Shown here piece by piece: positions 1-64,000 of a DNA stretch of 64,000 bases. Numbering within the stretch: the stretch's first letter is position 1; every line of letters begins with the position of its first letter. Made by a program: the position numbers and the translations under genes. Location: NCBI GenBank assembly GCA_903882665.1, contig CAIRXW010000014.1, forward strand, positions 1 through 64,000. The letters run 5' to 3'. Source of the stretch: an uncultured Chlorobiaceae bacterium. GTDB taxonomy: Bacteria; Bacteroidota; Chlorobiia; Chlorobiales; Chlorobiaceae. The notes under the pieces were generated by a model. It was not told the DNA's origin. It saw nothing but the letters and a program-made list of their open reading frames with translations, and made no database searches.

Positions 1-1
1 A

Positions 2-1636
2 GCCAAGGTTGAGCTTGGAGAGGAAGGCAAAAAACTTATTACTGAGCTTGATGAAGAGCTCGATCAGAACCAACTGACCGAAACCCAAAAAAGCAAGGCC
101 AGATGGACCAGAATGGAGGCACTGGTCGGCAGTGCCAACCGTACTCGGAATATTGCGAAGGATATTGTCATACACTTCGAAGCCCGGCAAGAGGTTTTTG
201 CCGGCAAAGGGATGATTGTCTGCATGTCCCGACGCATTGCCGCCGAGTTGTATGCAGAAATCATCAATCTCCGTTCTGAATGGCATTCCGATGAAATACA
301 CAAAGGCGCCATCAAGGTAGTGATGACCTCCGCCTCAAGTGATGGCCCATTATTGTCCAAACATCATACCACCAAAGAACAGCGCAAACTACTGGGCGAG
401 CGCATGAAAGATGACGACGATCCCCTGAAACTGGTGATCGTCTGTGATATGTGGCTCACCGGTTTTGACGCCCCTTCGTTGCATACAATCTATATCGACA
501 AGCCGATGAAAGGGCACAACCTGATGCAGGCGATTGCTCGCGTGAACCGGGTCTACAAAGACAAGCCCGGTGGGCTGGTGGTAGACTATCTCGGGATTGC
601 TGCTGACCTGAAAGAGGCGCTCTCTTTCTATTCCGATTCTGGAGGTAAAGGCGATCCAACACTTTTGCAGGAACAGGCTGTTACTTTGATGCTTGAAAAG
701 ATCGAAGTGGTATCGGCGATGTACCACGGCTTCCCCTATGAAGAGTATTTCGATGCCGATACCGCAAAAAAGCTCTCGCTCATTCTTGCCGCCGAAGAAC
801 ATATTCTCGGCCTTGACGATGGCCGGAAACGCTATATCAACGAAGTAACCCTCCTTTCACAGAGCTTTGCCATAGCAATTCCGCATGAGCAGGCGATGGG
901 CGTTAAAGATGAGGTCGGCTTTTTTCAGGCAGTCAAGGCGCGTCTCGCCAAATTTGATGGCACCGGTAACGGCTACAGTAATGAAGATATCGAAACCACC
1001 ATTCGCCAGGTAATTGACAAGGCGCTGGTCTCCGAAAAAGTAATAGATGTCTTTGATGCAGCCGGAATCAAAAAACCGGATATCTCCATTCTCTCCGAAG
1101 AGTTTCTTGCTGAACTGAAAGGATTTCAGCACAAAAATATTGCTCTTGAGGTACTGAAAAAACTGCTGAATGACGAACTCAAAGTTCGCGCCAAAAAGAA
1201 CCTCGTTCAGAGCAAGAGCTTGATGGAGATGCTCGAAACTGCTATCAAGAAATACCAAAACAAAATCCTCTCCGCTGCCGAAGTCATGGACGAGCTGATC
1301 AGGATCAGCAAAGAGATTGTTGCTTCAGACGAGGAGGCCGAACACATGGGCCTCAGCGATTTCGAATATGCCTTTTACACCGCAGTCGCCAGCAACAGCA
1401 GTGCCCGGGAACTCATGCAGCAAGACAAACTGCGAGAACTGGCCGTCGTCCTGACCCGGCGCGTCCGCGAAAACGCCTCAATAGACTGGACCATCAAAGA
1501 GAGCGTCAAAGCCAAACTGAAAGTAATCGTAAAACGCACCCTCCGCCAATTCGGCTATCCGCCCGACATGCAGCTTTTAGCTACGGAAACGGTATTAAAG
1601 CAGGCCGAGATGATTGCGGCTGAGCTTATAAGCTAA
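2..1636 (+). CDS. hsdR: Type I restriction endonuclease subunit R (HsdR), 3' part
   Basis: C-terminal part of the motor/nuclease subunit of a type I restriction-modification complex, which translocates DNA by ATP hydrolysis and cuts unmodified DNA. The frame is open from base 2, so the gene is cut by the window edge and the ATG at 113 is internal. Visible are the end of the SF2 helicase (DMWLTGFDAPSLHT, then QAIARVNR of motif VI) and the HsdR C-terminal coupling region (DUF3387-like) to the TAA at 1634-1636. The endonuclease domain and Walker motifs lie outside. HsdS and HsdM are not in the window, so whether the system is complete is unknown. The next gene is a defence-type ATPase, consistent with a defence island. 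Confidence 0.93.
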   Translation, partial: AKVELGEEGKKLITELDEELDQNQLTETQKSKARWTRMEALVGSANRTRNIAKDIVIHFEARQEVFAGKGMIVCMSRRIAAELYAEIINLRSEWHSDEIHKGAIKVVMTSASSDGPLLSKHHTTKEQRKLLGERMKDDDDPLKLVIVCDMWLTGFDAPSLHTIYIDKPMKGHNLMQAIARVNRVYKDKPGGLVVDYLGIAADLKEALSFYSDSGGKGDPTLLQEQAVTLMLEKIEVVSAMYHGFPYEEYFDADTAKKLSLILAAEEHILGLDDGRKRYINEVTLLSQSFAIAIPHEQAMGVKDEVGFFQAVKARLAKFDGTGNGYSNEDIETTIRQVIDKALVSEKVIDVFDAAGIKKPDISILSEEFLAELKGFQHKNIALEVLKKLLNDELKVRAKKNLVQSKSLMEMLETAIKKYQNKILSAAEVMDELIRISKEIVASDEEAEHMGLSDFEYAFYTAVASNSSARELMQQDKLRELAVVLTRRVRENASIDWTIKESVKAKLKVIVKRTLRQFGYPPDMQLLATETVLKQAEMIAAELIS

Positions 1637-1802
1637 CCAAAATAGAAGAAATGAGTTAAGTTATAAGTTGTAATGAATGGCGTTCGCAAGAGTACCCAAA
1701 AAATATTACCAATACACCGATTCATAGAATACCTGATTGAGGAAAAAATATATTTTCAATTTGAGAGATTGATCCAGCACAAAGGAGACCGGAGAAAAAT
1801 AA

Positions 1803-3032
1803 ATGGCTGTTATTGAAGGATTTCGGGTACAGAATTATCGTGCACTGCTTGACGTGACGTTGGGGAAGCTTTCCAACCAACAGGCTGGAGAGCCATTGAC
1901 ACCTTTCACTGTGGTGATTGGCAAGAATGGTGTTGGCAAAAGTACGTTGTTCGATGCGTTTGGATTCGTTGCAGATTGTTTGTCGGCTGATGTGGAAACT
2001 GCCTGCGACATGAAGCAGCGAGGAGGTTTCGACCGACTGCGTTCGATGGGTCAGGATGATGCTATCCGGTTTGAAATTTACTACCGTGAATCGCCAAAAG
2101 AGCGACCTATCACCTATGAACTGGCGATTTCGCTGGATGAGTCGGGTCGCCCCTTTGTTGAGTCGGAGGTACTGAAGCAGCGGCGCAAGCTTCAGAAATA
2201 CGGCCGACCGTTTCCGTTTTTGCGACTTGATCATGGCAAGGGTACTGTTTGGGCTGGTGAAGAGGCGGTTGAGGTTGAAGGGGAGGAGGATCGTGCCCAG
2301 ACACCGGTAGAACTGACCGATATCCGGCAACTTGGTATTGCTACACTCGGGACACTCAAAGAGCATCCTCGGATCAAGCGGTTTCGGGATTTTTTGAAAG
2401 GCTGGTACTTGTCCTATTTTTATCCGGACGCGGCGCGCAGTTTGCCAAGTGCCGGGCCTCAGAGGCATTTGAATATTCATGGCGACAATATCGGTAATGT
2501 TGTGCAGTTCATGGAGCGTGAGCACAAGGCGCGTTTCAAGACTATTCTTCAGCGGATTGCAGCCAAGATTCCCGGGATTGACACGATTGATACGCTGGAG
2601 ACCGCAGACAAGCGGGTGCTGTTGCGTTTCAACGACGGTGCTTTTGGTGACCCGTTTTTTGCCCAGCAGATGTCAGATGGTACGCTGAAAGTATTTGCTT
2701 ATCTACTGTTGCTGGAAGATCCGGATCCACCGCCATTTATCTGCATTGAAGAGCCTGAGAATGGTCTTTATCATAAATTACTGGAGGCATTGGCGCAGGA
2801 GTTTCGTTTGCATGCTACCGGCAAGAAGAACTCGCCCCAGATTTTTGTGACCACGCACCAGCCCTATTTTGTGGATGCACTGGCACCTGAGGAGGTGTGG
2901 TTGCTTGAAAAAGGTACAAATGGCTATTCGGTTATACGACGGGTTTCTGAGCTGGAAGTCGTAAAAAACCTCGTTGATGAAGGGTTGCCTCTCGGTGGCC
3001 TCTGGTACAGCGACTATTTTGAGGCGAGGTAA
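1803..3032 (+). CDS. ABC/SMC-type AAA ATPase, putative defence protein
   Basis: A 409-residue ATPase of the AAA_15/AAA_21 (RecF/OLD-like) class. It starts with MAVIEGFRVQNYRALLDV, a typical SMC-like N-terminus, followed by Walker A GKNGVGKST near residue 41. Late in the protein are an ABC-signature-like QQMSDGTLK, Walker B with the catalytic Glu (FICIEEPENG) and a switch His (VTTHQPYFV). An ATG preceded by AAAGGAG supports the start. The adjacent downstream gene is TOPRIM-like, so the pair has the ATPase-plus-TOPRIM layout of OLD, Gabija and PARIS anti-phage modules. The defence role is inferred from that layout and from the neighbouring hsdR; the family also has members of unknown role. Confidence 0.85.
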   Translation: MAVIEGFRVQNYRALLDVTLGKLSNQQAGEPLTPFTVVIGKNGVGKSTLFDAFGFVADCLSADVETACDMKQRGGFDRLRSMGQDDAIRFEIYYRESPKERPITYELAISLDESGRPFVESEVLKQRRKLQKYGRPFPFLRLDHGKGTVWAGEEAVEVEGEEDRAQTPVELTDIRQLGIATLGTLKEHPRIKRFRDFLKGWYLSYFYPDAARSLPSAGPQRHLNIHGDNIGNVVQFMEREHKARFKTILQRIAAKIPGIDTIDTLETADKRVLLRFNDGAFGDPFFAQQMSDGTLKVFAYLLLLEDPDPPPFICIEEPENGLYHKLLEALAQEFRLHATGKKNSPQIFVTTHQPYFVDALAPEEVWLLEKGTNGYSVIRRVSELEVVKNLVDEGLPLGGLWYSDYFEAR

Positions 3033-3034
3033 CA

Positions 3035-3685
3035 ATGCACATTGAAATATTGGTTGAAGATAGCTCTGGTGCGACGCTTCTTGAGGTGTTGTTGCCGCTA
3101 TTGTTGGGGCCGTAAGGTTATCCAAATACCTGGCGTGTACATGCCTATAAAGGTATTGGCAAAATTCCGCAGGGAATTGGGAAAAAGGCTGATCCGGCCA
3201 AACGGATTTTGCTTGATCAGTTGCCCAAACTCTTGCATGGGTATGGCAAAACACCCGGAATTGATGCTGTTGTGATCGTGCTTGATACGGACAAACGTGA
3301 TTGCGTAGCATTCCTGGCTGAGTTGAAAGCTGTTCTTGACGATAAAACGGTGGTGCCTGATACCATGTTCAGACTTGCCATTGAGGAAATTGAGGCATGG
3401 TATTTTGGCGACAGGGATGCATTGTTAGCCGCTTATCCGCGAGTCAGGCAGGATGTGTTGAGACAGTATGTTCAGGATAGCACCTGTGATACGTGGGAGT
3501 TGCTTGCTGATGCGGTGTATCCTGGCGGTTCATCGGCCATCAAAAAAGCAGGTTGGCCTTTACCGGGGCAAGTAAAGCATGAATGGGCAAAAAAAATTGC
3601 GCCGTTTATGGATCCTGGCCGGAATGTCTCTCCCAGTTTTCGCAAGTTTCGGGATGGGTTGCGCCAGCTCTGTACGGAGGGTTAA
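3035..3685 (+). pseudogene. DUF4276 TOPRIM-like protein interrupted by an in-frame TAA
   Basis: The ATG at 3035 lies 2 bp after the ATPase stop and gives MHIEILVEDSSGATLLEVLL, then TAA at 3113-3115. The same frame continues open from GGT at 3116 (GYPNTWRVHAYKGIGKIP) to the stop at 3683-3685. Without the stop the product would be about 216 residues and looks like the DUF4276 family. A TOPRIM-like Glu (VED) lies before the stop and the DxD (VIVLDTDKRD) after it, so truncation separates the metal ligands. No length change is needed to restore the frame, so a point nonsense mutation, a sequencing error or readthrough are all possible. A downstream restart around 3209 would lack the Glu. Confidence 0.85.
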
Positions 3686-3782
3686 GTGGCAAAACCTCAT
3701 GATTGCGCCATTCTTGTACGTCATGGATTCCTGAAGGTGCGTCAGCGAGGGAGTTTCATTCAAGATTTTCAAGGAGAAAATC

Positions 3783-4157
3783 ATGGTTAACAATGCGGTT
3801 ATCTGGTTTGAAATTATGGTGCAGGATATGGTGCGTGCCAAGGCATTTTATGAATCGGTGTTTCAGGTCAAGCTTGAGCGACTGAACTCATCTGATTTTG
3901 AAATGTGGAGTTTTCCCGTGGCGATGGACAGGCCAGGAGTCGGTGGCGCCCTGGTTAAAATGGATGGAGTGGCTTGTGGGGGAAATAGCGGTGCGAGGGT
4001 TTATTTCTCCTGCGCGGACTGTGCGGTCGAAGCGGCTTCCGTTTCCAAATATGGCGGAACGGTTTATCGTGAAAAAATGTCTATCGGCGAGTATGGCTTT
4101 ATTGCCCTGGCACTGGATACCGAGGGAAACATGATCGGCCTGCATTCCATGGTGTGA
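3783..4157 (+). CDS. VOC family (glyoxalase/bleomycin resistance-like) protein
   Basis: A 124-residue single-domain vicinal oxygen chelate protein, of the size usual for small glyoxalase-like members. The beta-alpha-beta-beta-beta pattern is visible: VIWFEIMVQDMVRAKAFYES at the N-terminus, GGALV in the middle, and ALALDTEGNMIGLHS at the end, where the Glu/His positions of a metal site would lie. AAGGAG precedes the ATG at 3783. Substrate is unknown; VOC proteins range from isomerases and dioxygenases to drug-binding proteins. A decayed copy of its 3' end lies about 1.4 kb downstream (5449-5526). Confidence 0.85.
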   Translation: MVNNAVIWFEIMVQDMVRAKAFYESVFQVKLERLNSSDFEMWSFPVAMDRPGVGGALVKMDGVACGGNSGARVYFSCADCAVEAASVSKYGGTVYREKMSIGEYGFIALALDTEGNMIGLHSMV

Positions 4158-4619
4158 GTTGATATCGCTTTTATAACGTTTATCAGCGGAGTGAACCATT
4201 TCCATTCCCGTGAGAGGTCTTGCCGGCTCTGCATTACGTTATTTCAGAAAGCATCCTGTACAGTACCGGATTGGCAGAAAGTGGCTGACCGGATGCTCGG
4301 CTGGCTCACAGAACGTGGTTTGTAATTGAAGGCAAAATCTCTCAGGATGATTTCTTCTCATTTACTGCCAGCCCTTGGATCCGGCTCACCCTCTTTTCCG
4401 GCGGTTACTCTATCTGCAGTAATGCGTTCCAGGATACTTTTTTTGCCTTTGCCCAAGAATTCTTTAAATTTCCGACAATAGAGTCTCCTTATTACTTCGT
4501 TGTTGTCTCTCTCAGACGACCCGTTGTCCCAACTGTTCTTCAGAGACAGGAGAATAATTGGAAAGAGAACTTGCTGTTTCAAAAAAGGTTAGCCCTAAAA
4601 CCCTAAAATCAATTAAAAA
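4158..4619. other. Gap with possible gene debris, no intact gene
   Basis: About 460 bp without a convincing gene. Between roughly 4191 and 4325 one plus-strand frame ends in WQKVADRMLGWLTERGL and a stop, which looks like the C-terminus of an enzyme but has no upstream body. On the minus strand at 4358-4582 a 74-codon frame contains NSWDNGSSERDNNEVIRR, faintly like the C-terminal SWxxGSxExxNxxIRR stretch of IS30-type transposases. Neither is strong. The region reads as degraded accessory DNA. Confidence 0.4.
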
Positions 4620-5156
4620 ATGAACATTAAAAAAATCATTGCAGGTCTTGTGGCAGCTTTTGTTATGAGTGGAGCTTTAGGTAGTGTCTCTTTTGCGGAA
4701 ACTGCCTCCAAAGCATCACCAGTGACTACAGCCTCCTCAAAAACAACAGAAAAAAAGGATGACGCCAAGAAGAAGACAGAGAAAAAGAAAGCTGACACCA
4801 AAACTGCTACAGCCGCCGTTTCTGGTGCTGCCGAAGAGAAAAAAACAGCAACTTCGCCGAAAGTCGTGAAGACAGTGCCAAAAACGGCTGAAACGAAAAA
4901 ACCCGCTGTTGTCGCAGTAAAGGGAAAAACTGGAGCAATAGCGACAACAACAACTTCAGCGGCAGCCGGAGTTCCAGCTAAAACAGGAACGGTAAAAAAT
5001 GTTTCAACAGGCCCTTATCGCGGTAATACAGCAGAACACATCTTCCATAAGTCGACTTGCCGATTCTATAATAGCAAAAATAATACGGCGACTTTCAAAA
5101 CCCGTGAAGAAGCGATCAAGGCTGGATATAGACCATGCAAAATCTGTAAACCGTAA
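4620..5156 (+). CDS. Secreted Lys/Ala/Thr-rich protein with Cys-rich C-terminal motif
   Basis: A 178-residue exported protein. Residues 1-27 form a signal peptide (MNIKKIIAGLVAAFVMSGAL, cleavage near SFA-ET). Residues 28-135 are low-complexity Lys, Ala and Thr, probably disordered. The last 45 residues form a small folded module with HKSTCRFYNS, then FKTREEAIKAGYRPCKICKP. This matches the Ada-like zinc-binding tail (C...C-x2-C with a preceding His) found at the end of secreted nucleases and cell-wall proteins. The spacing suggests a three-Cys, one-His zinc site. The function is unknown; a basic linker plus zinc module could bind nucleic acid or the cell wall. No clear ribosome binding site precedes the ATG. 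Confidence 0.75.
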   Translation: MNIKKIIAGLVAAFVMSGALGSVSFAETASKASPVTTASSKTTEKKDDAKKKTEKKKADTKTATAAVSGAAEEKKTATSPKVVKTVPKTAETKKPAVVAVKGKTGAIATTTTSAAAGVPAKTGTVKNVSTGPYRGNTAEHIFHKSTCRFYNSKNNTATFKTREEAIKAGYRPCKICKP

Positions 5157-5763
5157 GCGTTTTTTTTCTTGACTCTTTACTGATCGCCATTTCAGGATGT
5201 TTTCTGGCTGAAGTGGCAGGGAGTGTTTTTTTGTATACAGATGTTTCCCCGTTAGCCCGGTTACGTTTTTCTCGCAGTCGGAAAGTTCGGTGAGAAGAAC
5301 GTCAAGCCGGGTTGATGCTGGACTTATTCTCTATCGCTCATCCATTGTTTGCTGCAATACCTGTTTTTTATTGTACGCAGCGCCCATTTGCCATCGAACA
5401 TAGCTTCTTCTTCAATCTTGTTCTGATTGATAACTCATGCCTCCTGAACTATCGGCGAGTATGGCTTTTGCCCTGGCACTGGATACCGGGGGGAACATGA
5501 TCGGCCTGCATTCCATGGCGTGAGTTGCTTTATGGCAGCATATGGTGAGTGGCGTCGTAAGGATGACTATTCTGGGAAAAAATACGTCTATCTTTTTGTA
5601 ATGGTAAATATTATGTAAATTTATCATATTACTATAGTCGATGTTTTTCCACCGTATGGCGGTTGGGGATAGTTACCGTTGAAGGTTGAGACAAGTGGGC
5701 ATCGGATTATGCTCAAGCGGATTTGCCGGGCTTTAGAAAACTGAGAGGCACACTGGAGAGATA
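5157..5763. other. 600-bp gap with VOC gene remnant
   Basis: Apart from the VOC 3' remnant at 5449-5526 nothing coding was recognised. Short frames such as 5312-5500 (+) run into the remnant and are not supported. The last 130 bp are AT-rich (around 5590-5640) and probably hold the promoter of the gene at 5764. Confidence 0.5.
5449..5526 (+). pseudogene. Remnant of VOC gene 3' end
   Basis: About 78 bp nearly identical to the 3' end of the VOC gene (4081-4160), from CTATCGGCGAG to the GTGAGTT after the stop. The copy lacks two bases where the intact gene has GGCTTTATTGCC and carries a few substitutions, so it is frameshifted. No upstream VOC sequence remains. It indicates an old tandem duplication or recombination between related copies, followed by decay. 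Confidence 0.85.
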
Positions 5764-6642
5764 ATGGAAGAAATCGTAAAAACAATACAGGGAACACCTA
5801 TCCCCAATTTATTGATTATTTCAGGGATTGTTTTTATTCTTTTGTCGATTACCGGTGGAATCAGTGGGAAGATCAATATTACCCCACAAAAACAGAAGGT
5901 GGCAAGCCTTTTCGGGACTGGTTTTTTGATCATTGGCCTGTTGTTGATTTTTATACCCGTAAATGGCGGAATTGATCATCCAAAGCCGCCATCGACTCCT
6001 GTGCCTGTTCCCCAGCCCCCCAATCCGAAGTCATGGGAAAGCTGGAATAAAGTTGTTGACGAAACGTTTTCCGATAATGCAGCCAACTGGCCAAGTGACA
6101 GTACCGCAACCGATTTTTTGAGCGGAAAGGCAGGCGTTATTGACGGAAAATACAGGCTTGACTATACATTCAATAACAGTACAGGTGCCTACTGGTCAAA
6201 GATGGCTCCATACATGCCAATCAGTGATTTCTATTTTGCTGCGGATTTTAATGTTGTTGCGCCAAGAAGTAATGCTGAGAAAGGAGCCGGTACAGGTCTT
6301 TATTTCAGATGGAGTGGAACCAAAGGGTATGTTTTTATTCTATCTGCTAATGCGAAATATGCCTTATTCTCCCTTGAAAACGGAGTCTGGAAAGAAATAA
6401 TCGGATGGACTGTTATTCCCGGTCTGAACGTATACAAGAGAAATCGTATAGCGGTTCTTGCCGATGGCCCCTTGATTACTTTATACATAAACGACAAAAA
6501 GTGTGCCGCAATTGAAGACCATGCAAATATTACTGGAAATTACGGACTTCTTGTTGAGGGGTGGAGTAAAGACAGTTTTGTTGTAGATTTCGATAATATC
6601 GCGGTCTATGAAAAGCCTGATTCTCTGAAGAGTGGATTATAG
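5764..6642 (+). CDS. Membrane-anchored protein with lectin/LamG-like domain
   Basis: A 292-residue protein of unknown function. Two hydrophobic helices lie at about residues 16-36 and 46-64 (LLIISGIVFILLSITGG and ASLFGTGFLIIGLLLIFI). A Pro-rich linker follows (residues 70-90), then a beta-rich domain of about 190 residues beginning ETFSDNAANWPS. That domain has the layout of concanavalin/LamG-like or DUF1080-like folds (GLYFRWSGTKGYVFILS, ITLYINDKKCAAI, YGLLVEG). The linker and domain probably face outward. GGAG in CTGGAGAGATA precedes the ATG. Carbohydrate binding is an inference from fold resemblance only. Confidence 0.7.
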   Translation: MEEIVKTIQGTPIPNLLIISGIVFILLSITGGISGKINITPQKQKVASLFGTGFLIIGLLLIFIPVNGGIDHPKPPSTPVPVPQPPNPKSWESWNKVVDETFSDNAANWPSDSTATDFLSGKAGVIDGKYRLDYTFNNSTGAYWSKMAPYMPISDFYFAADFNVVAPRSNAEKGAGTGLYFRWSGTKGYVFILSANAKYALFSLENGVWKEIIGWTVIPGLNVYKRNRIAVLADGPLITLYINDKKCAAIEDHANITGNYGLLVEGWSKDSFVVDFDNIAVYEKPDSLKSGL

Positions 6643-6967
6643 GTGAATATCTCGCAGTCAGCGCGTTGCCGGTCATGAAGTTGTTTCCTTCAATCTGTTG
6701 CATGACCGGATCGTCCGGGTTACCCCAAAGAGCAGGGCAATTGCCAATCTCGGTACAAAAAAAATACAAAAAACTCCTCTGAAAGGTAGGTACACTCTGC
6801 TTTTTCTTCGCTGTTACCGTGTTGTTCCTTCACTCCCGTTTTCCACGTTATTGCCTCATGGAGAGTTTCTTCCTGTATGTGTATATTCATCCAGATAAAG
6901 GGGTTAGCGTCCAGTCTGCTTTTTGCCTCCCCATTTGGTTGAATAACACTTTTACAGGGTGACTTTT
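6643..6967. other. 325-bp gap; inverted repeat, no gene
   Basis: A perfect 9-bp inverted repeat (CCGGTCATG at 6669-6677 and CATGACCGG at 6701-6709) lies just after the preceding gene. It is not followed by a T-run, so it is not an obvious terminator. The rest is unassigned and should contain the promoter of the nuclease gene. Confidence 0.4.
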
Positions 6968-7786
6968 ATGAAGGTGCTCAGGATTACTACGTCTCTTAGG
7001 AGTCGGATCACTTTTTTTGCGCTTGTTGTGCTGCTGGTGGCGGCGGGAAACGCAAAGACGTTATGCGCGGCCATCACAGAGTGGCCATCGCAATATTTGA
7101 GTGGTGTTGCGCCGGATATCAGGAATCTGAAACTGGCGCTAAAAACGCGTGAGTTGGGTTTCGACAACTATGCGGTGATGCATTCGGGTGTGACGATGAG
7201 CCCGTTGTGGGCGGCTGAGCATTTGACGCGCCAGAACCTGTTGAGTGCGCAGGGGCTTGAGAGGCGTAACAGTTTTCATCATGAAGAGCAGCTTCCCGCC
7301 AGTGAGAGGGCTGAGTTGAGGGATTATGCAAAATCAGGGTTTGATCGTGGCCATCTGGCACCAAATGCTGATATGCCGTCGGAAAGGGCCCAGGAGCAAT
7401 GTTTTTCGCTCGCAAACATGATTCCGCAGAATCCGGACAATAACCGTCATGTATGGGCTGCCATAGAATCCTCAGTGAGGGGCATGGTCAAAAGGGGGGG
7501 AGATCTTTATGTGATTTCGGGGCCACTCTATCTTGGCAACACGCTCAGTCGGCTGAATGGCAGGGTTTTTGTACCGACAAATATGTTCAAAATTGTCTAT
7601 GATCCTCGCACAAAGAGGGGGGCGGCCTACTATGTCAGCAACGAGCAGGGAGAGATGTGGCAGGTGCTGAGCATCAGCCAGGTAGAAAAGTTGGCCGGAA
7701 TCAACTTTTTCCCGAATCTTTCACTTGCGGCCAAAGAGTTGAAGCTGGTGTTGCCCGACCCTCTGGAGCATAATGACCGGTATTGA
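6968..7786 (+). CDS. DNA/RNA non-specific endonuclease (NUC1 type), exported
   Basis: A 272-residue sugar-nonspecific nuclease related to the Serratia nuclease, which cuts single- and double-stranded nucleic acid with a Mg-bound His-Asn centre. The family signature DRGHLAPNADM (catalytic His in DRGH) is followed by NMIPQNPDNNRHVWAAIE, which supplies the metal Asn. An N-terminal hydrophobic stretch (ITFFALVVLLVAAGNAK) suggests export. The ATG at 6968 is preferred over the in-frame GTG at 6959 because ACAGGG lies at suitable spacing. Likely roles are nucleic-acid scavenging or clearing; no immunity protein gene is evident. Confidence 0.9.
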   Translation: MKVLRITTSLRSRITFFALVVLLVAAGNAKTLCAAITEWPSQYLSGVAPDIRNLKLALKTRELGFDNYAVMHSGVTMSPLWAAEHLTRQNLLSAQGLERRNSFHHEEQLPASERAELRDYAKSGFDRGHLAPNADMPSERAQEQCFSLANMIPQNPDNNRHVWAAIESSVRGMVKRGGDLYVISGPLYLGNTLSRLNGRVFVPTNMFKIVYDPRTKRGAAYYVSNEQGEMWQVLSISQVEKLAGINFFPNLSLAAKELKLVLPDPLEHNDRY

Positions 7787-7843
7787 TTTTTTACCGTGAA
7801 GCGTATTTCAACCTTGATAATCCGGAACGAAAGCGGAGGCAGT

Positions 7844-8119
7844 ATGAGCAAGGAAAAAAACAGGATATCTCCCTTTTCCAATGAAGCTGATGCGTTGGGT
7901 ATTGGCGGGTTGAGCATTGAGAATCGGTTGGATCGTATTTCGATTTATGGCAGCATCGATATTACGCGGGACCGGGAGGGGCTCGTTCATGCAGAGAGGC
8001 TGAAGTCTCTTTTTGATTCCATTGTGGCGACCATGAAGGGTGGGCATCTCCCGGCGTCCATAAGCATCAAACCGTCTGAGCAGATTTCAAATCCTTTTGC
8101 GGATGAAGGAGGTTTGTGA
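7844..8119 (+). CDS. Small hypothetical protein
   Basis: A 91-residue protein of unknown function, MSKEKNRISPFSNEADALGI at the start. The ATG at 7844 is chosen because GCGGAGG precedes it at good spacing; an upstream GTG at 7796 would add 16 residues. The middle (LDRISIYGSIDITRDREGL, then LFDSIVATMKGG) predicts a beta hairpin and a helix. No signal peptide or membrane segment. It follows the nuclease gene by 57 bp and could be cotranscribed. Confidence 0.6.
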   Translation: MSKEKNRISPFSNEADALGIGGLSIENRLDRISIYGSIDITRDREGLVHAERLKSLFDSIVATMKGGHLPASISIKPSEQISNPFADEGGL

Positions 8120-8169
8120 TGATGAAGTACCGGTCAAAAAGTTTATAGCAGGGATGTTGCAGAGTTTGT

Positions 8170-9015
8170 TCAATGTCGGAGAGGCAGATTGTAGAGTGTT
8201 TCATCAAGCCGGTTTTGTATCACCATCCGCTCACTCGTCAGTTCCACCGTGCCGCAGGCGAAGCGGGTGTGTGCGTTGCGGTTTACGAAGGCAGGCAGCA
8301 CGACAAAGTGGATGCCGCTCCACAGAGCGTAGCCGCCGTAATGATAATGGCCGCTGAGGCAGACTTTGACGGCAGGGGAGGAGGCAAGCAGCTCGGCAAT
8401 CTCTCGGTGGTTCCAGAGGAGACCATGATTTTGGTCGGTGGTTTCGGGAAGCAGCGGGAAGTGGCAGATGATGATCGCCTGTTCACCGGAATGCTCCGCC
8501 ACTTCAAGCTCTTCTTGCAGCCACGCCTTCTGCCGGGTTCCGACTGCGCCGCAGTAGTCGTGCAGTTCGGGGTGTGCATGAAAGCGGGCAAGGTGCTGGC
8601 GATCCTCCTCTGTTTCAGGTGTGCGAAGCACTGACACGTCCATGCCGTCAAGCACGATAAAGCGGAACCCTTGCATGGTAAATGAATAAAAGGTGCTATC
8701 CAAAGCAAGAGCCTCCATCAGCTCCCGGCGTGGCAGGGCGAGGCAGTGGTTGCCGATGACGTGGCGGATGGTGGCGGTAAATGGCTTAAAAATGGATTGC
8801 ACTTGCCGGAGCTCTTCGTGTTTGAAGGCGTCGCTCCCCTTGATCAGATCGCCGAGCTGCAGGAGAAAATCAACATTGTGACCTTTCCAGCACTCCATGC
8901 AGGCACGAAGCTCTGCGGCAGTTGCCTCTGCTGCCGCAGTTTCGCTCTCCGCGGAGAAGTGGATGTCGGTGATGATGCCAAACCGGAGAGGATTGCTGTT
9001 GGCAGAGCCAGCCAT
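8170..9015 (-). CDS. Calcineurin-like metallophosphoesterase
   Basis: A 281-residue cytosolic phosphoesterase with the full two-metal motif set in order: DIHF, GDLIKG, GNHC, CHFPLL and SGHYHYGG. Length and spacing resemble Mn-dependent ADP-ribose/CDP-alcohol diphosphatase-like members, but the substrate cannot be fixed from sequence. The ATG overlaps the prfB stop by one base (TGATG on the minus strand), so the two genes are probably translationally coupled. It converges on the small gene ending at 8119. Confidence 0.9.
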   Translation of the reverse strand: MAGSANSNPLRFGIITDIHFSAESETAAAEATAAELRACMECWKGHNVDFLLQLGDLIKGSDAFKHEELRQVQSIFKPFTATIRHVIGNHCLALPRRELMEALALDSTFYSFTMQGFRFIVLDGMDVSVLRTPETEEDRQHLARFHAHPELHDYCGAVGTRQKAWLQEELEVAEHSGEQAIIICHFPLLPETTDQNHGLLWNHREIAELLASSPAVKVCLSGHYHYGGYALWSGIHFVVLPAFVNRNAHTRFACGTVELTSERMVIQNRLDETLYNLPLRH

Positions 9016-10110
9016 CAGTCGCCGAATTCGGAGAGATATTTTTCCATGAATTCGTCGAGGTCTCCGTCAAGCACGGTCTCAACGTCGAACCGCTCGTAGT
9101 TGGTGCGGTGATCTTTGATGCGCCGGTCGTCGAGCACATAGCTTCGGATCTGGCTTCCCCATTCGATTTTTTTCTTTTTGCCCTCGATCTCCCGCTTTCT
9201 GGCATCCTCTTCGTCGCGCTGCCGCTGGTAGAGCTGGGCCATCAGCATTTTCATGGCGCGTTCCCGGTTCTGAAACTGTGAGCGCTCCTCCTGGCAGCCG
9301 ACCACAATGCCGGTCGGGAGATGCTTGATGCGCACGGCAGTTTCTACCTTGTTGACGTTCTGCCCCCCCTTGCCGCCGCTGCGGAAGGTTGAAAGTTCGA
9401 GATCCTCCTTGCGTACCTCTATTTCAACATCGGGAGGAGCTTCAGGATAGGTGTAGACACTCGCAAATGAGGTGTGCCGCCGGGCGTTGGAGTCGTAAGG
9501 CGAGACGCGCACCAGCCGGTGAACACCGTTTTCAGCTTTCAGATAACCGTAGGCGTAGGGTCCCTCTATTTCAAGTGTCGCGGTTTTGATGCCCGCACCG
9601 TCGCCCTCCTGGTAGTCGTCGGTATAGATCTTGAACCCCTTGCGTTCAGCCCAGCGCAAATACATGCGGTAGAGCATCTCTGCCCAGTCCTGCGCCTCGG
9701 TACCACCTGCTCCGGCATGGATGGTGATAAGGGCGTTTCCGGGATCATCTTTACCCGAGAGCATGTTTTTGAATTCAACAGCCGAGATATCCTGCTCGAT
9801 TGATGCAATAATGGCGGTGAGCTCATCGCCGAACGATTCGTCGTCAAGCTCTATGGCAATGTCGAACTCATCCTGGCAGGCGCGCGCCTTCGTGGCTATC
9901 TTTGCGTATGCGTCAGTCCATGACTTGTGTTCGTTCAGCTCCTTCAGTATTTTGTTGGCCGCCTTCTGATCGTTCCAGAAGGTTGGGTCAAAAGAGATTT
10001 TTTCAAGATCTTCTATTTTTTCCTTACGCTGGTCGACGTCAAAGATACCCCCGTAACTGTTCGAGGCGACGATGAATCTCCTGCAGTCTTTCTTTTTGTG
10101 GTTCAAACAT
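9015..10110 (-). CDS. prfB: Peptide chain release factor 2, with programmed +1 frameshift
   Basis: RF2 recognises UGA and UAA and hydrolyses peptidyl-tRNA. The true start is the ATG at 10110-10108 ([20 protein letters not shown]). Codon 24 is an in-frame TGA (10041-10039), and the remaining 341 codons lie in the +1 frame starting with GAC (Asp), giving about 364 residues, the usual RF2 length. Conserved features are GGQ in [14 protein letters not shown] and the recognition loop, here SPY in [16 protein letters not shown] where RF2 usually has SPF. The longer open frame reaching 10181 is not the real N-terminus. The downstream phosphoesterase overlaps by one base. Confidence 0.96.
10036..10050 (-). 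promoter_or_regulatory. prfB programmed +1 frameshift site
   Basis: On the minus strand the sequence reads CGG GGG TAT CTT TGA C. The CTT slippery codon is followed by TGA and C, and a GGGGG internal Shine-Dalgarno-like stretch lies three bases upstream of CTT. This is the classic RF2 autoregulatory site: low RF2 lets the ribosome slip from CUU to UUU and continue in the +1 frame. Confidence 0.95.
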
Positions 10111-10314
10111 GATTGTTCATTTGCCTGGTTTTTGATCAAAACGGTTGTCCTCAAAGAACAATTATTTTCAGGAGAAATCAAAGGAGTTGTTGGTATTGGC
10201 TGATTTGAAGGGTTTCATCGAAATTAGAAAGAGTATCTAAGCAAAAAAGTAAAGGAGTTTTCATATTTTCCCTTCTCTACGGATACCTCCGGCCATTAAT
10301 CAGAGATTCAGCAG

Positions 10315-12327
10315 ATGAACCAAGCATTCCGACGGGCGGCACCCCAATACAGTAATCAACCCTTTGACGGCCGTCAGCGGGTTGTCATAGAAAATGTTTC
10401 ACCTGAACTTGATGGCGGCAACTATGCAGCCAAAGCGGTTGAGGGTGAGCGCGTGGTTGTTGAGGCCGATATTTTTGTTGATGGCGCCGATACCATCATG
10501 GCGGAACTCCATTTCCGGATCGCTGGCAGTGATGAGTGGCACGCTTCGCCGATGGAGCCGCAAGGCAATGATCGCTGGAAAGGCTCCTTTTTTGCAGGAA
10601 CGCCGGGACGCTATGAATATACCCTCGAGGCAAGGGTTGACCATTTTCAGACATGGAAAAAGGGGCTGGTGAAAAAAATTGCGGCTGGCCAGGATGTTTC
10701 GCTTGACTTGCAGATCGGTGCGCTCCTTGTGGATAAGGGGGCTGAACGGGCTGGAGCTGCCGATGCCGCCATGCTCAATTTTATTGCCTCGTGCCTCCGT
10801 TCAGAGGAAAGGGAGGAGGCTGCAACTGCCGCGCTTGACGCCGAGCTTGGCCAGCTCATGGAGCGTTATCCCGACAAGAGCTGTGCCTCCCTCTATGACA
10901 AGCTGCTCGGATTGACCGTGGAGCAGAAAAAGGCGGGATGCAGTGCCTGGTATGAGCTTTTCCCCCGTTCATGGGGAGCAGAGCCAGGCAAACATGGCAC
11001 CTTTAATGATTGTCGTCGTCAATTGCCCTTGATCGCCGGTATGGGGTTTGATGTGCTCTATCTGCCACCCATTCATCCAATAGGCTACAGCAAACGGAAG
11101 GGAAAAAACAATGCGCTTGTTGCCGCTCCCGGTGAGCCGGGAAGTTGCTGGGCAATTGGCAACCGCGACGGAGGGCACAAGGCGGTTCACCCGGAACTTG
11201 GTACGCTGGAAGATTTTACGGAATTTGTTGCGGAGGCGGAGAAGCTTGGTATCTCCGTGGCGCTCGATATCGCTTTTCAGTGCTCGCCCGACCACCCTTA
11301 TGTGCAGGAGCACCCGCAGTGGTTCACCTGGCGTCCCGACGGTACGGTGCAGTTTGCCGAAAACCCGCCCAAACGATATGAGGATATCCTCCCCATCAAC
11401 TTTGAGTCAGTTGACTGGCAGAACCTCTGGATTGAACTGAAAAGCATCTTTCTTTTCTGGATCAGCAAGGGGGTGAAAATTTTTCGTGTCGACAATCCCC
11501 ATACAAAAGCATTCCCTTTCTGGGAGTGGGCCATTGCCTCAATCCGCGAGGATTATCCGGATACCGTATTTCTTGCCGAAGCCTTCACCCGCCCGAAACT
11601 GATGGCGCGGCTTGCCAGGGTGGGTTACAGCCAGTCATACAGCTACTTTACCTGGCGCAACAGCAAGCATGAACTGCAAGAGTACGTGACCGAATTGACC
11701 TCAGCGCCGCTGAAGCATTTCATGCGGGCGAATTTCTGGCCGAACACACCTGATATCCTGCATGAAGAGCTCCAGCAAGGGGGACGGGAGAAGTTCATTA
11801 TACGACTTGTTTTGGCCTCAACGCTCTCGTCGAACTACGGCATGTACGGCCCTGCCTATGAGCTGTGCGAAAACGTGCCGGTTGGCGAAGGCAAGGAGGA
11901 GTACCTTGATTCTGAAAAATATGAGATCAGGCAATGGGATCTTGATCGGCCCGGCAATATTCGTGCGGAGATTACCCGCATCAACCGTATCCGTAAAGAG
12001 AACCCGGCCCTGCAACAGAATTCCGACATCACTTTTGTGCGTATTGAAGATTCGCCGGGTCATGAACATGAGCAGTTGATGGGCTATGTGAAGCGGTCGG
12101 AAGAGGATGGCAACATTATTCTGACGGTGGTCAATCTCGACCAGTTTGGCACGCAGGGAGGGTGGCTCCGCTTTCCGCTTGAGCGTTTCAACCTCTCGCC
12201 CCATTACACATTTACGGTTGAGGATCTGCTCAACGGCTCACGTTACCAGTGGAGCGGTGAATGGAACTTTGTGGAGATTAATCCACAGCTCATGTCAGCA
12301 CATATTTTCAGGGTAACGCTGGCCTGA
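10315..12327 (+). CDS. glgE: Alpha-1,4-glucan:maltose-1-phosphate maltosyltransferase
   Basis: GlgE (670 residues, usual length) transfers maltose from maltose-1-phosphate to the non-reducing end of alpha-1,4-glucan. An N-terminal beta-sandwich (about residues 20-130) and helical region precede a GH13-type barrel. The barrel shows YLPPIHPIGYSKRKG, the nucleophile Asp in IFRVDNPHTKAFPFWEW and the acid/base Glu in FLAEAFTRP. The C-terminal beta domain ends about residue 670. The treS-mak fusion starts 50 bp downstream, so the two genes carry the trehalose, maltose, maltose-1-phosphate, glucan route. Confidence 0.95.
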   Translation: MNQAFRRAAPQYSNQPFDGRQRVVIENVSPELDGGNYAAKAVEGERVVVEADIFVDGADTIMAELHFRIAGSDEWHASPMEPQGNDRWKGSFFAGTPGRYEYTLEARVDHFQTWKKGLVKKIAAGQDVSLDLQIGALLVDKGAERAGAADAAMLNFIASCLRSEEREEAATAALDAELGQLMERYPDKSCASLYDKLLGLTVEQKKAGCSAWYELFPRSWGAEPGKHGTFNDCRRQLPLIAGMGFDVLYLPPIHPIGYSKRKGKNNALVAAPGEPGSCWAIGNRDGGHKAVHPELGTLEDFTEFVAEAEKLGISVALDIAFQCSPDHPYVQEHPQWFTWRPDGTVQFAENPPKRYEDILPINFESVDWQNLWIELKSIFLFWISKGVKIFRVDNPHTKAFPFWEWAIASIREDYPDTVFLAEAFTRPKLMARLARVGYSQSYSYFTWRNSKHELQEYVTELTSAPLKHFMRANFWPNTPDILHEELQQGGREKFIIRLVLASTLSSNYGMYGPAYELCENVPVGEGKEEYLDSEKYEIRQWDLDRPGNIRAEITRINRIRKENPALQQNSDITFVRIEDSPGHEHEQLMGYVKRSEEDGNIILTVVNLDQFGTQGGWLRFPLERFNLSPHYTFTVEDLLNGSRYQWSGEWNFVEINPQLMSAHIFRVTLA

Positions 12328-12377
12328 TACCGATCAATATTTTAATTCAGTCACTTTTTATTACTAACGAATTCAAC

Positions 12378-15300
12378 ATGTATCAACCCGAACCGCTCTG
12401 GTACAAAGATGCAATTATTTACGAGGCGCATGTCAAAACCTTTTATGACAGCAACAATGACGGTGTAGGAGATTTCCGGGGGTTGCGCCAAAAGCTCGGC
12501 TATCTGCAAAGTCTCGGCGTTACGGCCATCTGGTTACTTCCCTTTTACCCCTCGCCGCTGCGTGACGATGGCTACGATATTGCCGATTATATGAGCGTCA
12601 ACCCCGACTATGGGACGATGGAAGATTTCAGGGAGTTTCTTGAGGAGGCACACACTCTTGGCCTCAAGGTGATTACCGAGCTGGTGGTGAACCACACCTC
12701 CGACCAGCACGCATGGTTTCAGCGTGCACGGAAAGCGCCCGCAGGCTCACCTGAGCGGAACTTTTATGTCTGGAGCGACGACTCTAACAAATACTCAGAA
12801 ACCCGTATTATTTTTCAGGACTTCGAGTCATCCAACTGGACGTGGGATCCGGTTGCCGGGCAATATTTCTGGCACCGCTTCTATCATCACCAGCCCGACC
12901 TGAACTTTGAAAATCCCGAAGTCCACAAGGCGCTTCTCAGCGTGCTCGATTTCTGGCTTGGCATGGGTGTTGACGGGCTGCGGCTCGATGCGGTACCCTA
13001 TCTTTATGAGGAGGAGGGAAGCAATTGCGAAAATTTGCCCCAGACCTACGACTACCTGAGGGCGTTGCGCTCCTATGTTGATGAGCACTACCCCAACCGT
13101 ATGCTGCTTGCCGAAGCCAACCAGTGGCCTGAAGATTCCGCAGCCTATTTCGGCACAGGGGATCTCTGTCACATGAACTTCCATTTTCCCCTGATGCCGC
13201 GCATGTACATGGCGCTTGCCACCGAAGACCGTTTTCCCATTCTCGATATTCTTGAACAGACTCCTGAAATTCCGGAGAACTGCCAGTGGGCCTCGTTTTT
13301 GCGTAACCATGACGAACTGACGCTTGAAATGGTCACCGATGAGGAGCGTGACTATATGCGCCGGGTCTATGCCAACGATCCCAAGGCACGCATCAACCTC
13401 GGTATCCGCCGCCGTCTTGCGCCGCTTATGGCCAATGATCGCCGCAAGATTGAGCTGATGAACATCATGCTCCTCTCACTGCCTGGTACACCGGTGCTTT
13501 ACTATGGTGACGAAATCGGTATGGGCGACAACTTCTACCTTGGTGACCGCGACGGCGTTCGCACTCCCATGCAGTGGAACTCTGACCGCAATGCAGGTTT
13601 TTCTCGTGCCAATCCCCAGCGGCTTCAGCTTCCGGCCATCATTGATCCTGAATATCATTATGAGGCGGTCAACGTTGAGGTGCAGGAGAGCAATGTCAAC
13701 TCTCTCCTCTGGTGGATGCGCCATACCATTTCAACGGCCCATCGCTACAAATCGCTCAGCCGTGGTACCATTGAGTTCCTTGAGGTGAGCAATCCCAGGG
13801 TGCTGATTTTTATCCGCCAGTTTGAGGATGAAACCATACTCAGCGTTATCAACCTTTCAAGGAATGCCCAGGCGGTGACCATCGACCTCTCCCGTTTTGA
13901 CGGTTTTGTGCCCGAAGAGGTCTTTAGTTTGAATCACTTCCCGAAAATCAGGAAGAGTCCCTACATGGTCTCTCTTGGTGCCTACGGTTACTTCTGGCTG
14001 AAGCTGGTCAAGGATACCGAAAATGCCGACACTCGCCCTTTCCTTGAAAGCTCCTTTGCCACACCATCGCGTTGGCAAAACATCTTTACTGGCAAAATCC
14101 GCGAACGGCTTGAAACGGAGATTCTTCCCCAGTACTACAATGCGAGTCGCTGGTTTGGCGGCAAGGCACGCAACATCATGCGCATCTCCATCATCGATAC
14201 CATTCCTGTTGAAGGGATGGCCAAGGCAAAGCTGCTGGTGACTGAAGTGCGCTACTCAAGCGGTGAAAACGAGCGCTATCAACTGCCGGTCTGTTTTTCA
14301 ACGCTCTCGATGATCACGTCGTTGGATGACAACTTCTACAAACGGGTGATTGCAAGGGTGACTGTTGGCGATGATGAGGGCTATTTGTGCGACGCAACCT
14401 TCGACAGCCGCTTTTTGAGCCACCTCTATGAGCTGGTTACCGGCAAAGAGGTGTGGCAGGGCAAGGCGGGCCTTGTATCGGGCATGAAGTCGATGAAGCT
14501 TGAGGCTATCACTGAAAAAGCGGTTGGTCGTGAGCAGGAGCCATACCTCATGGGTGTCGAACAGACCAACACCTCAATCCGCTTCCATAACGACCTATGT
14601 CTTAAGCTCTACCGCCGCATTGAAGTGGGAGTCTCTCCCGAGGTGGAGATGTGCAGCGCACTAAGCGATCATACCTCATTTAAAAACCTGCCGGACTACC
14701 TTGGTTCACTGAACTATGAGCAGAGCCGCACCAGTCGGTACTCGCTTGGCATTCTGCAGCATTACGTGAAAAACGAAGGTGATGCCTGGCAACTTTCGCT
14801 TGGGCATGTGCAACGCTATTATGATGACCTTCTTGCAAGAATCAGCAGCGGTATTGTACTGCCTCCGCTGCCAGGTCTGAGTGGCGATCCCGTGCAGCTC
14901 CCCGCCATCATGCACGAGCTTCTTGGCGAAGCCTATCTTGGCATGATTGAAAAGCTGGCTGAAAGGACGGCTGAAATGCACCTCTCACTGGCCTCGCTCG
15001 ACAGCGACCCGGCATTTGCACCGGAAGCCTTTACCACGCTCTACCAGCGCTCTATCTATCAGGCGATGTGCGAGCAGGTGAAACGCGCAGTCATTCTCAT
15101 ACGCGAAATCATGGAGAAAATGACGCCGGAGCAGCAGCAGCTTGCCACTCTTTTTGTGCAAAAGCAGAAACAGATCTTGCAGCAGTTTGAGCCAGTCAGG
15201 GTTGAGAAAATCGATACACTTAAAATCCGCATTCACGGCGACTATCATCTCGGTCAGGTGCTTTTTACCGGCAAGGACTTTGTGATTATTGATTTTGAGG

Positions 15301-15680
15301 GAGAACCCTCCCGTCCACTTTCCGAGCGCAAAATCAAACGCTCGGTTTTCCGCGATATTTCAGGGATGCTCCGTTCCTTCGATTATGCCGCCTTCAGTGT
15401 GCTGCAGCAGGGCAACTCCGTCATTCGTCCTGAAGAGCGGCTTGCCCTTGAGCCCTGGGCTGACCGGTGGAGCTTCTATGTTGGGCAGCACTTTATCGAC
15501 AGCTATTTCGAAAAGACGAGAGGCAGCGATATTGTTCCGGCAGAACCCAAGCAGCGGGAACATCTGATGCGGGCCTACTTGATGAACAAGGCGGTTTACG
15601 AACTCAATTACGAGTTGAACAATCGTCCTGACTGGGCATCCATACCGCTCAGGGGAATTTTGAAGATTCTGGAGTCGTAA
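12378..15680 (+). CDS. treS: Trehalose synthase/maltokinase fusion
   Basis: An 1100-residue fusion of trehalose synthase (TreS, trehalose-maltose isomerisation) and maltokinase (Mak, ATP-dependent maltose-1-phosphate formation). Residues 1-545 form the GH13 TreS part: FYDSNNDGVGDFRGL, the nucleophile in DGLRLDAVPYL, the Glu in LLAEANQWPED and the Asp in FLRNHDELTLE. Residues about 575-1095 form Mak, with ASRWFGGKAR, the kinase catalytic loop in RIHGDYHLGQV and metal-binding IIDFEGEPSRP. Cotranscription with glgE is likely (50-bp gap). The fusion channels maltose directly to phosphorylation. Confidence 0.95.
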   Translation: MYQPEPLWYKDAIIYEAHVKTFYDSNNDGVGDFRGLRQKLGYLQSLGVTAIWLLPFYPSPLRDDGYDIADYMSVNPDYGTMEDFREFLEEAHTLGLKVITELVVNHTSDQHAWFQRARKAPAGSPERNFYVWSDDSNKYSETRIIFQDFESSNWTWDPVAGQYFWHRFYHHQPDLNFENPEVHKALLSVLDFWLGMGVDGLRLDAVPYLYEEEGSNCENLPQTYDYLRALRSYVDEHYPNRMLLAEANQWPEDSAAYFGTGDLCHMNFHFPLMPRMYMALATEDRFPILDILEQTPEIPENCQWASFLRNHDELTLEMVTDEERDYMRRVYANDPKARINLGIRRRLAPLMANDRRKIELMNIMLLSLPGTPVLYYGDEIGMGDNFYLGDRDGVRTPMQWNSDRNAGFSRANPQRLQLPAIIDPEYHYEAVNVEVQESNVNSLLWWMRHTISTAHRYKSLSRGTIEFLEVSNPRVLIFIRQFEDETILSVINLSRNAQAVTIDLSRFDGFVPEEVFSLNHFPKIRKSPYMVSLGAYGYFWLKLVKDTENADTRPFLESSFATPSRWQNIFTGKIRERLETEILPQYYNASRWFGGKARNIMRISIIDTIPVEGMAKAKLLVTEVRYSSGENERYQLPVCFSTLSMITSLDDNFYKRVIARVTVGDDEGYLCDATFDSRFLSHLYELVTGKEVWQGKAGLVSGMKSMKLEAITEKAVGREQEPYLMGVEQTNTSIRFHNDLCLKLYRRIEVGVSPEVEMCSALSDHTSFKNLPDYLGSLNYEQSRTSRYSLGILQHYVKNEGDAWQLSLGHVQRYYDDLLARISSGIVLPPLPGLSGDPVQLPAIMHELLGEAYLGMIEKLAERTAEMHLSLASLDSDPAFAPEAFTTLYQRSIYQAMCEQVKRAVILIREIMEKMTPEQQQLATLFVQKQKQILQQFEPVRVEKIDTLKIRIHGDYHLGQVLFTGKDFVIIDFEGEPSRPLSERKIKRSVFRDISGMLRSFDYAAFSVLQQGNSVIRPEERLALEPWADRWSFYVGQHFIDSYFEKTRGSDIVPAEPKQREHLMRAYLMNKAVYELNYELNNRPDWASIPLRGILKILES

Positions 15681-15741
15681 AAAGAGGTATCAGGGAGAGG
15701 TGCTTTTTGTTTCAACGTGCAGCGGGTATCGGGGAAACACC

Positions 15742-16380
15742 ATGGAGGTAACGACAATAGAGACATCAGTGCGCGGGAAGTATCTTCTTCGTTTGCCCGC
15801 GCACTCCGGCCCGGCCCCGCTTCTTGCGGGGTTTCATGGTTACGGTCAGACGGCAGAAGATGAGTTCCGTCTGCTTTGTGCCATTCCCGGTTCTGAACGC
15901 TGGTTCTGCTGCGCCATTGAGGCGCTTCATTCCGTCTGCACCACGGCAGGCAACGGCGGTGCAAGCTGGATGAGCAGCCGTGATCGTGATCATCAGATCG
16001 AAGAGAATGTGCACTATGTTGATGGGGTGATTGAGCGTATCAGGGCACTTTATGCTGTAAATGGGACACTCTGCTTCCACGGCTATTCGCAGGGTACCGG
16101 AATGGCCTCCCGTGCGGCCCTGCTTGGCCGTCACCGGTCAGAGCAGCTCATGCTCCTCGGTGGTGATATTCCGCCGGAACTCTCCGTCAGTGACCGTATG
16201 GGCAGGGTGCACCTTGCCCGAGGCAGCCGTGACCGGCTCTATTCCAGGGAGCGCCATGAGCAGGATGCGGCGAGGCTGCAGGAGGGTGCTGTGCCTGTTG
16301 TTGTCAGTGAGTTCATGGGTGGTCACCGGGTCAATGAAGCATACCTGAAAGCTGCGGGGGAGTTTCTGGAGGGAGCGTAA
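15742..16380 (+). CDS. Alpha/beta hydrolase (phospholipase/carboxylesterase type)
   Basis: A 212-residue serine hydrolase. Motifs are the oxyanion-side HGYGQTAEDEF, the nucleophile elbow GYSQG (Ser in CFHGYSQGTGMASRAAL) and a C-terminal His in GGHRVNEAYL. The size fits the carboxylesterase/phospholipase family. The ATG at 15742 with GGGG upstream is preferred; an in-frame GTG at 15700 would add 14 residues that do not fit the fold. It lies 61 bp after treS-mak and is separated from convergent mazG by 2 bp. Substrate unknown. Confidence 0.85.
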   Translation: MEVTTIETSVRGKYLLRLPAHSGPAPLLAGFHGYGQTAEDEFRLLCAIPGSERWFCCAIEALHSVCTTAGNGGASWMSSRDRDHQIEENVHYVDGVIERIRALYAVNGTLCFHGYSQGTGMASRAALLGRHRSEQLMLLGGDIPPELSVSDRMGRVHLARGSRDRLYSRERHEQDAARLQEGAVPVVVSEFMGGHRVNEAYLKAAGEFLEGA

Positions 16381-16382
16381 AG

Positions 16383-17192
16383 CTATCTGCGCTTTGCATC
16401 CCTCCACAGCAGGTCGAGCTCTTCGGGGGTGTATTCCTGCCAGTTCCGGTCTGATGCCTGTACTGTTTCTTCAATGTGGCGGAAGCGGCCCATGAACTTG
16501 TTGGTGGCTTTGCGGAGGGCATCTTCGGGGTTGGTTCCGATGAAGCGGCTGTAGTTGACAAGGGTGAAGAGCAGGTCGCCGAACTCCTCCTCCCGTTCCT
16601 CTTTGCTGGCAGCCTCTTTCAGCTCCCTGACCTCTTCGGCAAGTTTGTCGAGCACCCCTTCGTCGCTTGGCCAGTCGAAGCCGACACCGGCAACCTTTTT
16701 CTGCACACGGTAGGCGCGCAACAGCTCCGACATCGCATTTGGCACCCCGTCGAGCATACTTTTGCGCCCCTCCCTGAGCTTGAGCCTCTCCCAGTTTTGC
16801 AGCACAACCTCTTCTGTTTCGGCAATGACCTCTCCGAAAACGTGCGGGTGGCGGCTGATGAGTTTGTGGCAGAGCGCATCAAAAACTTCGCTAAACGAGA
16901 AGCTTCCGCGCTCTTCGCCGAGGAGAACCTGAAACGAGAGATGCAGAAAGAGGTCGCCGCACTCTTTTTTCAGCTCGTTCTCATCATGCTGGTCGATGGC
17001 GTGGATCAGTTCGTAGCTCTCTTCGAGCAACAGGTGGGCCAGCGACTCCGGAGTCTGCTTCCGGTCCCAGGGGCACTCCTGGCGCAACACCTCGACAAGG
17101 CTAAGGGCGCGCAGGAACTGCTCCGAAAGGGTTCTTTCCCTCTCTGCCAAAATATCTTCCTTCAACTGCTCGATCGTTCTTTTTTCAGCCAT
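16383..17192 (-). CDS. mazG: Nucleoside triphosphate pyrophosphohydrolase MazG
   Basis: A 269-residue all-alpha NTP pyrophosphohydrolase that cleaves NTPs to NMP and PPi, a house-cleaning activity. Two tandem MazG domains are visible. The first has CPWDRKQTPESLAHLLLEE and ELIHAIDQHDENELKKECGD (ExxE plus ExxD metal motif). The second has EEVRELKEAA and EEEFGDLLFTLVNYSRF. Length agrees with two-domain MazG of E. coli type. It converges on the esterase gene and diverges from mnmE. Confidence 0.95.
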   Translation of the reverse strand: MAEKRTIEQLKEDILAERERTLSEQFLRALSLVEVLRQECPWDRKQTPESLAHLLLEESYELIHAIDQHDENELKKECGDLFLHLSFQVLLGEERGSFSFSEVFDALCHKLISRHPHVFGEVIAETEEVVLQNWERLKLREGRKSMLDGVPNAMSELLRAYRVQKKVAGVGFDWPSDEGVLDKLAEEVRELKEAASKEEREEEFGDLLFTLVNYSRFIGTNPEDALRKATNKFMGRFRHIEETVQASDRNWQEYTPEELDLLWRDAKRR

Positions 17193-17315
17193 TGCAATTC
17201 AATCCTCTTTTCTTCGGTTTCGCCGCCCAAATGTGGTTGAAGTTACGCTTTCTTGCCGCTATTTCCGTATACTTGCCCATGAAGCTGACCCATACAATTT
17301 TGCTATCCAGGAGCC

Positions 17316-18737
17316 ATGACGACGCCCATCATTCAGCCAGAGGAGGGATACCCGATTGCTGCCATTGCCACACCGGTTGGTATCGGTGCCCTTGCGGTTG
17401 TCCGTATCAGTGGCAAAGGAGTTTTCGATATTGCCCAGAAGGTCTTTCGCAAAAAAAACAACCCGGCCTTCCGCTTTGCACAATCAAAAGGATTCAGGGC
17501 CCATTTCGGCACGGTGCACGACAGCGAAGGGCTCATTGATGAGGTGGTTGCGCTTGTGTTTCGTGCACCACACTCTTTCACGAAGGAGGATATGGTTGAG
17601 TTCAGTTGCCACGGCGGCCCGGTTGTGGTGAAGCATATCCTGAAGGTGCTGCTTGACGGTGGGTGCAGACTGGCTGAGCCGGGAGAGTTTACGAGGCGGG
17701 CATTTCTGAACGGTCGTATAGATCTTTTGCAGGCCGAGGCGATTGGCGAGATGATCCATGCCCGAACGGAATCGGCATTCCGTACCGCCGTGACACAGAT
17801 GCAGGGATCGCTCTCCCTGCGGCTTGATACCATGCGGCGTGCGCTTCTCCGATCATGCGCCATGCTCGAACTTGAGCTGGATTTCAGTGAAGAGGAGGTT
17901 GAGTTCCAGAGCCGCACCCAACTGCAGCAAGAGCTCAGGGAGATGCAGGAGGAGCTGGCCCGTCTTGTTGACTCCTACCAGCATGGCCGAATTCTGAAAG
18001 AGGGCGTTGCAACCGTCATTGCCGGCAAGCCAAATGCCGGTAAATCAACCCTGCTCAATGCGCTGCTCGGCGAAGAGCGCTCCATTGTGAGCCATCAGCC
18101 GGGCACAACCCGTGACTACATCGAAGAGTGTTTCATTCATGATAAAACCCTCTTTCGCCTTACCGATACCGCCGGGCTGCGGGAAGGAGGCGAGGAGATA
18201 GAGCACGAGGGGATCCGGCGAAGCTACAGGAAAATTTCTGAAGCTGACCTCATTCTTTACCTCCTTGATATCAGCCTTGACGAGTTTCTGGATGAGGTTC
18301 CGCCGATTCGTGAGTTTTTGGAGTGCTACAGTAACGCATGCCTGATTGTGGTCGCCAATAAAATTGACCTGACCCGGGAAAGTGCGGAACGGCTTCAGCA
18401 ACTCCTTGCCGCAACCGGCTGCGATGTCTGCGCCATAGCCGCTGCAAGGGGCGAAGGGCTTGAGCGTCTCAGGCAGTTGATGAGCATTATGGCCGAAGGA
18501 TTGCATAAACAACAGGAGGCAAGTGTGCTCGTCACCAGCCTGCGTCACTATGAAGCACTCCGCAACGCATCAGATGCCCTTGCAAATGCTCAGGAGTTGA
18601 TCAGCCGCCATGCCGAAACCGAACTCATCGCCTTTGAGCTTCGCTCAGCCCTCGACTACGTCGGAGAGATTACCGGAAAAGTGGTCAGTGAGGAGATCGT
18701 CAACCTTATTTTCGAGCGCTTCTGCATCGGAAAGTGA
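17316..18737 (+). CDS. mnmE: tRNA modification GTPase MnmE
   Basis: MnmE (473 residues) with MnmG installs the 5-carboxymethylaminomethyl group on wobble U34. The N-terminal folate-binding domain (DTIAATPVG-like IAAIATPVGIGALAVVRISG) spans residues 10-130. The inserted G domain has GKPNAGKSTLLNALLGE, GTTRDYIEE, DTAGLREGG and NKIDL. The C-terminal FCIGK holds the catalytic Cys. CCAGGAG precedes the ATG. It ends before a perfect palindromic terminator shared with the convergent FISUMP gene. Confidence 0.97.
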   Translation: MTTPIIQPEEGYPIAAIATPVGIGALAVVRISGKGVFDIAQKVFRKKNNPAFRFAQSKGFRAHFGTVHDSEGLIDEVVALVFRAPHSFTKEDMVEFSCHGGPVVVKHILKVLLDGGCRLAEPGEFTRRAFLNGRIDLLQAEAIGEMIHARTESAFRTAVTQMQGSLSLRLDTMRRALLRSCAMLELELDFSEEEVEFQSRTQLQQELREMQEELARLVDSYQHGRILKEGVATVIAGKPNAGKSTLLNALLGEERSIVSHQPGTTRDYIEECFIHDKTLFRLTDTAGLREGGEEIEHEGIRRSYRKISEADLILYLLDISLDEFLDEVPPIREFLECYSNACLIVVANKIDLTRESAERLQQLLAATGCDVCAIAAARGEGLERLRQLMSIMAEGLHKQQEASVLVTSLRHYEALRNASDALANAQELISRHAETELIAFELRSALDYVGEITGKVVSEEIVNLIFERFCIGK

Positions 18738-18786
18738 CGTCATGCTTCCCTGGGCGTCATTGGGGTTGAGGAGGGTTGTTATCAAA

Positions 18787-18825
18787 AACAGGGTGAAATC
18801 CGGCCGGATTTCACCCTGTTGAGTC
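18787..18825. terminator. Bidirectional terminator between mnmE and FISUMP gene
   Basis: A perfect 34-bp palindrome (18787-18820) built from AACAGGGTGAAATCCGG and its complement, preceded by A-rich and followed by T-rich sequence. It lies between two convergent genes and can serve both strands. Confidence 0.9.
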
Positions 18826-18848
18826 ATTTTTTCTGGCGGCAAGATTTG

Positions 18849-19541
18849 TTAATCCTTTATGCAGCGTACAGCACTCCCCGTTCTTTTTTCCTGGGAAGAT
18901 ATCGTGATAACGGCATTTTGAAAGTCGAATTGCGTATACCAGGCAAGGTCGGGCGCGGCCTCTGAAGATGACCATATAAAGGCGTTTTCACCCAGAAAGA
19001 GGAATGCCATCTCTTCCGTTCCTCTGAGGCCGCCTGGCTCCGCGTGAAAATGGATGGTGTTATCGACAGCAAGAGCCGGATAACGCCATGTTGAGAGAGC
19101 ATGTATCTTCCTTTCTTCGGTAGCAGAATTTCCTGTTAACGTGTTTGCAGCGTTTATCCACTCTTCTTTGGACGGTAAATGCCATCCTGACGGAGCAATT
19201 CCGCGTGGGTCGTTCACGGCATACCAGTTATAGAGCCGACCATATTGGTTCGCATTTGCCGGATCGTTTTTGTAGTAACACCAGGCACCCTCTTTTTTTG
19301 CCGAGGCATCAAGCCACTCTTCGTTGGTTTTGGCTTGTCGGATGGGATCGCCGTTTCTGTACCTTGAGACGTTCAGGTTATCGCGCATCCAGACTTTTTT
19401 GCCGATGGTGACGAAGCTGTAGGCGTTGCCGTCAATATCAAGAGGGAGTGCGGCAGCTTCTGCTCGCAGAGAAGCGAGTGATGTTATCACGGTGATTACC
19501 AGGATAAGGAGCCCGTACATTGCATGCTGTTTCTGTTTCAT
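18849..19541 (-). CDS. Exported FISUMP-domain protein
   Basis: A 230-residue exported protein carrying the Fibrobacter succinogenes major paralogous (FISUMP) domain, a surface-protein module of unknown role. A signal peptide covers about residues 1-29 (YGLLILVITVITSLASL, then AEAAA). Domain hallmarks in order are IGKKVWMRDNLNVSRYRNG, GRLYNWYAV, GIAPSGWHLPSKEEW, FIWSSSE and the terminal AVRCIKD. The C-type-lectin-like fold is typical of the family. Its upstream region holds one copy of the 11-bp-repeat operator shared with three other genes in this window. Confidence 0.88.
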   Translation of the reverse strand: MKQKQHAMYGLLILVITVITSLASLRAEAAALPLDIDGNAYSFVTIGKKVWMRDNLNVSRYRNGDPIRQAKTNEEWLDASAKKEGAWCYYKNDPANANQYGRLYNWYAVNDPRGIAPSGWHLPSKEEWINAANTLTGNSATEERKIHALSTWRYPALAVDNTIHFHAEPGGLRGTEEMAFLFLGENAFIWSSSEAAPDLAWYTQFDFQNAVITISSQEKRTGSAVRCIKD

Positions 19542-19610
19542 GGAAAAGTTCTGTTAGGTTGTTATTGTTTGGATAAACTGGCGTTATGCCGTTACTTTTT
19601 TTCCGTTCAA

Positions 19611-19655
19611 AACATAACAGAACCATCCTTAAAGGGTTATTAAAAAAAGCTTAAA
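19611..19655 (-). promoter_or_regulatory. 11-bp-repeat operator and promoter of FISUMP gene
   Basis: On the minus strand: TTTAAG (19655-19650), TTTAAT (19644-19639) and TTTAAG (19633-19628), exactly 11 bp apart. A -10-like TATGTT (19616-19611) begins 17 bp after the start of the last hexamer. The same geometry occurs upstream of tlpA and of both Big_5 genes. Confidence 0.75.
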
Positions 19656-19778
19656 AGATTCAAAAAATATCATTGTTGTTGTGTGAGCAAGGGAAATACC
19701 GCTCAGACAACGATGACGAGGGGGGCAGCACCAGCATGTCACGCCCGGGCCAGGGTGCCGGACGTGACGATAAGCTTG

Positions 19779-20576
19779 TCAGCTCTGCGAGTAGGTGTGG
19801 ACGCTGTTGGCGGCCGAGGGGAGGTAGTTGACTCCGAACCAGCAGACCAGAAGTACTACAAAGGAGAGGGCCAGGTACCACTGCAGTTTGGCTCGGTCAA
19901 TCTTGTAGCGCCAGGCGTGAAGATAGCCGAGATAGGCAAGCCAGGAGAGAAAAGCCCAGGTCTCTTTGGGATCCCATGTCCAGTAATGGCCCCACGCCTC
20001 TTTTGCCCAGAGCGCACCGAAGATAAGGCCGAAGGAGAGCAGCACAAATCCAAGCAGTGCCAGATAGTGTGAGACCGATTCACCGGTACGGTTTTCCTTT
20101 TTCCTCACCTGAAGCGAGACGTTGTGCAATGCCGTCACCGATGATGCGGCAAGCAGCACATAGCCCACCAGGTAGACGATCACATGCGGAATGAACCAGG
20201 GGCTCTGCAGGGCAGGCATCAGCGTTTTGTCGAAAACCTCGGGATGGAGCATGTTGATGCCGAGAAAAAATGCGGCCAGTGCCATGCAGTAGTATTTCAG
20301 CCAATCGATCTTCCAGCGGTATTCAACCAGAAAGCCGACAAGCGGAATCAGCGTCGCATACCAGAGCCGTGTTTCGCCAAGTGTTCTGAGGGGCGGACGG
20401 TCAAGGAGTACCCAGTAAAAAGCGATAAAGGCGGCCATAACCAATGAGCCTCCAAAAGAGAGGATAAAAGCCGGGAGTTTCAGCGCGGGAGTTCTCCGGG
20501 AGAAAAGGCTCATCAGGGCACCAAGTGTCCAGCAGGTAATGGCCGCTATTGCGGCGTTAGTGAAGTTAACAGTCAT
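19779..20576 (-). CDS. ccsA: Cytochrome c biogenesis protein CcsA/ResC
   Basis: A 265-residue integral membrane protein of the system II heme lyase. It presents heme for covalent attachment to CxxCH motifs of exported c-type cytochromes. About eight hydrophobic segments are visible, with the WWD heme-handling motif WGHYWTWDPKETWAFLSW near residue 205 and conserved His residues in other helices. The start overlaps the resB stop by 4 bp (ATGA), so the pair is translationally coupled. A cytochrome-porin gene lies close by and would be a client. Confidence 0.92.
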   Translation of the reverse strand: MTVNFTNAAIAAITCWTLGALMSLFSRRTPALKLPAFILSFGGSLVMAAFIAFYWVLLDRPPLRTLGETRLWYATLIPLVGFLVEYRWKIDWLKYYCMALAAFFLGINMLHPEVFDKTLMPALQSPWFIPHVIVYLVGYVLLAASSVTALHNVSLQVRKKENRTGESVSHYLALLGFVLLSFGLIFGALWAKEAWGHYWTWDPKETWAFLSWLAYLGYLHAWRYKIDRAKLQWYLALSFVVLLVCWFGVNYLPSAANSVHTYSQS

Positions 20577-21814
20577 GATGCCCCCTCAGTGCGTTTAATG
20601 CCATTCCAGAAAAAGAGAATGTTCCCTGCCATAATCATAAAAAAGCCAAGATAGACTGCCGGCAACCAGGGGTCGCGGATAACTTCGATCAGGCTCACTT
20701 TCGACCATCGTCCTGCTTTTTGATCGTAACCCATCTGGTAGAGCTTCCACCCCACAAAGTTTATCGGATGGTTCACCTCAAGGGTTGCCTTTGATTGATT
20801 GCCTGTTTCGTCCTGTACGGTCACCTCCGAGCGGAATGCTTTCGGTGTGCCCGGCCTGATGCCAAGGGATAGTGAGCCCGCTTGAGCGTCCTTCGTATCA
20901 ACAAAGGGACTGCCGGTCGTTATCCATTCCTCGCGCACTGTTGCGTTGGTGCTGGTGATCCTGATTTTTGCAAAAGGAATTCCTGCTGTGCGGTCTGCCG
21001 ACTCGGGAACTCCACTCTTTCCGGGAAGCGCATAGGGCATAAAATCGAGCACGTCAACGTCCACACCTTTCCATGACGCCTTGAGCCCCTTGTGGACAAG
21101 GATGTTTGCTTTCGAGCGCTCCTCAAAAATTTTTCCGGTCTTCTGTTCAAAGAGCAGCAATTGTGGCGGGTATTCCTCAAGTGAAAAATCCCGGAGAAAA
21201 ACAGAAAAAGGGAGAATTTGTGGTGTCTCGCTATCCATGGTATAACCAAGATTGCTCGCTTTTCCCTCTTCGACCGGCACTACAAGCCGCTGAAGGTCGG
21301 GGGCACCAAGAATTGCGCAGGAAAGCGCTATCCAGAAGCCTGCATGAAAGAGAATAAACTGGAGATTCTGCACCTTGAACGGCACAAGCTTCCATGAAAG
21401 AGAGAGGCCAAGATTTGCGAGAAAGAGCAGGATGGTCAGCGCAAATGGCCAGCTTGAAAAAATCTGGTTCAGGCCGAGCAGAGCAGGACGCGAGCCTGGA
21501 GCAGGCGCCGTCTGCGGTATGATACCTCCAATCAGGGAGAGGAGCGCAATGGCACAAATCAGGCTGAGGCCAAGCGGAATTCCTCCCAGCCATTTGACAA
21601 ACGCGTTGTTCCGGAACGCAACTCCTGCGCTTATGATCGCAACAGCGAAGATGCCAAGAAAGAGTGCGTTATAGGGCAAATGGGGTTGGGGTACGCCGAT
21701 GCCCAAACCGGCATATTGTACAGCAAAACCAGCAATAACGGCGACGGCCGTAAAAATGGCAGCCTCCCTGAACTCCCAGGGAGACTGAAACAATCGACGC
21801 GGGAGAACCACCAT
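20573..21814 (-). CDS. resB: ResB-like cytochrome c biogenesis protein
   Basis: A 413-residue membrane partner of CcsA in cytochrome c maturation system II. Hydrophobic segments lie near residues 20-40, 45-65, 80-100 and 120-140 and again at the C-terminus (WLPAVYLGFFMIMAGNILFF). A long periplasmic region between them contains the ResB-type HPINFVGWKLYQMGYDQ. It is shorter than some ResB proteins but has both ends. It overlaps ccsA by 4 bp. Confidence 0.88.
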   Translation of the reverse strand: MVVLPRRLFQSPWEFREAAIFTAVAVIAGFAVQYAGLGIGVPQPHLPYNALFLGIFAVAIISAGVAFRNNAFVKWLGGIPLGLSLICAIALLSLIGGIIPQTAPAPGSRPALLGLNQIFSSWPFALTILLFLANLGLSLSWKLVPFKVQNLQFILFHAGFWIALSCAILGAPDLQRLVVPVEEGKASNLGYTMDSETPQILPFSVFLRDFSLEEYPPQLLLFEQKTGKIFEERSKANILVHKGLKASWKGVDVDVLDFMPYALPGKSGVPESADRTAGIPFAKIRITSTNATVREEWITTGSPFVDTKDAQAGSLSLGIRPGTPKAFRSEVTVQDETGNQSKATLEVNHPINFVGWKLYQMGYDQKAGRWSKVSLIEVIRDPWLPAVYLGFFMIMAGNILFFWNGIKRTEGAS

Positions 21815-22581
21815 AATGACTACCTGTTGGAAAAAACTTGTTATTAATTAAATACGAAGAGCAACCGAACCTTGAAACCATTCACCAGAGTGCGCATAAA
21901 CGCGCAACGGCTATCGTCGTCATTATACAAGAAGCACACTCTATTCGTTCATCTGTCGAAAAATGTCAGGAGTGAGAAACTCCATTTGTGTCGTTTTCAG
22001 GAAAATGGAAAGCCCTGTTCTGCGGCCACAAAATATAAGAGAGCCGAGGGAGTTTCACAAATAACAATCGCGACCATTTTTTCCGGATGGAGCCATCGCG
22101 ACTCCTCTTGACGCAGAAAGGAAGGGGTTTGTGTTTTAAATTTTCTTTTTCTATCTTGAGTCAGTTTTAAATTGATAGCCGTGCAGAAGAGTGCTTGATT
22201 GAGGCTTGTTATCGTTAGAACGTCTCCCTTTTTTTTATTTGGCAGTCAATTCTGTCGATGCGCTCTTAACAATTGTTAGTCAGCTCTTGTTTGCAAGAGT
22301 CCTTATTTACATGCAGCGTACCTTTGTTTCTCTGGTGAAGGTGCTGTTTTTTGCGCTCTTTTTTTATTAAAAGTTTGAAAATTCAATAAAATTCAATAAA
22401 ATCAGGCATACTGCGTTTTTCGGTCTGTTATTCAATGATTTTTATGTTGGCTAACAACGAAGGGCAGTGTCACCCGGGGATTTGCTGCATGATGCACTTC
22501 CTTGTTTTTTTTATACCGTTGTTGGCAAAAAAGACAATCAAGACAGGTCAATTCAAACAAATAACATGGAGTAGTCGGCTT
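21815..22581. other. 767-bp AT-rich intergenic region
   Basis: Divergent region between resB and the cytochrome-porin gene. No gene was supported: the frame at 21872-22111 has no family features or ribosome binding site. It is AT-rich, with a short direct repeat AAATTCAATA at about 22380-22400. The frame of the downstream gene is open from 22435, but that extension lacks a signal peptide and is taken as untranslated leader. Confidence 0.5.
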
Positions 22582-23967
22582 ATGAAAAAAACGACATTCG
22601 CAAGTATTGTCTCTATCTGTATGGTTCCAGCGCTGTTCTGGAGCACAGAGGGATCTGCAATACCGTCCTGGGCAAGAAAGTACAACACCTCATGCTACAT
22701 GTGCCACTCTGGCATGCCGCAGAGGAATGCAGTTGGTGAAGCCTTCAAGAACAATGGCTACCGTCTGCCAGGTGGAAACGATGAAGCATTCACCCGTCAG
22801 AAAAACATCAAGATCGGAACGGCTGACTGGGACAAGAACTTCCCGAATGCTCCTGTTTCGGGCTCATATCCCCAGTTTGATCCGTTAAGCGTTGTTGTCA
22901 CGGGCAACCTGATCAACTACAAGGAGGCAAGCCACTACGTATCAACAGGTGCCCCAAAGGCAGCCAAAGAGTTTACCCTTAACGCAGCTAATAGCGCATC
23001 GCTTTTCATTGGCGCTACCGTCGGTGATAACCTGACGATTTTTGGTGAGTTGGCTGGATTTGGCGGTGCAGCATTGGAAGAAGATGTTGATAATACTACC
23101 ATTTCCTCGTCTAATGTTGACAGCCCTGTTACCTCCAATATTCGTGCAGTATGGCAGTTCTCTCCCGGTTTCAACCTTGCCATTGGTAACAGCTTCAGCG
23201 CAGTTGGCTGGAATGGCACCGGTGCTGGCGGCGTGGCAAACGTTGGCAGTGTGCTTCCTGGACCAGTAACCTATGCTGAGTTGAACTTCACCAGAGGCGA
23301 GACGGGTGGCTACTCCATCGTTGCAGGTACCAGCATGGGTGCAAATTACAGAACACCTATCGTGGCTACCGACAATCACATTGATGATATTCTCTATCTT
23401 CGTGGAAAGGTGAAGCTGATCGGTGCAGGTCTGCTCAGTGGTGCCAATGGGCAGCTTGGCAATGCCTATAACGGCCTTGACAACCAGTTGTCGATTGGTG
23501 CAGGTCTCTCCTATGCCAACAAAAAAAATAGTTATACTACCAGCGGGTCTCTTGTAGCTGGCTCATCAACTGTTGGTTTTACAGGCAACTATGCTGGTGA
23601 GACACTGGTTTATGGTGGCGATGTACAGGGAGCCTATCAGAACCTCCTCGGTGGCGCGGCATACAGTCGTGATCGTGATCTTGGTCTGGACAACTACAGG
23701 ATTGAGGCTGGCTACTTTATCTATCCATGGCTGTTTGCAAAGGTCGGTTACGTTGATATCGCGAAGGCAAACAATCAGATTGCGACCAGGAAAGGAAAAG
23801 CAGATGTTCACCAGCCTCAGATTATCCCATCGATTTCCGCATGGATTACGCCGAGTGTCTCTCTGACTGGTATCTACACTATTTTCACGAAATCGAGTGA
23901 CGTCAACAGCACCGGTAGTTTTACCAATCAGAACACCTTTGCCCTGGCTGTCAGGGCTGGCTTCTGA
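22582..23967 (+). CDS. Cyc2-like monoheme cytochrome-porin fusion
   Basis: A 461-residue outer-membrane protein. The ATG at 22582 gives a signal peptide to about residue 26 (MKKTTFASIVSICMVPALFW). A short heme segment follows: ARKYNTSCYMCHSGMP with CxxCH at residues 38-42, then NAVGEAFKNNGYRLPGG. Residues about 70-461 are alternating beta strands ending in LAVRAGF, an outer-membrane barrel with a terminal Phe. An N-terminal one-heme domain fused to a porin is the layout of Cyc2 outer-membrane iron oxidases and relatives. Heme attachment would use the nearby CcsA/ResB. The substrate (iron, sulfur species, another donor) is not shown by the sequence. Confidence 0.8.
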   Translation: MKKTTFASIVSICMVPALFWSTEGSAIPSWARKYNTSCYMCHSGMPQRNAVGEAFKNNGYRLPGGNDEAFTRQKNIKIGTADWDKNFPNAPVSGSYPQFDPLSVVVTGNLINYKEASHYVSTGAPKAAKEFTLNAANSASLFIGATVGDNLTIFGELAGFGGAALEEDVDNTTISSSNVDSPVTSNIRAVWQFSPGFNLAIGNSFSAVGWNGTGAGGVANVGSVLPGPVTYAELNFTRGETGGYSIVAGTSMGANYRTPIVATDNHIDDILYLRGKVKLIGAGLLSGANGQLGNAYNGLDNQLSIGAGLSYANKKNSYTTSGSLVAGSSTVGFTGNYAGETLVYGGDVQGAYQNLLGGAAYSRDRDLGLDNYRIEAGYFIYPWLFAKVGYVDIAKANNQIATRKGKADVHQPQIIPSISAWITPSVSLTGIYTIFTKSSDVNSTGSFTNQNTFALAVRAGF

Positions 23968-24017
23968 TCACCTGTTGATCCGGCTCTCCTGATTTTTCAG
24001 GAAAGCCTGTTTGTGAG

Positions 24018-24058
24018 AGAGGCATGTTCATCGTGTATGGACATGCCTCTTTTTTTTG
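24018..24058 (+). terminator. Rho-independent terminator after cytochrome-porin gene
   Basis: Stem AGAGGCATGT (24018-24027) pairs with ACATGCCTCT (24041-24050) and is followed by an uninterrupted T-run to 24057. Confidence 0.93.
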
Positions 24059-24070
24059 TTCTGGTCATTT

Positions 24071-24126
24071 TTTAAGTGAATTTTAAGCATGGGCTAATGG
24101 GGTTTTAAGGTTTTATTGCGTAACAT
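24071..24126 (+). promoter_or_regulatory. 11-bp-repeat operator and promoter of tlpA operon
   Basis: TTTAAG at 24071 and 24082, degenerate GCTAAT at 24093, TTTAAG at 24104, all 11 bp apart. A -10-like TAACAT (24121-24126) starts 17 bp after the last hexamer begins. No good -35 is present, so the last repeat seems to replace it, as in activator-dependent promoters. Confidence 0.75.
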
Positions 24127-24221
24127 CAAAATTGATCATATCATCGGGGATGCCTGCAAGCGTTATGGCATACCGCGATAACCGGTTCCGCTGGCACCAT
24201 TCTTAATCAAACCCTACAATT

Positions 24222-24737
24222 ATGGTAATTTTTTCGAGGAAAACATTCAGAACCGTGCTCTTTGCCTCCCTTTTGTGTCTTGGTTGCAATGGCACCTCTT
24301 ATGCTCTTGTGGCTGGAAGCAAGGCGCCCGATTTCAGTCTCCCTGGAGCGCAGGGTACGGTGGAGCTTTCGAGCACGGCCGGCTCGGTTGTCTATGTTGA
24401 TTTCTGGGCATCCTGGTGTGGCCCCTGCAAGCAGTCATTCGGGTGGATGAACGCCATGCAGGACAAATACAGGGCGAAGGGACTGAAAATTATCGGTGTC
24501 AATGTTGATGGCAAAACCGAGGATGCCAAAAAATTTCTGGTGCAGACTCCGGCCCACTTTACCGTCGCCTTTGATGCAAAAGGTGTGACGCCAAAAAATT
24601 ATGGGGTCATGGGTATGCCGACCAGTTTTCTGGTGGGCCGGGATGGCAAAATCATCTTTCAGCATCAAGGGTTTAAAGAGGCTGATCGTGAACAACTTGA
24701 AAAACAGATCAACGCTGCACTGGAGGCAAAAAAATGA
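24222..24737 (+). CDS. TlpA/ResA-like thiol-disulfide oxidoreductase
   Basis: A 171-residue exported thioredoxin-fold protein. The N-terminus (TVLFASLLCLGCNG) is a signal sequence with a possible lipobox. The redox motif is WCGPCK in YVDFWASWCGPCKQSFGW, and the cis-Pro is in GVMGMPTSFLVG. Such proteins reduce apocytochrome CxxCH or other periplasmic disulfides, receiving electrons from DsbD or CcdA, which is encoded 5 kb downstream. It overlaps the DUF4266 gene by 4 bp and heads the TlpA-DUF4266-DUF3570 set. Confidence 0.92.
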   Translation: MVIFSRKTFRTVLFASLLCLGCNGTSYALVAGSKAPDFSLPGAQGTVELSSTAGSVVYVDFWASWCGPCKQSFGWMNAMQDKYRAKGLKIIGVNVDGKTEDAKKFLVQTPAHFTVAFDAKGVTPKNYGVMGMPTSFLVGRDGKIIFQHQGFKEADREQLEKQINAALEAKK

Positions 24738-24970
24738 AAAAAAATGTATTGCTGAAATCTGGTTACGCCCTTCTGTTGCTGATGCTTGCCTTGTCTGGCT
24801 GCTCAATCGGTCCGGCTGTTCAGCCGTGGGAAAAAGAGACCCTCGCCAAGCCTGAGATGACCTTTGAGGGCGATCCGCTCGACAACAAGTACACTGAGCA
24901 TATCTACAGCAGCAAAGAGGCCGCTTCCGGCGGTGCCGGGGTAGGCGGTGGCGGCTGCGGTTGCAATTAA
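24734..24970 (+). CDS. DUF4266 lipoprotein
   Basis: A 78-residue lipoprotein. Lipobox ALSGC places the lipidated Cys near residue 22. The mature part has FEGDPLDNKYTEHIYSSKEA and ends in a Gly/Cys tail, GVGGGGCGCN, characteristic of DUF4266. ATGA overlap with tlpA indicates coupling. DUF4266 genes commonly sit between a TlpA-like gene and a DUF3570 gene, as here; the role is unknown. The two tail cysteines could be redox-active or bind metal. Confidence 0.88.
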   Translation: MKKNVLLKSGYALLLLMLALSGCSIGPAVQPWEKETLAKPEMTFEGDPLDNKYTEHIYSSKEAASGGAGVGGGGCGCN

Positions 24971-24998
24971 CCTGAATTTTAATTTTCATGACACTCCT

Positions 24999-26174
24999 AT
25001 GAAATCACTCCCGACAAAAAAAAATCATGTGCTCGGCGCGGCCCTTTTTGCCGCAGCCATGGCATTGCCCGTCTCAAATGCAGCGTTTGCTGAAGCAGCG
25101 CCGGAACGCGGCATTGTTGCCTTTAAATACCTTAATTACGAAGACAGCCAGCCCGGCGTGGAGCGGATGGATATCAACGCCTATACGGTTTCGGCCATGG
25201 CCCCCATCGCTGGCGAGTGGTCGATCAGCACCTCCTATACCTACGATTCAGTTACTGGCGCCTCACCTAAATTTCACACCTATTTTGATCCGCCAGCAAC
25301 AGATGGGACGTCAGGGGCTTCAAAAATCAAGGAACAGCGTTATTCCGGAGACCTGAGCGTCACCCGTTATCTGTCGAAGGGGAGTGTGACCGCCGGCACG
25401 AGCTATTCCAAGGAAAACGACTACATTTCGCGCGGTTATTCAGCCCAGGGAAGCATTTCGACTGAGGACAAGAATACAACCTTTACCTTTGGTGGCAGCT
25501 ATACAACGGATACGATCAACTCCAGCAATTCTATTGCTAAAAATCAGGCAAAGAGAACTGTTGCCGGGCTGGTAGGCGTTACACAGGTCTTGACAAAGCA
25601 GGATATTGTGCAGGTGAACCTCGGCTATTCGAGGGGCAAGGGCTATTTCAATGACCCGTACAAGGATCTGGATCAGAGACCGGACAAGAAGGAGATCAAG
25701 ACGGTTATGACCCGATGGAATCACCATTTTGATGGTATTGATGGCACGAGCCACCTCTCATACCGCTATTATACCGACACCTTCGGCATCAGGGCCCATA
25801 CGTTTGGGCTGGAATATCTTCAGTCGCTGCCGAATGAGTGGACCGTAACTCCTTCGGTAAGGTTCTCTTCCCAGACAGCGGCCGACTTTTATTTCCCGAC
25901 AAATCCTGCTGATGATCCGACCATGGTTCCTCCTGATGCTGAAAACCTGTTTGTGGCCGGATCCTGTGTCTCTTTGGATCAGCGACTTTCATCCTTCGGT
26001 GCGCTCACGCTTGGCATCAAGGTGTCGAAGCGGATTGCCAAGGATTGGCTGGTTGATGTGAAATATGAAAACTATGAGCAGCGCGCAGGCTGGAGCATGA
26101 CTGGTGGCGGCGATGCCGGGCTTGCACCATTCAGTGCATCGTTCTTTCAGGTTGGCCTTTCACGGGAGTTCTGA
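24999..26174 (+). CDS. DUF3570 outer-membrane protein
   Basis: A 391-residue exported protein. The ATG at 24999 gives a signal peptide ending near AAFA-EA (residue 31); the longer frame from 24948 lacks one. The mature part is rich in alternating beta strands and ends in FFQVGLSREF with terminal Phe, so a beta barrel is likely. Residues 83-89 read DSVTGAS, which resembles the ApbE flavinylation consensus Dxx(S/T)GA(T/S), with Thr86 as the possible FMN site. ApbE is encoded two genes downstream. The function of DUF3570 is uncharacterised; an electron-transfer role is inferred from its neighbours. Confidence 0.88.
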   Translation: MKSLPTKKNHVLGAALFAAAMALPVSNAAFAEAAPERGIVAFKYLNYEDSQPGVERMDINAYTVSAMAPIAGEWSISTSYTYDSVTGASPKFHTYFDPPATDGTSGASKIKEQRYSGDLSVTRYLSKGSVTAGTSYSKENDYISRGYSAQGSISTEDKNTTFTFGGSYTTDTINSSNSIAKNQAKRTVAGLVGVTQVLTKQDIVQVNLGYSRGKGYFNDPYKDLDQRPDKKEIKTVMTRWNHHFDGIDGTSHLSYRYYTDTFGIRAHTFGLEYLQSLPNEWTVTPSVRFSSQTAADFYFPTNPADDPTMVPPDAENLFVAGSCVSLDQRLSSFGALTLGIKVSKRIAKDWLVDVKYENYEQRAGWSMTGGGDAGLAPFSASFFQVGLSREF

Positions 26175-26203
26175 CTTTCGTAAAGCGTCACATCAGGCAT
26201 GTC

Positions 26204-26246
26204 AGCCACCCGATCCCTGCAAGGGGGTTGGGTGGCTTCTTTTTTT
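26204..26246 (+). terminator. Terminator after DUF3570 gene
   Basis: Stem GCCACCC (26205-26211) pairs with GGGTGGC (26230-26236) and is followed by TTCTTTTTTT. The T-run merges directly into the 11-bp-repeat operator of the next gene. Confidence 0.9.
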
Positions 26247-26299
26247 AAGCAAAATTTAAGATTCCATTAATAATGCTTTAAGGCCAAATGGGCTATAAT
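26244..26299 (+). promoter_or_regulatory. 11-bp-repeat operator and promoter of first Big_5 gene
   Basis: TTTAAG at 26244 and 26255, ATTAAT at 26266, TTTAAG at 26277, with -10 TATAAT at 26294-26299. Spacing is identical to the tlpA, FISUMP and second Big_5 promoters. Similarity with the second Big_5 upstream region continues through the leader to the start codon. Confidence 0.8.
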
Positions 26300-26426
26300 T
26301 TGGAAGTTGAAACTTTCTGCGATGTGTCCTATGGTTTTTGAGTATGTTTTTTTTCAAAAGCTGCGTCACGAAAGTTCCTTTTCTGGTTGATCAATACATC
26401 AATTATTAAAAAAAGGAGGGGTCATA

Positions 26427-28298
26427 ATGGCGACCTATACCAAGACAGCTTTAGCTGGTGATCAGAATTATACGTTAGCCTCTTTTAACGGCAACGAACC
26501 AGGAAGTGGCAATATTTACACTTGGGATGGAGGGGCCGGAACGGACAAGCTGACCCTTGGCGGCAGTGGAGGCAGTTATCTGGGGAATTATCCCAGAGCA
26601 AATTTTACCATCAATCCTGTTAATGCCAGTGGAGTTATTGTGGTGACAGGAGCAAGCAGCTCTAAAAACACCCAGTTAACGCTTAATCTGAAAAGTGTTG
26701 AGACACTGGTTTTTGCTGACGCTGTAGTTCCGCTTGTTTATAACGCCAACAATTCGCCCACCGGTGCCGTAACGATCTCCGGAACAGCGACCCAGGGAGC
26801 GATCCTCACCGCTACCAACAACCTTGCTGATGCTGACGGACTTGGGCCGATCAGCTACCAGTGGTATGCTGCCGGTACGGCTATTGCCGGAGCAACCGCA
26901 AGCACCTTGACATTAGCCGAGGCGCAGGTAGGCAAAGTTATTACGGTAAAAGCGAACTACACCGATTTACTGGGTACTGCCGAGAGCGTCAGCAGTGGAT
27001 CGACGGCTGCGGTGCTCAATGTCAATGATGCTCCAACTGGCGGAGTGACGATCAGCGGAACAGCCTCTACTGGCCAGACCCTTACAGCGAGCCATACGCT
27101 GGCGGATGCGGATGGACTTGGTGTTATCAGTTACCAGTGGAATGCTGCCGGTGCGGCTATTGCCGGAGCAACGGGGAACACCCATCTCTTGACGCTGGCC
27201 GAGGCTGGCACTATCATCACGGTGACGGCAAGCTACATTGATGGCCATGGTACTTCGGAGCACGTGACCAGTGTGGCTACATCGCCCGTTTTTACTAACC
27301 ATGCCCCGACCGGATTGGTGACGATCGCTGGCACAGCGACCCAGAACGAGCAACTCACGGCAAGCCATACGCTGGTGGATGCGGACGGGCTTGGAACGAT
27401 CAGCTATCAGTGGTATGCTGCTGGTACGGCTATTGCCGGAGCAACCGCAAGCACCTTGACGTTAGCCGAGGCGCAGGTAGGCAAAGCCATTACGGTACAT
27501 GCGAACTATACCGACGGTCACGGTACTCCCGAGAGTGTGAGCAGCAGTGCTACGGCTGTGGTGGTCAATGTCAATGATGCTCCAACAGGAGCCGTGACGA
27601 TCAGCGGCACAGCAACGCAATACCATCAACTTGCAGCAGTTACCACTGCGTTGGCGGATGCGGATGGACTCGGTACATTCAGTTACCAGTGGTTTGCTGA
27701 CCAGACGGCTATCGCCAGCGCTACAGCAAGCACCTTGACATTAGCTGCTGCGCAACTCGGAAAGGTTGTTACTGTGGCAGTGAACTATACCGATGGTCAT
27801 GGAACTGCCGAGAGCGTGACCAGTGCGGCAACGAGCGCCATCATCACGGACACCATTGCGCCAACGATCACCAGCTTCACGCCTGCCGATGGTGCTACCG
27901 GTGTTGCCGTTGGAAGCGACCTTGTGTTGCACTTCGACGAAGCGATCCTGAAAGGTACCGGTCTGATTGAAATTCACAGCGGGACAGCAACAGGCGCGCT
28001 TGTGGCAAGCTACGATGCCGCGACGAGCACAAATCTCACCATATCGGGCAGTACGCTCACCATCAATCCGACGGCTGATCTTGCATCCGGTACGCATTAT
28101 TATGTTCTGCTTCCGGATGGCTCGGTCAGTGATCTTGCCGGGAATCACTTTGGGGGGAGTTCGGTGTATGACTTTACGACTGTTGCGGCAGCAGGTGCCG
28201 ATCCCTATGCGGCAAGCAGTGGCGGGGGCGGTGGTGCCGGAGTTGCGTTGGCAGGGGCGGGAGCACTTGGTATTCTTTCATGGGTACTCTTTTTTTAA
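26427..28298 (+). CDS. Repeat-rich surface protein (Ig-like and Big_5 domains)
   Basis: A 623-residue protein with no N-terminal signal peptide. Residues 1-105 form a Gly/Asn-rich domain (YTWDGG, DKLTLGGSGG) shared almost residue for residue with the gene at 31424. Four tandem repeats of about 90 residues follow (hallmarks LADADGLG, ISYQWYAAGTAIAGATAST, LTLAEAQVGKVITV), as in cadherin-like adhesins. One Big_5 domain (TAPTITSF-like start, FDEAILKGTG, YYVLLPDGSVSDLAGN) covers about residues 475-585. The C-terminus is GGGGGAGVALAGAGALGILS and then WVLFF, a Gly-rich hydrophobic tail without basic residues. AAAGGAGG precedes the ATG. It separates DUF3570 from apbE. Adhesion or cell-surface structure is inferred. 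Confidence 0.8.
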   Translation: MATYTKTALAGDQNYTLASFNGNEPGSGNIYTWDGGAGTDKLTLGGSGGSYLGNYPRANFTINPVNASGVIVVTGASSSKNTQLTLNLKSVETLVFADAVVPLVYNANNSPTGAVTISGTATQGAILTATNNLADADGLGPISYQWYAAGTAIAGATASTLTLAEAQVGKVITVKANYTDLLGTAESVSSGSTAAVLNVNDAPTGGVTISGTASTGQTLTASHTLADADGLGVISYQWNAAGAAIAGATGNTHLLTLAEAGTIITVTASYIDGHGTSEHVTSVATSPVFTNHAPTGLVTIAGTATQNEQLTASHTLVDADGLGTISYQWYAAGTAIAGATASTLTLAEAQVGKAITVHANYTDGHGTPESVSSSATAVVVNVNDAPTGAVTISGTATQYHQLAAVTTALADADGLGTFSYQWFADQTAIASATASTLTLAAAQLGKVVTVAVNYTDGHGTAESVTSAATSAIITDTIAPTITSFTPADGATGVAVGSDLVLHFDEAILKGTGLIEIHSGTATGALVASYDAATSTNLTISGSTLTINPTADLASGTHYYVLLPDGSVSDLAGNHFGGSSVYDFTTVAAAGADPYAASSGGGGGAGVALAGAGALGILSWVLFF

Positions 28299-28317
28299 GT
28301 AACGATCGGGTTGGATT

Positions 28318-29208
28318 ATGGAGATATATCGTTTTGGATTTGATGCCATGGGAGGCGGTGGTGAAGTTGTCCTTGCGTCGAAGAGCAAAAAAGAGGGCCA
28401 TTCCATAGCCAACCAGGTTTTTGAAGAGGTGGCGAGAATAGAGTACAAGTATTCCCGTTACCGGCCCGAGAGCATTGTTTCCCGTGTCAATGCTGCCGCC
28501 GGCGGTGACTTTGTGGCCTGTGATGAGGAGACCGCGTCATTGATCAACTATGCTGATTCTCTTTATCAGAACAGCGACGGCTTGTTTGATATGACCTCGG
28601 GGGTTTTGCGTCATGCCTGGGATTTCAGCAAGGCTCTCCTGCCGGAACCGGCAAAACTTTCCGGACTGCTTGCTCTTGTCGGGTGGAATCGGGTGGAGCG
28701 GCAGGGTAATGCGATTCGTCTGCCTATGGCCGGTATGGAGATTGATTTTGGAGGTGTTGGCAAGGAGTATGCTGCTGACAGGGCTGCGGCAGTTGTTGCT
28801 GATCAGGGGGTGAGGCATGGGTACGTGAATTTGGCAGGTGACATAAGGCTTGTTGGCCCTAAACCTGATGGGACACCCTGGATTATCGGGATTCAGGATC
28901 CGCGCCACAAAGAGCTTATGATTGCGTCGATTCCGCTTCACAGCGGAGCGTTGGCGACAAGCGGTGACTATGAGCGCTTTTTTGAAGTGGATGGCCATCG
29001 CTACTGCCACATTCTTCATCCCCGGACAGGCTATCCTGTGACCTATTGGCGATCAGTAACGGTTGTTGCTCCTTTGGCCATTACCGCCGGAAGTTGCACA
29101 ACCATAGCAATGTTGAAAGGGGCTGATGCGCTGGCATTTCTGGACGACACCGGGATGGGATACCTGGCGGTAGACCATTGTGGCAAGATATATCATAAAA
29201 ACACATAG
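28318..29208 (+). CDS. apbE: FAD:protein FMN transferase (ApbE)
   Basis: A 296-residue flavin transferase, which moves FMN from FAD to a Ser/Thr of an exported protein in a Mg-dependent reaction. Family landmarks are SRYRPESIVSRVNA, FDMTSGVLRHAWDF, the flavin pocket in IDFGGVGKEYAADRA, NLAGDIRLVG and HILHPRTGYPV, followed by AGSCTTIAMLKG. No clear N-terminal signal is visible, unlike many periplasmic ApbE proteins, so its location is uncertain. It is cotranscribed with, or 19 bp downstream of, the first Big_5 gene. The DUF3570 protein is a candidate target. Confidence 0.93.
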   Translation: MEIYRFGFDAMGGGGEVVLASKSKKEGHSIANQVFEEVARIEYKYSRYRPESIVSRVNAAAGGDFVACDEETASLINYADSLYQNSDGLFDMTSGVLRHAWDFSKALLPEPAKLSGLLALVGWNRVERQGNAIRLPMAGMEIDFGGVGKEYAADRAAAVVADQGVRHGYVNLAGDIRLVGPKPDGTPWIIGIQDPRHKELMIASIPLHSGALATSGDYERFFEVDGHRYCHILHPRTGYPVTYWRSVTVVAPLAITAGSCTTIAMLKGADALAFLDDTGMGYLAVDHCGKIYHKNT

Positions 29209-29243
29209 TACAGTTTTCAGTGTCAATCAATAACTTTTGTCTT

Positions 29244-31130
29244 ATGCGAACAACCAACATGAATTTGCCTGTTCTGAAGCGTGCGACAGCTCTTTTTGCT
29301 CTTTTAATGCTTCTATGCCTCAGGGTGAGCAGCGCTTTTGCTGCTGATTTTCTTGATCCTCAGCAGGCGTTCAAGCTCACTGCCGAGCTGAATAATTCCC
29401 GTACGGTTTTGCTGCACTGGGAGATTGCCAAGGGGTACAAGCTCTATCGCGACAAGGTGACGGTCTCTGTCGAAAGCGGCAAGGCTGAAGTGAAGGCTCC
29501 TGTATTGCCGAAAGGGATCATCATTACGGATCCTTCAACCAATGAAAAAATTGCAATCTATCATGACAAGTTGGATGTCGGGGTCTCTCTTGTCAAGGCT
29601 GACGCGCCATTTACGCTGAGCGTTGTCTATCAGGGATGTGCCGAGGATGGTCTCTGTTATCCGCCAATCACCAGGCTTTTCAAGGTTGATCCTGCCAAAC
29701 CGGGTTTACTGACGGCGGCTGGTGAAGAGGCAGCTACTCCTTCAGGTAACAGCGCTGTTGAAGCTGAAAAGCCGGCATCTGCGGTTCCTTCAGTCGCTGA
29801 AGGTGCGGCACCCTCGAAAGTGGCCGCAGCGGACAATGATCTCTCTCTGGCAACAGCCACCCTTGCCGGGGGAAGTTTGTGGAAAATTGCCCTTGCTTTC
29901 CTTGCATTCGGCCTGCTCCTGTCGTTTACCCCTTGTGTTCTGCCGATGGTGCCGATTCTCTCCTCAATCATTGTGGGTGAGGGAGATGTTACCCGCCGTC
30001 GCAGTTTTCTGATGGCACTTGCCTATTGCCTCGGAATGGCGTTGGTCTATACGTCGCTTGGTGTTGCTGCCGGTCTTGCGGGCGAAGGGCTGGCCGGTGC
30101 CTTGCAGAAGCCATGGGTTCTGGTGATGTTTGCGTTGCTGCTTGTTCTCCTCTCTCTCTCCATGTTCGATGTCTATCAGTTGCAGTTGCCAGTCGCTTTG
30201 CAAAGCAAGCTTGGCAAGGCTTCCGGTGGTTTGAAGCGGGGCCGTTTTGCCGGGGTCTTTTTTATGGGTGCTCTGTCGGCGCTTATTGTAGGCCCTTGCG
30301 TTGCTGCGCCTCTTGCAGGAACCCTTGTCTATATCAGTCAAACGCGCGACGTGCTTCTTGGTGGACTGGCTCTCTTTTCGATGGCTATGGGAATGAGTGT
30401 GCCTCTGTTGCTTGTCGGTCTTTCAGCAGGCAGTTTGCTGCCCAAGGCCGGCGCATGGATGATTGGTGTCAAGTATGTGTTCGGGCTTCTGTTAATTGCG
30501 GTTGCCATCTGGATGGTCTCGCCAATTCTGCCAGCTCCGGCGGTCATGCTTTTTTGGGGAGCGTTCGCTATTCTCTGCTCGGTTTTTCTCGGTGTTTTCG
30601 ATACTTCAGTCGCAAAACCAACGATTGCTCTTCGTTTTGGCAAAACCTTTGGTCTGGTTCTTTTTGTTATCGGCTTACTGGAGCTTGTCGGGGCTGCTGC
30701 CGGCGGTACCAATGCGCTTGAACCGCTTTCGCAGATCCGCAGCGTATCGACTGTCAGCTCAGGAGAGGAAAAGGGAGTCGGCTTCACTCGTATCAAGACG
30801 GAAGCAGAGCTTGATCAGGCACTGCTCTCAGCAAAAAACCCGGTTATGCTCGATTTCTATGCTGACTGGTGTGTCGCCTGCAAGGAGATGGATCGCTTTA
30901 CGTTTCATGATCCAAAGGTTATTGAGCAGCTTGGCAATCTGACGCTCTTGCAGGTTAATGTTACGGCCAATAGTGCAGACGATCGTGCCTTGATGAAGCG
31001 TTTCGGCCTCTTCGGCCCTCCAGGTATGATCTTTTTTGATACCAGCGGAAAGGAGATTGCGGAAAGCCGGATTGTCGGTGTGCTTGAGGCGCGTGCTTTT
31101 TTTGATCATGTTGCCAAAGTCTTGCGGTAA
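29244..31130 (+). CDS. dsbD: Thiol:disulfide interchange protein DsbD
   Basis: DsbD moves electrons from cytoplasmic thioredoxin across the membrane to periplasmic thiol proteins. All three parts are present: an N-terminal immunoglobulin-like domain with CAEDGLCYPP (about residues 140-150), a membrane domain with paired Cys in SFTPCVLPMVPILSS and IVGPCVAAPLAG, and a C-terminal thioredoxin domain with YADWCVACKEMD. The signal peptide follows LPVLKRATALFALLMLLC. The start may be the ATG at 29244 or 29259; the GTG at 29220 is less likely. It can supply reductant to the TlpA-like protein encoded upstream. Confidence 0.93.
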   Translation: MRTTNMNLPVLKRATALFALLMLLCLRVSSAFAADFLDPQQAFKLTAELNNSRTVLLHWEIAKGYKLYRDKVTVSVESGKAEVKAPVLPKGIIITDPSTNEKIAIYHDKLDVGVSLVKADAPFTLSVVYQGCAEDGLCYPPITRLFKVDPAKPGLLTAAGEEAATPSGNSAVEAEKPASAVPSVAEGAAPSKVAAADNDLSLATATLAGGSLWKIALAFLAFGLLLSFTPCVLPMVPILSSIIVGEGDVTRRRSFLMALAYCLGMALVYTSLGVAAGLAGEGLAGALQKPWVLVMFALLLVLLSLSMFDVYQLQLPVALQSKLGKASGGLKRGRFAGVFFMGALSALIVGPCVAAPLAGTLVYISQTRDVLLGGLALFSMAMGMSVPLLLVGLSAGSLLPKAGAWMIGVKYVFGLLLIAVAIWMVSPILPAPAVMLFWGAFAILCSVFLGVFDTSVAKPTIALRFGKTFGLVLFVIGLLELVGAAAGGTNALEPLSQIRSVSTVSSGEEKGVGFTRIKTEAELDQALLSAKNPVMLDFYADWCVACKEMDRFTFHDPKVIEQLGNLTLLQVNVTANSADDRALMKRFGLFGPPGMIFFDTSGKEIAESRIVGVLEARAFFDHVAKVLR

Positions 31131-31159
31131 AAAGTCTCATTCGGAAGTACTCCCTCTTT

Positions 31160-31236
31160 GCAGCATACATACCCTGTTAAACTGGTTGGCATCGGCCAAT
31201 ATTGAGCAGCGGGATGTATGCTGCAGCTATTTTTTA
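31160..31236 (+). terminator. Terminator after dsbD
   Basis: Stem GCAGCATACAT (31160-31170) pairs with ATGTATGCTGC (31214-31224) with additional CCC/GGG pairing, followed by AGCTATTTTTT. It abuts the operator of the next gene, as in the region at 26204. Confidence 0.8.
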
Positions 31237-31287
31237 GCAAAATTTAAGTTGCCATTAATATTGCTTTAAGGCTCATGAGGCTATTAT
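31232..31287 (+). promoter_or_regulatory. 11-bp-repeat operator and promoter of second Big_5 gene
   Basis: TTTTAG at 31232, TTTAAG at 31243, ATTAAT at 31254, TTTAAG at 31265, and -10 TATTAT at 31282-31287. The arrangement equals that at 26244 and the following leader is also conserved up to the Shine-Dalgarno and ATG. Confidence 0.8.
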
Positions 31288-31423
31288 TGGGAAGTTGAAA
31301 TTTTCTGAATGTGTTGTGTTGCTTTTGACGATGTTTTTTGCCGAAAGCGGCGTCACGAAACTCCCTTTTCAGGGATAGAACTCTTGATCAATACATCAAT
31401 TATTAACGAAAGGAGAGGGCATA

Positions 31424-34400
31424 ATGGCGACTTATACAAAGACCGGCACCGCTAATGCTGATAACTATACGTTAGCTTCTTTTAACGGCAACAAGCCGGT
31501 AAGTGGAAATATTTACACTTGGGATGGGGGGAACGGGACAGACAAGTTGACCCTCGGCGGCAGTGGAGGCCAATATACCGCAAATTATCTCCAGGCAAAT
31601 TTCACCATTAATCCTGTTAATGCCAGTGGTGTTATTGTGGTGACTGGCGCAAGTAGTAACGGCACCTCAATAACCCTCAATCTGACAAGTGTTGAGACAC
31701 TGGCTTTTGCTGACGGGAGTGTTACGCTGGTTTACGGCGCACCTCCCGTACCTCCCGTACCTCCCGCTCCTCCATCAGATACGACCGCGCCGACCGTTTC
31801 CACTTTCAGCCCTTCAGATGCCGCAGCCGGTGTAGCCGTCGGGAGCAATATTGTCTTGACCTTCGACGAGGCAATCCAGAAGGGGAGTGGTTCGATCGTG
31901 ATACACAGCGATTCAGCAACCGGTGCAGCCGTAGCAACCTACGATGCGGCTGCGAGCGCCAACCTTTCGGTATCGGGCAATACGCTCACCATCAATCCGA
32001 CCGCTGATCTGGCTGCTGGCACCCACTATTTTGTTACGCTGGATGCTGGCTCAATAAAGGATCTTGCGGGTAACAGTTATGCGGGAACGACAACCTACGA
32101 TTTCACGACGGTTGCACCTCCTGCACCAGATACGACCGCGCCGATCGTTTCCACCTACAGCCCTTCATACGCTGCTGCCGGTGTGGCTGTCGGGAGCAAT
32201 ATTGTTTTGACCTTCAGCGAAGCAATCCAGAAGGGTAGTGGTTCGATCGTGATACACAGCGATTCAGCAACCGGTACCGTTGTAGCAACCTATGATGCGG
32301 CTGCGAGCGCCAACCTTTCGGTATCGGGCAATACGCTTACCATCAATCCGGCCGCTGATCTTGCTGCCGGCATACACTATTTTGTTACGCTCGACGCAGG
32401 CTCAATAAAGGATCTTGCGGGGAACAGTTATGCCGGGACGACAACCTACGATTTCACGACGGTGGCCGCTCCGGCGCCTCCCGCTCCTCCATCAGATACG
32501 ACCGCGCCGACCGTTTCCACTTTCAGCCCTTCAGATGCCGCATCCGGTGTAGCCGTCGGGAGCAATATAGTCTTGACCTTCAGCGAAGCAATCCAGAAGG
32601 GGAGTGGTTCGATCGTGATACACAGCGATTCAGCAACCGGTACCGTCGTAGCAACCTACGATGCGGCTGCGAGCGCCAACCTTTCAGTTACGGGCAATAC
32701 GCTTACCATCAATCCGACCGCTGATCTTGCTGCCGGCACACACTATTTCGTTACGCTGGATGCAGGTTCAATAAAGGATCTTGCGGGTAACAGTCATACG
32801 GGGACGACAACCTACGATTTCACAACGGTGGCCGCTCCAGCAGCAGATACGACCGCGCCGACTGTTTCTACCTTCAGCCCTTCTGATGCTGCTGCCGGTG
32901 TCGCTGTCGGAAGTGATATTGTGTTGACCTTCAGTGAAGCAATCCAGAAGGGGATTGGCTCGATCGTGATACACAGCGGTTCAGCAACCGGTGCAGCCGT
33001 GGCAACCTATGATGCGGCTGCGAGCGCCAACCTTTCGGTATCGGGCAATACGCTCACCATCAACCCAACCGCTGATCTTGCTGCCGGCACACACTATTTT
33101 GTTACGCTCGATGCAGGCTCAATAAAGGATTTTGCGGGAAACAGTTATGCCGGGACGACAGCCTACGATTTCACCACGGCTGCCACTCCTGTAGCAGACA
33201 CGACCGCGCCGACTGTTTCCACCTACAGTCCCTCAAATGCTGCCACCGGTGTCGCTGTAGGAAGTGATATTATGTTGACCTTCAGCGAATCAATTCAGAA
33301 GGGGATTGGTTCGATCGTGATACACAGTGGTTCCGCAACCGGTGCAGCCGTAGCAACCTTTGATGCTGCGACGAGCGGAAATCTTTCGGTATCGGGCAAT
33401 ACGCTCACCATTAACCCGTCAAGTGATCTTGCAACTGGTACAGATTATTTTGTTACGCTCGACACAGGTTCGATAAAGGATCTTGCAGGCAACAGTTATG
33501 CTGCCCAGACAGGATATCATTTTGTGACCAATGCTCATGTGATGGTTGCGGGATCACTTGAGAGTTGGGAATATCTCGCCTCCTGGCCTGATTTGATGAA
33601 CTGGCTGGGAACCGATGTTGTTGCGGCAGCTTGGCATTACAATAATTATGGCGCGGCGGAACACCGTTCTATCACTTTTGACGCATGGGACTATCTTGCA
33701 TCAAACGTTGATCTGATGAACTGGCTGGGATCAGATGTCCAAAAGGCGGCCGAGCACTATATTCTGAGTGGCCGGAATGAAAACCGCTCATTTGCTTTTG
33801 ATGCCGCGGCCTACCTTTCGGCGAATCCCGATCTTGCATTGTGGCTTGGCACCGATTATGACGCAGCCGCCAAACACTATATCGAGTTTGGTCGCTTTGA
33901 GATGGCTCAGGGTTTGCGCCCCTCGTTTGCTGAGGTGTTTTTGACTCCGCCTTCGGTTATCGATTATGCTCCTGTTGATGCGGCCTTTGGCGTGCATGTC
34001 AGCAGTGACATTGTTCTGACCTTCAGCGAAGCTATCCAGAAGGGAGTCGGCACGGTAACGATTCACTCTGATTCTGCTGCAGGAGTGCCTGTGGCCACCT
34101 ATGATATGGCATCAAGCGGAAATCTTTCGGTGTCGGGAAGTACCCTCACGATCAACCCGACGGCTGATCTTGCACATGGCACACACTATTTCGTTACGCT
34201 GGACGCAGGATCGGTCAAGGATCTTTTGGGAAACAGTTACGCAGGTACATCTGCCTATGACTTTACAACAGCTCCTGCTGCCGATACGACAGCCCCAACA
34301 GTTTCCGTTTACAGCCCGTCAGGTGCGGCCATCGGGGTCACCGTTGGAAGCGATATTGTCTTGACCTTCAGTGAAGCAATCCAGAGGGGGAGTGGTACCA

Positions 34401-35410
34401 TAGTGATACACAGCGATTCAGCAACTGGTGCACCCATAGCAACCTTTGATGCGGCTACGAGCGGAAATCTTTCGGTTTCGGGCAGTACCCTGACGATCAA
34501 CCCGTCAACTGATCTTGCACATGGCATACACTATTTCGTTACGCTTGATGCAGGATCGGTCAAGGATCTTGCGGGCAACAGTTACACCGGTACATCTGCC
34601 TATGACTTTACAACAGCTCCTGCTGCTGATACGACGGCTCCAACTGTTTCCGGTTACAGCCCGGCAGGTGCGGCTACCGGGGTCAACGTTGGAAGTGATA
34701 TTGTGTTGACCTTCAGTGAAGCAATCCAGAGGGGGAGTGGTACCATAGTGATACACAGCGATTCAGCAACCGGTGCAGCAGTGGCAACCTTTGATGCGGC
34801 GACGAGCGGAAATCTTTCTGTTTCGGGAAGTACCCTGACGATCAACCCGTCAACTGATCTTGCAAACGGCACACACTATTTTGTTACGCTGGAGGCAGGA
34901 TCGGTCAAGGATCTTGCGGGCAACAGTTACTCCGGTACGTCTGCCTATGACTTTACCACAGAGGCCGTAATAAATATTCCCGCTGACCCGTCGCCGCTCG
35001 CTGACACGACGCGGCCTGTTGTTACGGCATTCAATCCTGCTGATGCGACAGCCGATGTTGCCGTCGGCAGTAACATTGTTCTGACTTTCAGCGAAGCAAT
35101 CCAGAAAGGAACCGGTACGATAGTGATACACAGCGGTTCTCCAACCGGTACGGAAGTGGCAACCTATAATGCTGCGACGAGCGGTAATGTCACCGTATCA
35201 GATAATATGCTCATCATTAACCCGACTGGTAATCTGGCGAACAGCACCCATTACTATGTCACCGTCTCTGAGGGTGCAGTTAACGATCTTGCTGGCAACA
35301 GCTATGTTGGCACCTCCTCATACGATTTCTCGACGGTAGCTAATAGCAGCCATGACAGCCATGATAGTCATGACAGCCATGATATAGCGTTAACCGGAAT
35401 CTATACTTGA
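31424..35410 (+). CDS. Giant Big_5 repeat surface protein
   Basis: A 1328-residue acidic repeat protein. Residues 1-105 repeat the N-terminal domain of the gene at 26427. A Pro linker (PPVPPVPPAPP) follows, then nine Big_5-type domains of about 100 residues, each with DTTAPTVS, GVAVGSNIVLTF(S/D)EAIQKG, TLTINPTADLA and GSIKDLAGNSYAGTT. Between the fifth and sixth Big_5 copies (about residues 705-835) is an insert of three YLAS-x-xDLMNWLGxD...HY repeats, a putative calcium-binding repeat. The C-terminus has DSH repeats. No signal peptide is seen, so secretion by a type I-like route is possible but no transporter lies nearby. Low-Cys, Asp-rich composition suits an extracellular adhesin. Confidence 0.82.
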   Translation: MATYTKTGTANADNYTLASFNGNKPVSGNIYTWDGGNGTDKLTLGGSGGQYTANYLQANFTINPVNASGVIVVTGASSNGTSITLNLTSVETLAFADGSVTLVYGAPPVPPVPPAPPSDTTAPTVSTFSPSDAAAGVAVGSNIVLTFDEAIQKGSGSIVIHSDSATGAAVATYDAAASANLSVSGNTLTINPTADLAAGTHYFVTLDAGSIKDLAGNSYAGTTTYDFTTVAPPAPDTTAPIVSTYSPSYAAAGVAVGSNIVLTFSEAIQKGSGSIVIHSDSATGTVVATYDAAASANLSVSGNTLTINPAADLAAGIHYFVTLDAGSIKDLAGNSYAGTTTYDFTTVAAPAPPAPPSDTTAPTVSTFSPSDAASGVAVGSNIVLTFSEAIQKGSGSIVIHSDSATGTVVATYDAAASANLSVTGNTLTINPTADLAAGTHYFVTLDAGSIKDLAGNSHTGTTTYDFTTVAAPAADTTAPTVSTFSPSDAAAGVAVGSDIVLTFSEAIQKGIGSIVIHSGSATGAAVATYDAAASANLSVSGNTLTINPTADLAAGTHYFVTLDAGSIKDFAGNSYAGTTAYDFTTAATPVADTTAPTVSTYSPSNAATGVAVGSDIMLTFSESIQKGIGSIVIHSGSATGAAVATFDAATSGNLSVSGNTLTINPSSDLATGTDYFVTLDTGSIKDLAGNSYAAQTGYHFVTNAHVMVAGSLESWEYLASWPDLMNWLGTDVVAAAWHYNNYGAAEHRSITFDAWDYLASNVDLMNWLGSDVQKAAEHYILSGRNENRSFAFDAAAYLSANPDLALWLGTDYDAAAKHYIEFGRFEMAQGLRPSFAEVFLTPPSVIDYAPVDAAFGVHVSSDIVLTFSEAIQKGVGTVTIHSDSAAGVPVATYDMASSGNLSVSGSTLTINPTADLAHGTHYFVTLDAGSVKDLLGNSYAGTSAYDFTTAPAADTTAPTVSVYSPSGAAIGVTVGSDIVLTFSEAIQRGSGTIVIHSDSATGAPIATFDAATSGNLSVSGSTLTINPSTDLAHGIHYFVTLDAGSVKDLAGNSYTGTSAYDFTTAPAADTTAPTVSGYSPAGAATGVNVGSDIVLTFSEAIQRGSGTIVIHSDSATGAAVATFDAATSGNLSVSGSTLTINPSTDLANGTHYFVTLEAGSVKDLAGNSYSGTSAYDFTTEAVINIPADPSPLADTTRPVVTAFNPADATADVAVGSNIVLTFSEAIQKGTGTIVIHSGSPTGTEVATYNAATSGNVTVSDNMLIINPTGNLANSTHYYVTVSEGAVNDLAGNSYVGTSSYDFSTVANSSHDSHDSHDSHDIALTGIYT
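31780..35340 (+). repeat. Tandem approximately 300-350-bp coding repeats
   Basis: Nine DNA repeats of about 300-350 bp encode the Big_5 domains, in blocks of five (about 31780-33530) and four (about 33955-35340) around the YLA-repeat insert. Adjacent units share long near-identical stretches (for example around ATACACAGCGATTCAGCAAC), so copy number may vary by recombination and short-read assembly may collapse them. Confidence 0.85.
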
Positions 35411-35517
35411 TTGGAGCGAAGCCATGCCGCTGAAGGTTACGTTTGCTGGTGCCATGCCACCACCATAACGATTCTATAGAGTTCTGTGTTGAGTTGGCAC
35501 CAATTTACGAAGAGCAA

Positions 35518-35563
35518 AAGTCCCTTTTCAGACAGGAATAAAACTCCTTTATGAAGGGGACTT
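35518..35563 (-). terminator. Possible terminator between Big_5 gene and rlpA-like gene
   Basis: AAGTCCCTTTTC (35518-35529) pairs imperfectly with GAAGGGGACTT (35553-35563). On the minus strand it is followed by a modest T-rich run (TTTTGCTCTT). It lies just after the minus-strand rlpA-like gene. Confidence 0.45.
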
Positions 35564-35569
35564 GCTTGT

Positions 35570-36091
35570 TTACAGGATGGAAGCGCTTTCATGGTATGCC
35601 TCAATACGGACTTTTGCCACTCCGCTCCTGACAAGGCCGATCTCTCTGGCTGCAGCCGGCGAAACATCTATGATTCTTCCGTGCTGGAAAGGGCCCCGGT
35701 CGTTGATGCGTACCACAACAGTTTTCCCGTTTTCAAGATTGATAACTCTGACGCTGGTACCGAAAGGAAGGGTGCGGTGTGCGGCTGTGAAGTGGCTGCG
35801 GCTGAAATATTCGCCATTGGCTGTTTTTCTTCGGCGGAACCTGGGGGCGTAGTATGAGGCTGTGCCTTCGGTAACAAGAGCGATCCCCGGGAGCATCGTC
35901 TGTGCGCCTGTTGACGAAGCGGGATTTGCCTCATTATTTTCGGGGAGCCACTGCATGCCCGAAGTGGCGGGATTGCTGAATTCCCCGGTTTCTTCCGCAT
36001 GAAGGGCTCCCTGGTTCAGTGCGGTGCAAAGCGTCAGGGCAAAGAGTGCCCGGAGTACCATTTCTGGTTGGAATCGTTTTCTTTTCGCCAT
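35570..36091 (-). CDS. RlpA-like septal ring protein (paralogue 1)
   Basis: A 173-residue exported protein with an RlpA-type double-psi beta-barrel. An N-terminal hydrophobic stretch ([19 protein letters not shown]) serves as signal. The barrel covers about residues 75-170 with [45 protein letters not shown] and [11 protein letters not shown]. This fold acts on or binds glycan strands of peptidoglycan; the family includes lytic transglycosylases acting on denuded glycans. The SPOR domain of E. coli RlpA is absent. A paralogue lies just upstream. Confidence 0.9.
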
Positions 36092-36176
36092 AATACAAAA
36101 AAGGTTACGAGCGTTTTGTGAAACGTTGTCATCTTGACCGTTTCGGGAAAGGTCGTTGATCTTGTATTTTTGATGA

Positions 36177-36680
36177 TCAGCCAGCGATAAAGGCTGATTG
36201 GCCTGAACTGAGTGCTTCGAGTTTTACCCGCGTAGTTCCGGATTTTATGAGTCCGATCTCTTTTGCTGCGCTTGTGGATAAATCAATGATTCTTCCTTTG
36301 ACAAACGGGCCCCGGTCGTTGATGCGCACAATGACATCCTTTCCGTTTCGCAGATTGGTCACCCTTACCCTGGTACCGAATGGAAGGAATGGGTGGGCTG
36401 CGGTCAGCTTATCCATATTGAATGTTTCGCCGTTTGCTGTCTTGCGACCGTGAAACTGATCGGAGTAAAAAGAGGCGCGGCCTTCGGTAACGGGACCGAG
36501 TGCCTTTTTTTGCGTTCGAGAGCCCTCTCTTGAACGGAGAGCAGCCTCAGCAGAGTTGTAAAGTGGGTTAAATTGAGTGGCGGGTCCTGAAAAATTTGAG
36601 CCGTTATGGCTTGCTCCGAGGGCTATGGTGATCAGGATAGCAACAAATGATAAGGAAAAAAATTGTTTTTCATGCTTCAT
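36177..36680 (-). CDS. RlpA-like septal ring protein (paralogue 2)
   Basis: A 167-residue paralogue of the gene at 35570, 85 bp apart and on the same strand. Signal segment [17 protein letters not shown], then a double-psi barrel with [46 protein letters not shown] and [15 protein letters not shown]. Like its neighbour it lacks a SPOR domain. The two probably arose by tandem duplication and act at the cell wall. Confidence 0.9.
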
Positions 36681-37050
36681 GCGCTCATGGTTTAAATCCG
36701 CTGTTCCTTAAAAAAGGGTACTCATGCAGGGAACAGGTAAAAAATGAATTAAAAGCACTAATGGCTATTCAGTTGTGTTACATCCTTCAATATAAAGAAA
36801 ATATTCCAAAGCAAGAAATATCTGTCGGAGTGCTTGCCGGTAAAGGTGTTACAGCTTTTTTTTGTCTCTTGTTGTGGGGAGAGTGGTATCATTTTACCGT
36901 TCAATCCGCTCTTCTTTTTCTTGATATATTGAAAGCTGTGCAGTGCGTTTTGAGCGCTGTCCGGTTTCTTCGATTTAGAACTTATTAGTCTATATTATCG
37001 GGTGCAATTTTCTTGAATTTCAATACGCTTTTCATTTTCCCTCGTTGATT
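36681..37050. other. 370-bp divergent intergenic region
   Basis: Lies between the rlpA-like pair (minus) and kup (plus). An open frame at 36647-36988 (+) overlaps the rlpA-like start, has no family features and is not supported. The region should contain both promoters; no operator was recognised. Confidence 0.5.
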
Positions 37051-38964
37051 ATGTCAAAAATATCGGAAGGTGCAGGATCAGAAAACAAGTCAGAACAATC
37101 AGGCATGAAACGGCTTGCCGGCCTCTCTCTTGCTGCTCTCGGGGTGGTTTTTGGTGATATCGGTACAAGTCCTCTTTATGCCGTTCGGGAGTGTTTTCAT
37201 GGCGAGTATGGCATTCCTATCTCACAAGGGAATGTTCTTGGTGTTCTTTCCCTGCTCGTCTGGGCCCTTATCCTGATTGTCAGTCTGAAATATCTGACCT
37301 TTATCATGAAAGCTGATAATGACGGGGAGGGCGGTATTCTTGCCCTTACAGCCCTGATTATCACGCAAAGCAAGAAAAAAGGTTATGAACGGTGGTTCCT
37401 GGTAATTATCGGCTTGTTTGGAGCCGCATTGCTTTATGGCGACGGCATGATTACTCCAGCCATTTCGGTTCTCAGTGCGGTTGAGGGTATGCAGATTATT
37501 GCTCCGGCATTCAAGGATCTTGTTATACCGGCCACCATTCTGGTTCTTGTCGCTCTTTTCCTCTTTCAGCATCATGGCACAGCAAGGGTTGGCGCACTGT
37601 TTGGCCCGATTATTTTTGTCTGGTTTGTGGTTATCGGTTTACTTGGTCTTGTGGAAATTATCCGATTTCCGCAGATTTTGCAGGCGATTCTGCCCTGGTA
37701 TGGCATCTCTTTTCTTTTGAGCAATCATCTCCAGGGTTTTATGGTTCTTGGGGCGGTTTTTCTCTCTGTTACGGGTGCTGAGGCGCTCTATGCCGATATG
37801 GGTCATTTCGGAAAAAAGCCTATCCGGTTGACCTGGGTTTTGCTGGTGTTGCCTGCTTTGCTTTTGAACTATTTCGGGCAGGGTGCGCTGCTGCTTGCTT
37901 TTCCTCAAGAGTCTCACAATCCGTTTTACAGCCTTGTGCCTTCATGGGCAATGATTCCCATGGTGCTGCTTTCGACGTTGGCAACCATTATTGCATCGCA
38001 GGCGCTTATTACGGGTGTTTATTCACTGACCCAGCAGGCAATTCAGCTTGGTTACCTGCCCCGTTTAACGGTGACGCATACTTCAGACAAGCATATCGGC
38101 CAGATTTATGTTCCAGCGGCAAACTGGGCATTGATGATCGCGACCATCACGCTGGTTGCCGGTTTCGGTTCGTCAAGCAAGCTCGCTGCGGCTTATGGCG
38201 TTGCGGTAACGGCAACCATGCTGATTTCCACGATTCTGTTCTATTATGTTGCACGCGATCTCTGGCAGTGGAACAAGGTCGGGCTCAATGTGCTGATCAG
38301 CTTTTTTGCCATTGTTGATCTCTCCTTTTTCGGGGCAAGTGTGAGCAAGCTCTTTCAGGGTGCATGGTTTCCATTGGCAATAGGGCTGATGGTTTTTACC
38401 CTTATGCTTACCTGGAAGCAGGGGCGCAGCCTTTTGTTGCAGCAGTTGCAGGATCGTACCTTGACGATTGAAGAGTTTCTGCAGAGCCTTGCATTGCAGC
38501 AACCTTACCGGGTGAATGGTCAGGCGGTCTATCTGACGGCCAATCCTGATGTCGTGCCTGTCGCCATGCTCCATAATCTGCGTCATAACAAGATCATGCA
38601 TTCGGAGGTGGCTCTCTTTCATTTCAGCACGGAACGGGTGCCGAGGGTTCCAAACAGCCAGAAGGTAGAGGTAACCAGGCTGGGTGATGGATTTTTTAAG
38701 GTTGTTGCCAGATACGGATTTCTGGAATATCCCAATATCCGTCAGGTCATAGCGCTTGCAAATCATCAGGGGCTCCATTTCAGGCCGGAGGCGATCAGCT
38801 TTTTCCTGAGCCGCGAAAAAATTGTTGCCGGGCTCAAGTCGAAAATGATTTTATGGCGCAAAAAACTCTTTGCCTTGATGTCTCGCAATGCGCTCAGCGC
38901 AACGGCATACTATGATCTTCCTGCTGGTCAGGTGATTGAGATAGGTGTTCTGGTGCAGATATGA
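37051..38964 (+). CDS. kup: Low-affinity potassium uptake protein Kup
   Basis: A 637-residue K+/H+ symporter of the KUP/HAK/KT family. The hallmark GDIGTSPLYAVRECF lies near residue 37, followed by about 12 membrane helices (for example GAALLYGDGMITPAISVLSA and a helix beginning TGAEALYADMGHFG). The cytosolic C-terminal region is about residues 470-637, somewhat short but normal for bacteria. The ATG at 37051 is preferred to the TTG at 37045. It stands alone in transcription direction with terC downstream by 46 bp. Confidence 0.95.
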   Translation: MSKISEGAGSENKSEQSGMKRLAGLSLAALGVVFGDIGTSPLYAVRECFHGEYGIPISQGNVLGVLSLLVWALILIVSLKYLTFIMKADNDGEGGILALTALIITQSKKKGYERWFLVIIGLFGAALLYGDGMITPAISVLSAVEGMQIIAPAFKDLVIPATILVLVALFLFQHHGTARVGALFGPIIFVWFVVIGLLGLVEIIRFPQILQAILPWYGISFLLSNHLQGFMVLGAVFLSVTGAEALYADMGHFGKKPIRLTWVLLVLPALLLNYFGQGALLLAFPQESHNPFYSLVPSWAMIPMVLLSTLATIIASQALITGVYSLTQQAIQLGYLPRLTVTHTSDKHIGQIYVPAANWALMIATITLVAGFGSSSKLAAAYGVAVTATMLISTILFYYVARDLWQWNKVGLNVLISFFAIVDLSFFGASVSKLFQGAWFPLAIGLMVFTLMLTWKQGRSLLLQQLQDRTLTIEEFLQSLALQQPYRVNGQAVYLTANPDVVPVAMLHNLRHNKIMHSEVALFHFSTERVPRVPNSQKVEVTRLGDGFFKVVARYGFLEYPNIRQVIALANHQGLHFRPEAISFFLSREKIVAGLKSKMILWRKKLFALMSRNALSATAYYDLPAGQVIEIGVLVQI

Positions 38965-39010
38965 GCGATGGCGCAGTTGCAGGAAGTCAGGGGCAGCAGA
39001 CAGGTGATGT

Positions 39011-39778
39011 ATGATTGAGCTTTTGCAGCATATCATTCTGAATCCGCTGCCATCATTGCTTGTTATTGGCAATCTGATTATCATAGAAAGTCTTCTTTCT
39101 GTCGATAATGCGGCGGTGCTGGCCACCATGGTCATGGATTTGCCGCCCAAAAAACGGGCGGCTGCGTTAAAGTACGGGATTATTGGGGCCTATTTCTTCC
39201 GGGGAATTTGCCTTTTTTTTGCCTCCTTTCTGGTGCAAATCTGGTGGTTGAAGCCGATCGGCGGGTTTTACCTGCTCTACCTCGTCTGGTCCTGGCTGAA
39301 GGGCAGACAAACCCCTCAAAAGGAGGACGATTATTTTGACAAGAAGAGTAATTGGTTGTATCGCTCTGTGTCTGGCCCGCTGGGGGCATTCTGGTCGACA
39401 GTTCTTCTTGTTGAAATGATGGATCTTGCCTTTTCGATTGACAATATTTTTGCCGCCGTGGCTTTTACGGATAATCTGGTGCTGATTTGTATCGGGGTTT
39501 TTATTGGAATTCTTGCAATGCGTTTTGTTGCCCAGGGGTTTGTCGGGCTGATGGAGCGTTATCCGTTTCTCGAAACGTGCGCATTTATGGTCATAGGCTT
39601 GCTTGGGCTCAAACTGTCATTCTCGGCGGTAGAGCATTATTATCCTGAAATCGCCTTTCTCAGGTATATGGAAGGTACGGATGGAGATATCATTACCTCT
39701 GGAGTCACGGTTGCCATTTTTGTTGTTCCTGTGCTTGCAAGCGTTCTGTTCAATATTTTCCGAAAAAAGCGTTCCTGA
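39011..39778 (+). CDS. TerC-family integral membrane protein
   Basis: A 255-residue membrane protein with about seven to nine helices. TerC-family acidic motifs are visible in the first helix (ESLLSVDNAAVLATMV) and mid-protein (MMDLAFSIDNIFAAVAF), both with Asp-Asn pairs that could coordinate a metal ion. The family includes tellurite-resistance TerC and manganese exporters such as MntP/Alx-like proteins. It follows kup by 46 bp, so the two may be cotranscribed. A metal-ion transport role is likely; the ion is not known. Confidence 0.88.
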   Translation: MIELLQHIILNPLPSLLVIGNLIIIESLLSVDNAAVLATMVMDLPPKKRAAALKYGIIGAYFFRGICLFFASFLVQIWWLKPIGGFYLLYLVWSWLKGRQTPQKEDDYFDKKSNWLYRSVSGPLGAFWSTVLLVEMMDLAFSIDNIFAAVAFTDNLVLICIGVFIGILAMRFVAQGFVGLMERYPFLETCAFMVIGLLGLKLSFSAVEHYYPEIAFLRYMEGTDGDIITSGVTVAIFVVPVLASVLFNIFRKKRS

Positions 39779-39867
39779 CGGCATAAAAAAAATGTTATTC
39801 GTCACGGTATGGTGCGTTATATTTTGTATACTTGATATATATGAATTATATATACTTGTATGTCGGC

Positions 39868-39887
39868 CATAGGTGTACGCACCTATG
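39868..39887. promoter_or_regulatory. Perfect inverted repeat upstream of PAS regulator
   Basis: CATAGGTG and CACCTATG separated by TACG, 56 bp before the ATG at 39943. No T-run follows, so a protein-binding operator is more likely than a terminator. Just upstream an AT-rich stretch has two TATACTTG copies (39827 and 39851). Confidence 0.45.
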
Positions 39888-39942
39888 AATTGTGGGGCTC
39901 CATTGATGTTCATTGTAATTGATAAACGAATAGCATTTACCC

Positions 39943-40593
39943 ATGTATTCAAATACCGGATTCAGTCAAAGACTCAGGGAATATATATTGCAAAAACACG
40001 GTTCGGTTAACTCGTTTTGCAAAACAGCCGGGATAAAATACCCGGCTCAAATGACTCCTTATCTTCAGGGAAAATGCCGTCCCGGCAAAAAAATGCTTGA
40101 GCGGCTCAAAAATGATGGGGCGGATATACAGTGGTTGCAGAGTGGGCAGATGAAAGATTATCCATTAGCTTCGCTCAGCAGTGCAATGGCATTTTCACGA
40201 TCCCGCATGGATATCGACAACTTGTTCCGCCAGGTCCATCTGAATGTTGGAGGTGGTACTGACCGCTACAAGCCTGTTATTGAGGCGTATGCCCTTATTG
40301 ATGATTCGGAACGTCTTGTTGATATGACAGGATCAATTGAAACTTTTTTTGGGTATGAACCAAATGCCTTGTCAGAGGCGAGACTTGACGCACTGATTCA
40401 TCCTGATGATTATGTTTTTGTCAAGAGTATGTTGCAGCGACAACGGCAGGATGATGATATTGTGACCTTTCATTCGAGATTTAAAAATGGCGCAGGCATC
40501 TTTGTGCCGGTAGAGTGGTGCCTCTATATCAAATGCAAGCCGATGTCAGATTTGAGAGAGTATACCATGATTTTGAGGCGCTCTGGCAGTTAG
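39943..40593 (+). CDS. PAS-domain protein with putative HTH N-terminus
   Basis: A 216-residue cytosolic protein. Residues 1-70 resemble a phage-repressor-like helix-turn-helix (FSQRLREYILQKHGSVNSFC, then KTAGIKYPAQMTPYLQGKCR). Residues about 108-214 form a PAS_3 fold (YALIDDSERLVDMTGSIETF, LDALIHPDDYVFVKSML and FHSRFKNGAGIFVPVEW). There is no kinase, cyclase or receiver, so a one-component sensor-regulator is the simplest reading. A perfect inverted repeat lies 56 bp upstream and could be its own operator. Confidence 0.65.
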   Translation: MYSNTGFSQRLREYILQKHGSVNSFCKTAGIKYPAQMTPYLQGKCRPGKKMLERLKNDGADIQWLQSGQMKDYPLASLSSAMAFSRSRMDIDNLFRQVHLNVGGGTDRYKPVIEAYALIDDSERLVDMTGSIETFFGYEPNALSEARLDALIHPDDYVFVKSMLQRQRQDDDIVTFHSRFKNGAGIFVPVEWCLYIKCKPMSDLREYTMILRRSGS

Positions 40594-40727
40594 CCGCACT
40601 CTGCATGTTACCGGTATGCCCTGTTTTCTTGCTGTGGAGGGGGTATTAGATTGCGTTCATCATTAAAGAATTTTGTTATTCCTGTTTTATTTGTATTAAT
40701 AAAGGCAGACAACAATTAATTATAACG

Positions 40728-40752
40728 CCGGGTTGTGCAACCGGAAAGGAGG
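40728..40752 (+). promoter_or_regulatory. Leader stem-loop and strong ribosome binding site
   Basis: CCGGGTTG and CAACCGG form a stem with a one-base bulge and a two-base TG centre that must open partly as a loop (40728-40744). It is followed directly by AAAGGAGG (40745-40752) and the ATG at 40758. A TATAAC -10-like element ends 2 bp before the stem. The arrangement may stabilise the mRNA 5' end. Confidence 0.45.
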
Positions 40753-40757
40753 TCGAA

Positions 40758-41051
40758 ATGATACAGTTCAGAGTTGGAGACAAGATTATCTATCATAAGC
40801 CGAAAAGCTCATTCCATCCAGGCCCGAGAGCGAAGCAGGTCTATCCTCTTGAGCATGGGGAGGACTATCATTATGTGGTTGACAAGTTCTGGAAAGTCGA
40901 CAAGGTCAATGATGATGGAACTCTTGATGTGGTTACCCGGACAGGTAAAAAAAACAAGCTTCAGGCCAGCGATCCCAATATTACCAAAGCCCATCTGTTT
41001 CAGCATCTTCTTTATCGCAAGCGCTTTATTTGTCTGAACGAAGTGTTGTGA
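40758..41051 (+). CDS. Conserved hypothetical protein, small
   Basis: A 97-residue basic protein of unknown function. The N-terminal half (FRVGDKIIYHKPKSSFHPGP) and centre (FWKVDKVNDDGTLDVVTRTG) suggest a small SH3/CarD-like beta barrel. C-terminal residues are HLLYRKRFICLNEVL. A near-perfect Shine-Dalgarno (AAAGGAGGT) at 5-6 bp from the ATG points to high translation. No neighbours in the same operon were identified. Confidence 0.75.
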   Translation: MIQFRVGDKIIYHKPKSSFHPGPRAKQVYPLEHGEDYHYVVDKFWKVDKVNDDGTLDVVTRTGKKNKLQASDPNITKAHLFQHLLYRKRFICLNEVL

Positions 41052-41114
41052 CCGGGCTTGGCCCGTGTGCCTTGTTTGAACGTGTTTTGTGGCCTGCCAG
41101 ATATATGCGTCGGG

Positions 41115-42338
41115 TTATTCTTGAGTTATCTTCAAAAATCTTGCACCGTTAAGGGTTGCCCAGCTTGACGTTGCCTGTTGGCCGGATGGTAGAGTGGTGA
41201 GGGGAGAAAGTGTTGCATTGGTGAAATTGGCATCCATGATGTTTGCGCCTTTCATGTTTGCGCCCCTCAAGTCTGCCCCTTCAAGATCAGCTTCAAAGAG
41301 TGAGGCACCTTCAAGATTTGCTCCGCTCAGGTTCGCATTGGTGAGCGTAGCCCGGTAAAGCAGTGCATTGGAAAGATTGCTCTTGCTGAGATCTGCGCCT
41401 TTGAGAAATGCACGGTCTAAGTTTGCGCCCTGAAGGTTTGCGCCCCGCATCCGTGCAGATTTCATATCCGCTTTTTGGAAATTGGTATTATGGAGATCAG
41501 CACCGGTCATGTCGGCATTGTTGAGAGAGCTGTTTTCAAAATTCGATTTACCGGAAACCTTTTGTTGGGCTCTTCTGTCGGTTACGGTTTTCCCTGTGTT
41601 TCTGCTTCCTGGTGTTGTCCTGTTTTCTTGCACCGAAGGTTTGGCTGGAAGTGGAGTTTCATAGCTTATTGGTGCGCTTTCCCTCTCCCTGACAAATTGT
41701 GCGTTATGCAGGGCACTCCATTGAGAGGTGGCTTTTTCACCTGACGGGAGGATGGTGTTGTTTGAGATCGTTGCCCCATCAAGAATTGCCTGTTGGATGA
41801 AGAGGGCCCCTTTCAGGTTGGCTCCGTTCAGGTTGGCGCCTGCAAGATTTGCTTCGAAAAGGGAGGTGTTGGCCAGGTTGGCTCCCGCAAAGTCGGCATT
41901 CTCAGCTACGGCCCATCGCATATTTGCACCCTGAAGGTTTGCACCTGTGAACTTTGCGCCTTTCATGAACGATCCCTGGAGATTTGCCTTGACAAGGCAG
42001 GCGCCCGAGAGGTCGCTCTTTTTTAGATCGGCCCTTTTTATCAACGCCATCATAAGGTTTGCTCCCTTCAGATCCGCCATATCGAGCGTTGAACCGCTGA
42101 GTTCCGCATTGATTAAAACAGTTTTGCTGAGGTCTGCTCCCGTCAGGCTGGCATCTTCAAGTTCCGCCCCTTCGAGGTCGATTGTTTCTTCGAGCCTGGC
42201 ATGACGCATGGAATTCCATGCTGAAACACTTTTTTTCAGCGTACTGAGAGCTTCCTGATCGTAAGCGGATGCCGTCTGACAGGTTGAAAGTGCCAAACCA
42301 AGAAAGAGAGTGATTGCCTTATGCTCAATCGGCTTCAT
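41115..42338 (-). CDS. Exported pentapeptide-repeat protein
   Basis: A 407-residue protein with a signal peptide (AITLFLGLALSTCQTASA). Two blocks of A(D/N)LxG-type pentapeptide repeats at about residues 55-200 and 265-385 fold into right-handed quadrilateral helices (for example ANLQGANMRWAVAENADFAG and ANLSGANLEGASLFEADLEG). A Pro/Thr/Lys linker separates the blocks. Both blocks end with a similar motif (TLPSGQQATSSWATLN and ILPSGEKATSQWSALHNAQF), suggesting internal duplication. Export distinguishes it from cytosolic gyrase-protecting homologues. Function unknown. Confidence 0.85.
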   Translation of the reverse strand: MKPIEHKAITLFLGLALSTCQTASAYDQEALSTLKKSVSAWNSMRHARLEETIDLEGAELEDASLTGADLSKTVLINAELSGSTLDMADLKGANLMMALIKRADLKKSDLSGACLVKANLQGSFMKGAKFTGANLQGANMRWAVAENADFAGANLANTSLFEANLAGANLNGANLKGALFIQQAILDGATISNNTILPSGEKATSQWSALHNAQFVRERESAPISYETPLPAKPSVQENRTTPGSRNTGKTVTDRRAQQKVSGKSNFENSSLNNADMTGADLHNTNFQKADMKSARMRGANLQGANLDRAFLKGADLSKSNLSNALLYRATLTNANLSGANLEGASLFEADLEGADLRGANMKGANIMDANFTNATLSPLTTLPSGQQATSSWATLNGARFLKITQE

Positions 42339-42527
42339 GACGTTGTTGATGATTGTTGGTTTTCAGTCTCCCTTCTGGCACCATTGCGCCAGGGAGTTGA
42401 TGTGTTACATTTTTCAAAATTTATGAAATTTCGCATCTATAAAGAAACTTAATTGCAATCATAAGTGGTTCATATAGTAATGCATTATTAAACAACAAGT
42501 TGTTTTAATTTTTCCAGGGAGTGTCTG

Positions 42528-43229
42528 ATGGGGGATAGAAGTGTATACAGCGGAAGGGTTCTTGTGGCCGGCGCGACGGGCAGGACGGGGCAGTGGGTGG
42601 TGAAGCGTCTTCTGCATTATGGTGTGGCGGTAAGGGTTTTTTCGAGGGAGGGCGACAAGGCGGTTCGTCTTTTTGGAGAGAGTGTCGAAATTGTGGTTGG
42701 CAAGATACAAGAGAGCGAGGATGTTGCCCGTGCCGTAAAGGGTTGTGATGCGGTTATCTCTGCGCTTGGTTCCAGCTCATACTCAGGAGACTCTTCGCCA
42801 GCCAGTGTCGACAGGGATGGTGTGAAGAGACTTGTCGATGAGGCTGCCAAAGCGGGGGTGAAGCATTTCGGACTTGTAAGCTCTCTTGGGGTTACAAGGT
42901 GGTACCATCCTTTGAATCTTTTTGCTGGTGTACTGCTGAAAAAATGGGAAGCTGAAGAGCATCTGAGGAAGGTGTTTTCATTGCCAGGGTGCTCCTGGAC
43001 CATCGTCAGGCCTGGTGGGTTGAAGGATGGTGAACCTTTGCGCCACAAGCTCCATGTTGATACCGGTGACCGGTTGTGGAGCGGGTGGATCAACCGCTCG
43101 GATGTTGCAGAGCTGCTTGTGCTCTCACTCTGGGTTGAACATGCCAAAAACAAAACCGTCGAAGTGGTCAACGGTATTGAGCAAGAGCAGTCGGGTCTCG
43201 CTCAATACTTTGATCAGCTTCCAGATTAG
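42528..43229 (+). CDS. Atypical SDR / NAD(P)-binding protein
   Basis: A 233-residue Rossmann protein of the atypical short-chain dehydrogenase (NmrA/SDR_a5-like) group. The glycine-rich dinucleotide motif is VLVAGATGRTGQWVV near residue 11. Other landmarks are DAVISALGSSS, LVSSLGVTRW in place of the active-site Tyr-x3-Lys, and TIVRPGGLKDG. The lack of a clear YxxxK suggests a binding or non-classical role. Similar proteins are common in cyanobacteria and plastids. CCAGGGAG lies before the ATG. Substrate unknown. Confidence 0.85.
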   Translation: MGDRSVYSGRVLVAGATGRTGQWVVKRLLHYGVAVRVFSREGDKAVRLFGESVEIVVGKIQESEDVARAVKGCDAVISALGSSSYSGDSSPASVDRDGVKRLVDEAAKAGVKHFGLVSSLGVTRWYHPLNLFAGVLLKKWEAEEHLRKVFSLPGCSWTIVRPGGLKDGEPLRHKLHVDTGDRLWSGWINRSDVAELLVLSLWVEHAKNKTVEVVNGIEQEQSGLAQYFDQLPD

Positions 43230-43270
43230 CCTGGTTTATTGGGAGCAGTTTACGGCGTCAGCGACCTTGC

Positions 43271-43630
43271 TTACAGATTCTCGATGGCATGGATCAGTTC
43301 CTGGCCGCTGAATGGTTTTTTGAGTGTGGTGTTTGCCCCAAGAGCATCGGCTATGACGAGATAGTTTTCCGGGCTAACTTTTCCACCCCCTGAGATTGCA
43401 ATGATTTTTATTGCCGGATACTGTTGCCGGACTTCGATAATCGTTTCAATTCCCTCCTTTTCGGGCATGATGAGGTCGGTGATCATAACGGAGACGTCGT
43501 GGTGCTCCTGCAAAAGCTGGAGGCCGATTTTGCCGTTATCAGCCTCGATAACATTGTATTTTTTTCTTTGCAGCGTTATGCTGATAAATTTTCTGACGGC
43601 TGCGTCATCGTCGATAACAAGAATTTTCAT
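43271..43630 (-). CDS. Single-domain response regulator
   Basis: A 119-residue CheY-like receiver. Acidic pocket KILVIDDDAAV, phospho-acceptor Asp in VMITDLIMPEKEG, Thr/Ser and Lys switch residues in IIAISGGGK and TTLKKPFSG. The ATG at 43630 is chosen; an upstream TTG at 43657 would overlap the kinase gene. No output domain. It follows the hybrid kinase by 10 bp and is probably its partner in a phosphorelay. Confidence 0.92.
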   Translation of the reverse strand: MKILVIDDDAAVRKFISITLQRKKYNVIEADNGKIGLQLLQEHHDVSVMITDLIMPEKEGIETIIEVRQQYPAIKIIAISGGGKVSPENYLVIADALGANTTLKKPFSGQELIHAIENL

Positions 43631-43640
43631 AAGGGTCCGG

Positions 43641-46600
43641 TTATTCTGGGGTTCCAAAAATTACATCATTGATTGCTGTGGCTATTTGTGTCATGGTAAG
43701 CGGTTTTTTCAGAAATTGGCAGATTCCATAATCGTTGGGAGATGAGGTGCGCTCAATATCCTTTTCGTAGCCTGTCATCATGAGCACTGGCAGGTGCGGT
43801 TTGGTTTTATGCAGCTCTTCGGCAAGCTCAATGCCGGTCATTTCAGGCATGGTCAGGTCGGTGATGAGCAGGTCGAACTGTCCAGGGTTCTTTCGGAACA
43901 GCTCAAGAGCCTGAAGGGGTGAGCTCACGGCCTGAATTTTGAAACCGAGTTTGGTAATCATAATCGTCATCATCTTGAGAACAGCCAGCTCGTCATCAAC
44001 AAAGAGGATACTGCCATATCCTTTTATACATTTTTCCGTTACAGGCGCTGTCTCGACTTGTTTGCTGGATATCGGAAGATAGACATTGAAGGTGGTTCCT
44101 TTTTCCGGACGACTCTCAATAGCAATTTCACCGCCAAAGCTTGTGACAATACCATGGACAACTGAAAGGCCGAGGCCACTTCCTTTATCGACGGATTTGG
44201 TTGTAAAGAATGGCTCGAAGATACGCTCTATGGTGCTCTCATCCATTCCTTTTCCTGTATCGGAAATACTGAGCTTCGCATACCTCTTTGCATGAAGGTT
44301 CGGGATCAGTTTTTTCAGGCTGCTATTGGCAATGATCTCTTTGAGTTGAATGGTCAGCAGGCCGCCTGACTCTTCCATCGCATGGAATGCGTTGGTGCTA
44401 AGATTGATAACGACCTGATGGATTTGCGATGAATCGGCAAGTATCGTGCCGCAAGAGTGGTCGATACGCGTTTCAATGGTGATTGTCGACGGTATTGATG
44501 GGCGGAGAAGTTTCAGTGCTTCGTCGATAATGTCCTGAACTCTGACAATTTCCGGAGTACTCTCCTGTCCCTTGCTGAAGGTGAGGATTTGTGCAACAAG
44601 ATTTTTTGCGCGATCAGCGGCCTTGAAAATTTCACTGAAATATTCATGCTGGAACTCATCAGTGCACGGGCTGAGCACTCCCATTTCAGCATAGCCAAGG
44701 ATGGGGGTAAGAATATTGTTGAAATCATGCGCAATACCCCCTGCAAGTGTGCCCATGGTTTCAAGACGCTGTGTTCTGCGGAGATTTGATTCGAGTATCT
44801 GGTGTTCTTTTTGTGCCATGACGCGCTCAGTGACGTCAAAAAGAATCCCGTCGATCCCGTTGAATTTGCCATCTGGTGAAAAAACGGAGGTTTTTCGGTC
44901 TTCAAGCCATTTGACGGAACCCTCTTTCGTGATGATGCGGTAAAGAAGGGTTTGGGATGTTCTGGCCGATCTCATATTCTGGTTTGACCTGAAAACCGCA
45001 TCCCGCTCTTCCGGATGGATTATGTTTCCGGTTTCAAACAGTTCACGCTCAAACTCCTCATTGGTATACCCGGTCATAAAATCACTGATGAGCGAGAGTA
45101 TTGTGGTTTCGCCCTCTTCATTGGTTTGATAGACGGCTCCCGGAATGTTGTTGATCAGGGCCTGGAATTCCTCGATTATCCTTTTTTGCACTTCAGCGCG
45201 TCTTAAGGCCTCTTCTGTTTTTTTCAGTTCAGTAAGGTCGACGACGAGGCCGCGCATTCCCTTGACCAGGCCGTTCTCAATGATTGGCAGACTGTAGACC
45301 TGGCAAGGGAAGGTACTTCCATCTTTTCTGAGTGCAGTGTACATCTCGGAAACATGGGCTCCATTTTTTATCGCATCAAAATGGCGCATTGCTTTTTCCG
45401 CATCCTCTGGAATACAGAAATTAATGGCAAATACTTTTTTGTCGGTGCTCTCGGGGGTGTAGCCGAAAACGTCAAAGCTTTTGGCGTTGGAATAGCTCAA
45501 GGCACCCTTTTCATCGGTTTCAAAGAGGGTGAGTGGCAGCAGTTCGGTCAACTCCCGAAACCGTTTTTCGCTCTCCCGCAAGGTTTTTTCCGACATGATC
45601 CGTTCCGAAAAATCGCGGCTGATTCCGAACAGAACCGGTTTATTGTTCCAGATACCTTTTGTTATTTTTGTTTCGACGGGTATGAGGTTTCCGGAACTGG
45701 TTTTTAGCGGGACAAGACAGGATTTCTGATTTCCATAAATCATCCCTTCAATATTATCTTTTGCGGTATCCCACTGCTCTTCGGGGTAAAAATCAAGCAC
45801 ATGTTTTTGGAGAATAGCTTCTGCAGAGTAGCCCAGCTTTTTTCCGACAGCGGCATTCGCGTGAATGATATTGCCCTCCATGTTGACAATAAAAAGTAAA
45901 TCGTCAATGGTGTCGAAGAGCGATTCAAGGTTGTTTTTTGCTTCAACAATTGCCTCTTCCTGACGAGCCTGCATGATGGCTGCGCCGATATGTGAGGTAA
46001 TGGTTTCGAGCCCTTTGCGGGAAAATTCCGGTATCTGGTTCAGCGTGTGCGAAGCGACATTGAGGCTGGCAATAACCTCTCCGCGGAAGGTTATCGGGAG
46101 AATGGCAATGGCTCTTAAATGTTCAGTCTGAAGTGTGCGGCTGCTTTCCAGTCCGAGCTCTTTATATTTATGGTATATGGGCTTTCCCTTCAGAATCAGC
46201 CTGGCATTTTCGGAGTCAAAACTGTATGATTCCGAATGATTGATGAACGATTGCGGTAACCCTGTATGAATGGTAAGGTTGATGGACTCATCGTGGCGGT
46301 TGACCAGATAAATGCCTCCGCAATCAAGGCCTGATGCCAGAATGGCGCCATGAAGGCAGGTATGCAGGGTATCCTCGATAGAAGATGAGCTGCTGAGTTT
46401 AATGGCAAGATCAAGTTCTGTCTGGATCATGTGTTCAACGCTCTTGCGCTGCAGTGCATTGGCAATGATGCCCCCTGCAAGCTTCAGGATGGACACGGTT
46501 TCAGGCGGCCACACTCTTTCTTCTTGTACGGCATCAAAACCGATATAGCCGAATGGGAGTGATTCGGCGACAAGTGGAATGACAATCAGTGACTTGATAC

Positions 46601-47435
46601 CTTGTGATTCAAGGATCTCTTTTTCAGCCGAAGCCTCCCTCTCCATATCGGCGATCCGGGGAAGATGAATGATCTGGTTGTTTCTGATCTGCTCCATCCA
46701 CCAGGGAAAGTTGCTCGTTTCAATTTTTTTCAGTGCATCAATTGCCGATTCAATGCCTTCTGCACACCATTCATGGGTGTTGTCCATCAGTCGAAGATGA
46801 TCAAGGAACTGGAAAACGTAGCTCCGGTCGGCCTTGACATATTCACCGATGAGCTGGAGTGTGCCCGAGATCATTTCATCAATATGGTCGAAGGGGAGGT
46901 TGATGAACTGATTTGAGAGAGTTGTGACGAGAAGCTTGAATACAAGACTGTCGGCGATCGCCTCTTCCGCTTTTTTTCGTGCAGTGATATCCTGATTGGA
47001 GCCGACCATGCGGAGCGCTGTGCCCTCAGTGTCGCGCTCGAAGACCTTTCCCCGGTCAAGCAGCCAGACCCAGTGGCCAAGTTTGTGGCGCATCCGGCGC
47101 TCCATTTCATAAACCGTGCTTTTTCCGGCAAAGTGCTCTTCAAGCCGTTGGTTGGAGAGGGCCAGGTCATCCGGATGGCAGAGCATTATCCAGGTGTTGA
47201 TCGTGATCGGTTGAAGCTCTTCAAGGCTGTAGCCGACGAAAGAGGCCCACTTGGCATTGATGATCAGCTCTCCTGTCTTGATATTCCACTCCCAGTATCC
47301 GGCCTCTGTTCCTTCCAAAGCCATGTTGAGTGTTTGATTCTGAGCTTCAAGGGCATGAAGCTTTTTTTTGAGAGCAATATGTTCTGTTAACAGTTGCTCT
47401 TGCTCAATGGGTAATTCCGGGCTCTCTTGTTGCAT
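43641..47435 (-). CDS. Multi-PAS/GAF hybrid sensor histidine kinase
   Basis: A 1264-residue cytosolic kinase without obvious transmembrane segments. Domains in order: PAS (35-155, EAGYWEWNIKTGEL), GAF (165-340), second GAF (345-500), PAS (515-640), PAS (640-760), PAS (765-890), HisKA with the phospho-His in LAGGIAHDFNNILTPILG (about 920), HATPase_c with SDTGKGMDESTIERIFEPFF and GSGLGLSVVHG, and a C-terminal receiver (1145-1260, FVDDELAVLKM, LLITDLTMPEMTG, FLKKPL). The separate receiver gene lies downstream. GAF and PAS domains suggest sensing of redox, light or small ligands, but no chromophore Cys was identified. Confidence 0.93.
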   Translation of the reverse strand: MQQESPELPIEQEQLLTEHIALKKKLHALEAQNQTLNMALEGTEAGYWEWNIKTGELIINAKWASFVGYSLEELQPITINTWIMLCHPDDLALSNQRLEEHFAGKSTVYEMERRMRHKLGHWVWLLDRGKVFERDTEGTALRMVGSNQDITARKKAEEAIADSLVFKLLVTTLSNQFINLPFDHIDEMISGTLQLIGEYVKADRSYVFQFLDHLRLMDNTHEWCAEGIESAIDALKKIETSNFPWWMEQIRNNQIIHLPRIADMEREASAEKEILESQGIKSLIVIPLVAESLPFGYIGFDAVQEERVWPPETVSILKLAGGIIANALQRKSVEHMIQTELDLAIKLSSSSSIEDTLHTCLHGAILASGLDCGGIYLVNRHDESINLTIHTGLPQSFINHSESYSFDSENARLILKGKPIYHKYKELGLESSRTLQTEHLRAIAILPITFRGEVIASLNVASHTLNQIPEFSRKGLETITSHIGAAIMQARQEEAIVEAKNNLESLFDTIDDLLFIVNMEGNIIHANAAVGKKLGYSAEAILQKHVLDFYPEEQWDTAKDNIEGMIYGNQKSCLVPLKTSSGNLIPVETKITKGIWNNKPVLFGISRDFSERIMSEKTLRESEKRFRELTELLPLTLFETDEKGALSYSNAKSFDVFGYTPESTDKKVFAINFCIPEDAEKAMRHFDAIKNGAHVSEMYTALRKDGSTFPCQVYSLPIIENGLVKGMRGLVVDLTELKKTEEALRRAEVQKRIIEEFQALINNIPGAVYQTNEEGETTILSLISDFMTGYTNEEFERELFETGNIIHPEERDAVFRSNQNMRSARTSQTLLYRIITKEGSVKWLEDRKTSVFSPDGKFNGIDGILFDVTERVMAQKEHQILESNLRRTQRLETMGTLAGGIAHDFNNILTPILGYAEMGVLSPCTDEFQHEYFSEIFKAADRAKNLVAQILTFSKGQESTPEIVRVQDIIDEALKLLRPSIPSTITIETRIDHSCGTILADSSQIHQVVINLSTNAFHAMEESGGLLTIQLKEIIANSSLKKLIPNLHAKRYAKLSISDTGKGMDESTIERIFEPFFTTKSVDKGSGLGLSVVHGIVTSFGGEIAIESRPEKGTTFNVYLPISSKQVETAPVTEKCIKGYGSILFVDDELAVLKMMTIMITKLGFKIQAVSSPLQALELFRKNPGQFDLLITDLTMPEMTGIELAEELHKTKPHLPVLMMTGYEKDIERTSSPNDYGICQFLKKPLTMTQIATAINDVIFGTPE

Positions 47436-47636
47436 GATGCGTTCTCGGCTAACCCACCCTGGAGCAGGAGGCCTTCTTATTAGGGTTTATGCGCCCTGAT
47501 GTTGCAGAGTGAATTTGCATAATGCCGTTGCAAACTTTCTGATTACAAGCAGCATGCAAATTTCGGGCTGAAGCTGGATCCTTATTTGATTCGCTCTTCT
47601 CCATTATTACTGAAGGTACGTGTTTTTCTCATAAGT

Positions 47637-49046
47637 TTATTGTTCATCGTCAAGCTTTTTCTTGAAGAAGCTCATATCGACGCCTGTGGTTACCAAGATA
47701 TTTACCAGGACAGAGACGCTGATGTACCATGTCCATGCGAGTCCCAGAAATTTGAGCAAAAAGACGATGCCCATGCTTGCAACAAGTCCGATGCCGAGAC
47801 TTGCCGGATGAAATGCCCGCTTGCTTTTTGAGAGAAGAAACAGTCCCAGCAGGCCTCCGTAGGTGAAGGATGCTATTTCAAGTCCGACCATGATAATGGC
47901 CTTGTCTCCTGCATCAAACATCAGAGCAATAAAGATAAGCAGGATTGCCCAGAGGAGACTGATCATCCTTGACGAGCCAAGAGAGCTCTTTCCACCAAGA
48001 AGATCGTTCACTGTTGAAGATGCGAGAGCGTTGATTGCTGAACTGTGGGTGGACATGGCTGCTGACAGAACGCCGGCGATCAGCAACCCTTTCAATCCGG
48101 TCGGAAGATAGTGAACAATAAAAAAGGCAAATTCACGGTCTTTTTCCATCGCAGCGCCATGCATGAACAGGGAGAGCAGAGAGCCCACGAGAAGAAAAAC
48201 CGAAAACTGGAAAAAAACAAAAATACCGCTTCCTATCATGGCTTTTTTTGCTGCTCCCAGATTCTTGCAGCCGAGAACGCGTTGTACCATCATGTGATCG
48301 ACTCCGTGCGACGAGAGTGAAAGCAGGACGCCTCCGATAAATGCGCTGAAAAAAGCAAACGGGTTGGTTAAAATATTCGGATCTGGATTGATGATCTTGA
48401 GTTTGCCGGCATTTGCAAGCGACGCCACAATCTCGGGGATGCCCATGTTGATGTTCTGAAGCAGGAAAAGTATGGAAAGAATGCCTCCCAGAAGGTAGAG
48501 GGCGAACTGGAAGCTTTCAAGCCAGACCACGGCCTTGATGCCGCCTGAGAGGGTGTAGACCAGCGTGACCATACCAATGATCATGACGGACAGCGGCAGT
48601 GACCAGCCAGTGACCACCTGCACAATAACACCGGCTGCGAGAAATCTGATGGCATCGCCAAGGGTTCGGGTAACAAGAAATATCACCGCAGCAAGTTTCT
48701 GCATGGCGGGGCCGAAACGGATGCCGATGATTTCATAGATAGAGCTGACGCCATGCTTGAAATACATCGGCAAGAGCACAAAACTGACCAGTATCCTGCC
48801 GATGATATAGCCCATGGCAAGTTGCAGGAAGTTCCAGTCACCGCGGAAAGCAAGACCGGGAACGCTGACGAAGGTGAGTACCGAGGTTTCTGAAGCGACA
48901 ATGGAGAGCATTGAGACTATCCAGGGAAGGGTATGGCTGCCAATAAAATAATCTTTGGTACTTTTGTTGCTTTTGCCATGCCAGAGACCGAAGAGGGTGT
49001 TGCCGGCCAGAAACAGGATGATAATGGCAAGATCGATAGTCTGCAT
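47637..49046 (-). CDS. Sodium:solute symporter (SSS family)
   Basis: A 469-residue symporter with about 13 helices. SSS-family features include the first helix DLAIIILFLAGNTLFGLWHG, SIVASETSVLTFVSVPGLAF, and LSAAMSTHSSAINALASSTV. It is the last gene of a minus-strand run after NamZ (78-bp gap), MurU and AmgK. The context suggests uptake of an amino sugar such as MurNAc, or another cell-wall sugar. Substrate assignment is inference. Confidence 0.9.
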   Translation of the reverse strand: MQTIDLAIIILFLAGNTLFGLWHGKSNKSTKDYFIGSHTLPWIVSMLSIVASETSVLTFVSVPGLAFRGDWNFLQLAMGYIIGRILVSFVLLPMYFKHGVSSIYEIIGIRFGPAMQKLAAVIFLVTRTLGDAIRFLAAGVIVQVVTGWSLPLSVMIIGMVTLVYTLSGGIKAVVWLESFQFALYLLGGILSILFLLQNINMGIPEIVASLANAGKLKIINPDPNILTNPFAFFSAFIGGVLLSLSSHGVDHMMVQRVLGCKNLGAAKKAMIGSGIFVFFQFSVFLLVGSLLSLFMHGAAMEKDREFAFFIVHYLPTGLKGLLIAGVLSAAMSTHSSAINALASSTVNDLLGGKSSLGSSRMISLLWAILLIFIALMFDAGDKAIIMVGLEIASFTYGGLLGLFLLSKSKRAFHPASLGIGLVASMGIVFLLKFLGLAWTWYISVSVLVNILVTTGVDMSFFKKKLDDEQ

Positions 49047-49123
49047 GAGCTTATTGAGGGAAGTTAAAAAATGGTATCGCGATATCCTTTGATTCGTTGT
49101 GTTTGCTTTATTTTTGGACTCTG

Positions 49124-50287
49124 TTATGCATAGAGGTGAAAATCAGGCTTGTGCCTCAGAAATTCAGCTTCATCGCTTTTCCATGACTCGAGGAGGCGGC
49201 GGGCATCGCAGCTATTCAGTATGGAGCGGCGGATGCGGGAACTTCCAGCCAGAAGATCGAAAGCAGGTATGGTATCATTGAATTCGTAAACGCCGTTCAA
49301 AAACTGCAGCTCTTCAGGATAGAGTTCATGGAGCGCAGCAGTCATGGCAACTCCTGTGGCGAAAGAGCGAAAGCGGGAGTGGTCGGTTACCTGAAGCCAG
49401 ATACCGCCGATAACTTCTCCGGAGAACTTGTGAAATGTCGGCTTGAACCATACAGGGCGAAAGAGAATACCTTCGAGGCCGTATTGGCGGCAGCGGCGGG
49501 CAAGGTCATCAGGTTTTATGAAGGGAGCGCCGGAGAGCTGGAAGGGGGTTGTTGTCCCTCTTCCTTCAGAGGCATTTATTCCTTCAAACAGGCACATACC
49601 GGGATAAACCTCTGCCGTGGAAAAAGTCGGCATGTTCGGGGAGGGAGGAATCCAGGGCAGTCCTGTTTCAGGGAAAAGCATGGAGCGTTGCCATCCCTCC
49701 ATCTTGATGATGCTGAGATTGATATCGAGTTTTTTGATGTCGCGGTAGAGGAGGGCCAACTCGCCGGCCGTCAAGCCATGGCGTACCGGTACCGGAAAAA
49801 TGCCGACAAATGAGCTGAATGCAGGGTCGAGCATTGGCCCCTCAACGATGGCGCCTCCCAGGGGATTCGGGCGGTCGAGTACCATGATTTCGATATCCAT
49901 GCCGGATACCGCTTCCATAAAGAGTGCCAAAGTGTTGATATAGGTGTAATAACGAGAGCCGACATCCTGAATATCGAAGAGGATAAGGTCGAGATTGTCG
50001 AGCAGTGCCATGTCGGGAAGGAGTGACTCCGCAGAGTCGCCGTAAAGACTGACAATTTCACAGCCCAATTCCGGCTGGTAGTTTACGGCAATCTGGTCCT
50101 GCTCGGTCGCAAAAAGGCCGTGTTCGGGAGAAAAAATCATTTTAACCTGAGCACCCCTCTCTCGTAGTGCGTTCCATGAGTAGTTCAGCTCAGGGGTTAC
50201 GGAGCTTTGATTGACGATCAGCCCGATCTTTCTGTTTTGAAAACAGTCACTCTTTTGGAGCAGGATATCCAGTCCTGTTGCGATCAT
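49124..50287 (-). CDS. namZ: DUF1343 / NamZ-like exo-beta-N-acetylmuramidase
   Basis: A 387-residue protein of the DUF1343 family, whose characterised members (NamZ) release MurNAc from the ends of peptidoglycan fragments. Family landmarks are IGLIVNQSSVT, IFSPEHGLFA, FDIQDVGSRYYTYI, DRPNPLGG, VRHGLTAGEL, PWIPPSPNMPT and EGINASEGRGTT. No signal peptide is evident (starts MIATGLDILLQKSDCF), so activity may be cytosolic unless the start is elsewhere. It overlaps murU by 4 bp. The AmgK and MurU genes upstream make MurNAc release its likely role here. Confidence 0.88.
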   Translation of the reverse strand: MIATGLDILLQKSDCFQNRKIGLIVNQSSVTPELNYSWNALRERGAQVKMIFSPEHGLFATEQDQIAVNYQPELGCEIVSLYGDSAESLLPDMALLDNLDLILFDIQDVGSRYYTYINTLALFMEAVSGMDIEIMVLDRPNPLGGAIVEGPMLDPAFSSFVGIFPVPVRHGLTAGELALLYRDIKKLDINLSIIKMEGWQRSMLFPETGLPWIPPSPNMPTFSTAEVYPGMCLFEGINASEGRGTTTPFQLSGAPFIKPDDLARRCRQYGLEGILFRPVWFKPTFHKFSGEVIGGIWLQVTDHSRFRSFATGVAMTAALHELYPEELQFLNGVYEFNDTIPAFDLLAGSSRIRRSILNSCDARRLLESWKSDEAEFLRHKPDFHLYA

Positions 50288-51243
50288 CTCTGTTTCCTGT
50301 TTTGTTTCGGTTCTTCCATGATGGTGATCGTGTAGGGGTCGATAATGGCATTGACGATGGTGCTGCCGGGTTTAATGATTACTCCCGGCAGGAGGACTGA
50401 GTTTTTTATGGTACATCCCGCCCCGATGGTGCATCCCGCTCCGATGACGGAACGGGTGAGCGTCGCATCGGGGCTGATGAGCGCGCCAGGAGAGATCGAA
50501 TGCGGAGAGAGGCCAATTGCGAAATGCATTGGTTCGGAAAGGGTGTTCATCGCGGCGTTTGCATCAATATTTGCGAGCCAGTAGTTCTGCATGGTTCCAA
50601 TGTCCATCCAAATGCCGTCGTGCTGGTAAAAGCTTAAGCCTCCGTTATCAATAAGTCCTGTAAAGCCGGTGTCGACAATTCCAGAAAATTCAGCTTTCAT
50701 AAAACGGAATATTTTTGGACTCAGAATTGCAGCTCCTGTATAGATGAATGAGGAGAGAAGGCCGGTGTGGCGCAGGTTTCTGAAGTCTTTTACCAAACCA
50801 TTTTCAACACCCACATACCCTATGGTGGCAGCTTCCGGTGTTTCAAAAAGCGCAAGCGTACCACCGCATCCGGAGCCCAGATGCTGCTGCACGAGTGCAT
50901 TAAAGTCAATATCGGTAATAATATCGCTGTTGACCAGAATAAAATCATCTTCACCGAGAAGTTTCTCACATTTCTTCAGTCCTCCCCCTGTGCCGAGAAT
51001 AACCGGCTCTTCTGAAAACGTGATGTTCAGCCCGGAAAGTTCGCTTGATTCGATACTTCGTCTGATGGCACTGCCGTGATGATGGATATTGCAGATAATC
51101 TCTCGTATTCCAGCCTGTTTCAACAAAAAAAAGGTATAAAAGAGGCTCGGAATATTGAAAACAGGGATCAGTGGTTTTGGAGTATGATCGGTCAAGGGAG
51201 CCAGACGGGTTCCGAGACCTGCGGCCAGGACAAATGCTTTCAT
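50284..51243 (-). CDS. murU: Sugar-1-phosphate nucleotidyltransferase, MurU-like
   Basis: A 319-residue NTP transferase. Nucleotide-binding motif AAGLGTRLAPLTDHTPKPLI at residues 7-26 region, then GTGGGL, VNSDIITDIDF and GIWMDIGTMQ. A left-handed beta-helix-like tail (about 245-310) has SISPGALISPDATLTRSVIG. By sequence it could be a mannose- or glucose-1-phosphate enzyme; the adjacent AmgK-type kinase and NamZ favour MurU, which makes UDP-MurNAc. Overlaps of 4 bp with both neighbours show an operon. Confidence 0.82.
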   Translation of the reverse strand: MKAFVLAAGLGTRLAPLTDHTPKPLIPVFNIPSLFYTFFLLKQAGIREIICNIHHHGSAIRRSIESSELSGLNITFSEEPVILGTGGGLKKCEKLLGEDDFILVNSDIITDIDFNALVQQHLGSGCGGTLALFETPEAATIGYVGVENGLVKDFRNLRHTGLLSSFIYTGAAILSPKIFRFMKAEFSGIVDTGFTGLIDNGGLSFYQHDGIWMDIGTMQNYWLANIDANAAMNTLSEPMHFAIGLSPHSISPGALISPDATLTRSVIGAGCTIGAGCTIKNSVLLPGVIIKPGSTIVNAIIDPYTITIMEEPKQNRKQR

Positions 51244-52244
51244 TGCCCGGTTCCTTCAAGGAGTGTCTGCAGGAGTTTTCCTGCTCTTTTCAGTTCGACT
51301 CTTGCGTCAATGTAATCGGGCAGATAGGCTAATGTCGGCGCAATCGAGTGCTCAAAGTTGTGGTTTCTGGCTATTCTGGTCTGGTAACAAAAGGTGCCAA
51401 TCGCCTTGATGTTGCGCTGAAAGGCCATGATATCGAAATAAAAGAGGTATTCGTCGAAGCTCATGCTGGTCAGTTCGTTGCTGGAGAGTGCGTGGTAGTG
51501 GTGTGCTTTCAGTTCATCGGTCAGCGACGGGTCAAGCTGGACATAGGAATCTTTTATCAGGGAGACTGCGTCGTATTGTGGCAGACCCATGCGAGCATCC
51601 TGAAAGTCAATAATTACAGGCTTGTTATGATGAATAAGGATATTGCGGCTGTGAAAATCGCGATGGTTCAGCACGAAGTGCTGTGGCCTGACAAGGAGCT
51701 CGGCAATGGTTTCAAACTCATATCGCAGTATCGAGATCAATTCCTTGTCGAAAGATGGTGCAAAGTAGTCAAGCAGGCCATACTGGATAAAGAAATCAAA
51801 TTCCATCATGAGCTTTTCTTTATCAAAGCTGATGCTGAAGGGGATCTGGTCGTTGTGTCCCCTTATTGCCTGAAGCTGTACAAGAATATCGATAATCTCC
51901 CTGTACCGGTCAGGAAGAGTTTGCTCTCTTGATGAATTGAAGAGGTTCTGCAAGAGCAGATCTCCGCAATCTTCAAGAAGCAGGAGGTTTTTTTCGGCAT
52001 CAATGGCCATGATTGCCGGAACAGGAAGAGCGTGCCGTGACAAGAGTGTATGCACGAGCAGAAAGGGATAGGTGTCGGCCGAGGAAGTGTTCAGTGCCTG
52101 ATCATAACAGGCGACAGCCGAGCCATTCGTTCCTGTAACCCTGAAATACTGACGGCTTGAAGCATCGCCCTGAATTTTTGTAATGGAAAGTGGCTTGCTG
52201 CAACAGTTGCTGAAGAGAGCCGCGATATTTTTCTGGATGGTCAT
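51240..52244 (-). CDS. amgK: AmgK-like anomeric MurNAc/GlcNAc kinase
   Basis: A 334-residue phosphotransferase of the APH/choline-kinase fold. AmgK landmarks are QGDASSRQYFRV at the N-terminus, LLLEDCGDLLL in the hinge, catalytic NHRDFHSRNILI and metal-binding IIDFQDARMGLPQYDAVSL. AmgK phosphorylates MurNAc at C-1, feeding MurU and bypassing the early Mur steps. It is the first gene of the amgK-murU-namZ-symporter run, with 4-bp overlap to murU. Confidence 0.86.
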   Translation of the reverse strand: MTIQKNIAALFSNCCSKPLSITKIQGDASSRQYFRVTGTNGSAVACYDQALNTSSADTYPFLLVHTLLSRHALPVPAIMAIDAEKNLLLLEDCGDLLLQNLFNSSREQTLPDRYREIIDILVQLQAIRGHNDQIPFSISFDKEKLMMEFDFFIQYGLLDYFAPSFDKELISILRYEFETIAELLVRPQHFVLNHRDFHSRNILIHHNKPVIIDFQDARMGLPQYDAVSLIKDSYVQLDPSLTDELKAHHYHALSSNELTSMSFDEYLFYFDIMAFQRNIKAIGTFCYQTRIARNHNFEHSIAPTLAYLPDYIDARVELKRAGKLLQTLLEGTGQ

Positions 52245-52276
52245 ACGGCAACTTCGGAAAATCTTTTGCGGAAAAC

Positions 52277-52317
52277 AAAAAAAGCACCCAGTACCGAATG
52301 TACAAGGTGCTTTTTTT
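52277..52317. terminator. Bidirectional terminator between csm-like gene and amgK
   Basis: AAAAAAAGCACC (52277-52288) pairs with GGTGCTTTTTTT (52306-52317); GTAC inner arms extend the stem. On the minus strand it ends the chlorosome-protein transcript. Confidence 0.9.
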
Positions 52318-52330
52318 GCGAAAAAAATGC

Positions 52331-52558
52331 TTACTTCCTGGGAGCAAAAGCGGCAGAAACGCTCTGCAACACCTGGTTCAGTGCGCCAATGATGCTGGTG
52401 GCAAGATCGGTAGCCGTTTTGCCAAGAGGTTCAATAAGCCCTGCGGCTGTCTTGATCCCGCCGGTCAGTAAGTCAATCTGCTGCTGGGCAAGTTTCCCAA
52501 GTGTCTCGATGAGGTTGGTGACTGCGCCTGATACGTCATTGCTTGTTCCGTTTGACAT
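52331..52558 (-). CDS. Chlorosome envelope protein, CsmB/CsmF family
   Basis: A 75-residue protein with the length and features of the CsmB/CsmF chlorosome envelope proteins: start MSNGTSNDVSGAVTNLIETL, central hydrophobic/amphipathic helix region, EPLGKTATDLATSIIG, and end VSAAFAPRK. These proteins sit in the lipid monolayer around the bacteriochlorophyll core. The exact paralogue (CsmB or CsmF) was not decided. A TATAAT -10 lies at 52609-52604. It sits beside pigment genes characteristic of brown species. Confidence 0.88.
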   Translation of the reverse strand: MSNGTSNDVSGAVTNLIETLGKLAQQQIDLLTGGIKTAAGLIEPLGKTATDLATSIIGALNQVLQSVSAAFAPRK

Positions 52559-52926
52559 GGCTTTTCAGTGTTTTTGGTTATTGGAAAAGAGTGCTTTTGA
52601 CAAATTATATTCCGCTATTTTTCAGCGTATATTTTGCATTAATTTAAGACATTTACCATTGCAGAGCAAATAGAAAAAAGGTCTGCAGGCCGGGGGGTGG
52701 CTGAGCTGTTGCTGTGCTGGTTAACAGGAGTTGGCGTCGCATTGGTCTGCAAAAAAAACTCTTATATTGGACGTGCAGGCGTGGCGCTGCCTGTAACGCG
52801 GTTATTATTTTTTCTGATTCAGGTGATGTTGTATTTTTTTTATCAATCTACACGGTAGCTCAATACGAAAAAAATCAAGAAGAGAGATGAAGAGTTGAGT
52901 TGCTGTATCGTTTAAATTATACAAAT
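52559..52926. other. 368-bp divergent intergenic region
   Basis: Between the CsmB/F-like gene (minus) and the flavodoxin fusion (plus). It contains the TATAAT of the former and a CAGGC...GCCTG stem near 52776-52793 without terminator features. No gene was recognised. Confidence 0.5.
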
Positions 52927-53553
52927 ATGAAGGCCATCATTTTATACGACAGCAGATCGTCAAATGGTTCTACTGAGGCGGTCATCGATGCCATAGGGCT
53001 GGGGTTGGTGGAAGCCGGTTTTTATGTGGAAAAAGCAAAATGCAGGGCGACGGCGGACTACAGTTTTGTCAAGGATTTTGATCTTGTTATTCTTGGCGCG
53101 CCGGTTTACTATTTTGTTGTTGCTTCGCAGCTTTTGGGGGCTTTGATCCATGGAAACCTGAAAAAAAATCTTAAAAGGAAAAAGATTGCCCTCTTCCTGA
53201 CATGCGGAAGTTCCCAGTCTACTGCAGCAGTGCTTTATCTGCCGCAGTTGAAAATTCACTTGATCCGCAATAAAATTCTTGCTGAAAAAATTTTTTTGCC
53301 ATCGGTTCTTTCAGATGGCGATGCTCTTGAGTTGTTTGTTGAAGATGTTCTTCATCAGTACAATAAAAGCCTGAAATCCAGAGCGTTGTCGGCGAAATGG
53401 ACCAACGAGGCCCAGGAATGGTTTCAGTCCATGCCCTCTTTTATGCAGGGGAAGTTCAGGACAATGGCTGAAGAGTACGCCGAGGAAATGGGATATAAGG
53501 AGATTACCCTTGCAGTGCTTGAAGAGGCGCGCGATACCCTTGGCGGTACATAG
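52927..53553 (+). CDS. Flavodoxin-like protein fused to PCP_red domain
   Basis: A 208-residue fusion. Residues 1-150 form a flavodoxin fold: AIILYDSRSSNGSTEAVIDA has the FMN phosphate loop position, FDLVILGAPVYYFVVASQLL the second loop, and ALFLTCGSS the third. Residues about 157-208 match the PCP_red domain found at the C-terminus of the BchB/ChlB subunit of dark protochlorophyllide reductase (WTNEAQEWFQSMPSFMQGKF, then EEYAEEMGYKEITLAVLEEA). The ATG at 52927 is preferred to the upstream TTG. Being in the bciD-cruB neighbourhood, an electron-donor role in bacteriochlorophyll synthesis is a reasonable inference; activity is unknown. Confidence 0.8.
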   Translation: MKAIILYDSRSSNGSTEAVIDAIGLGLVEAGFYVEKAKCRATADYSFVKDFDLVILGAPVYYFVVASQLLGALIHGNLKKNLKRKKIALFLTCGSSQSTAAVLYLPQLKIHLIRNKILAEKIFLPSVLSDGDALELFVEDVLHQYNKSLKSRALSAKWTNEAQEWFQSMPSFMQGKFRTMAEEYAEEMGYKEITLAVLEEARDTLGGT

Positions 53554-53611
53554 TGGTGAACCAACCGCGCCAATAACGGCGAATGGCAAGGGTTTTGTTG
53601 CGGATTTCTTC

Positions 53612-53737
53612 TCATTTTACGCTTTTATTGGCAGAGTGTTTGCCGATAAACTTGTTCAGAAGAATGACGATCGTAATGCCCGAGAAGAAAAAGAGTACAG
53701 GGGCGAAGAGCGATGTGTAGCGGGTGAATTCTTGCAT
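53612..53737 (-). CDS. Small single-span membrane protein
   Basis: A 41-residue frame, 29 bp downstream of bciD on the same strand. Sequence starts MQEFTRYTSLFAPVLFFFSG and continues ITIVILLNKFIGKHSANKSVK, giving one membrane helix (about residues 9-28) with a basic C-terminus, so an N-out or N-in single span. The frame is intact from ATG (53737) to TGA (53614-53612). The ribosome binding site is weak. Function unknown; it may belong to the bciD transcript. Confidence 0.55.
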   Translation of the reverse strand: MQEFTRYTSLFAPVLFFFSGITIVILLNKFIGKHSANKSVK

Positions 53738-53766
53738 GGTTGCTGGTCTGGATGGTTTATGGATAT

Positions 53767-55152
53767 TTATTTTCTGAGGTTGTTATTGCGTTCAAAGGTC
53801 TCAAGCTGTTCAGCGATGTTTTTTCTGAATGCAAGGCTTGTGATGAGATTAAGAAATTTATAGGGATTTTTTCTTACCCTGTTTGCAATATTTTTCCATG
53901 AATAGGCCTTGTAGTAACTCGACAGGAATTTGTGCTGAAAAGCAACAGGTTCATATTTTGCGGAGTGGATAACAAGATTGGATGCGTTGTATTTTTCCCA
54001 GTCGTAGTCGGTGATCAACCCTTTTTTTGTGTACTCCAGGAACATTTTTGTTCCTGGATAGGGGGTGATGATCTGAAAAATCGGCATAAAAACGTTGTTT
54101 TTGCTGACAAACTGCACCAGATCATCCATGTCTTCAAAACTGTCAAGATCCGGGTTTATCAGGAAATTTCCCTGTATGTTCAGGCCCGCTCGCCGGCACT
54201 CATCAATAACCCTCTTGAATGTATCGGCGGAATTGACGTGGCCTTTATTGTAAGCCTCAAGGGAGCTTTGTTTTATGGACTCGAATCCAACCAGCACCAT
54301 GAGGCATCCTGAGTCGACCAGCCGTCTGACCGTCTCCTGGTCTTCAAGAAAATTCATGCTGAAGAAAACACTGTAATTGATGTTGCATCCTTTCAGGAGT
54401 TCAAGTGCTTCCCAGAGTTTTTTCTTGTTGATGCCAAGGTTTTCGTCGCAAAGCATGAACCATGGTTTTGATGCCCTTCGTGTTTTTTTGAAAAACACCT
54501 CTTTTGCGGTTTCAATCTGTTTTTTCAGCTCTTCAGGATCCTGTGTCCGATAGAGTTTTCCTGTAAAATTCGGTGTAACACAAAATGAGCACTCAAAGGG
54601 GCAGCCGCGAGTGACATAGATCGGTATTGATTTTGTTCCGTCAATTTTTCCCCGCTTTGAAGATTTTGCAATCCTGACATAATCAAGAGCGGCTATTTTT
54701 GTTACTGGCGGAAAATCAAGAGCGTTGTAGAGTGGTTTCAGGCGATTGCCGGAGGCATCTTCCAGAACGGTACTCCAGAGGTTTTCGGCCTCTCCGCAAA
54801 CAATGCTGTCGGCATGGGCCTGTGCTTCATCCGGGTTGAAGGAGACATGCAGGCCGCCGAGTATGACTTTTTTGCCCTGTTGGCGAAAGCGGTCGGCAAT
54901 TTCGTATGCTCTCGATGCATCGATGGTTCGTGACGTTATACCGATAAGGTCATACTCTCCGTCATAGTCTATTTGGTCATTGAAGTGTTCGTCAGCAATT
55001 TCGATATCATACTCTTTCGGTGTTATGCTTACAAGAACACCAATTGCCATATTGAACAACGGTTGCTGGTTGCTTTTCGAGTCTTTTTTTCCCTTGGGTG
55101 CAATCAAAAGCAGCTTAAAGGGTTTTCTGTGTTGAAGAGCAGTTTGTCCCAT
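53767..55152 (-). CDS. bciD: Radical SAM enzyme, probable bacteriochlorophyllide d C-7 oxidase BciD
   Basis: A 461-residue radical SAM enzyme. The N-terminal 150 residues form a Rossmann-like domain resembling cobalamin-binding modules ([48 protein letters not shown]), but a DxHxxG cobalamin signature is not seen. The 4Fe-4S site CPFECSFC (CxxxCxxC) lies near residue 195. The ATG at 55152 is preferred to a TTG at 55188. BciD converts the C-7 methyl to formyl in bacteriochlorophyll e synthesis and is typical of brown species. The name rests on family type plus the adjoining CruA/CruB-type cyclase and chlorosome genes; BchQ/BchR-like or other radical SAM roles cannot be fully excluded. Confidence 0.78.
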
Positions 55153-55388
55153 GATCAAGTTTGTCGTTAAACCAAAGGCAGGTTTCAATGAACAGTGGCT
55201 TGCTGCTCATGACTTTTTCGATGAGTTGCCGTTTGCTGGTGGTATGCAATCTGCACGTGAAATTACAAATTTCTATCAGCTTTAAAAGCGTTTTCATGAT
55301 GGGTGAACTCCTGGAGCTTCTCTTTTTTTTTGGTTACATTACTCAGGTGCAGAGTGAACGATGGAGAGCGTCGGGAGTTTAAGGCGTT

Positions 55389-57023
55389 TTGACGGAGAAG
55401 GAAGAAGGTGTAAATTTACCTTTTATTTGCAACGGTTCTTTTAACTGGTATTTGCTGCTTATGGGACTCGAACAGGTACGTCAGACGCATCCGCTCGTTT
55501 ATAAGCACTTCAGCAGGCTCAATGATGGGCAAAAACATTTTGAGCAAATCCTTGAAATAGATCGCTATTGGGATCAGGTCAACAGTGGCGTTTGTCTGGA
55601 CGTGGTTTTTGATGGTGAGATGATGCCGAAAGGCGTCGTGATCAGCGGAGAGTATGATATTGTTTATGCAGGGGGAGCTCTGGCTCTTTTTCATGCTGCG
55701 ATTATGGCTGAAAAGTATCAGCGCCCGGTTCTTGTTTTTGACAGGAATGTTCCCGGAAAGTCAACACGTGACTGGAATATATCGAGGAGTGAGCTGAAAA
55801 ATCTGGAGGAGACGGGGGTTTTTTCACCAGAAGAGATTGAGCGCAGTATCGTCTGCCGTTATAAAACCGGCTGGGCCGAATTTTTTGTTGAAGATAGCCG
55901 GAAAAAAAGACTCTATCTCAATAATGTGCTTGATTGTGCGGTTGATGCCGATAAACTGCTGAATCTTGCAAAACAAAAAATTCTTGCTGCTGCCGGCAAT
56001 CAGGTTTTAAGTTGCCTTACCTTTAAACGGTGCTTTCAGTTTCCGGGTCATGTTGTTGTTGAAGTTGAAGATAGGGAGCATGAAAAATTCTACTATAAAG
56101 CACTGCTTCTGGCCGATGCCATGGGCGTCGCATCTCCTGTTGCCCGGCAGTTGAATCATGGACGCCCTCAGACTCATGTTTGCCCGACGGTTGGTACTCT
56201 TGCCTCCGGTCTGGAGGGTGTCGATGAAGAGATTGGCGAAATACTTGTCAGCATTGAGCCGGCAGATCACAGTTCCGGAAATGGCCGTCAGTTAATCTGG
56301 GAAGGGTTTCCTGCCGGAAAAAAGCAGTATACGACCTACCTCTTTTTTTATGACTCTCTTGATTCGGGTAACGACAAGAGTCTTCTCGGGCTGTTTGAGA
56401 CCTATTTCACGAAACTTCCCTCATATAAAAATCCGGGAGCTGATTTTGTGATTCACCGGCCGGTTTTTGGCATTATCCCGGCATATTTTCATGATGGTTT
56501 TACCCTGGTTCGTGAAGTTGCCGCTGACAATATTCTCATGATCGGTGATGCAGCCGCTCTTGGTTCACCGTTGACTTTTTGTGGCTTTGGCTCTTTTGTT
56601 CGTAACATCAAGTCATTGACTACCGGGCTGGAATATGTTTTGCAAAGTGGCCAACTGGAGAAAGGGAATCTTGAGCGGGTGAGCGCCTATGAGCCCAATG
56701 TGGCCAGCATGGCAAACCTCATGAAGTATATGTGCTACTGTAAAAAGACCGATAGCCGCAACTTTGTCAATGAAATGATGAATGAAGTCATGATCGTGCT
56801 CGATCGTCTTCCGCCCCGTTATCGTGAATCACTGTTCCGCGATACCATGGATCTTGCCGACCTCTTCGTTGTCGGTGTTCATGTTGCCTGCGGCTATCCT
56901 GGAATTTTAAGGGCGACGGTCAGCAAGCTTGGTTTGCATGGATCGATTGGTATGATGAAGAATATGATTGGTTGGGCCCTCTCGCGGAAATCCATAAAAA
57001 GACGATATTTTTTTAATCCTTAA
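55389..57023 (+). CDS. cruB: CruA/CruB-type lycopene (gamma-carotene) cyclase, probable CruB
   Basis: A 544-residue flavoprotein-like enzyme. A dinucleotide-binding region is modified (YDIVYAGGALALFHAAIMA), and a second motif reads NILMIGDAAALGSPLTFCGF, as in CruA-family cyclases. CruA/CruB close the ends of lycopene or gamma-carotene. In brown Chlorobium species CruB forms the second ring needed for beta-carotene and isorenieratene; divergence from bciD favours CruB. A TTG start at 55389 with TAAGG upstream is used; an ATG at 55461 (MGLEQVRQTHP) is an alternative. It reads divergently from bciD and leads into the CsmC-like gene 13 bp away. Confidence 0.78.
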   Translation: MTEKEEGVNLPFICNGSFNWYLLLMGLEQVRQTHPLVYKHFSRLNDGQKHFEQILEIDRYWDQVNSGVCLDVVFDGEMMPKGVVISGEYDIVYAGGALALFHAAIMAEKYQRPVLVFDRNVPGKSTRDWNISRSELKNLEETGVFSPEEIERSIVCRYKTGWAEFFVEDSRKKRLYLNNVLDCAVDADKLLNLAKQKILAAAGNQVLSCLTFKRCFQFPGHVVVEVEDREHEKFYYKALLLADAMGVASPVARQLNHGRPQTHVCPTVGTLASGLEGVDEEIGEILVSIEPADHSSGNGRQLIWEGFPAGKKQYTTYLFFYDSLDSGNDKSLLGLFETYFTKLPSYKNPGADFVIHRPVFGIIPAYFHDGFTLVREVAADNILMIGDAAALGSPLTFCGFGSFVRNIKSLTTGLEYVLQSGQLEKGNLERVSAYEPNVASMANLMKYMCYCKKTDSRNFVNEMMNEVMIVLDRLPPRYRESLFRDTMDLADLFVVGVHVACGYPGILRATVSKLGLHGSIGMMKNMIGWALSRKSIKRRYFFNP

Positions 57024-57036
57024 ATGAAGAATGATC

Positions 57037-57390
57037 ATGGCAAAAGATGAAAAAAAAGGCGGATTTTTTTCCCGGTTCAAAAAAAGTGATGCCTCTTCCC
57101 AGGAGGAGCCTGCTATAAAAGCAGCAACGACGCCGTCATCCCAGGCGCAAAGCCGCACTGTTGCGGCCTCATCTGGAAGCGCTGCACTGCCTAAAGCAGC
57201 AGTTGCTCAGGAGCAGGTCGAGGATTCAGCACTATCGGAGCCCCTTATTGATACCGTTGAAGCCTTCAATGTCTATTGCAGCTCTCTCGTTGATATTGGC
57301 ACCTCGCAGTTGAAGATTGTTGAGATGGTATGCGGTATGTTATCCAATTCAATCAATAAAATTCTTGATGGCTCTGCCAAAAAAGAGTAG
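57037..57390 (+). CDS. Chlorosome envelope protein, CsmC/CsmD-like
   Basis: A 117-residue protein. The N-terminal third is Lys/Ser/Ala-rich and charged (MAKDEKKGGFFSRFKKSD), the middle Ala/Ser-rich, and the last 50 residues contain the helix VEAFNVYCSSLVDIGTSQL and VCGMLSNSINKILDGSAKKE. The pattern fits CsmC/CsmD chlorosome envelope proteins. ATG at 57037 is one of two close Met codons (57031, 57037). It starts 13 bp after cruB and would be cotranscribed. Confidence 0.7.
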   Translation: MAKDEKKGGFFSRFKKSDASSQEEPAIKAATTPSSQAQSRTVAASSGSAALPKAAVAQEQVEDSALSEPLIDTVEAFNVYCSSLVDIGTSQLKIVEMVCGMLSNSINKILDGSAKKE

Positions 57391-57471
57391 ATCGCCGGCT
57401 TCGTTTTTTTTCGATAAGGCTTTCATAGCTTAGAGATGACCTGTTTGTCAAGAGTGTAAACAAGAATTTTT

Positions 57472-57729
57472 ATGTCTGATAATCAACCGCACCTGTTACC
57501 GGAAGGAGTTCTCAAGCCAGCAGCAGCAATTGTCAGCGGGGCATTTCTTCTCTCCCCCCTGGGGATTCCGTTCTTTGTTCGAGGCGTGCCACGGATATTG
57601 CTTGCTGGCCTTGGTGGTTTTCTGGCAGGAAAAGTGGCGGACAAGGTTGCTGGCAAGTTTGCTGAAAATTTGGGACAGGTTATGCAGCAAAGGGCGGAGG
57701 AGCATGATTCAGGAACTCTCTATCCGTGA
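57472..57729 (+). CDS. Small hydrophobic protein of chlorosome cluster
   Basis: An 85-residue protein of unknown function. The core is Gly/Ala-rich and hydrophobic (AAAIVSGAFLLSPLGIPFFV, then ILLAGLGGFLAGKVADKVAG), which allows two short helices or a hairpin. C-terminal QRAEEHDSGTLYP is polar. It lies 81 bp after the CsmC-like gene and 65 bp before the next. A membrane or envelope-associated role is possible by analogy with neighbours only. Confidence 0.65.
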   Translation: MSDNQPHLLPEGVLKPAAAIVSGAFLLSPLGIPFFVRGVPRILLAGLGGFLAGKVADKVAGKFAENLGQVMQQRAEEHDSGTLYP

Positions 57730-57794
57730 TGAGCGTTTGAAGGCTTCATGACTCTTTATCTGGATTTCGTGTCCTCAATTTTTTTCGTACATCA

Positions 57795-58418
57795 ATGGAA
57801 GTTGTTGGTAAAAGTAAAGCACATGTCGTTCTTGACTCTTGTTTTCATGAATCGATTCTCTATTTTTCGGATCATGAAAAGCTGCTGAAGTGTAATCCTT
57901 ATTGCAGTAACGTCAAGTATTTAGTGGATCTCGGTATTTTTCAGTGGATTTTTCAGGTGGCCGATCCCCGAAACAATCCAATTACTGCGGTATTTTTTGT
58001 CCGCCAACTGGAGGAGGCGTTTTCGTTTGATGACAGTTATGGCCAGCAGTTGGCTGCCAGGGTGCAAAACAGGGCACACCTCAATGGTCATGGAAAGCGG
58101 ATTCGCTGGGAAGCGGTTCACGATCATCCTGAGGTTGAGCGGCTCTCTCCACACACCTTCATAGGGCAGGCCAGTTCTGAAATTTGCCTGCTGCATCAGC
58201 ATGATGGCCGGACATCGGTCTATTTTGATACCGATATTGCTCTTGATTTTGACCTCTCTTTTCCCCTGAATCTTATGCCGGAGGGTATACTCCGCTTTAT
58301 GACCGAAGCGGTCATGTCGCAGATCATGCAGCAGGCCACAGAAAGTATGCTCTGTCAGGTTCAGTCAGATATCTGCTGCACGGCGGCTGAACTTGTTGTA
58401 GAGGGCGGAAAAAAATAG
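57795..58418 (+). CDS. Conserved hypothetical, SRPBCC/DUF1997-like
   Basis: A 207-residue soluble protein. N-terminal pattern FHESILYFSDHEKLLKCNPY followed by WIFQVADPRNNPITAVFFVR, and the C-terminal FPLNLMPEGILRFMTEAVMS helix, resemble DUF1997/SRPBCC-type lipid- or pigment-binding folds. Three cysteines occur near the C-terminus (SMLCQVQSDICCTAAEL). It follows the small hydrophobic gene by 65 bp. Assignment to the fold is tentative; no function is known. Confidence 0.55.
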   Translation: MEVVGKSKAHVVLDSCFHESILYFSDHEKLLKCNPYCSNVKYLVDLGIFQWIFQVADPRNNPITAVFFVRQLEEAFSFDDSYGQQLAARVQNRAHLNGHGKRIRWEAVHDHPEVERLSPHTFIGQASSEICLLHQHDGRTSVYFDTDIALDFDLSFPLNLMPEGILRFMTEAVMSQIMQQATESMLCQVQSDICCTAAELVVEGGKK

Positions 58419-58481
58419 GGCAGGGATTGCCTGTTATAGTGGTGTGAAGAAATCAGCAAAACCGTAAGGAATGCAAATCGC

Positions 58482-59120
58482 ATGATTGTTGAACAGTTTC
58501 GTACAGGCGGCGACAGGAACTTCGGTTACCTTGTTGCCGATGAGCTTACCAGGGATGCTCTGGTTATTGACGCCTCTTTCAATCCTTCCATGATTGTCCG
58601 GTTTGCCGTTGAACGGGGTTTTGTGATCCGTTATCTATTTTCAACCCATGGCCATGACGATCACACCAATGGCAATGAAGCCATCAGGCTGATGACCACT
58701 CTTTCCCCCCTGCTTTATGGTGATACCTGTCCCCGGACTGGTATTACCGTCGAAGATGGGGCCCTTTTTCCTCTTGGCTCTCTTGAAGCCCGTATTCTCC
58801 ATACGCCTGGGCATACAAGGGATTCTATCTGCATTCATGTTGGCCATGCTCTTTTTACCGGCGACACCCTTTTTACGGGAAAGGTGGGGGGAACCGGCAG
58901 TGAAGAGCAGGCACGTGATGAATTCCTCTCGCTGCACAAACTCATGCTGCTTCCCGGAAAGACCGTACTTTATCCAGGACACGATTACGGCGTGTCGCCC
59001 GTCTCCTCCATCAGTACAGAGCTTGCGTCCAATCCCTTCCTGCTTCAAAAGGATTTCAATGCTTTTCTTGCCCTGAAACAAAACTGGGCGGCCTATAAAA
59101 AAACGCATGGAATTGCATGA
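58482..59120 (+). CDS. MBL-fold hydrolase (glyoxalase II/persulfide dioxygenase-like)
   Basis: A 212-residue metallo-beta-lactamase protein. Metal ligands in THGHDDHTNG (HxHxDH), HTPGHT, FTGDTLF and YPGHDYG are all present. Length and motif set fit the hydroxyacylglutathione hydrolase-like group, which also includes thiol and persulfide enzymes. In a sulfur oxidiser a sulfur-related substrate is conceivable, but sequence does not decide. The gene follows the DUF1997-like gene by 63 bp. Confidence 0.88.
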   Translation: MIVEQFRTGGDRNFGYLVADELTRDALVIDASFNPSMIVRFAVERGFVIRYLFSTHGHDDHTNGNEAIRLMTTLSPLLYGDTCPRTGITVEDGALFPLGSLEARILHTPGHTRDSICIHVGHALFTGDTLFTGKVGGTGSEEQARDEFLSLHKLMLLPGKTVLYPGHDYGVSPVSSISTELASNPFLLQKDFNAFLALKQNWAAYKKTHGIA

Positions 59121-59318
59121 TTTCACTTTTTTTAAGTGAGCTGTTTTTGCAATTATGTTGTTTTTTTTTATAAATTGACTCCTCATGCCAATTCTTCGGA
59201 TTGACGTCTGGCGTTCCTCCCTTTTTCAGCTTTCTGACATAAAATCGGCTGCGTGTTGTTGTTTATGCCGAACAGTAAAATATAGGTGTTATCTGTTTTT
59301 TTAATTTTAAGTAACCTG

Positions 59319-59771
59319 ATGACTATGGATCAGCTTATAACATTACGTACACTGCCGGTATCTGCTCTCATGCAGAAAGAGTTTCACATCATCAAGGGAA
59401 GTTGTACGGTAGCCGAGGCTTTGCAGATCATGAAACGGAGCAAGGAGAGCGGTCTTATCGTCGAGCCTCGTAATGAGGATGATTGTTACGGCATTGTGAC
59501 GGAGAAAGATATTCTTGAAAAAGTGATTGATCCGGGTGAGGATGTTCACCGTGATCCGTGGAATACTCCTGTTTTTCAGATCATGAGCAAGCCGGTTATC
59601 AGTGTTAATCCCAGCCTCCGCATAAAGTATGCCCTTCGCCTGATGAAACGGAGCAATATCAGGCGCCTTACCGTCATGGAAAACAATAAAATTCTTGGTC
59701 TCCTCAACATGACGGATGTGCTTCATGCTGTTGAGGAACTTCCTGTTCATGACAATCATGTCGCCCTGTAG
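59319..59771 (+). CDS. CBS-domain pair protein
   Basis: A 150-residue protein made of two CBS domains (about residues 10-75 and 80-140), the adenosine-nucleotide sensing module. Repeats are visible in [53 protein letters not shown] and [12 protein letters not shown]. No effector domain is attached, so it probably binds a partner. ATG at 59319 or 59325; the upstream TTG at 59286 is not supported. It precedes the sdh operon by 137 bp. Confidence 0.88.
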
Positions 59772-59908
59772 CCGTAAGGGTACTTTGTACAGCTTTCCTC
59801 AGTAATACCAGAAAGACCAATTTCAATGAGCGGGGTGTCAGCGGTTGCAGCGCCCCTCCATTTAATCAGTGAGGCCCTCTCTACAGCTTCACAAGGAGAT
59901 TTGAGTGT

Positions 59909-61612
59909 ATGAAACCATTTGATATTGTTATTGTCGGAGGCGGCGGGGCCGGGCTCTATGCCGCCATGGAGGCAATGAAAACCAATCCGGCACTGAATAT
60001 CGCCGTTCTCTCCAAAGTTTATCCCAACCGTTCTCATACCTCTGCGGCTCAGGGCGGTGCCAATGCGGCGCTTGGCAACAAGGCAAAGGACGATACGGTT
60101 GAGATGCATATTTTTGATACCATCAAGGGGGGGGATTACCTTGCTGATCAGGATGCTGTTGATGTACTTTGCTCGGAAGCGCCCAAAATCATCCGTGAAC
60201 TTGAAAATATGGGGACGCCCTGGTCAAGGATGGAGGACAACACCATTGCGCAGAGGCCTTTTGGTGGAGCCGGTCGTCCACGCTGCTGCTACTGTTCTGA
60301 TAAAACAGGTCATACCATTCTGCAGACGCTCTATGAACAGTGTCTGAAAAAGGGCGTGATTTTCTTCAATGAGTATTTTGCACTGAATCTCTCGGTCAGC
60401 GGAAGCCGCTCGAACGGGCTGATTGCCATGAATATGAAGACGGGCAAGGTCGAAGCTTTCCAGGCCAAAACGGTGATTCTTGCTACCGGAGGCTATGCCA
60501 AAATGTACTGGAACCGGTCAAGCAATGCTGCGGGTAATACCGGTGACGGTCAGGCTATTGCCTATCGGGCGGGCATTCCGCTCAAGGACATGGAATTTGT
60601 TCAGTTTCATCCGACTGGTTTGAGAAAGAGCGGTCTTCTGGTCACTGAAGGAGCCAGGGGTGAAGGTGGTTACCTGCTTAACAAGGACGGTGAGCGCTTC
60701 ATGTCACGCTATGCACCCGAAAAGATGGAGCTTGGCCCGCGCGACCTCGTTTCCCGATCGCTTGAAACGGAAATTTTGCAAGGAAGGGGATTTGACAGCC
60801 CGGCTGGCAAATATCTTCATCTCGATCTCACTCATCTCGGGGCGGATCTTATCAAATCACGTCTTCCCCAGATACGTGAAATGTCGATGAACTTTGAAGG
60901 TGTTGACCCCATTGAGGAGCCGATTCCTGTCAGACCGACCGCTCATTACTCCATGGGGGGAATTGATACCGATAACCAGACCAGGACGGTCATGGAGGGC
61001 GTCTATGCCGCGGGTGAGTGCGGCTGTGTTTCGGTTCATGGTGCGAATCGCCTCGGAGGTAATTCTCTGCTTGATATTCTGGTCTTTGGGCGTATTGCCG
61101 GCCGTACGGCGGCTGAGGAGGCGGGAAAATTTACGCCTGGCAGGATATCTGAAGCTGAGCTTGCAGAACAGTTTGAAGAGATCAGGGGTGGTATGCACCC
61201 TTCCGGTCGTTATGAGCGGTATGGCGAATTGCGCGAAGAACTTGGTCAGACGCTGGCACTCAACGTTGGTATTTTCAGGGAGTCGTCACTGCTGCAGAAA
61301 GGGATCTCTGATATTGCCGAGCTTAAGGAACGCTTCAAAAAAGTCCGTATCTCTGACAGCAGTGATGTTTTCAACACCAATCTGATGCAGGTGCTTGAAT
61401 TGAAAAATATGCTGGATCTGGCTGAAACCGTTGCTGCCGGAGCTTATGCCCGTCAGGAAAGCCGCGGCTCCCATACCCGGATTGATTTCCCTGTACGGGA
61501 TGACGCGAACTGGCACAAGCATACACTGGCGACCCTGGTCAAGGGAGACGTTACCCTTGGTGAAAAGCCGGTAACAATGGGACGTTATGAACTCCAGGAA
61601 AGAACTTATTAA
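59909..61612 (+). CDS. sdhA: Succinate dehydrogenase/fumarate reductase flavoprotein subunit
   Basis: A 567-residue subunit A. FAD-binding IVIVGGGGAGLYAAMEAM at residues 5-22, the FAD-linking His in NRSHTSAAQGG, substrate loop FHPTG, catalytic Arg/His region in RPTAHYSMGGI and GECGCVSVHGANRLGGNSLL are present. AAGGAG precedes the ATG. It is followed by sdhB (11-bp gap) and a CCG-domain subunit, the E-type layout. In green sulfur bacteria it would work in the reductive TCA cycle as fumarate reductase. Confidence 0.96.
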   Translation: MKPFDIVIVGGGGAGLYAAMEAMKTNPALNIAVLSKVYPNRSHTSAAQGGANAALGNKAKDDTVEMHIFDTIKGGDYLADQDAVDVLCSEAPKIIRELENMGTPWSRMEDNTIAQRPFGGAGRPRCCYCSDKTGHTILQTLYEQCLKKGVIFFNEYFALNLSVSGSRSNGLIAMNMKTGKVEAFQAKTVILATGGYAKMYWNRSSNAAGNTGDGQAIAYRAGIPLKDMEFVQFHPTGLRKSGLLVTEGARGEGGYLLNKDGERFMSRYAPEKMELGPRDLVSRSLETEILQGRGFDSPAGKYLHLDLTHLGADLIKSRLPQIREMSMNFEGVDPIEEPIPVRPTAHYSMGGIDTDNQTRTVMEGVYAAGECGCVSVHGANRLGGNSLLDILVFGRIAGRTAAEEAGKFTPGRISEAELAEQFEEIRGGMHPSGRYERYGELREELGQTLALNVGIFRESSLLQKGISDIAELKERFKKVRISDSSDVFNTNLMQVLELKNMLDLAETVAAGAYARQESRGSHTRIDFPVRDDANWHKHTLATLVKGDVTLGEKPVTMGRYELQERTY

Positions 61613-61623
61613 CTATTTTGCTT

Positions 61624-62658
61624 ATGACGGTGTCAACAGATCAGCATAAAGAGGGGAAAAAAGAGGTCACCTTCCGGGTTTTCCGCTTCAATCCACAGGT
61701 CGACAGCAAGCCCTATTTTGACGATTATACCATTCCGGTTGAGAGGGGTGTTACGGTGCTCAGGTCGTTGAATTATATCAAGGAGCATATTGATGGATCG
61801 GTGAGTTTCAGGGCTTTCTGTCAGGCTGGAATCTGTGGCTCTTGCGGTATGAGGGTGAACGGGCTCTCCCAGCTTGCCTGTACGACCCAGGTCTGGGACG
61901 TGCTTGCCAAAAGCCGGGAGCCTGGTATCATAAAGGTTGAGCCGTTGCGCAATCTGCCGCTTATCAAGGATCTTATTGTCGATATGGATCCTCTTGTCGG
62001 CAAGATGGTGCACTACTCAAACTGGGTAGACTCAACCATGCCTGAGGCCCAGATGGGCAAAAAGGAGTTTTTGATCTCCGAAGAGGAGTTCCTCCGCTAT
62101 GATAAGGCGACCGATTGTATTCTTTGCGCGTCATGTGTTTCTGAATGCAGTATACTAAGGGCGAACAAGGAATATGTCTCTCCTGCCGTACTGCTGAAAT
62201 CGTACCGCATGAATGTTGACAGCCGTGATGCCAGTCATGATCAGCGTCTTGCCGAACTGGTCAAGGATCATGGTGTCTGGGATTGCACCCACTGCTATCG
62301 CTGTCAGGAATCGTGTGTAAAAAGTATTCCGATTATGGATGCCATTCATGGAATACGTGAAGATGCCATCGAAAGCAGGGGAAAGCATGATACCAGTGGT
62401 TCCAAACATGCGGAAGCCTTTATGACGGATATTGAAAAGAAAGGCAAGCTTATCGAGGCCACGCTGCCGATACGCACCAATGGTGTGGTCTGGACGCTGC
62501 AAAACCTTCTGCCCATGGCCATGAAGATGATCATGAAGCGTCGCACGCCACCGCCACCGCCGCTGGTCAAGTCGGTCAAAGGGATAAAGATATTCAGGGC
62601 GATGTTCAAAGAGATGACCGAACATGTAAAGCAGGATCACAAATCTCATAATAAATAA
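61624..62658 (+). CDS. sdhB: Succinate dehydrogenase/fumarate reductase iron-sulfur subunit
   Basis: A 344-residue subunit B. The plant-type 2Fe-2S ligands are in CQAGICGSCGMRVNG with a preceding Cys-region, and bacterial ferredoxin ligands in CILCASCVSECSI and CTHCYRCQESC. A C-terminal extension of about 90 residues beyond the usual 250 (ending MTEHVKQDHKSHNK) is notable. ATG at 61624 is preferred to the TTG at 61618. It transfers electrons from FAD toward the CCG subunit. Confidence 0.95.
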   Translation: MTVSTDQHKEGKKEVTFRVFRFNPQVDSKPYFDDYTIPVERGVTVLRSLNYIKEHIDGSVSFRAFCQAGICGSCGMRVNGLSQLACTTQVWDVLAKSREPGIIKVEPLRNLPLIKDLIVDMDPLVGKMVHYSNWVDSTMPEAQMGKKEFLISEEEFLRYDKATDCILCASCVSECSILRANKEYVSPAVLLKSYRMNVDSRDASHDQRLAELVKDHGVWDCTHCYRCQESCVKSIPIMDAIHGIREDAIESRGKHDTSGSKHAEAFMTDIEKKGKLIEATLPIRTNGVVWTLQNLLPMAMKMIMKRRTPPPPPLVKSVKGIKIFRAMFKEMTEHVKQDHKSHNK

Positions 62659-62675
62659 CAGGGGAGAACTGCTCG

Positions 62676-63524
62676 ATGAAGCGATATGCGTATTACCTGA
62701 GCTGTATCAATGAGTCTATGACCAAAGAGGTGGATCGTTCAATTGAGCTTTGGCAGAAAGATCTTGGAATTGAGCTTGTCAAGCTCCACGAGGGCACCTG
62801 CTGCGGGGGGAGTAACCTTGAGTATGTCAGTCCAAAACATTTTGCGCTGGTCAATGGACGCAACATCGCTCTTGCCGAAAAGATGGGGCTTGACCTGATT
62901 GTCTCCTGCAATACCTGCCTGATGACGATCCGTACGGCCAAGAAAAAGCTTGATGAATCGCCGGAACTGAAAAAAGAGATTAATGAGATCCTGAAAAAGG
63001 AGGGGCTTGAATACCGGGGTACTTCCGAGGTTCGGCATCTGCTCTGGGTACTGGTCGATGATGTCGGGCTCGATACCATTCGCGAGAAGGTGAAAGTTCC
63101 GCTGAAAAATTATCGGATAGCTCCCTTTTATGGCTGCCATATTCTCCGGCCATCAACGGTTCTTGGCCATGATAATCCGCGTGATCCAACCTCGCTTGAC
63201 CAGTTGATTGAGGCTTTGGGGGGAGAAACCATTCCCTATACTCATAAAAATCGTTGCTGCGGATTTCATACCCTGCTGGTTGCCGAGCAAGAGTCACTCA
63301 ATGTGGCGGCAGAGGCACTCCAGGAGGCGATTGAGTCGAAAGCCGATTTTATTGTGACACCCTGCCCGCTTTGCCATACGTCGCTTGACGGCTATCAGGC
63401 AAAGGCGCTCAAAAATGCCGGTATTGAGAACTCCATTCCCGTTTTTCATATTTCCGAAATGATCGGTCTTGCACTCGGATACAGTGCCAAACAGCTTGGT
63501 ATTAAACGCCACATTGTCTGCTGA
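62676..63524 (+). CDS. Succinate dehydrogenase CCG-domain subunit (SdhE/HdrB-like)
   Basis: A 282-residue membrane-associated subunit of the E-type complex, with two CCG domains instead of transmembrane heme-binding anchors. First CCG: TCCGGSNLEYVSP and SCNTCLMT. Second: FYGCHILRP, NRCCGFHTL and CPLCHTSLDGY. These cysteines bind an unusual Fe-S cluster and contact the quinone side. The gene is 17 bp after sdhB in the same operon. Confidence 0.93.
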   Translation: MKRYAYYLSCINESMTKEVDRSIELWQKDLGIELVKLHEGTCCGGSNLEYVSPKHFALVNGRNIALAEKMGLDLIVSCNTCLMTIRTAKKKLDESPELKKEINEILKKEGLEYRGTSEVRHLLWVLVDDVGLDTIREKVKVPLKNYRIAPFYGCHILRPSTVLGHDNPRDPTSLDQLIEALGGETIPYTHKNRCCGFHTLLVAEQESLNVAAEALQEAIESKADFIVTPCPLCHTSLDGYQAKALKNAGIENSIPVFHISEMIGLALGYSAKQLGIKRHIVC

Positions 63525-63695
63525 TGATGCTTCCGGGAGTCGATGGGCTGATTTTTTGCTGGACGATCTTTCTGGAAAGTTTTAAAAAAGGCTGAAAAAG
63601 CGTAACTTTGCACTTTTACTTTGCTCTCAGCCGGGGAATTACCGGATGATCTGACAGGCCTCTTGTTTTGTTAACCCATCAAATTATTGCATTGC

Positions 63696-64000
63696 ATGCT
63701 CAAAAATGATCTTTTTCTCCGGGCACTAAAACGCCAGCCATGTTCCAGAACACCAATCTGGGTGATGCGTCAGGCCGGTCGTTATTTGCCGGAGTACCGT
63801 GCTGTGAGAGAAAAAACCGATTTTTTAACCCTCTGTAAGACCCCGGAACTGGCAACAGAGGTAACCATTCAGCCTGTTGAATTGATGGGTGTGGATGCGG
63901 CCATTATTTTTTCTGATATTCTTGTGGTCAATGAAGCCATGGGCATGAATGTCGAGATCATCGAGTCCAAAGGGATCAAGCTCACTCCGCCGATCCGTTC
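63696..64000 (+). CDS. hemE: Uroporphyrinogen decarboxylase, 5' part
   Basis: The ATG at 63696 gives [20 protein letters not shown], then [19 protein letters not shown], the HemE signature with the substrate-binding RQAGRY, and [14 protein letters not shown]. The frame stays open to the window end, so only about 101 of roughly 350 residues are present. HemE decarboxylates uroporphyrinogen III to coproporphyrinogen III, feeding heme and bacteriochlorophyll. It is separate from the sdh operon (171-bp gap). Confidence 0.96.

Follow-up and report, generated by a model that had tools for sequence, protein, structure and literature searches.

The window analysed here, a 64,000-nucleotide stretch of a contig from an uncultured Chlorobiaceae bacterium, contains a FISUMP gene, a tlpA-like gene and two Big_5 genes whose promoters raise a common question: does the periodic element that lies upstream of all four serve as the operator of one regulatory system, and if so, of which? 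The initial annotation had assigned the element to an activator of the OmpR/PhoB family and had postulated a small regulon that is not evident from gene names. From sequence comparison across related genomes, we consider it probable that the element (hereafter, the box) is the operator of a single two-component system, and we predict that its response regulator, encoded on contig C37 of the same genome, binds and activates there.

A periodic box at four promoters of the window

Each of the four promoters carries a 39-bp box composed of four TTTAAG-like hexamers in 11-bp steps (Table 1), confirming the periodicity that had been described for three or four copies. The third copy is degenerate in every case (TTTAAT at the FISUMP gene, GCTAAT at tlpA, and ATTAAT at both Big_5 genes), and the first copy deviates at two boxes (TTTTTG at the FISUMP gene and TTTTAG at the second Big_5 gene). 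The reported -10-like hexamers (TATGTT, TAACAT, TATAAT and TATTAT) do each begin exactly 17 bp downstream of where the last repeat starts, and the accompanying claim that no good -35 is present also holds, in that a TTGACA-type scan of positions 19400-31500 lists no promoter using any of the four. In a matrix scan of the window, the four boxes score 47.9-56.4 bits, no other site reaches 10 bits, and 60 dinucleotide shuffles yield nothing above 4.6, although the scan is partly circular, since the matrix's training set included close copies of these same sites. The two Big_5 upstream regions are near-copies of one another outside the box as well, so that the four promoters are not fully independent. 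No Rfam family reaches its gathering threshold between positions 18500 and 32000.

Table 1. Promoter elements, hairpins and genes associated with the four boxes of the window
Feature	Position	Strand	Remarks
FISUMP gene (Fib_succ_major, PF09603), target	18849..19541	-	box upstream of match in 6 other genomes
-10 hexamer TATGTT, FISUMP promoter	19611..19616	-	17 bp from start of last repeat
Operator box (predicted), FISUMP gene	19628..19666	-	TTTTTG/TTTAAG/TTTAAT/TTTAAG, 11-bp steps, upstream of gene
Terminator-like hairpin	24015..24053	+	just 5' of tlpA box
Operator box (predicted), tlpA	24071..24109	+	TTTAAG/TTTAAG/GCTAAT/TTTAAG, upstream of gene
-10 hexamer TAACAT, tlpA promoter	24121..24126	+	
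tlpA-like thioredoxin-fold protein (Redoxin/AhpC-TSA), target	24222..24737	+	box upstream of match in 10 other genomes
DUF4266 small protein	24734..24970	+	putative operon with tlpA
DUF3570 protein, two [S/T]GA[S/T] motifs (TGAS, SGAS)	24999..26174	+	putative operon with tlpA
Terminator-like hairpin	26204..26237	+	just 5' of first Big_5 box
Operator box (predicted), first Big_5 gene	26244..26282	+	TTTAAG/TTTAAG/ATTAAT/TTTAAG, upstream of gene
-10 hexamer TATAAT, first Big_5 promoter	26294..26299	+	
Big_5 protein, 623 aa	26427..28298	+	heads putative Big_5-apbE-dsbD operon
apbE, FAD:protein FMN transferase	28318..29208	+	putative Big_5-apbE-dsbD operon
dsbD, transmembrane thiol:disulfide interchange protein	29247..31130	+	putative Big_5-apbE-dsbD operon
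Weaker terminator-like hairpin	31206..31224	+	just 5' of second Big_5 box
Operator box (predicted), second Big_5 gene	31232..31270	+	TTTTAG/TTTAAG/ATTAAT/TTTAAG, upstream of gene
-10 hexamer TATTAT, second Big_5 promoter	31282..31287	+	
Big_5 repeat protein, 1328 aa, target	31424..35410	+	

Distribution of the box and the genes behind it

Matrix-based scores are partly circular, including part of the result for regulator loci L021-L052 given below; we rely mainly on counts of a plain pattern written from the window's sites, on reversed-pattern and 10-bp controls, and on a permutation test at loci L053-L100. In the 2.8-Mb genome to which the window belongs, the plain pattern has 10 matches (6 of them outside the window) versus 0 for the reversed pattern, so the genome-wide scan that the initial annotation had proposed places its frequency above random. 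The 10 include a match upstream of ilvD (C7:25450, 3 mismatches) that is a probable false positive, since the -10 is absent there and in two orthologs. Counts rise to 113 versus 3 in 19 same-genus genomes and to 422 versus 10 in 86 genomes of the family; outside the family they lie near control, at 6 versus 8 in 12 other-family genomes and likewise in ten other-family genomes of the same order. The 11-bp phase is strict, with 119 matches versus 11 for the control in 31 genomes, the same set in which a 10-bp-period pattern has none (its reversed control, 7). A pattern relaxed to three hexamers, the third left free, with 3 mismatches allowed, gave 13 matches versus 10 in the control, and we therefore discarded its extra weak matches, such as C46 and C55, as noise.

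The resulting consensus is TTTAAG-N5-TTTAAG-N6-TTMAK-N5-TTTAAG, followed by N10-11 and a TAnnnT -10. A logo of 82 sites shows all four half-sites conserved, the third being distinct (TTMAK); copies 1, 2 and 4 strongly conserve their final G (78%, 93% and 91% of sites). The distance to the -10 was assessed on 97 distinct sites identified independently of that hexamer (own-genome loci L001-L010 and same-genus loci L104-L121 and L127-L192, excluding the other-family loci L122-L126 as well as L101-L103): TAnnnT occurs at offset 16-17 in 93 of them (84 at 17, 9 at 16), and no other offset between 6 and 39 has it in more than 8.

In the wider set beyond the family, many genomes have both pattern matches and control matches. 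Single genomes there exceed the control (G284, 10 vs 0; G255, 8 vs 0; G240, 7 vs 2), and a search of these three at E 1e-75 returned no regulator of the C37 type.

Within its own genome the box lies upstream of about nine gene groups or promoters, comprising trxA-trxB, tlpA-DUF4266-DUF3570, apbE-dsbD, a membrane protein with a multihaem cytochrome c, DUF4405-type genes and the Big_5/FISUMP genes. Among 82 matrix-scored sites in 18 relatives, 72 lie upstream of a match to own-genome target or regulator-operon proteins (tblastn E <= 1e-5, start within 520 nt of the box; flanks cover all listed matches in 10 genomes, two of four in G018, and one or two loci in 7 more), of which the 8 assigned to a TPR gene may be unspecific, since such repeats find matches in many proteins. 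In G010, apbE has its own box directly upstream; a 192-aa membrane protein was found in one of nine checked genomes (G013). The shared box supports a small regulon hidden from gene names; that regulon is larger than the four promoters first described, and its members are best described as an extracytosolic redox set rather than only as exported or surface proteins. The earlier statement that all targets are exported or surface proteins applies at most within the window, where the Big_5 proteins have no obvious N-terminal signal as judged by eye; genome-wide it fails on the cytosolic-type trxA and trxB and on the regulator itself.

A candidate regulator and its rivals

The genome encodes three OmpR-family C-terminal domains. 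We regard as the best-supported candidate, on the sequence evidence below, a CusR/CiaR-like response regulator (PF00072+PF00486; G000:C37:6222-6935) in a putative DUF4405 membrane protein-regulator-histidine kinase operon with a box 5' of its first gene. Its recognition helix, VIDVYITFLRRKL, keeps its form in 79 of the 80 relatives retrieved and resembles the CiaR helix VVEVYVSKVRKKL. A box lies within 1 kb upstream of the regulator at 27 of 32 loci (L021-L052, some of whose promoters may have been in the training set of the matrix) and at 37 of 48 more distant loci (L053-L100); at most 1 in 200 column-permuted motifs reaches these counts. Among the remaining 5 and 11 loci, L026 offers no more than 384 bp, and at L048, L050 and L052 a box-like site lies further upstream.

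Regulator and box also co-occur. Among 86 genomes, 77 have both, 6 neither, 2 the regulator only and 1 the box only, an agreement of 83/86 (Fisher p 4e-7 on raw counts; 2e-5 once the box of the operon itself is allowed for by taking one match off each regulator-bearing genome). Because only 7 genomes lack the regulator and these are partly related, the Fisher value assumes more independence than the data have. Six of these seven have no pattern match at all, and in the four regulator-less genomes where tlpA was found, it lacks a box. The exceptions are G070 (92% complete) and G053 (66%), with a regulator and no match, and G013 (85%, 350 contigs), with three matches and no regulator found. G086 (84%, 470 contigs; 12 matches) was counted as regulator-bearing on a single 69%-identity match, perhaps a paralog. 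At individual genes, G032 has the regulator and no box at tlpA, and G041 has a box at only one of its two tlpA copies.

This co-occurrence is a correlation, and the regulator-less genomes could lack other factors too; a different transcription factor, lost together with the C37 regulator, might bind the box and treat the operon as a mere target. Regulator paralogs of 63-70% identity, present in 11 genomes besides G086, could likewise share or take over boxes, but four Chlorobiaceae loci in that identity range (L054, L055, L058 and L060) have no box within 1 kb. We nevertheless judge a different factor unlikely: a box also stands in front of regulator relatives at loci from Ignavibacteria, KSB1, Calditrichota, Kiritimatiellales and Bacteroidota, and 11-bp TTTAAG direct repeats are, in the published descriptions available, a known site type of the OmpR family.

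The closest published models support the C37 regulator and bear on the sign of its action. TTTAAG-N5 repeats are published sites of both CiaR (PMC3091779) and HP1043. The streptococcal CiaRH box, given as TTTAAG-N5-TTTAAG or NTTAAG-N5-WTTAAG, has the same hexamer and 5-bp spacer, its -10 lies ten bases after the last hexamer (10-11 here), and its recognition helix is similar (PMC3091779, as far as the site is described there). CiaR has two hexamers where here four half-sites are conserved, the third distinct, which suggests that our box works like a CiaR site without being the same operator; phylum, kinase and targets all differ as well. HP1043 (HsrA) of Helicobacter pylori, described as a transcriptional activator on the tested promoter, likewise has a pair of TTTAAG hexamers with a 5-bp spacer, which there span -42 to -26; it is, however, an orphan, phosphorylation-independent and modelled head-to-head, whereas here a kinase adjoins the regulator and four copies are present. 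It could still be that the C37 regulator acts on the box mainly as a repressor: bound over the -35 and close to the -10, it could keep polymerase off, and only about 50-62 bp separate box and regulator start at several Bacteroidota loci. The four window promoters have no usable -35, and the geometry matches that of the activators CiaR (N10 to the -10) and HP1043, making repression improbable.

Two further OmpR-family systems are less close. PmrA/BasR of enterobacteria (structures 8jo2 and 4s04) is described for Salmonella as binding a YTTAAK direct repeat; the C37 regulator falls far below the cut-off of the NCBIfam PmrA model PRK10643 (155.6 vs 330 bits), and no lipid A gene is among the identified targets. 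The best NCBIfam models among the matches listed are those of the CusR/CopR/CzcR heavy-metal systems, with both proteins below cut-off (regulator, TIGR01387, 225.4 vs 279.2 bits; kinase, TIGR01386, 261.1 vs 292.55). A box-like site also precedes an RND efflux gene adjoining regulator relatives at several Bacteroidota loci and one Calditrichota locus, the gene being Pfam-confirmed at one of them (L084). The CusR site is a palindrome and differs from the box.

PhoB, an OmpR-family protein, recognises 11-bp direct repeats lying over the -35, and the genome encodes a PhoB-PhoR-like pair (L019), so that the box might be a Pho box and its targets phosphate-starvation genes. This is very unlikely: the matrix scan finds no box at the PhoB-PhoR-like locus, no phosphate gene is among the identified targets (the two together giving no indication of phosphate limitation), the PhoB-like helix TIDTHITRIREKL differs from the CiaR-like helix of the C37 regulator, and other-family genomes, whose best matches to that regulator reach only 33-41% identity, have the box at control level. 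What stands of the original OmpR/PhoB-family reading is an operator of the OmpR-family type, made of direct repeats that overlap the -35; PhoB, PhoP and CpxR are not its closest models, the CiaR, HP1043 and PmrA sites fitting better. Box and candidate regulator are a further case of a known type of regulation. Least credible of all is an unusual, regulator-free core-promoter element (UP-like and AT-rich), which the AT-rich composition and nearly always fixed distance to the -10 would fit, but not the median of 5 matches per regulator-bearing genome at a restricted gene set, the lack of matches in six regulator-less genomes, the strict 11-bp phase or the conserved final G of copies 1, 2 and 4.

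Predicted activation and proposed electron path of the regulon

With the C37 regulator as activator, its phosphorylated form would bind the box as a pair of dimers arranged in tandem along one face of the DNA, covering about -62 to -24, and would make up for the missing -35 by recruiting RNA polymerase (class II-type activation); it would also activate its own operon. The regulon could then build an electron path from cytosolic thioredoxin reductase and thioredoxin through DsbD to TlpA, DUF4266 and a flavinylated DUF3570, to which a multihaem cytochrome module and surface-type proteins would be added.

The window itself clusters the DsbD-linked flavinylation set as defined in PMC8238504 (eLife 2021): ApbE, a DUF3570 protein with [S/T]GA[S/T] motifs (whose meaning we take from that paper), a thioredoxin-like protein, DUF4266 and DsbD. 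Its tlpA-DUF4266-DUF3570 and apbE-dsbD groups are the same gene set, with the difference that the thioredoxin-like protein best matches Redoxin/AhpC-TSA here and is PF13899 there. The DUF3570 of C. luteolum was shown to be flavinylated, the function of the system was called uncertain in 2021, and the available parts of the paper name no regulator for it (PMC8238504). Our analysis names a candidate regulator, an operator and a gene set for this ApbE-flavinylated DsbD/DUF3570 electron-transfer system, and shared regulation adds the cytosolic thioredoxin pair and the multihaem cytochrome module to the flavinylation path. It also offers a ready consensus for target-gene finding in a group with little regulatory knowledge; we found no prior description of the box or its regulator in the literature searched, which included few subscription papers.

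More tentatively, the system, its four-half-site operator and its autoregulated operon may have stayed together throughout the FCB group and in at least two genomes of Kiritimatiellota. In green sulfur bacteria they may co-switch one continuous conduit that leads from TrxB-TrxA in the cytosol through DsbD in the membrane to the outside, with TlpA, DUF4266 and flavinylated DUF3570 there, and to multihaem cytochromes anchored in the membrane; its function would be extracellular electron or metal redox control, and the usual model strain would lack the whole system. We take that strain to be Chlorobaculum tepidum TLS. As for the signal, the regulon content, together with box-like sites at rubrerythrin and RND-efflux genes adjoining regulator relatives in other phyla, leads us to guess at extracytosolic redox or metal stress. 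The sensor loop is acidic and often His-rich in many Chlorobi, and different elsewhere.

Layout of the probable operator and promoter geometry

Re-measurement of the four promoters in the window (positions 1-64000 of contig C14, in a source genome of 2.81 Mb on 57 contigs) bore out the initial annotation's reading of hexamers repeated every 11 bp with a -10 at 17 bp. Upstream of the FISUMP gene, tlpA and both Big_5 genes, hexamers stand at offsets 0, 11, 22 and 33, and the -10 follows at offset 50, 17 bp after the last hexamer begins (4/4 boxes). Every box has TTTAAG as copies 2 and 4, and two boxes also have it as copy 1; copy 3 is degenerate (TTTAAT, GCTAAT, ATTAAT, ATTAAT). The annotation had also seen no good -35, and a scan for TTGACA-type promoters indeed returned none using these four -10s. 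Terminator-like hairpins lie just 5' of three boxes (see the table), which fits promoters between operons. By sequence comparison, the upstream regions of the two Big_5 genes are alike well past the box, and they therefore probably arose by duplication. The C-terminus of the first Big_5 protein looks like a sorting signal, with a Gly-rich stretch followed by a short hydrophobic segment and ...SWVLFF; that of the second is different, SHDSHDSHD...

The same geometry prevails among 97 distinct sites collected by pattern only, blind to the -10, from the source-genome match loci and fetched same-genus loci: TAnnnT falls at offset 17 in 84 sites and at offset 16 in 9, and at any other offset between 6 and 39 in at most 8. 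The four sites without TAnnnT at 16-17 are three orthologous copies upstream of ilvD and one site in genome G006 that adjoins a regulator paralog. The logo of 82 matrix-scored sites reads TTTAAG / TTTAAG / TTMAK / TTTAAG followed by TAnnnT, and the intervening positions carry little information; in this set the -10 lies a median of 71.5 nt from the first predicted start codon.

Pattern frequency and predicted target genes

Chance recurrence, the outcome that would have undone the initial proposal, is not what the genome scan revealed: the four-part pattern, derived from the window's own sites with up to three mismatches allowed, has 10 matches in the whole source genome (6 of them outside the window) vs 0 when reversed. 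The third element matters, because a looser pattern without it falls to noise (13 vs 10 control). Matches number 113 vs 3 control in 19 same-genus genomes, with no excess in 12 other-family genomes (6 vs 8); across those 31 genomes, a 10-bp-step pattern has 0 matches and its reversed control 7. Family-wide, 78 of 86 genomes have matches (422 in total vs 10 control). Three distant phylum members (G284, G255, G240) carry 7-10 matches, above control, with no regulator match at E 1e-75, possibly reflecting a different regulator whose site is similar.

Of the 82 sites, which come from 18 relatives, 72 are followed by a match to a source-genome target or the regulator operon; the other 10 have another or no clear target. 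The targets include tlpA (10 genomes), the small DUF4405-like protein (8), the 192-aa protein (8), thioredoxin reductase at the trx locus (7), FISUMP (6) and the TPR gene (8 sites in 7 genomes, a match that may be loose). Clusters of the window's types, tlpA-DUF4266-DUF3570 and apbE-dsbD, also occur in G002, G010 and G012, and the window's DUF3570 protein has two [S/T]GA[S/T] motifs. In the part of PMC8238504 available to us, DsbD/ApbE/DUF3570/thioredoxin-like/DUF4266 clusters are described as a flavinylation-based electron-transfer system and C. luteolum DUF3570 as flavinylated, with the function of DUF3570-based transfer called uncertain. Between tlpA and genes that by eye resemble cytochrome c biogenesis genes sits a 461-aa CxxCH protein.

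Features and their locations
Feature	Location	Remark
Terminator-like hairpin	C14, 24015-24053	ends just 5' of box
Terminator-like hairpin	C14, 26204-26237	ends just 5' of box
Terminator-like hairpin, weaker	C14, 31206-31224	ends just 5' of box
First Big_5 protein, C-terminus	C14, 28200-28298	
461-aa protein	C14, 22582-23967	CxxCH near N-terminus; no Pfam match; no box
Putative DUF4405-regulator-kinase operon	C37	box 5'
trxA-trxB	C57	box 5'
Zn-ribbon gene, then TPR gene	C57	box 5'
63-aa membrane-type protein	C23	box 5'; resembles DUF4405 protein by eye; no Pfam hit
192-aa membrane-type protein, then multihaem cytochrome c	C21	box 5'; no Pfam match for the 192-aa protein
Second site, rubrerythrin-type gene	L056, L061, L066, L074, L075, L078, L081: ~6056-6077; L059: 3045; L065: 3390	
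Weaker CTTAAG-type site, RND efflux-type gene	L082, L083, L084, L087, L090, L092, L096, L098, L100	16-34 bits

Candidate regulator and proposed mode of action

The OmpR-family DNA-binding domain has three matches in the source genome: the C37 regulator, a PhoB-like protein paired with a PhoR-like kinase, and a divergent one. The box is present at the C37 operon, and the 12-kb stretches around the PhoB-like and divergent regulators contain none at 10 bits or more. The best models for the C37 regulator and kinase are the heavy-metal family TIGR01387 and TIGR01386, both under cut-off, and the regulator's closest named relatives are Chlorobiaceae, which marks the source as a green sulfur bacterium.

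We counted the regulator as present at E <= 1e-75, detecting it in 79 of 86 family genomes, and its presence agrees with that of the box in 83 (77 both, 6 neither; Fisher p 4e-7 on raw counts that ignore relatedness, or 2e-5 when one match in each regulator-bearing genome is set aside to allow for the operon's own box). The exceptions are G053 (66% complete) and G070, with a regulator and no pattern match, and G013 (85% complete), with three matches and no regulator found; G086 was scored positive on a 69%-identity match only. We searched nine genomes for tlpA: the gene is present, with no box in the fetched locus, in regulator-less G033, G045, G046 and G050, and G057 and G065 gave no tlpA match. 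Among regulator-bearing g9 genomes, the box precedes one of two tlpA copies in G041 and is absent at tlpA in G032, and tlpA was not found in G049. G050 is presumably C. tepidum TLS, the model strain; if so, this would help explain why the system went unnoticed there.

The recognition helix of the C37 regulator, VIDVYITFLRRKL, has the same form as that of CiaR, VVEVYVSKVRKKL (PMC3091779), and this form is kept in 79 of 80 fetched relatives (L091 was missed by the search expression). In the sections of these reports that we could consult, the CiaR site is TTTAAG-N5-TTTAAG with the -10 ten bases downstream (PMC3091779), HP1043 shares this site type, which covers positions -42 to -26 of one promoter, and activates in vitro (PMC8345958), and the Salmonella PmrA site is cited as YTTAAK (PMC10927774). 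The box works like these sites. The C37 regulator would bind it as tandem dimers on one DNA face and, once bound, would activate in place of a -35. Membership in the CiaR, HP1043 or PmrA systems was considered and rejected on copy number or curated model scores. The operator type is already known; in the literature searched, with subscription papers mostly outside its scope, we found no description of this regulator, the four-half-site operator or the regulon. Kinases of Chlorobi have an acidic and often His-rich sensor loop, a character absent from the distant kinases compared, so that the idea of a cation or metal signal is no more than speculative.

At the 80 fetched regulator loci, we sought the box within 1 kb upstream, with 200 column-permuted motifs each as the control, and found it at 27/32 Chlorobiaceae/Chlorobiota loci (L021-L052) and 37/48 others (L053-L100; largely Ignavibacteria, other Bacteroidota, Calditrichota, Kiritimatiellales and KSB1, plus some Chlorobiaceae paralogs). 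Chlorobiaceae loci L054, L055, L058 and L060 (67-70% identity) have no box in that interval, and their regulators are probably paralogs. Extra Chlorobiaceae paralogs, at 63-70% identity to the query, occur singly or in pairs in G005, G006, G016, G060, G061, G063, G064, G083, G087, G090 and G093. In several distant genomes (Pfam assignments at L075 only) a DUF2231-type gene replaces DUF4405 as the operon's first gene, and a rubrerythrin-type gene directly downstream of the regulator-kinase pair has a second box-like site in front of it, which suggests a link to oxidative stress. At several other Bacteroidota loci and one from Calditrichota, both the regulator and an RND efflux-type gene beside it are preceded by CTTAAG versions (Pfam assignment at L084 only).

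Follow-up and report, generated by a model that had tools for sequence, protein, structure and literature searches.

A bchQ–cruB gene block without bciD at the chromosomal site of the bacteriochlorophyll e island in an uncultured Chlorobiaceae bacterium

Gene content of the locus

The window (the whole stretch of DNA that was analysed, 64,000 nucleotides) carries between an amgK-like gene and a DUF1997 gene a compact block of predicted pigment genes, in which a radical SAM gene and a carotenoid cyclase gene are transcribed away from each other. The features are as follows.

51240–52244, minus strand: amgK-like kinase of the APH family (Pfam APH, NCBIfam AmgK-like); left border of the conserved site
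52331–52558, minus strand: CsmB/CsmF-like chlorosome envelope protein, 75 aa (open reading frame; named by resemblance only)
52927–53553, plus strand: fusion of a flavodoxin-like domain with a PCP_red domain of the BchB C-terminal type, here flavPCP (Pfam PCP_red 2.4e-15, Flavodoxin_5 1.4e-6)
53767–55188, minus strand: bchQ, predicted B12-binding radical SAM C8(2)-methyltransferase of bacteriochlorophyll (BChl) c/e side chains (orthology, domains)
55189–55460, no strand: gap between the divergent bchQ and cruB, where a bchF/bchV-like gene and bciD sit in full islands (gene order at loci L188 and L014)
55389–57023, plus strand: cruB, putative gamma-carotene cyclase of the isorenieratene pathway (placed in the CruB clade by the tree)
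57031–57390, plus strand: 119-aa protein (p119), weakly CsmC/CsmD-like (profile match)
57472–57729, plus strand: 85-aa small protein (p85; open reading frame)
57795–58418, plus strand: DUF1997 protein (Pfam DUF1997 just under the cut-off); right border of the conserved site

The first-pass annotation of this locus was borne out in its general layout: the divergent radical SAM and CruA/CruB-type cyclase frames, the CsmB/F-like gene nearby, and the frames at 57472 and 57795 together with the PCP_red fusion in the same block are all real. It had placed the edge of the radical SAM gene at 53612, which lies ∼155 bp downstream of the stop codon; the gene ends at 53767. The cyclase frame extends from 55389, and its probable start is the ATG at 55461, which aligns with the starts of other CruBs. 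The gene described as CsmC/D-like after the cyclase exists as the 119-aa frame, and its resemblance to Csm proteins is weak, the profile matches to CsmC/CsmD having E-values of 0.005 in the genome taken as Cba. parvum and 0.04 in C. tepidum, where the match lies within a frame that, read from an inner Met, encodes a Csm-like protein of 113 aa. Searches of Pfam and NCBIfam gave no family name for the 75-, 85- and 119-aa proteins, and the last had no Pfam match even at an E-value of 10.

Comparison of loci indicates which parts of the block belong to the site in general. The amgK-like gene has the same order of neighbours throughout the Chlorobiaceae, and the 75-aa CsmB/CsmF-like frame adjoins it at almost every locus compared, that of C. 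tepidum among them, and forms the left edge of the pigment site. FlavPCP occurs at the site in many genomes that have neither cruB nor bciD there, p119 is likewise present in genomes devoid of cruB, and p85 is found in several such relatives. The DUF1997 gene, which had been placed in the same block, is a core gene of the family (82 of 86 Chlorobiaceae genomes) and is thus not specific to brown forms. The block around cruB is kept in six other species-level genomes, so that its layout is not due to chance.

Identity of the radical SAM protein and the cyclase

The radical SAM protein, which contains B12-binding (PF02310) and radical SAM (PF04055) domains by Pfam, had been proposed to be the product of bciD. 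It is 67% identical over 450 residues to a C. tepidum protein of the same two-domain composition. A few genes away, C. tepidum encodes a protein that matches the structures 1TEL and 1YKW of its RuBisCO-like protein, the match extending across all 435 residues. This neighbour places the C. tepidum copy at CT1777, the bchQ locus, with the bchF-like gene bchV (CT1776) beside it. The genomic setting is different, in that C. tepidum bchQ adjoins bchV and an aldolase gene, whereas the window gene adjoins cruB at the site of the brown island. Judged by these sequence comparisons, the window protein is a BchQ ortholog and a predicted C8(2) methyltransferase, BchQ being the C8 methyltransferase (PMC7242693). 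It is the sole close BchQ copy in its genome. BchR and BchE were rejected as identities, as these families are separate in the genome and give matches of only ∼30% and ∼27%, respectively. BchQ proteins occur across the Chlorobiaceae at 64–79% identity, green species included, which argues against a gene confined to brown forms. We do not claim that the window BchQ is clearly of the island type: a 12-row grouping to that effect in the best tree has a support of only 45/13, and holding the protein with ordinary Chlorobium BchQs comes at almost no cost (p-AU 0.48). A root on BchR was rejected for its overlong branch.

True BciD was recognized from the published bciD primer, from its linkage in BrKhr17 with both cruB and a bchF-like gene, and from a conservation of 86–93%. 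On the BrKhr17 contig that bears cruB, a 402-aa radical SAM frame adjoins a BchF-like gene, and the inner one of the bciD primers published for Cba. limnaeum encodes the AKVTVNK stretch of the frame's product; bciD, bchF3 and cruB are reported in one cluster of this brown C. phaeovibrioides strain. Of 86 Chlorobiaceae genomes, 9 encode relatives of the 402-aa protein at 86–93% identity (in one case a fragment at a contig end), in line with the published bciD conservation of >86%. The window radical SAM protein aligns with BrKhr17 BciD at best with 17 bits and an E-value of 1.0 (BLAST), which rules out its identity with BciD; by sequence, the two proteins are unrelated. At an E-value of 1e-20 BciD gave 0 matches in the window genome (G000, 99.88% complete) and it was not found in any genome of the window clade, nor did tblastn detect a remnant of bciD or bchF/V in the bchQ–cruB gap of the window.

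The proposal that the cyclase is CruB held. In a tree of 53 sequences rooted on other Chlorobiales, the Chlorobiaceae cyclases split into CruA (support 100/97) and CruB (99/97), and the window cyclase and six close relatives (87–95% identical) lie inside the CruB clade with those of brown organisms, a placement that rules out CruA. This clade holds BrKhr17, a Chlorobaculum HyVt-633 bin, CIII and two bins with DeepCast sample names, and the window CruBs form in it a long separate branch. Of the 12 positions distinguishing the two proteins, the window clade matches CruB at 8 and CruA at 1 and differs from both at 3. The CruA of the window genome (L008; 60% identical) is encoded on a separate contig, where its neighbours are ligA and a gene for a lolD-type ABC transporter. 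Pairwise dN/dS of cruB in the window clade is 0.10–0.14 (about 0.12, seven species), and the gene is under purifying selection. The window cyclase is, on its position in the tree, a CruB and a putative gamma-carotene to beta-carotene cyclase. Its tree placement and the accompanying CruA are shared with CruB as later papers cite it from Maresca et al. (2008); the absence of bciD from the window clade departs from the published co-occurrence.

One chromosomal site with several contents

The region beside the amgK-like gene was compared in about 60 genomes and has a recurrent frame, amgK–csmB–( )–DUF1997–CsoR–TolC–MFP–RND–MBL–CBS–FrdA, in which the content of the bracket varies. It is empty in the genomes taken as C. 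tepidum, Cba. parvum, C. luteolum and strain N1, and in many other Chlorobium it contains flavPCP, accompanied usually by p119 and in some cases by p85. The window clade has flavPCP–bchQ–cruB–p119–p85, brown P. luteolum CIII has flavPCP–bchQ–bchF/V–bciD–aldolase–cruB–p119–p85–SDR–FrhB, and genome G017, taken as brown Cba. limnaeum from its bciD–cruB cluster, has bchQ–bchF/V–bciD–cruB. In G080 the content is flavPCP–csmB–bchF/V–bciD–bchQ–p119–p85, without cruB. Thus the suggested link of the block to a transferable brown-type island is upheld, as the block occupies the identical chromosomal site as the full BChl e islands of Cba. limnaeum and CIII. With the BChl e and isorenieratene islands of Cba. 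limnaeum, CIII and BrKhr17 (bciD, bchF2/F3, cruB) it shares the families bchQ and cruB, and with that of CIII also the small flanking genes p119 and p85. It differs from them in having neither bciD nor the second bchF/bchV, and in a cruB that forms a separate clade, 61–66% identical to known CruBs.

According to the literature, bciD and cruB go together and only brown forms have isorenieratene, whereas in the genomes compared here the two genes come apart in both directions. CruB occurs without bciD in seven lake genomes of the window clade (G000, G070, G072, G075, G078, G083 and G095), four of which are at least 99% complete; G063, whose contig ends just before cruB, was counted with them. 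In an eighth genome of the clade, G090, the clade's bchQ occupies the site on a contig that ends before cruB. Conversely, bciD occurs without cruB in G080 (100% complete), G094 (99%) and G101 (86%), as well as in G089, where bciD is truncated. The genome sets contained no recognised Prosthecochloris, and most of the relatives are metagenome bins.

Searches of the cruB-negative loci with the island proteins (tblastn, E < 0.01) gave four short matches besides intact bchQ and one SDR paralog: a cruB remnant in G068 (residues 390–410), another in G060 (residues 34–79, with an in-frame stop), and C-terminal bchQ remnants in G047 and G074. All four are situated just downstream of flavPCP, in the expected orientation, and before p119 where p119 could be placed. 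Reversed queries gave 0 matches, and ten shuffled query sets gave 3 in total. Loss is also seen inside the window clade, where all that is left of bchQ at one locus (L010) is its final 59 residues. At loci L011 and L012 the gene has gone from the site. G068 and G060 share a 12-genome clade with the window and G074 lies outside it, in a tree that did not include G047. The cruB remnants in G068 and G060 imply that cruB at this site predates the window clade, and bchQ at the site probably predates a wider group; their occurrence at the expected place in relatives points to a decaying ancestral island. Parsimony required 6 changes for cruB and 7 for bciD, counts which are not relied on as G090 was scored cruB-positive even though its contig stops short of cruB, and as island transfer breaks the model.

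Origin of the block and predicted pigments

These comparisons of sequence and gene order make it likely that the block is a partly decayed brown island at its home site, in which bchQ and cruB were kept and the bchF/bchV-like gene and bciD were lost. The ancestral island would have lain between csmB and the DUF1997 gene in a brown ancestor and parts of it would since have been lost; judging from the relatives only, the missing bchF/bchV-like and bciD pair may have been lost rather than never gained. A brown ancestor has been proposed by Grouzdev et al. (2022), as cited in PMC10158934.

A different origin appears unlikely, namely that an ancestor of the group acquired cruB and bchQ jointly and without bciD by horizontal transfer, and did not inherit them from a brown forebear. 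Published work on CIII and on brown C. phaeovibrioides describes transfer of the island, and BrKhr17, with an empty native site and its island elsewhere in the genome, is as expected from transfer. The GC contents of bchQ (0.437) and cruB (0.466) are also lower than that of the window (0.495). Against such an acquisition stand the cruB and bchQ remnants at the site outside the window clade, the position of the Cba. limnaeum island at the same site, and the branch of window CruBs, which is not nested within a donor. Rather than by deep inheritance, the genes may have reached the 12-genome clade by transfer into its ancestor.

It is somewhat less probable still that the CruB of the window clade is no longer the second cyclase of isorenieratene synthesis and either duplicates CruA or uses another carotenoid. 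Its identity of 61% to Cba. limnaeum CruB, the diagnostic positions at which it departs from CruB and the disappearance of its usual partner bciD would fit an altered function, but the fully supported placement in the CruB clade, the purifying selection in seven species and the presence of CruA beside it argue for the original one. That bciD is present and was missed through assembly gaps or binning has very little to commend it: the related genomes are metagenome bins and the G063 contig is interrupted at this place, but in the window and at loci L013, L086 and L009 bchQ directly adjoins cruB within continuous sequence, with no room for bciD, and seven genomes with this cruB lack it, including the four most complete noted above. 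Equally improbable is the original proposal of a bciD–cruB cluster in a brown, BChl e-producing organism, which falls together with the bciD identity: a CruB cyclase at the BChl e island site would fit it, but the radical SAM protein falls outside BciD, as BchQ, and the nearly complete genome is devoid of bciD, although the cyclase does not fall within CruA.

For a partly decayed island, the retained genes allow a prediction of the pigments. BchQ would add methyl groups onto the C8 ethyl of bacteriochlorophyllide d/c and would thereby give BChl c that is heavily methylated and absorbs further to the red, as suits dim light. The genome contains bchU (TIGR02716, 1.9e-146; match to PDB 1X19), so that BChl c is expected as the main pigment. 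CruA would close the first ring and CruB the second beta ring of gamma-carotene, and the aromatase CrtU would lead on to isorenieratene; no protein of the genome was firmly identified as CrtU, for which one 643-aa protein of the amine-oxidase family is a candidate. The organism would accordingly contain BChl c (or d), not e, and either isorenieratene or beta-isorenieratene. A green cell with the carotenoid of brown strains is thus predicted; in published surveys this combination is taken not to exist.

On balance, we somewhat favour the view that this freshwater clade makes isorenieratene without BChl e and that other lineages do the opposite, the brown trait consisting of two modules that derive from a brown ancestor and were lost singly at one site. 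In the literature isorenieratene is associated with brown green sulfur bacteria that contain BChl e; if the two-module view is true, isorenieratane in sediments would not by itself be a sign of BChl e-bearing brown cells. The split of cruB and bciD at one site, together with the remnants in relatives, renders the brown-ancestor proposal directly testable.

The predicted state may be compared with the bciD knock-out of Cba. limnaeum (Harada et al. 2013), in which the function of bciD is likewise missing, cruB is presumably intact and BChl c replaces BChl e. The state of the window clade differs from that of the mutant in being natural and evolutionarily stable in seven species, and in the absence of the bchF/V-like gene as well. 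The mutant is green and its BChl c is rich in 8-isobutyl homologs (PMC3613366), which its authors ascribed to substrate preference; the second bchQ in the Cba. limnaeum island is a candidate contributor to this isobutyl-rich BChl c.

bchQ copies in brown-type and other genomes

The genome taken as Cba. limnaeum carries two bchQ genes, one within the BChl e island (13706-15139 of the island region, L188) and the other in the place that is occupied in C. tepidum (9208-10731 of a further region, L206), and this pair is a candidate contributor to the high C8 methylation of that organism. In P. luteolum CIII, the bchQ of the island (1203-2611 of region L014) is broken into two ORFs, reflecting either a frame break or an assembly error; the second bchQ of this strain is intact. 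In a number of Chlorobium genomes, two close bchQ-family copies lie ∼3 kb apart, in regions L198 and L251 as well as in genomes G056, G059 and G092. A bchQ-family search of the genomes revealed no close bchQ in near-complete Chlorobium genomes G063, G066 and G069, in which C8 methylation may be absent.

Genomes with bciD that lack cruB

Three genomes (G080, G094 and G101; regions L189, L190 and L191) possess bciD, a bchF/V-like gene and bchQ, with cruB missing, and their predicted pigments are BChl e with chlorobactene. The ring-aromatising step is ascribed to CruB in one review (PMC11269200), which is at odds with the gamma-carotene cyclase role given to CruB in other papers.

Flanks of the window block

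In most relatives, DUF1997 is followed by a CsoR-TolC-MFP-RND efflux cassette. This cassette is missing from the window (58418-58482), and likewise from the corresponding regions of two window-clade relatives (L013 and L086). Within the block itself lies the following fusion gene:

52927-53553, flavodoxin-like domain fused to a PCP_red domain

A PCP_red domain is also carried by subunit B of protochlorophyllide reductase, where it is C-terminal. No such fusion is present at this site in C. tepidum or Cba. parvum, and it is common here across Chlorobium, including green types.
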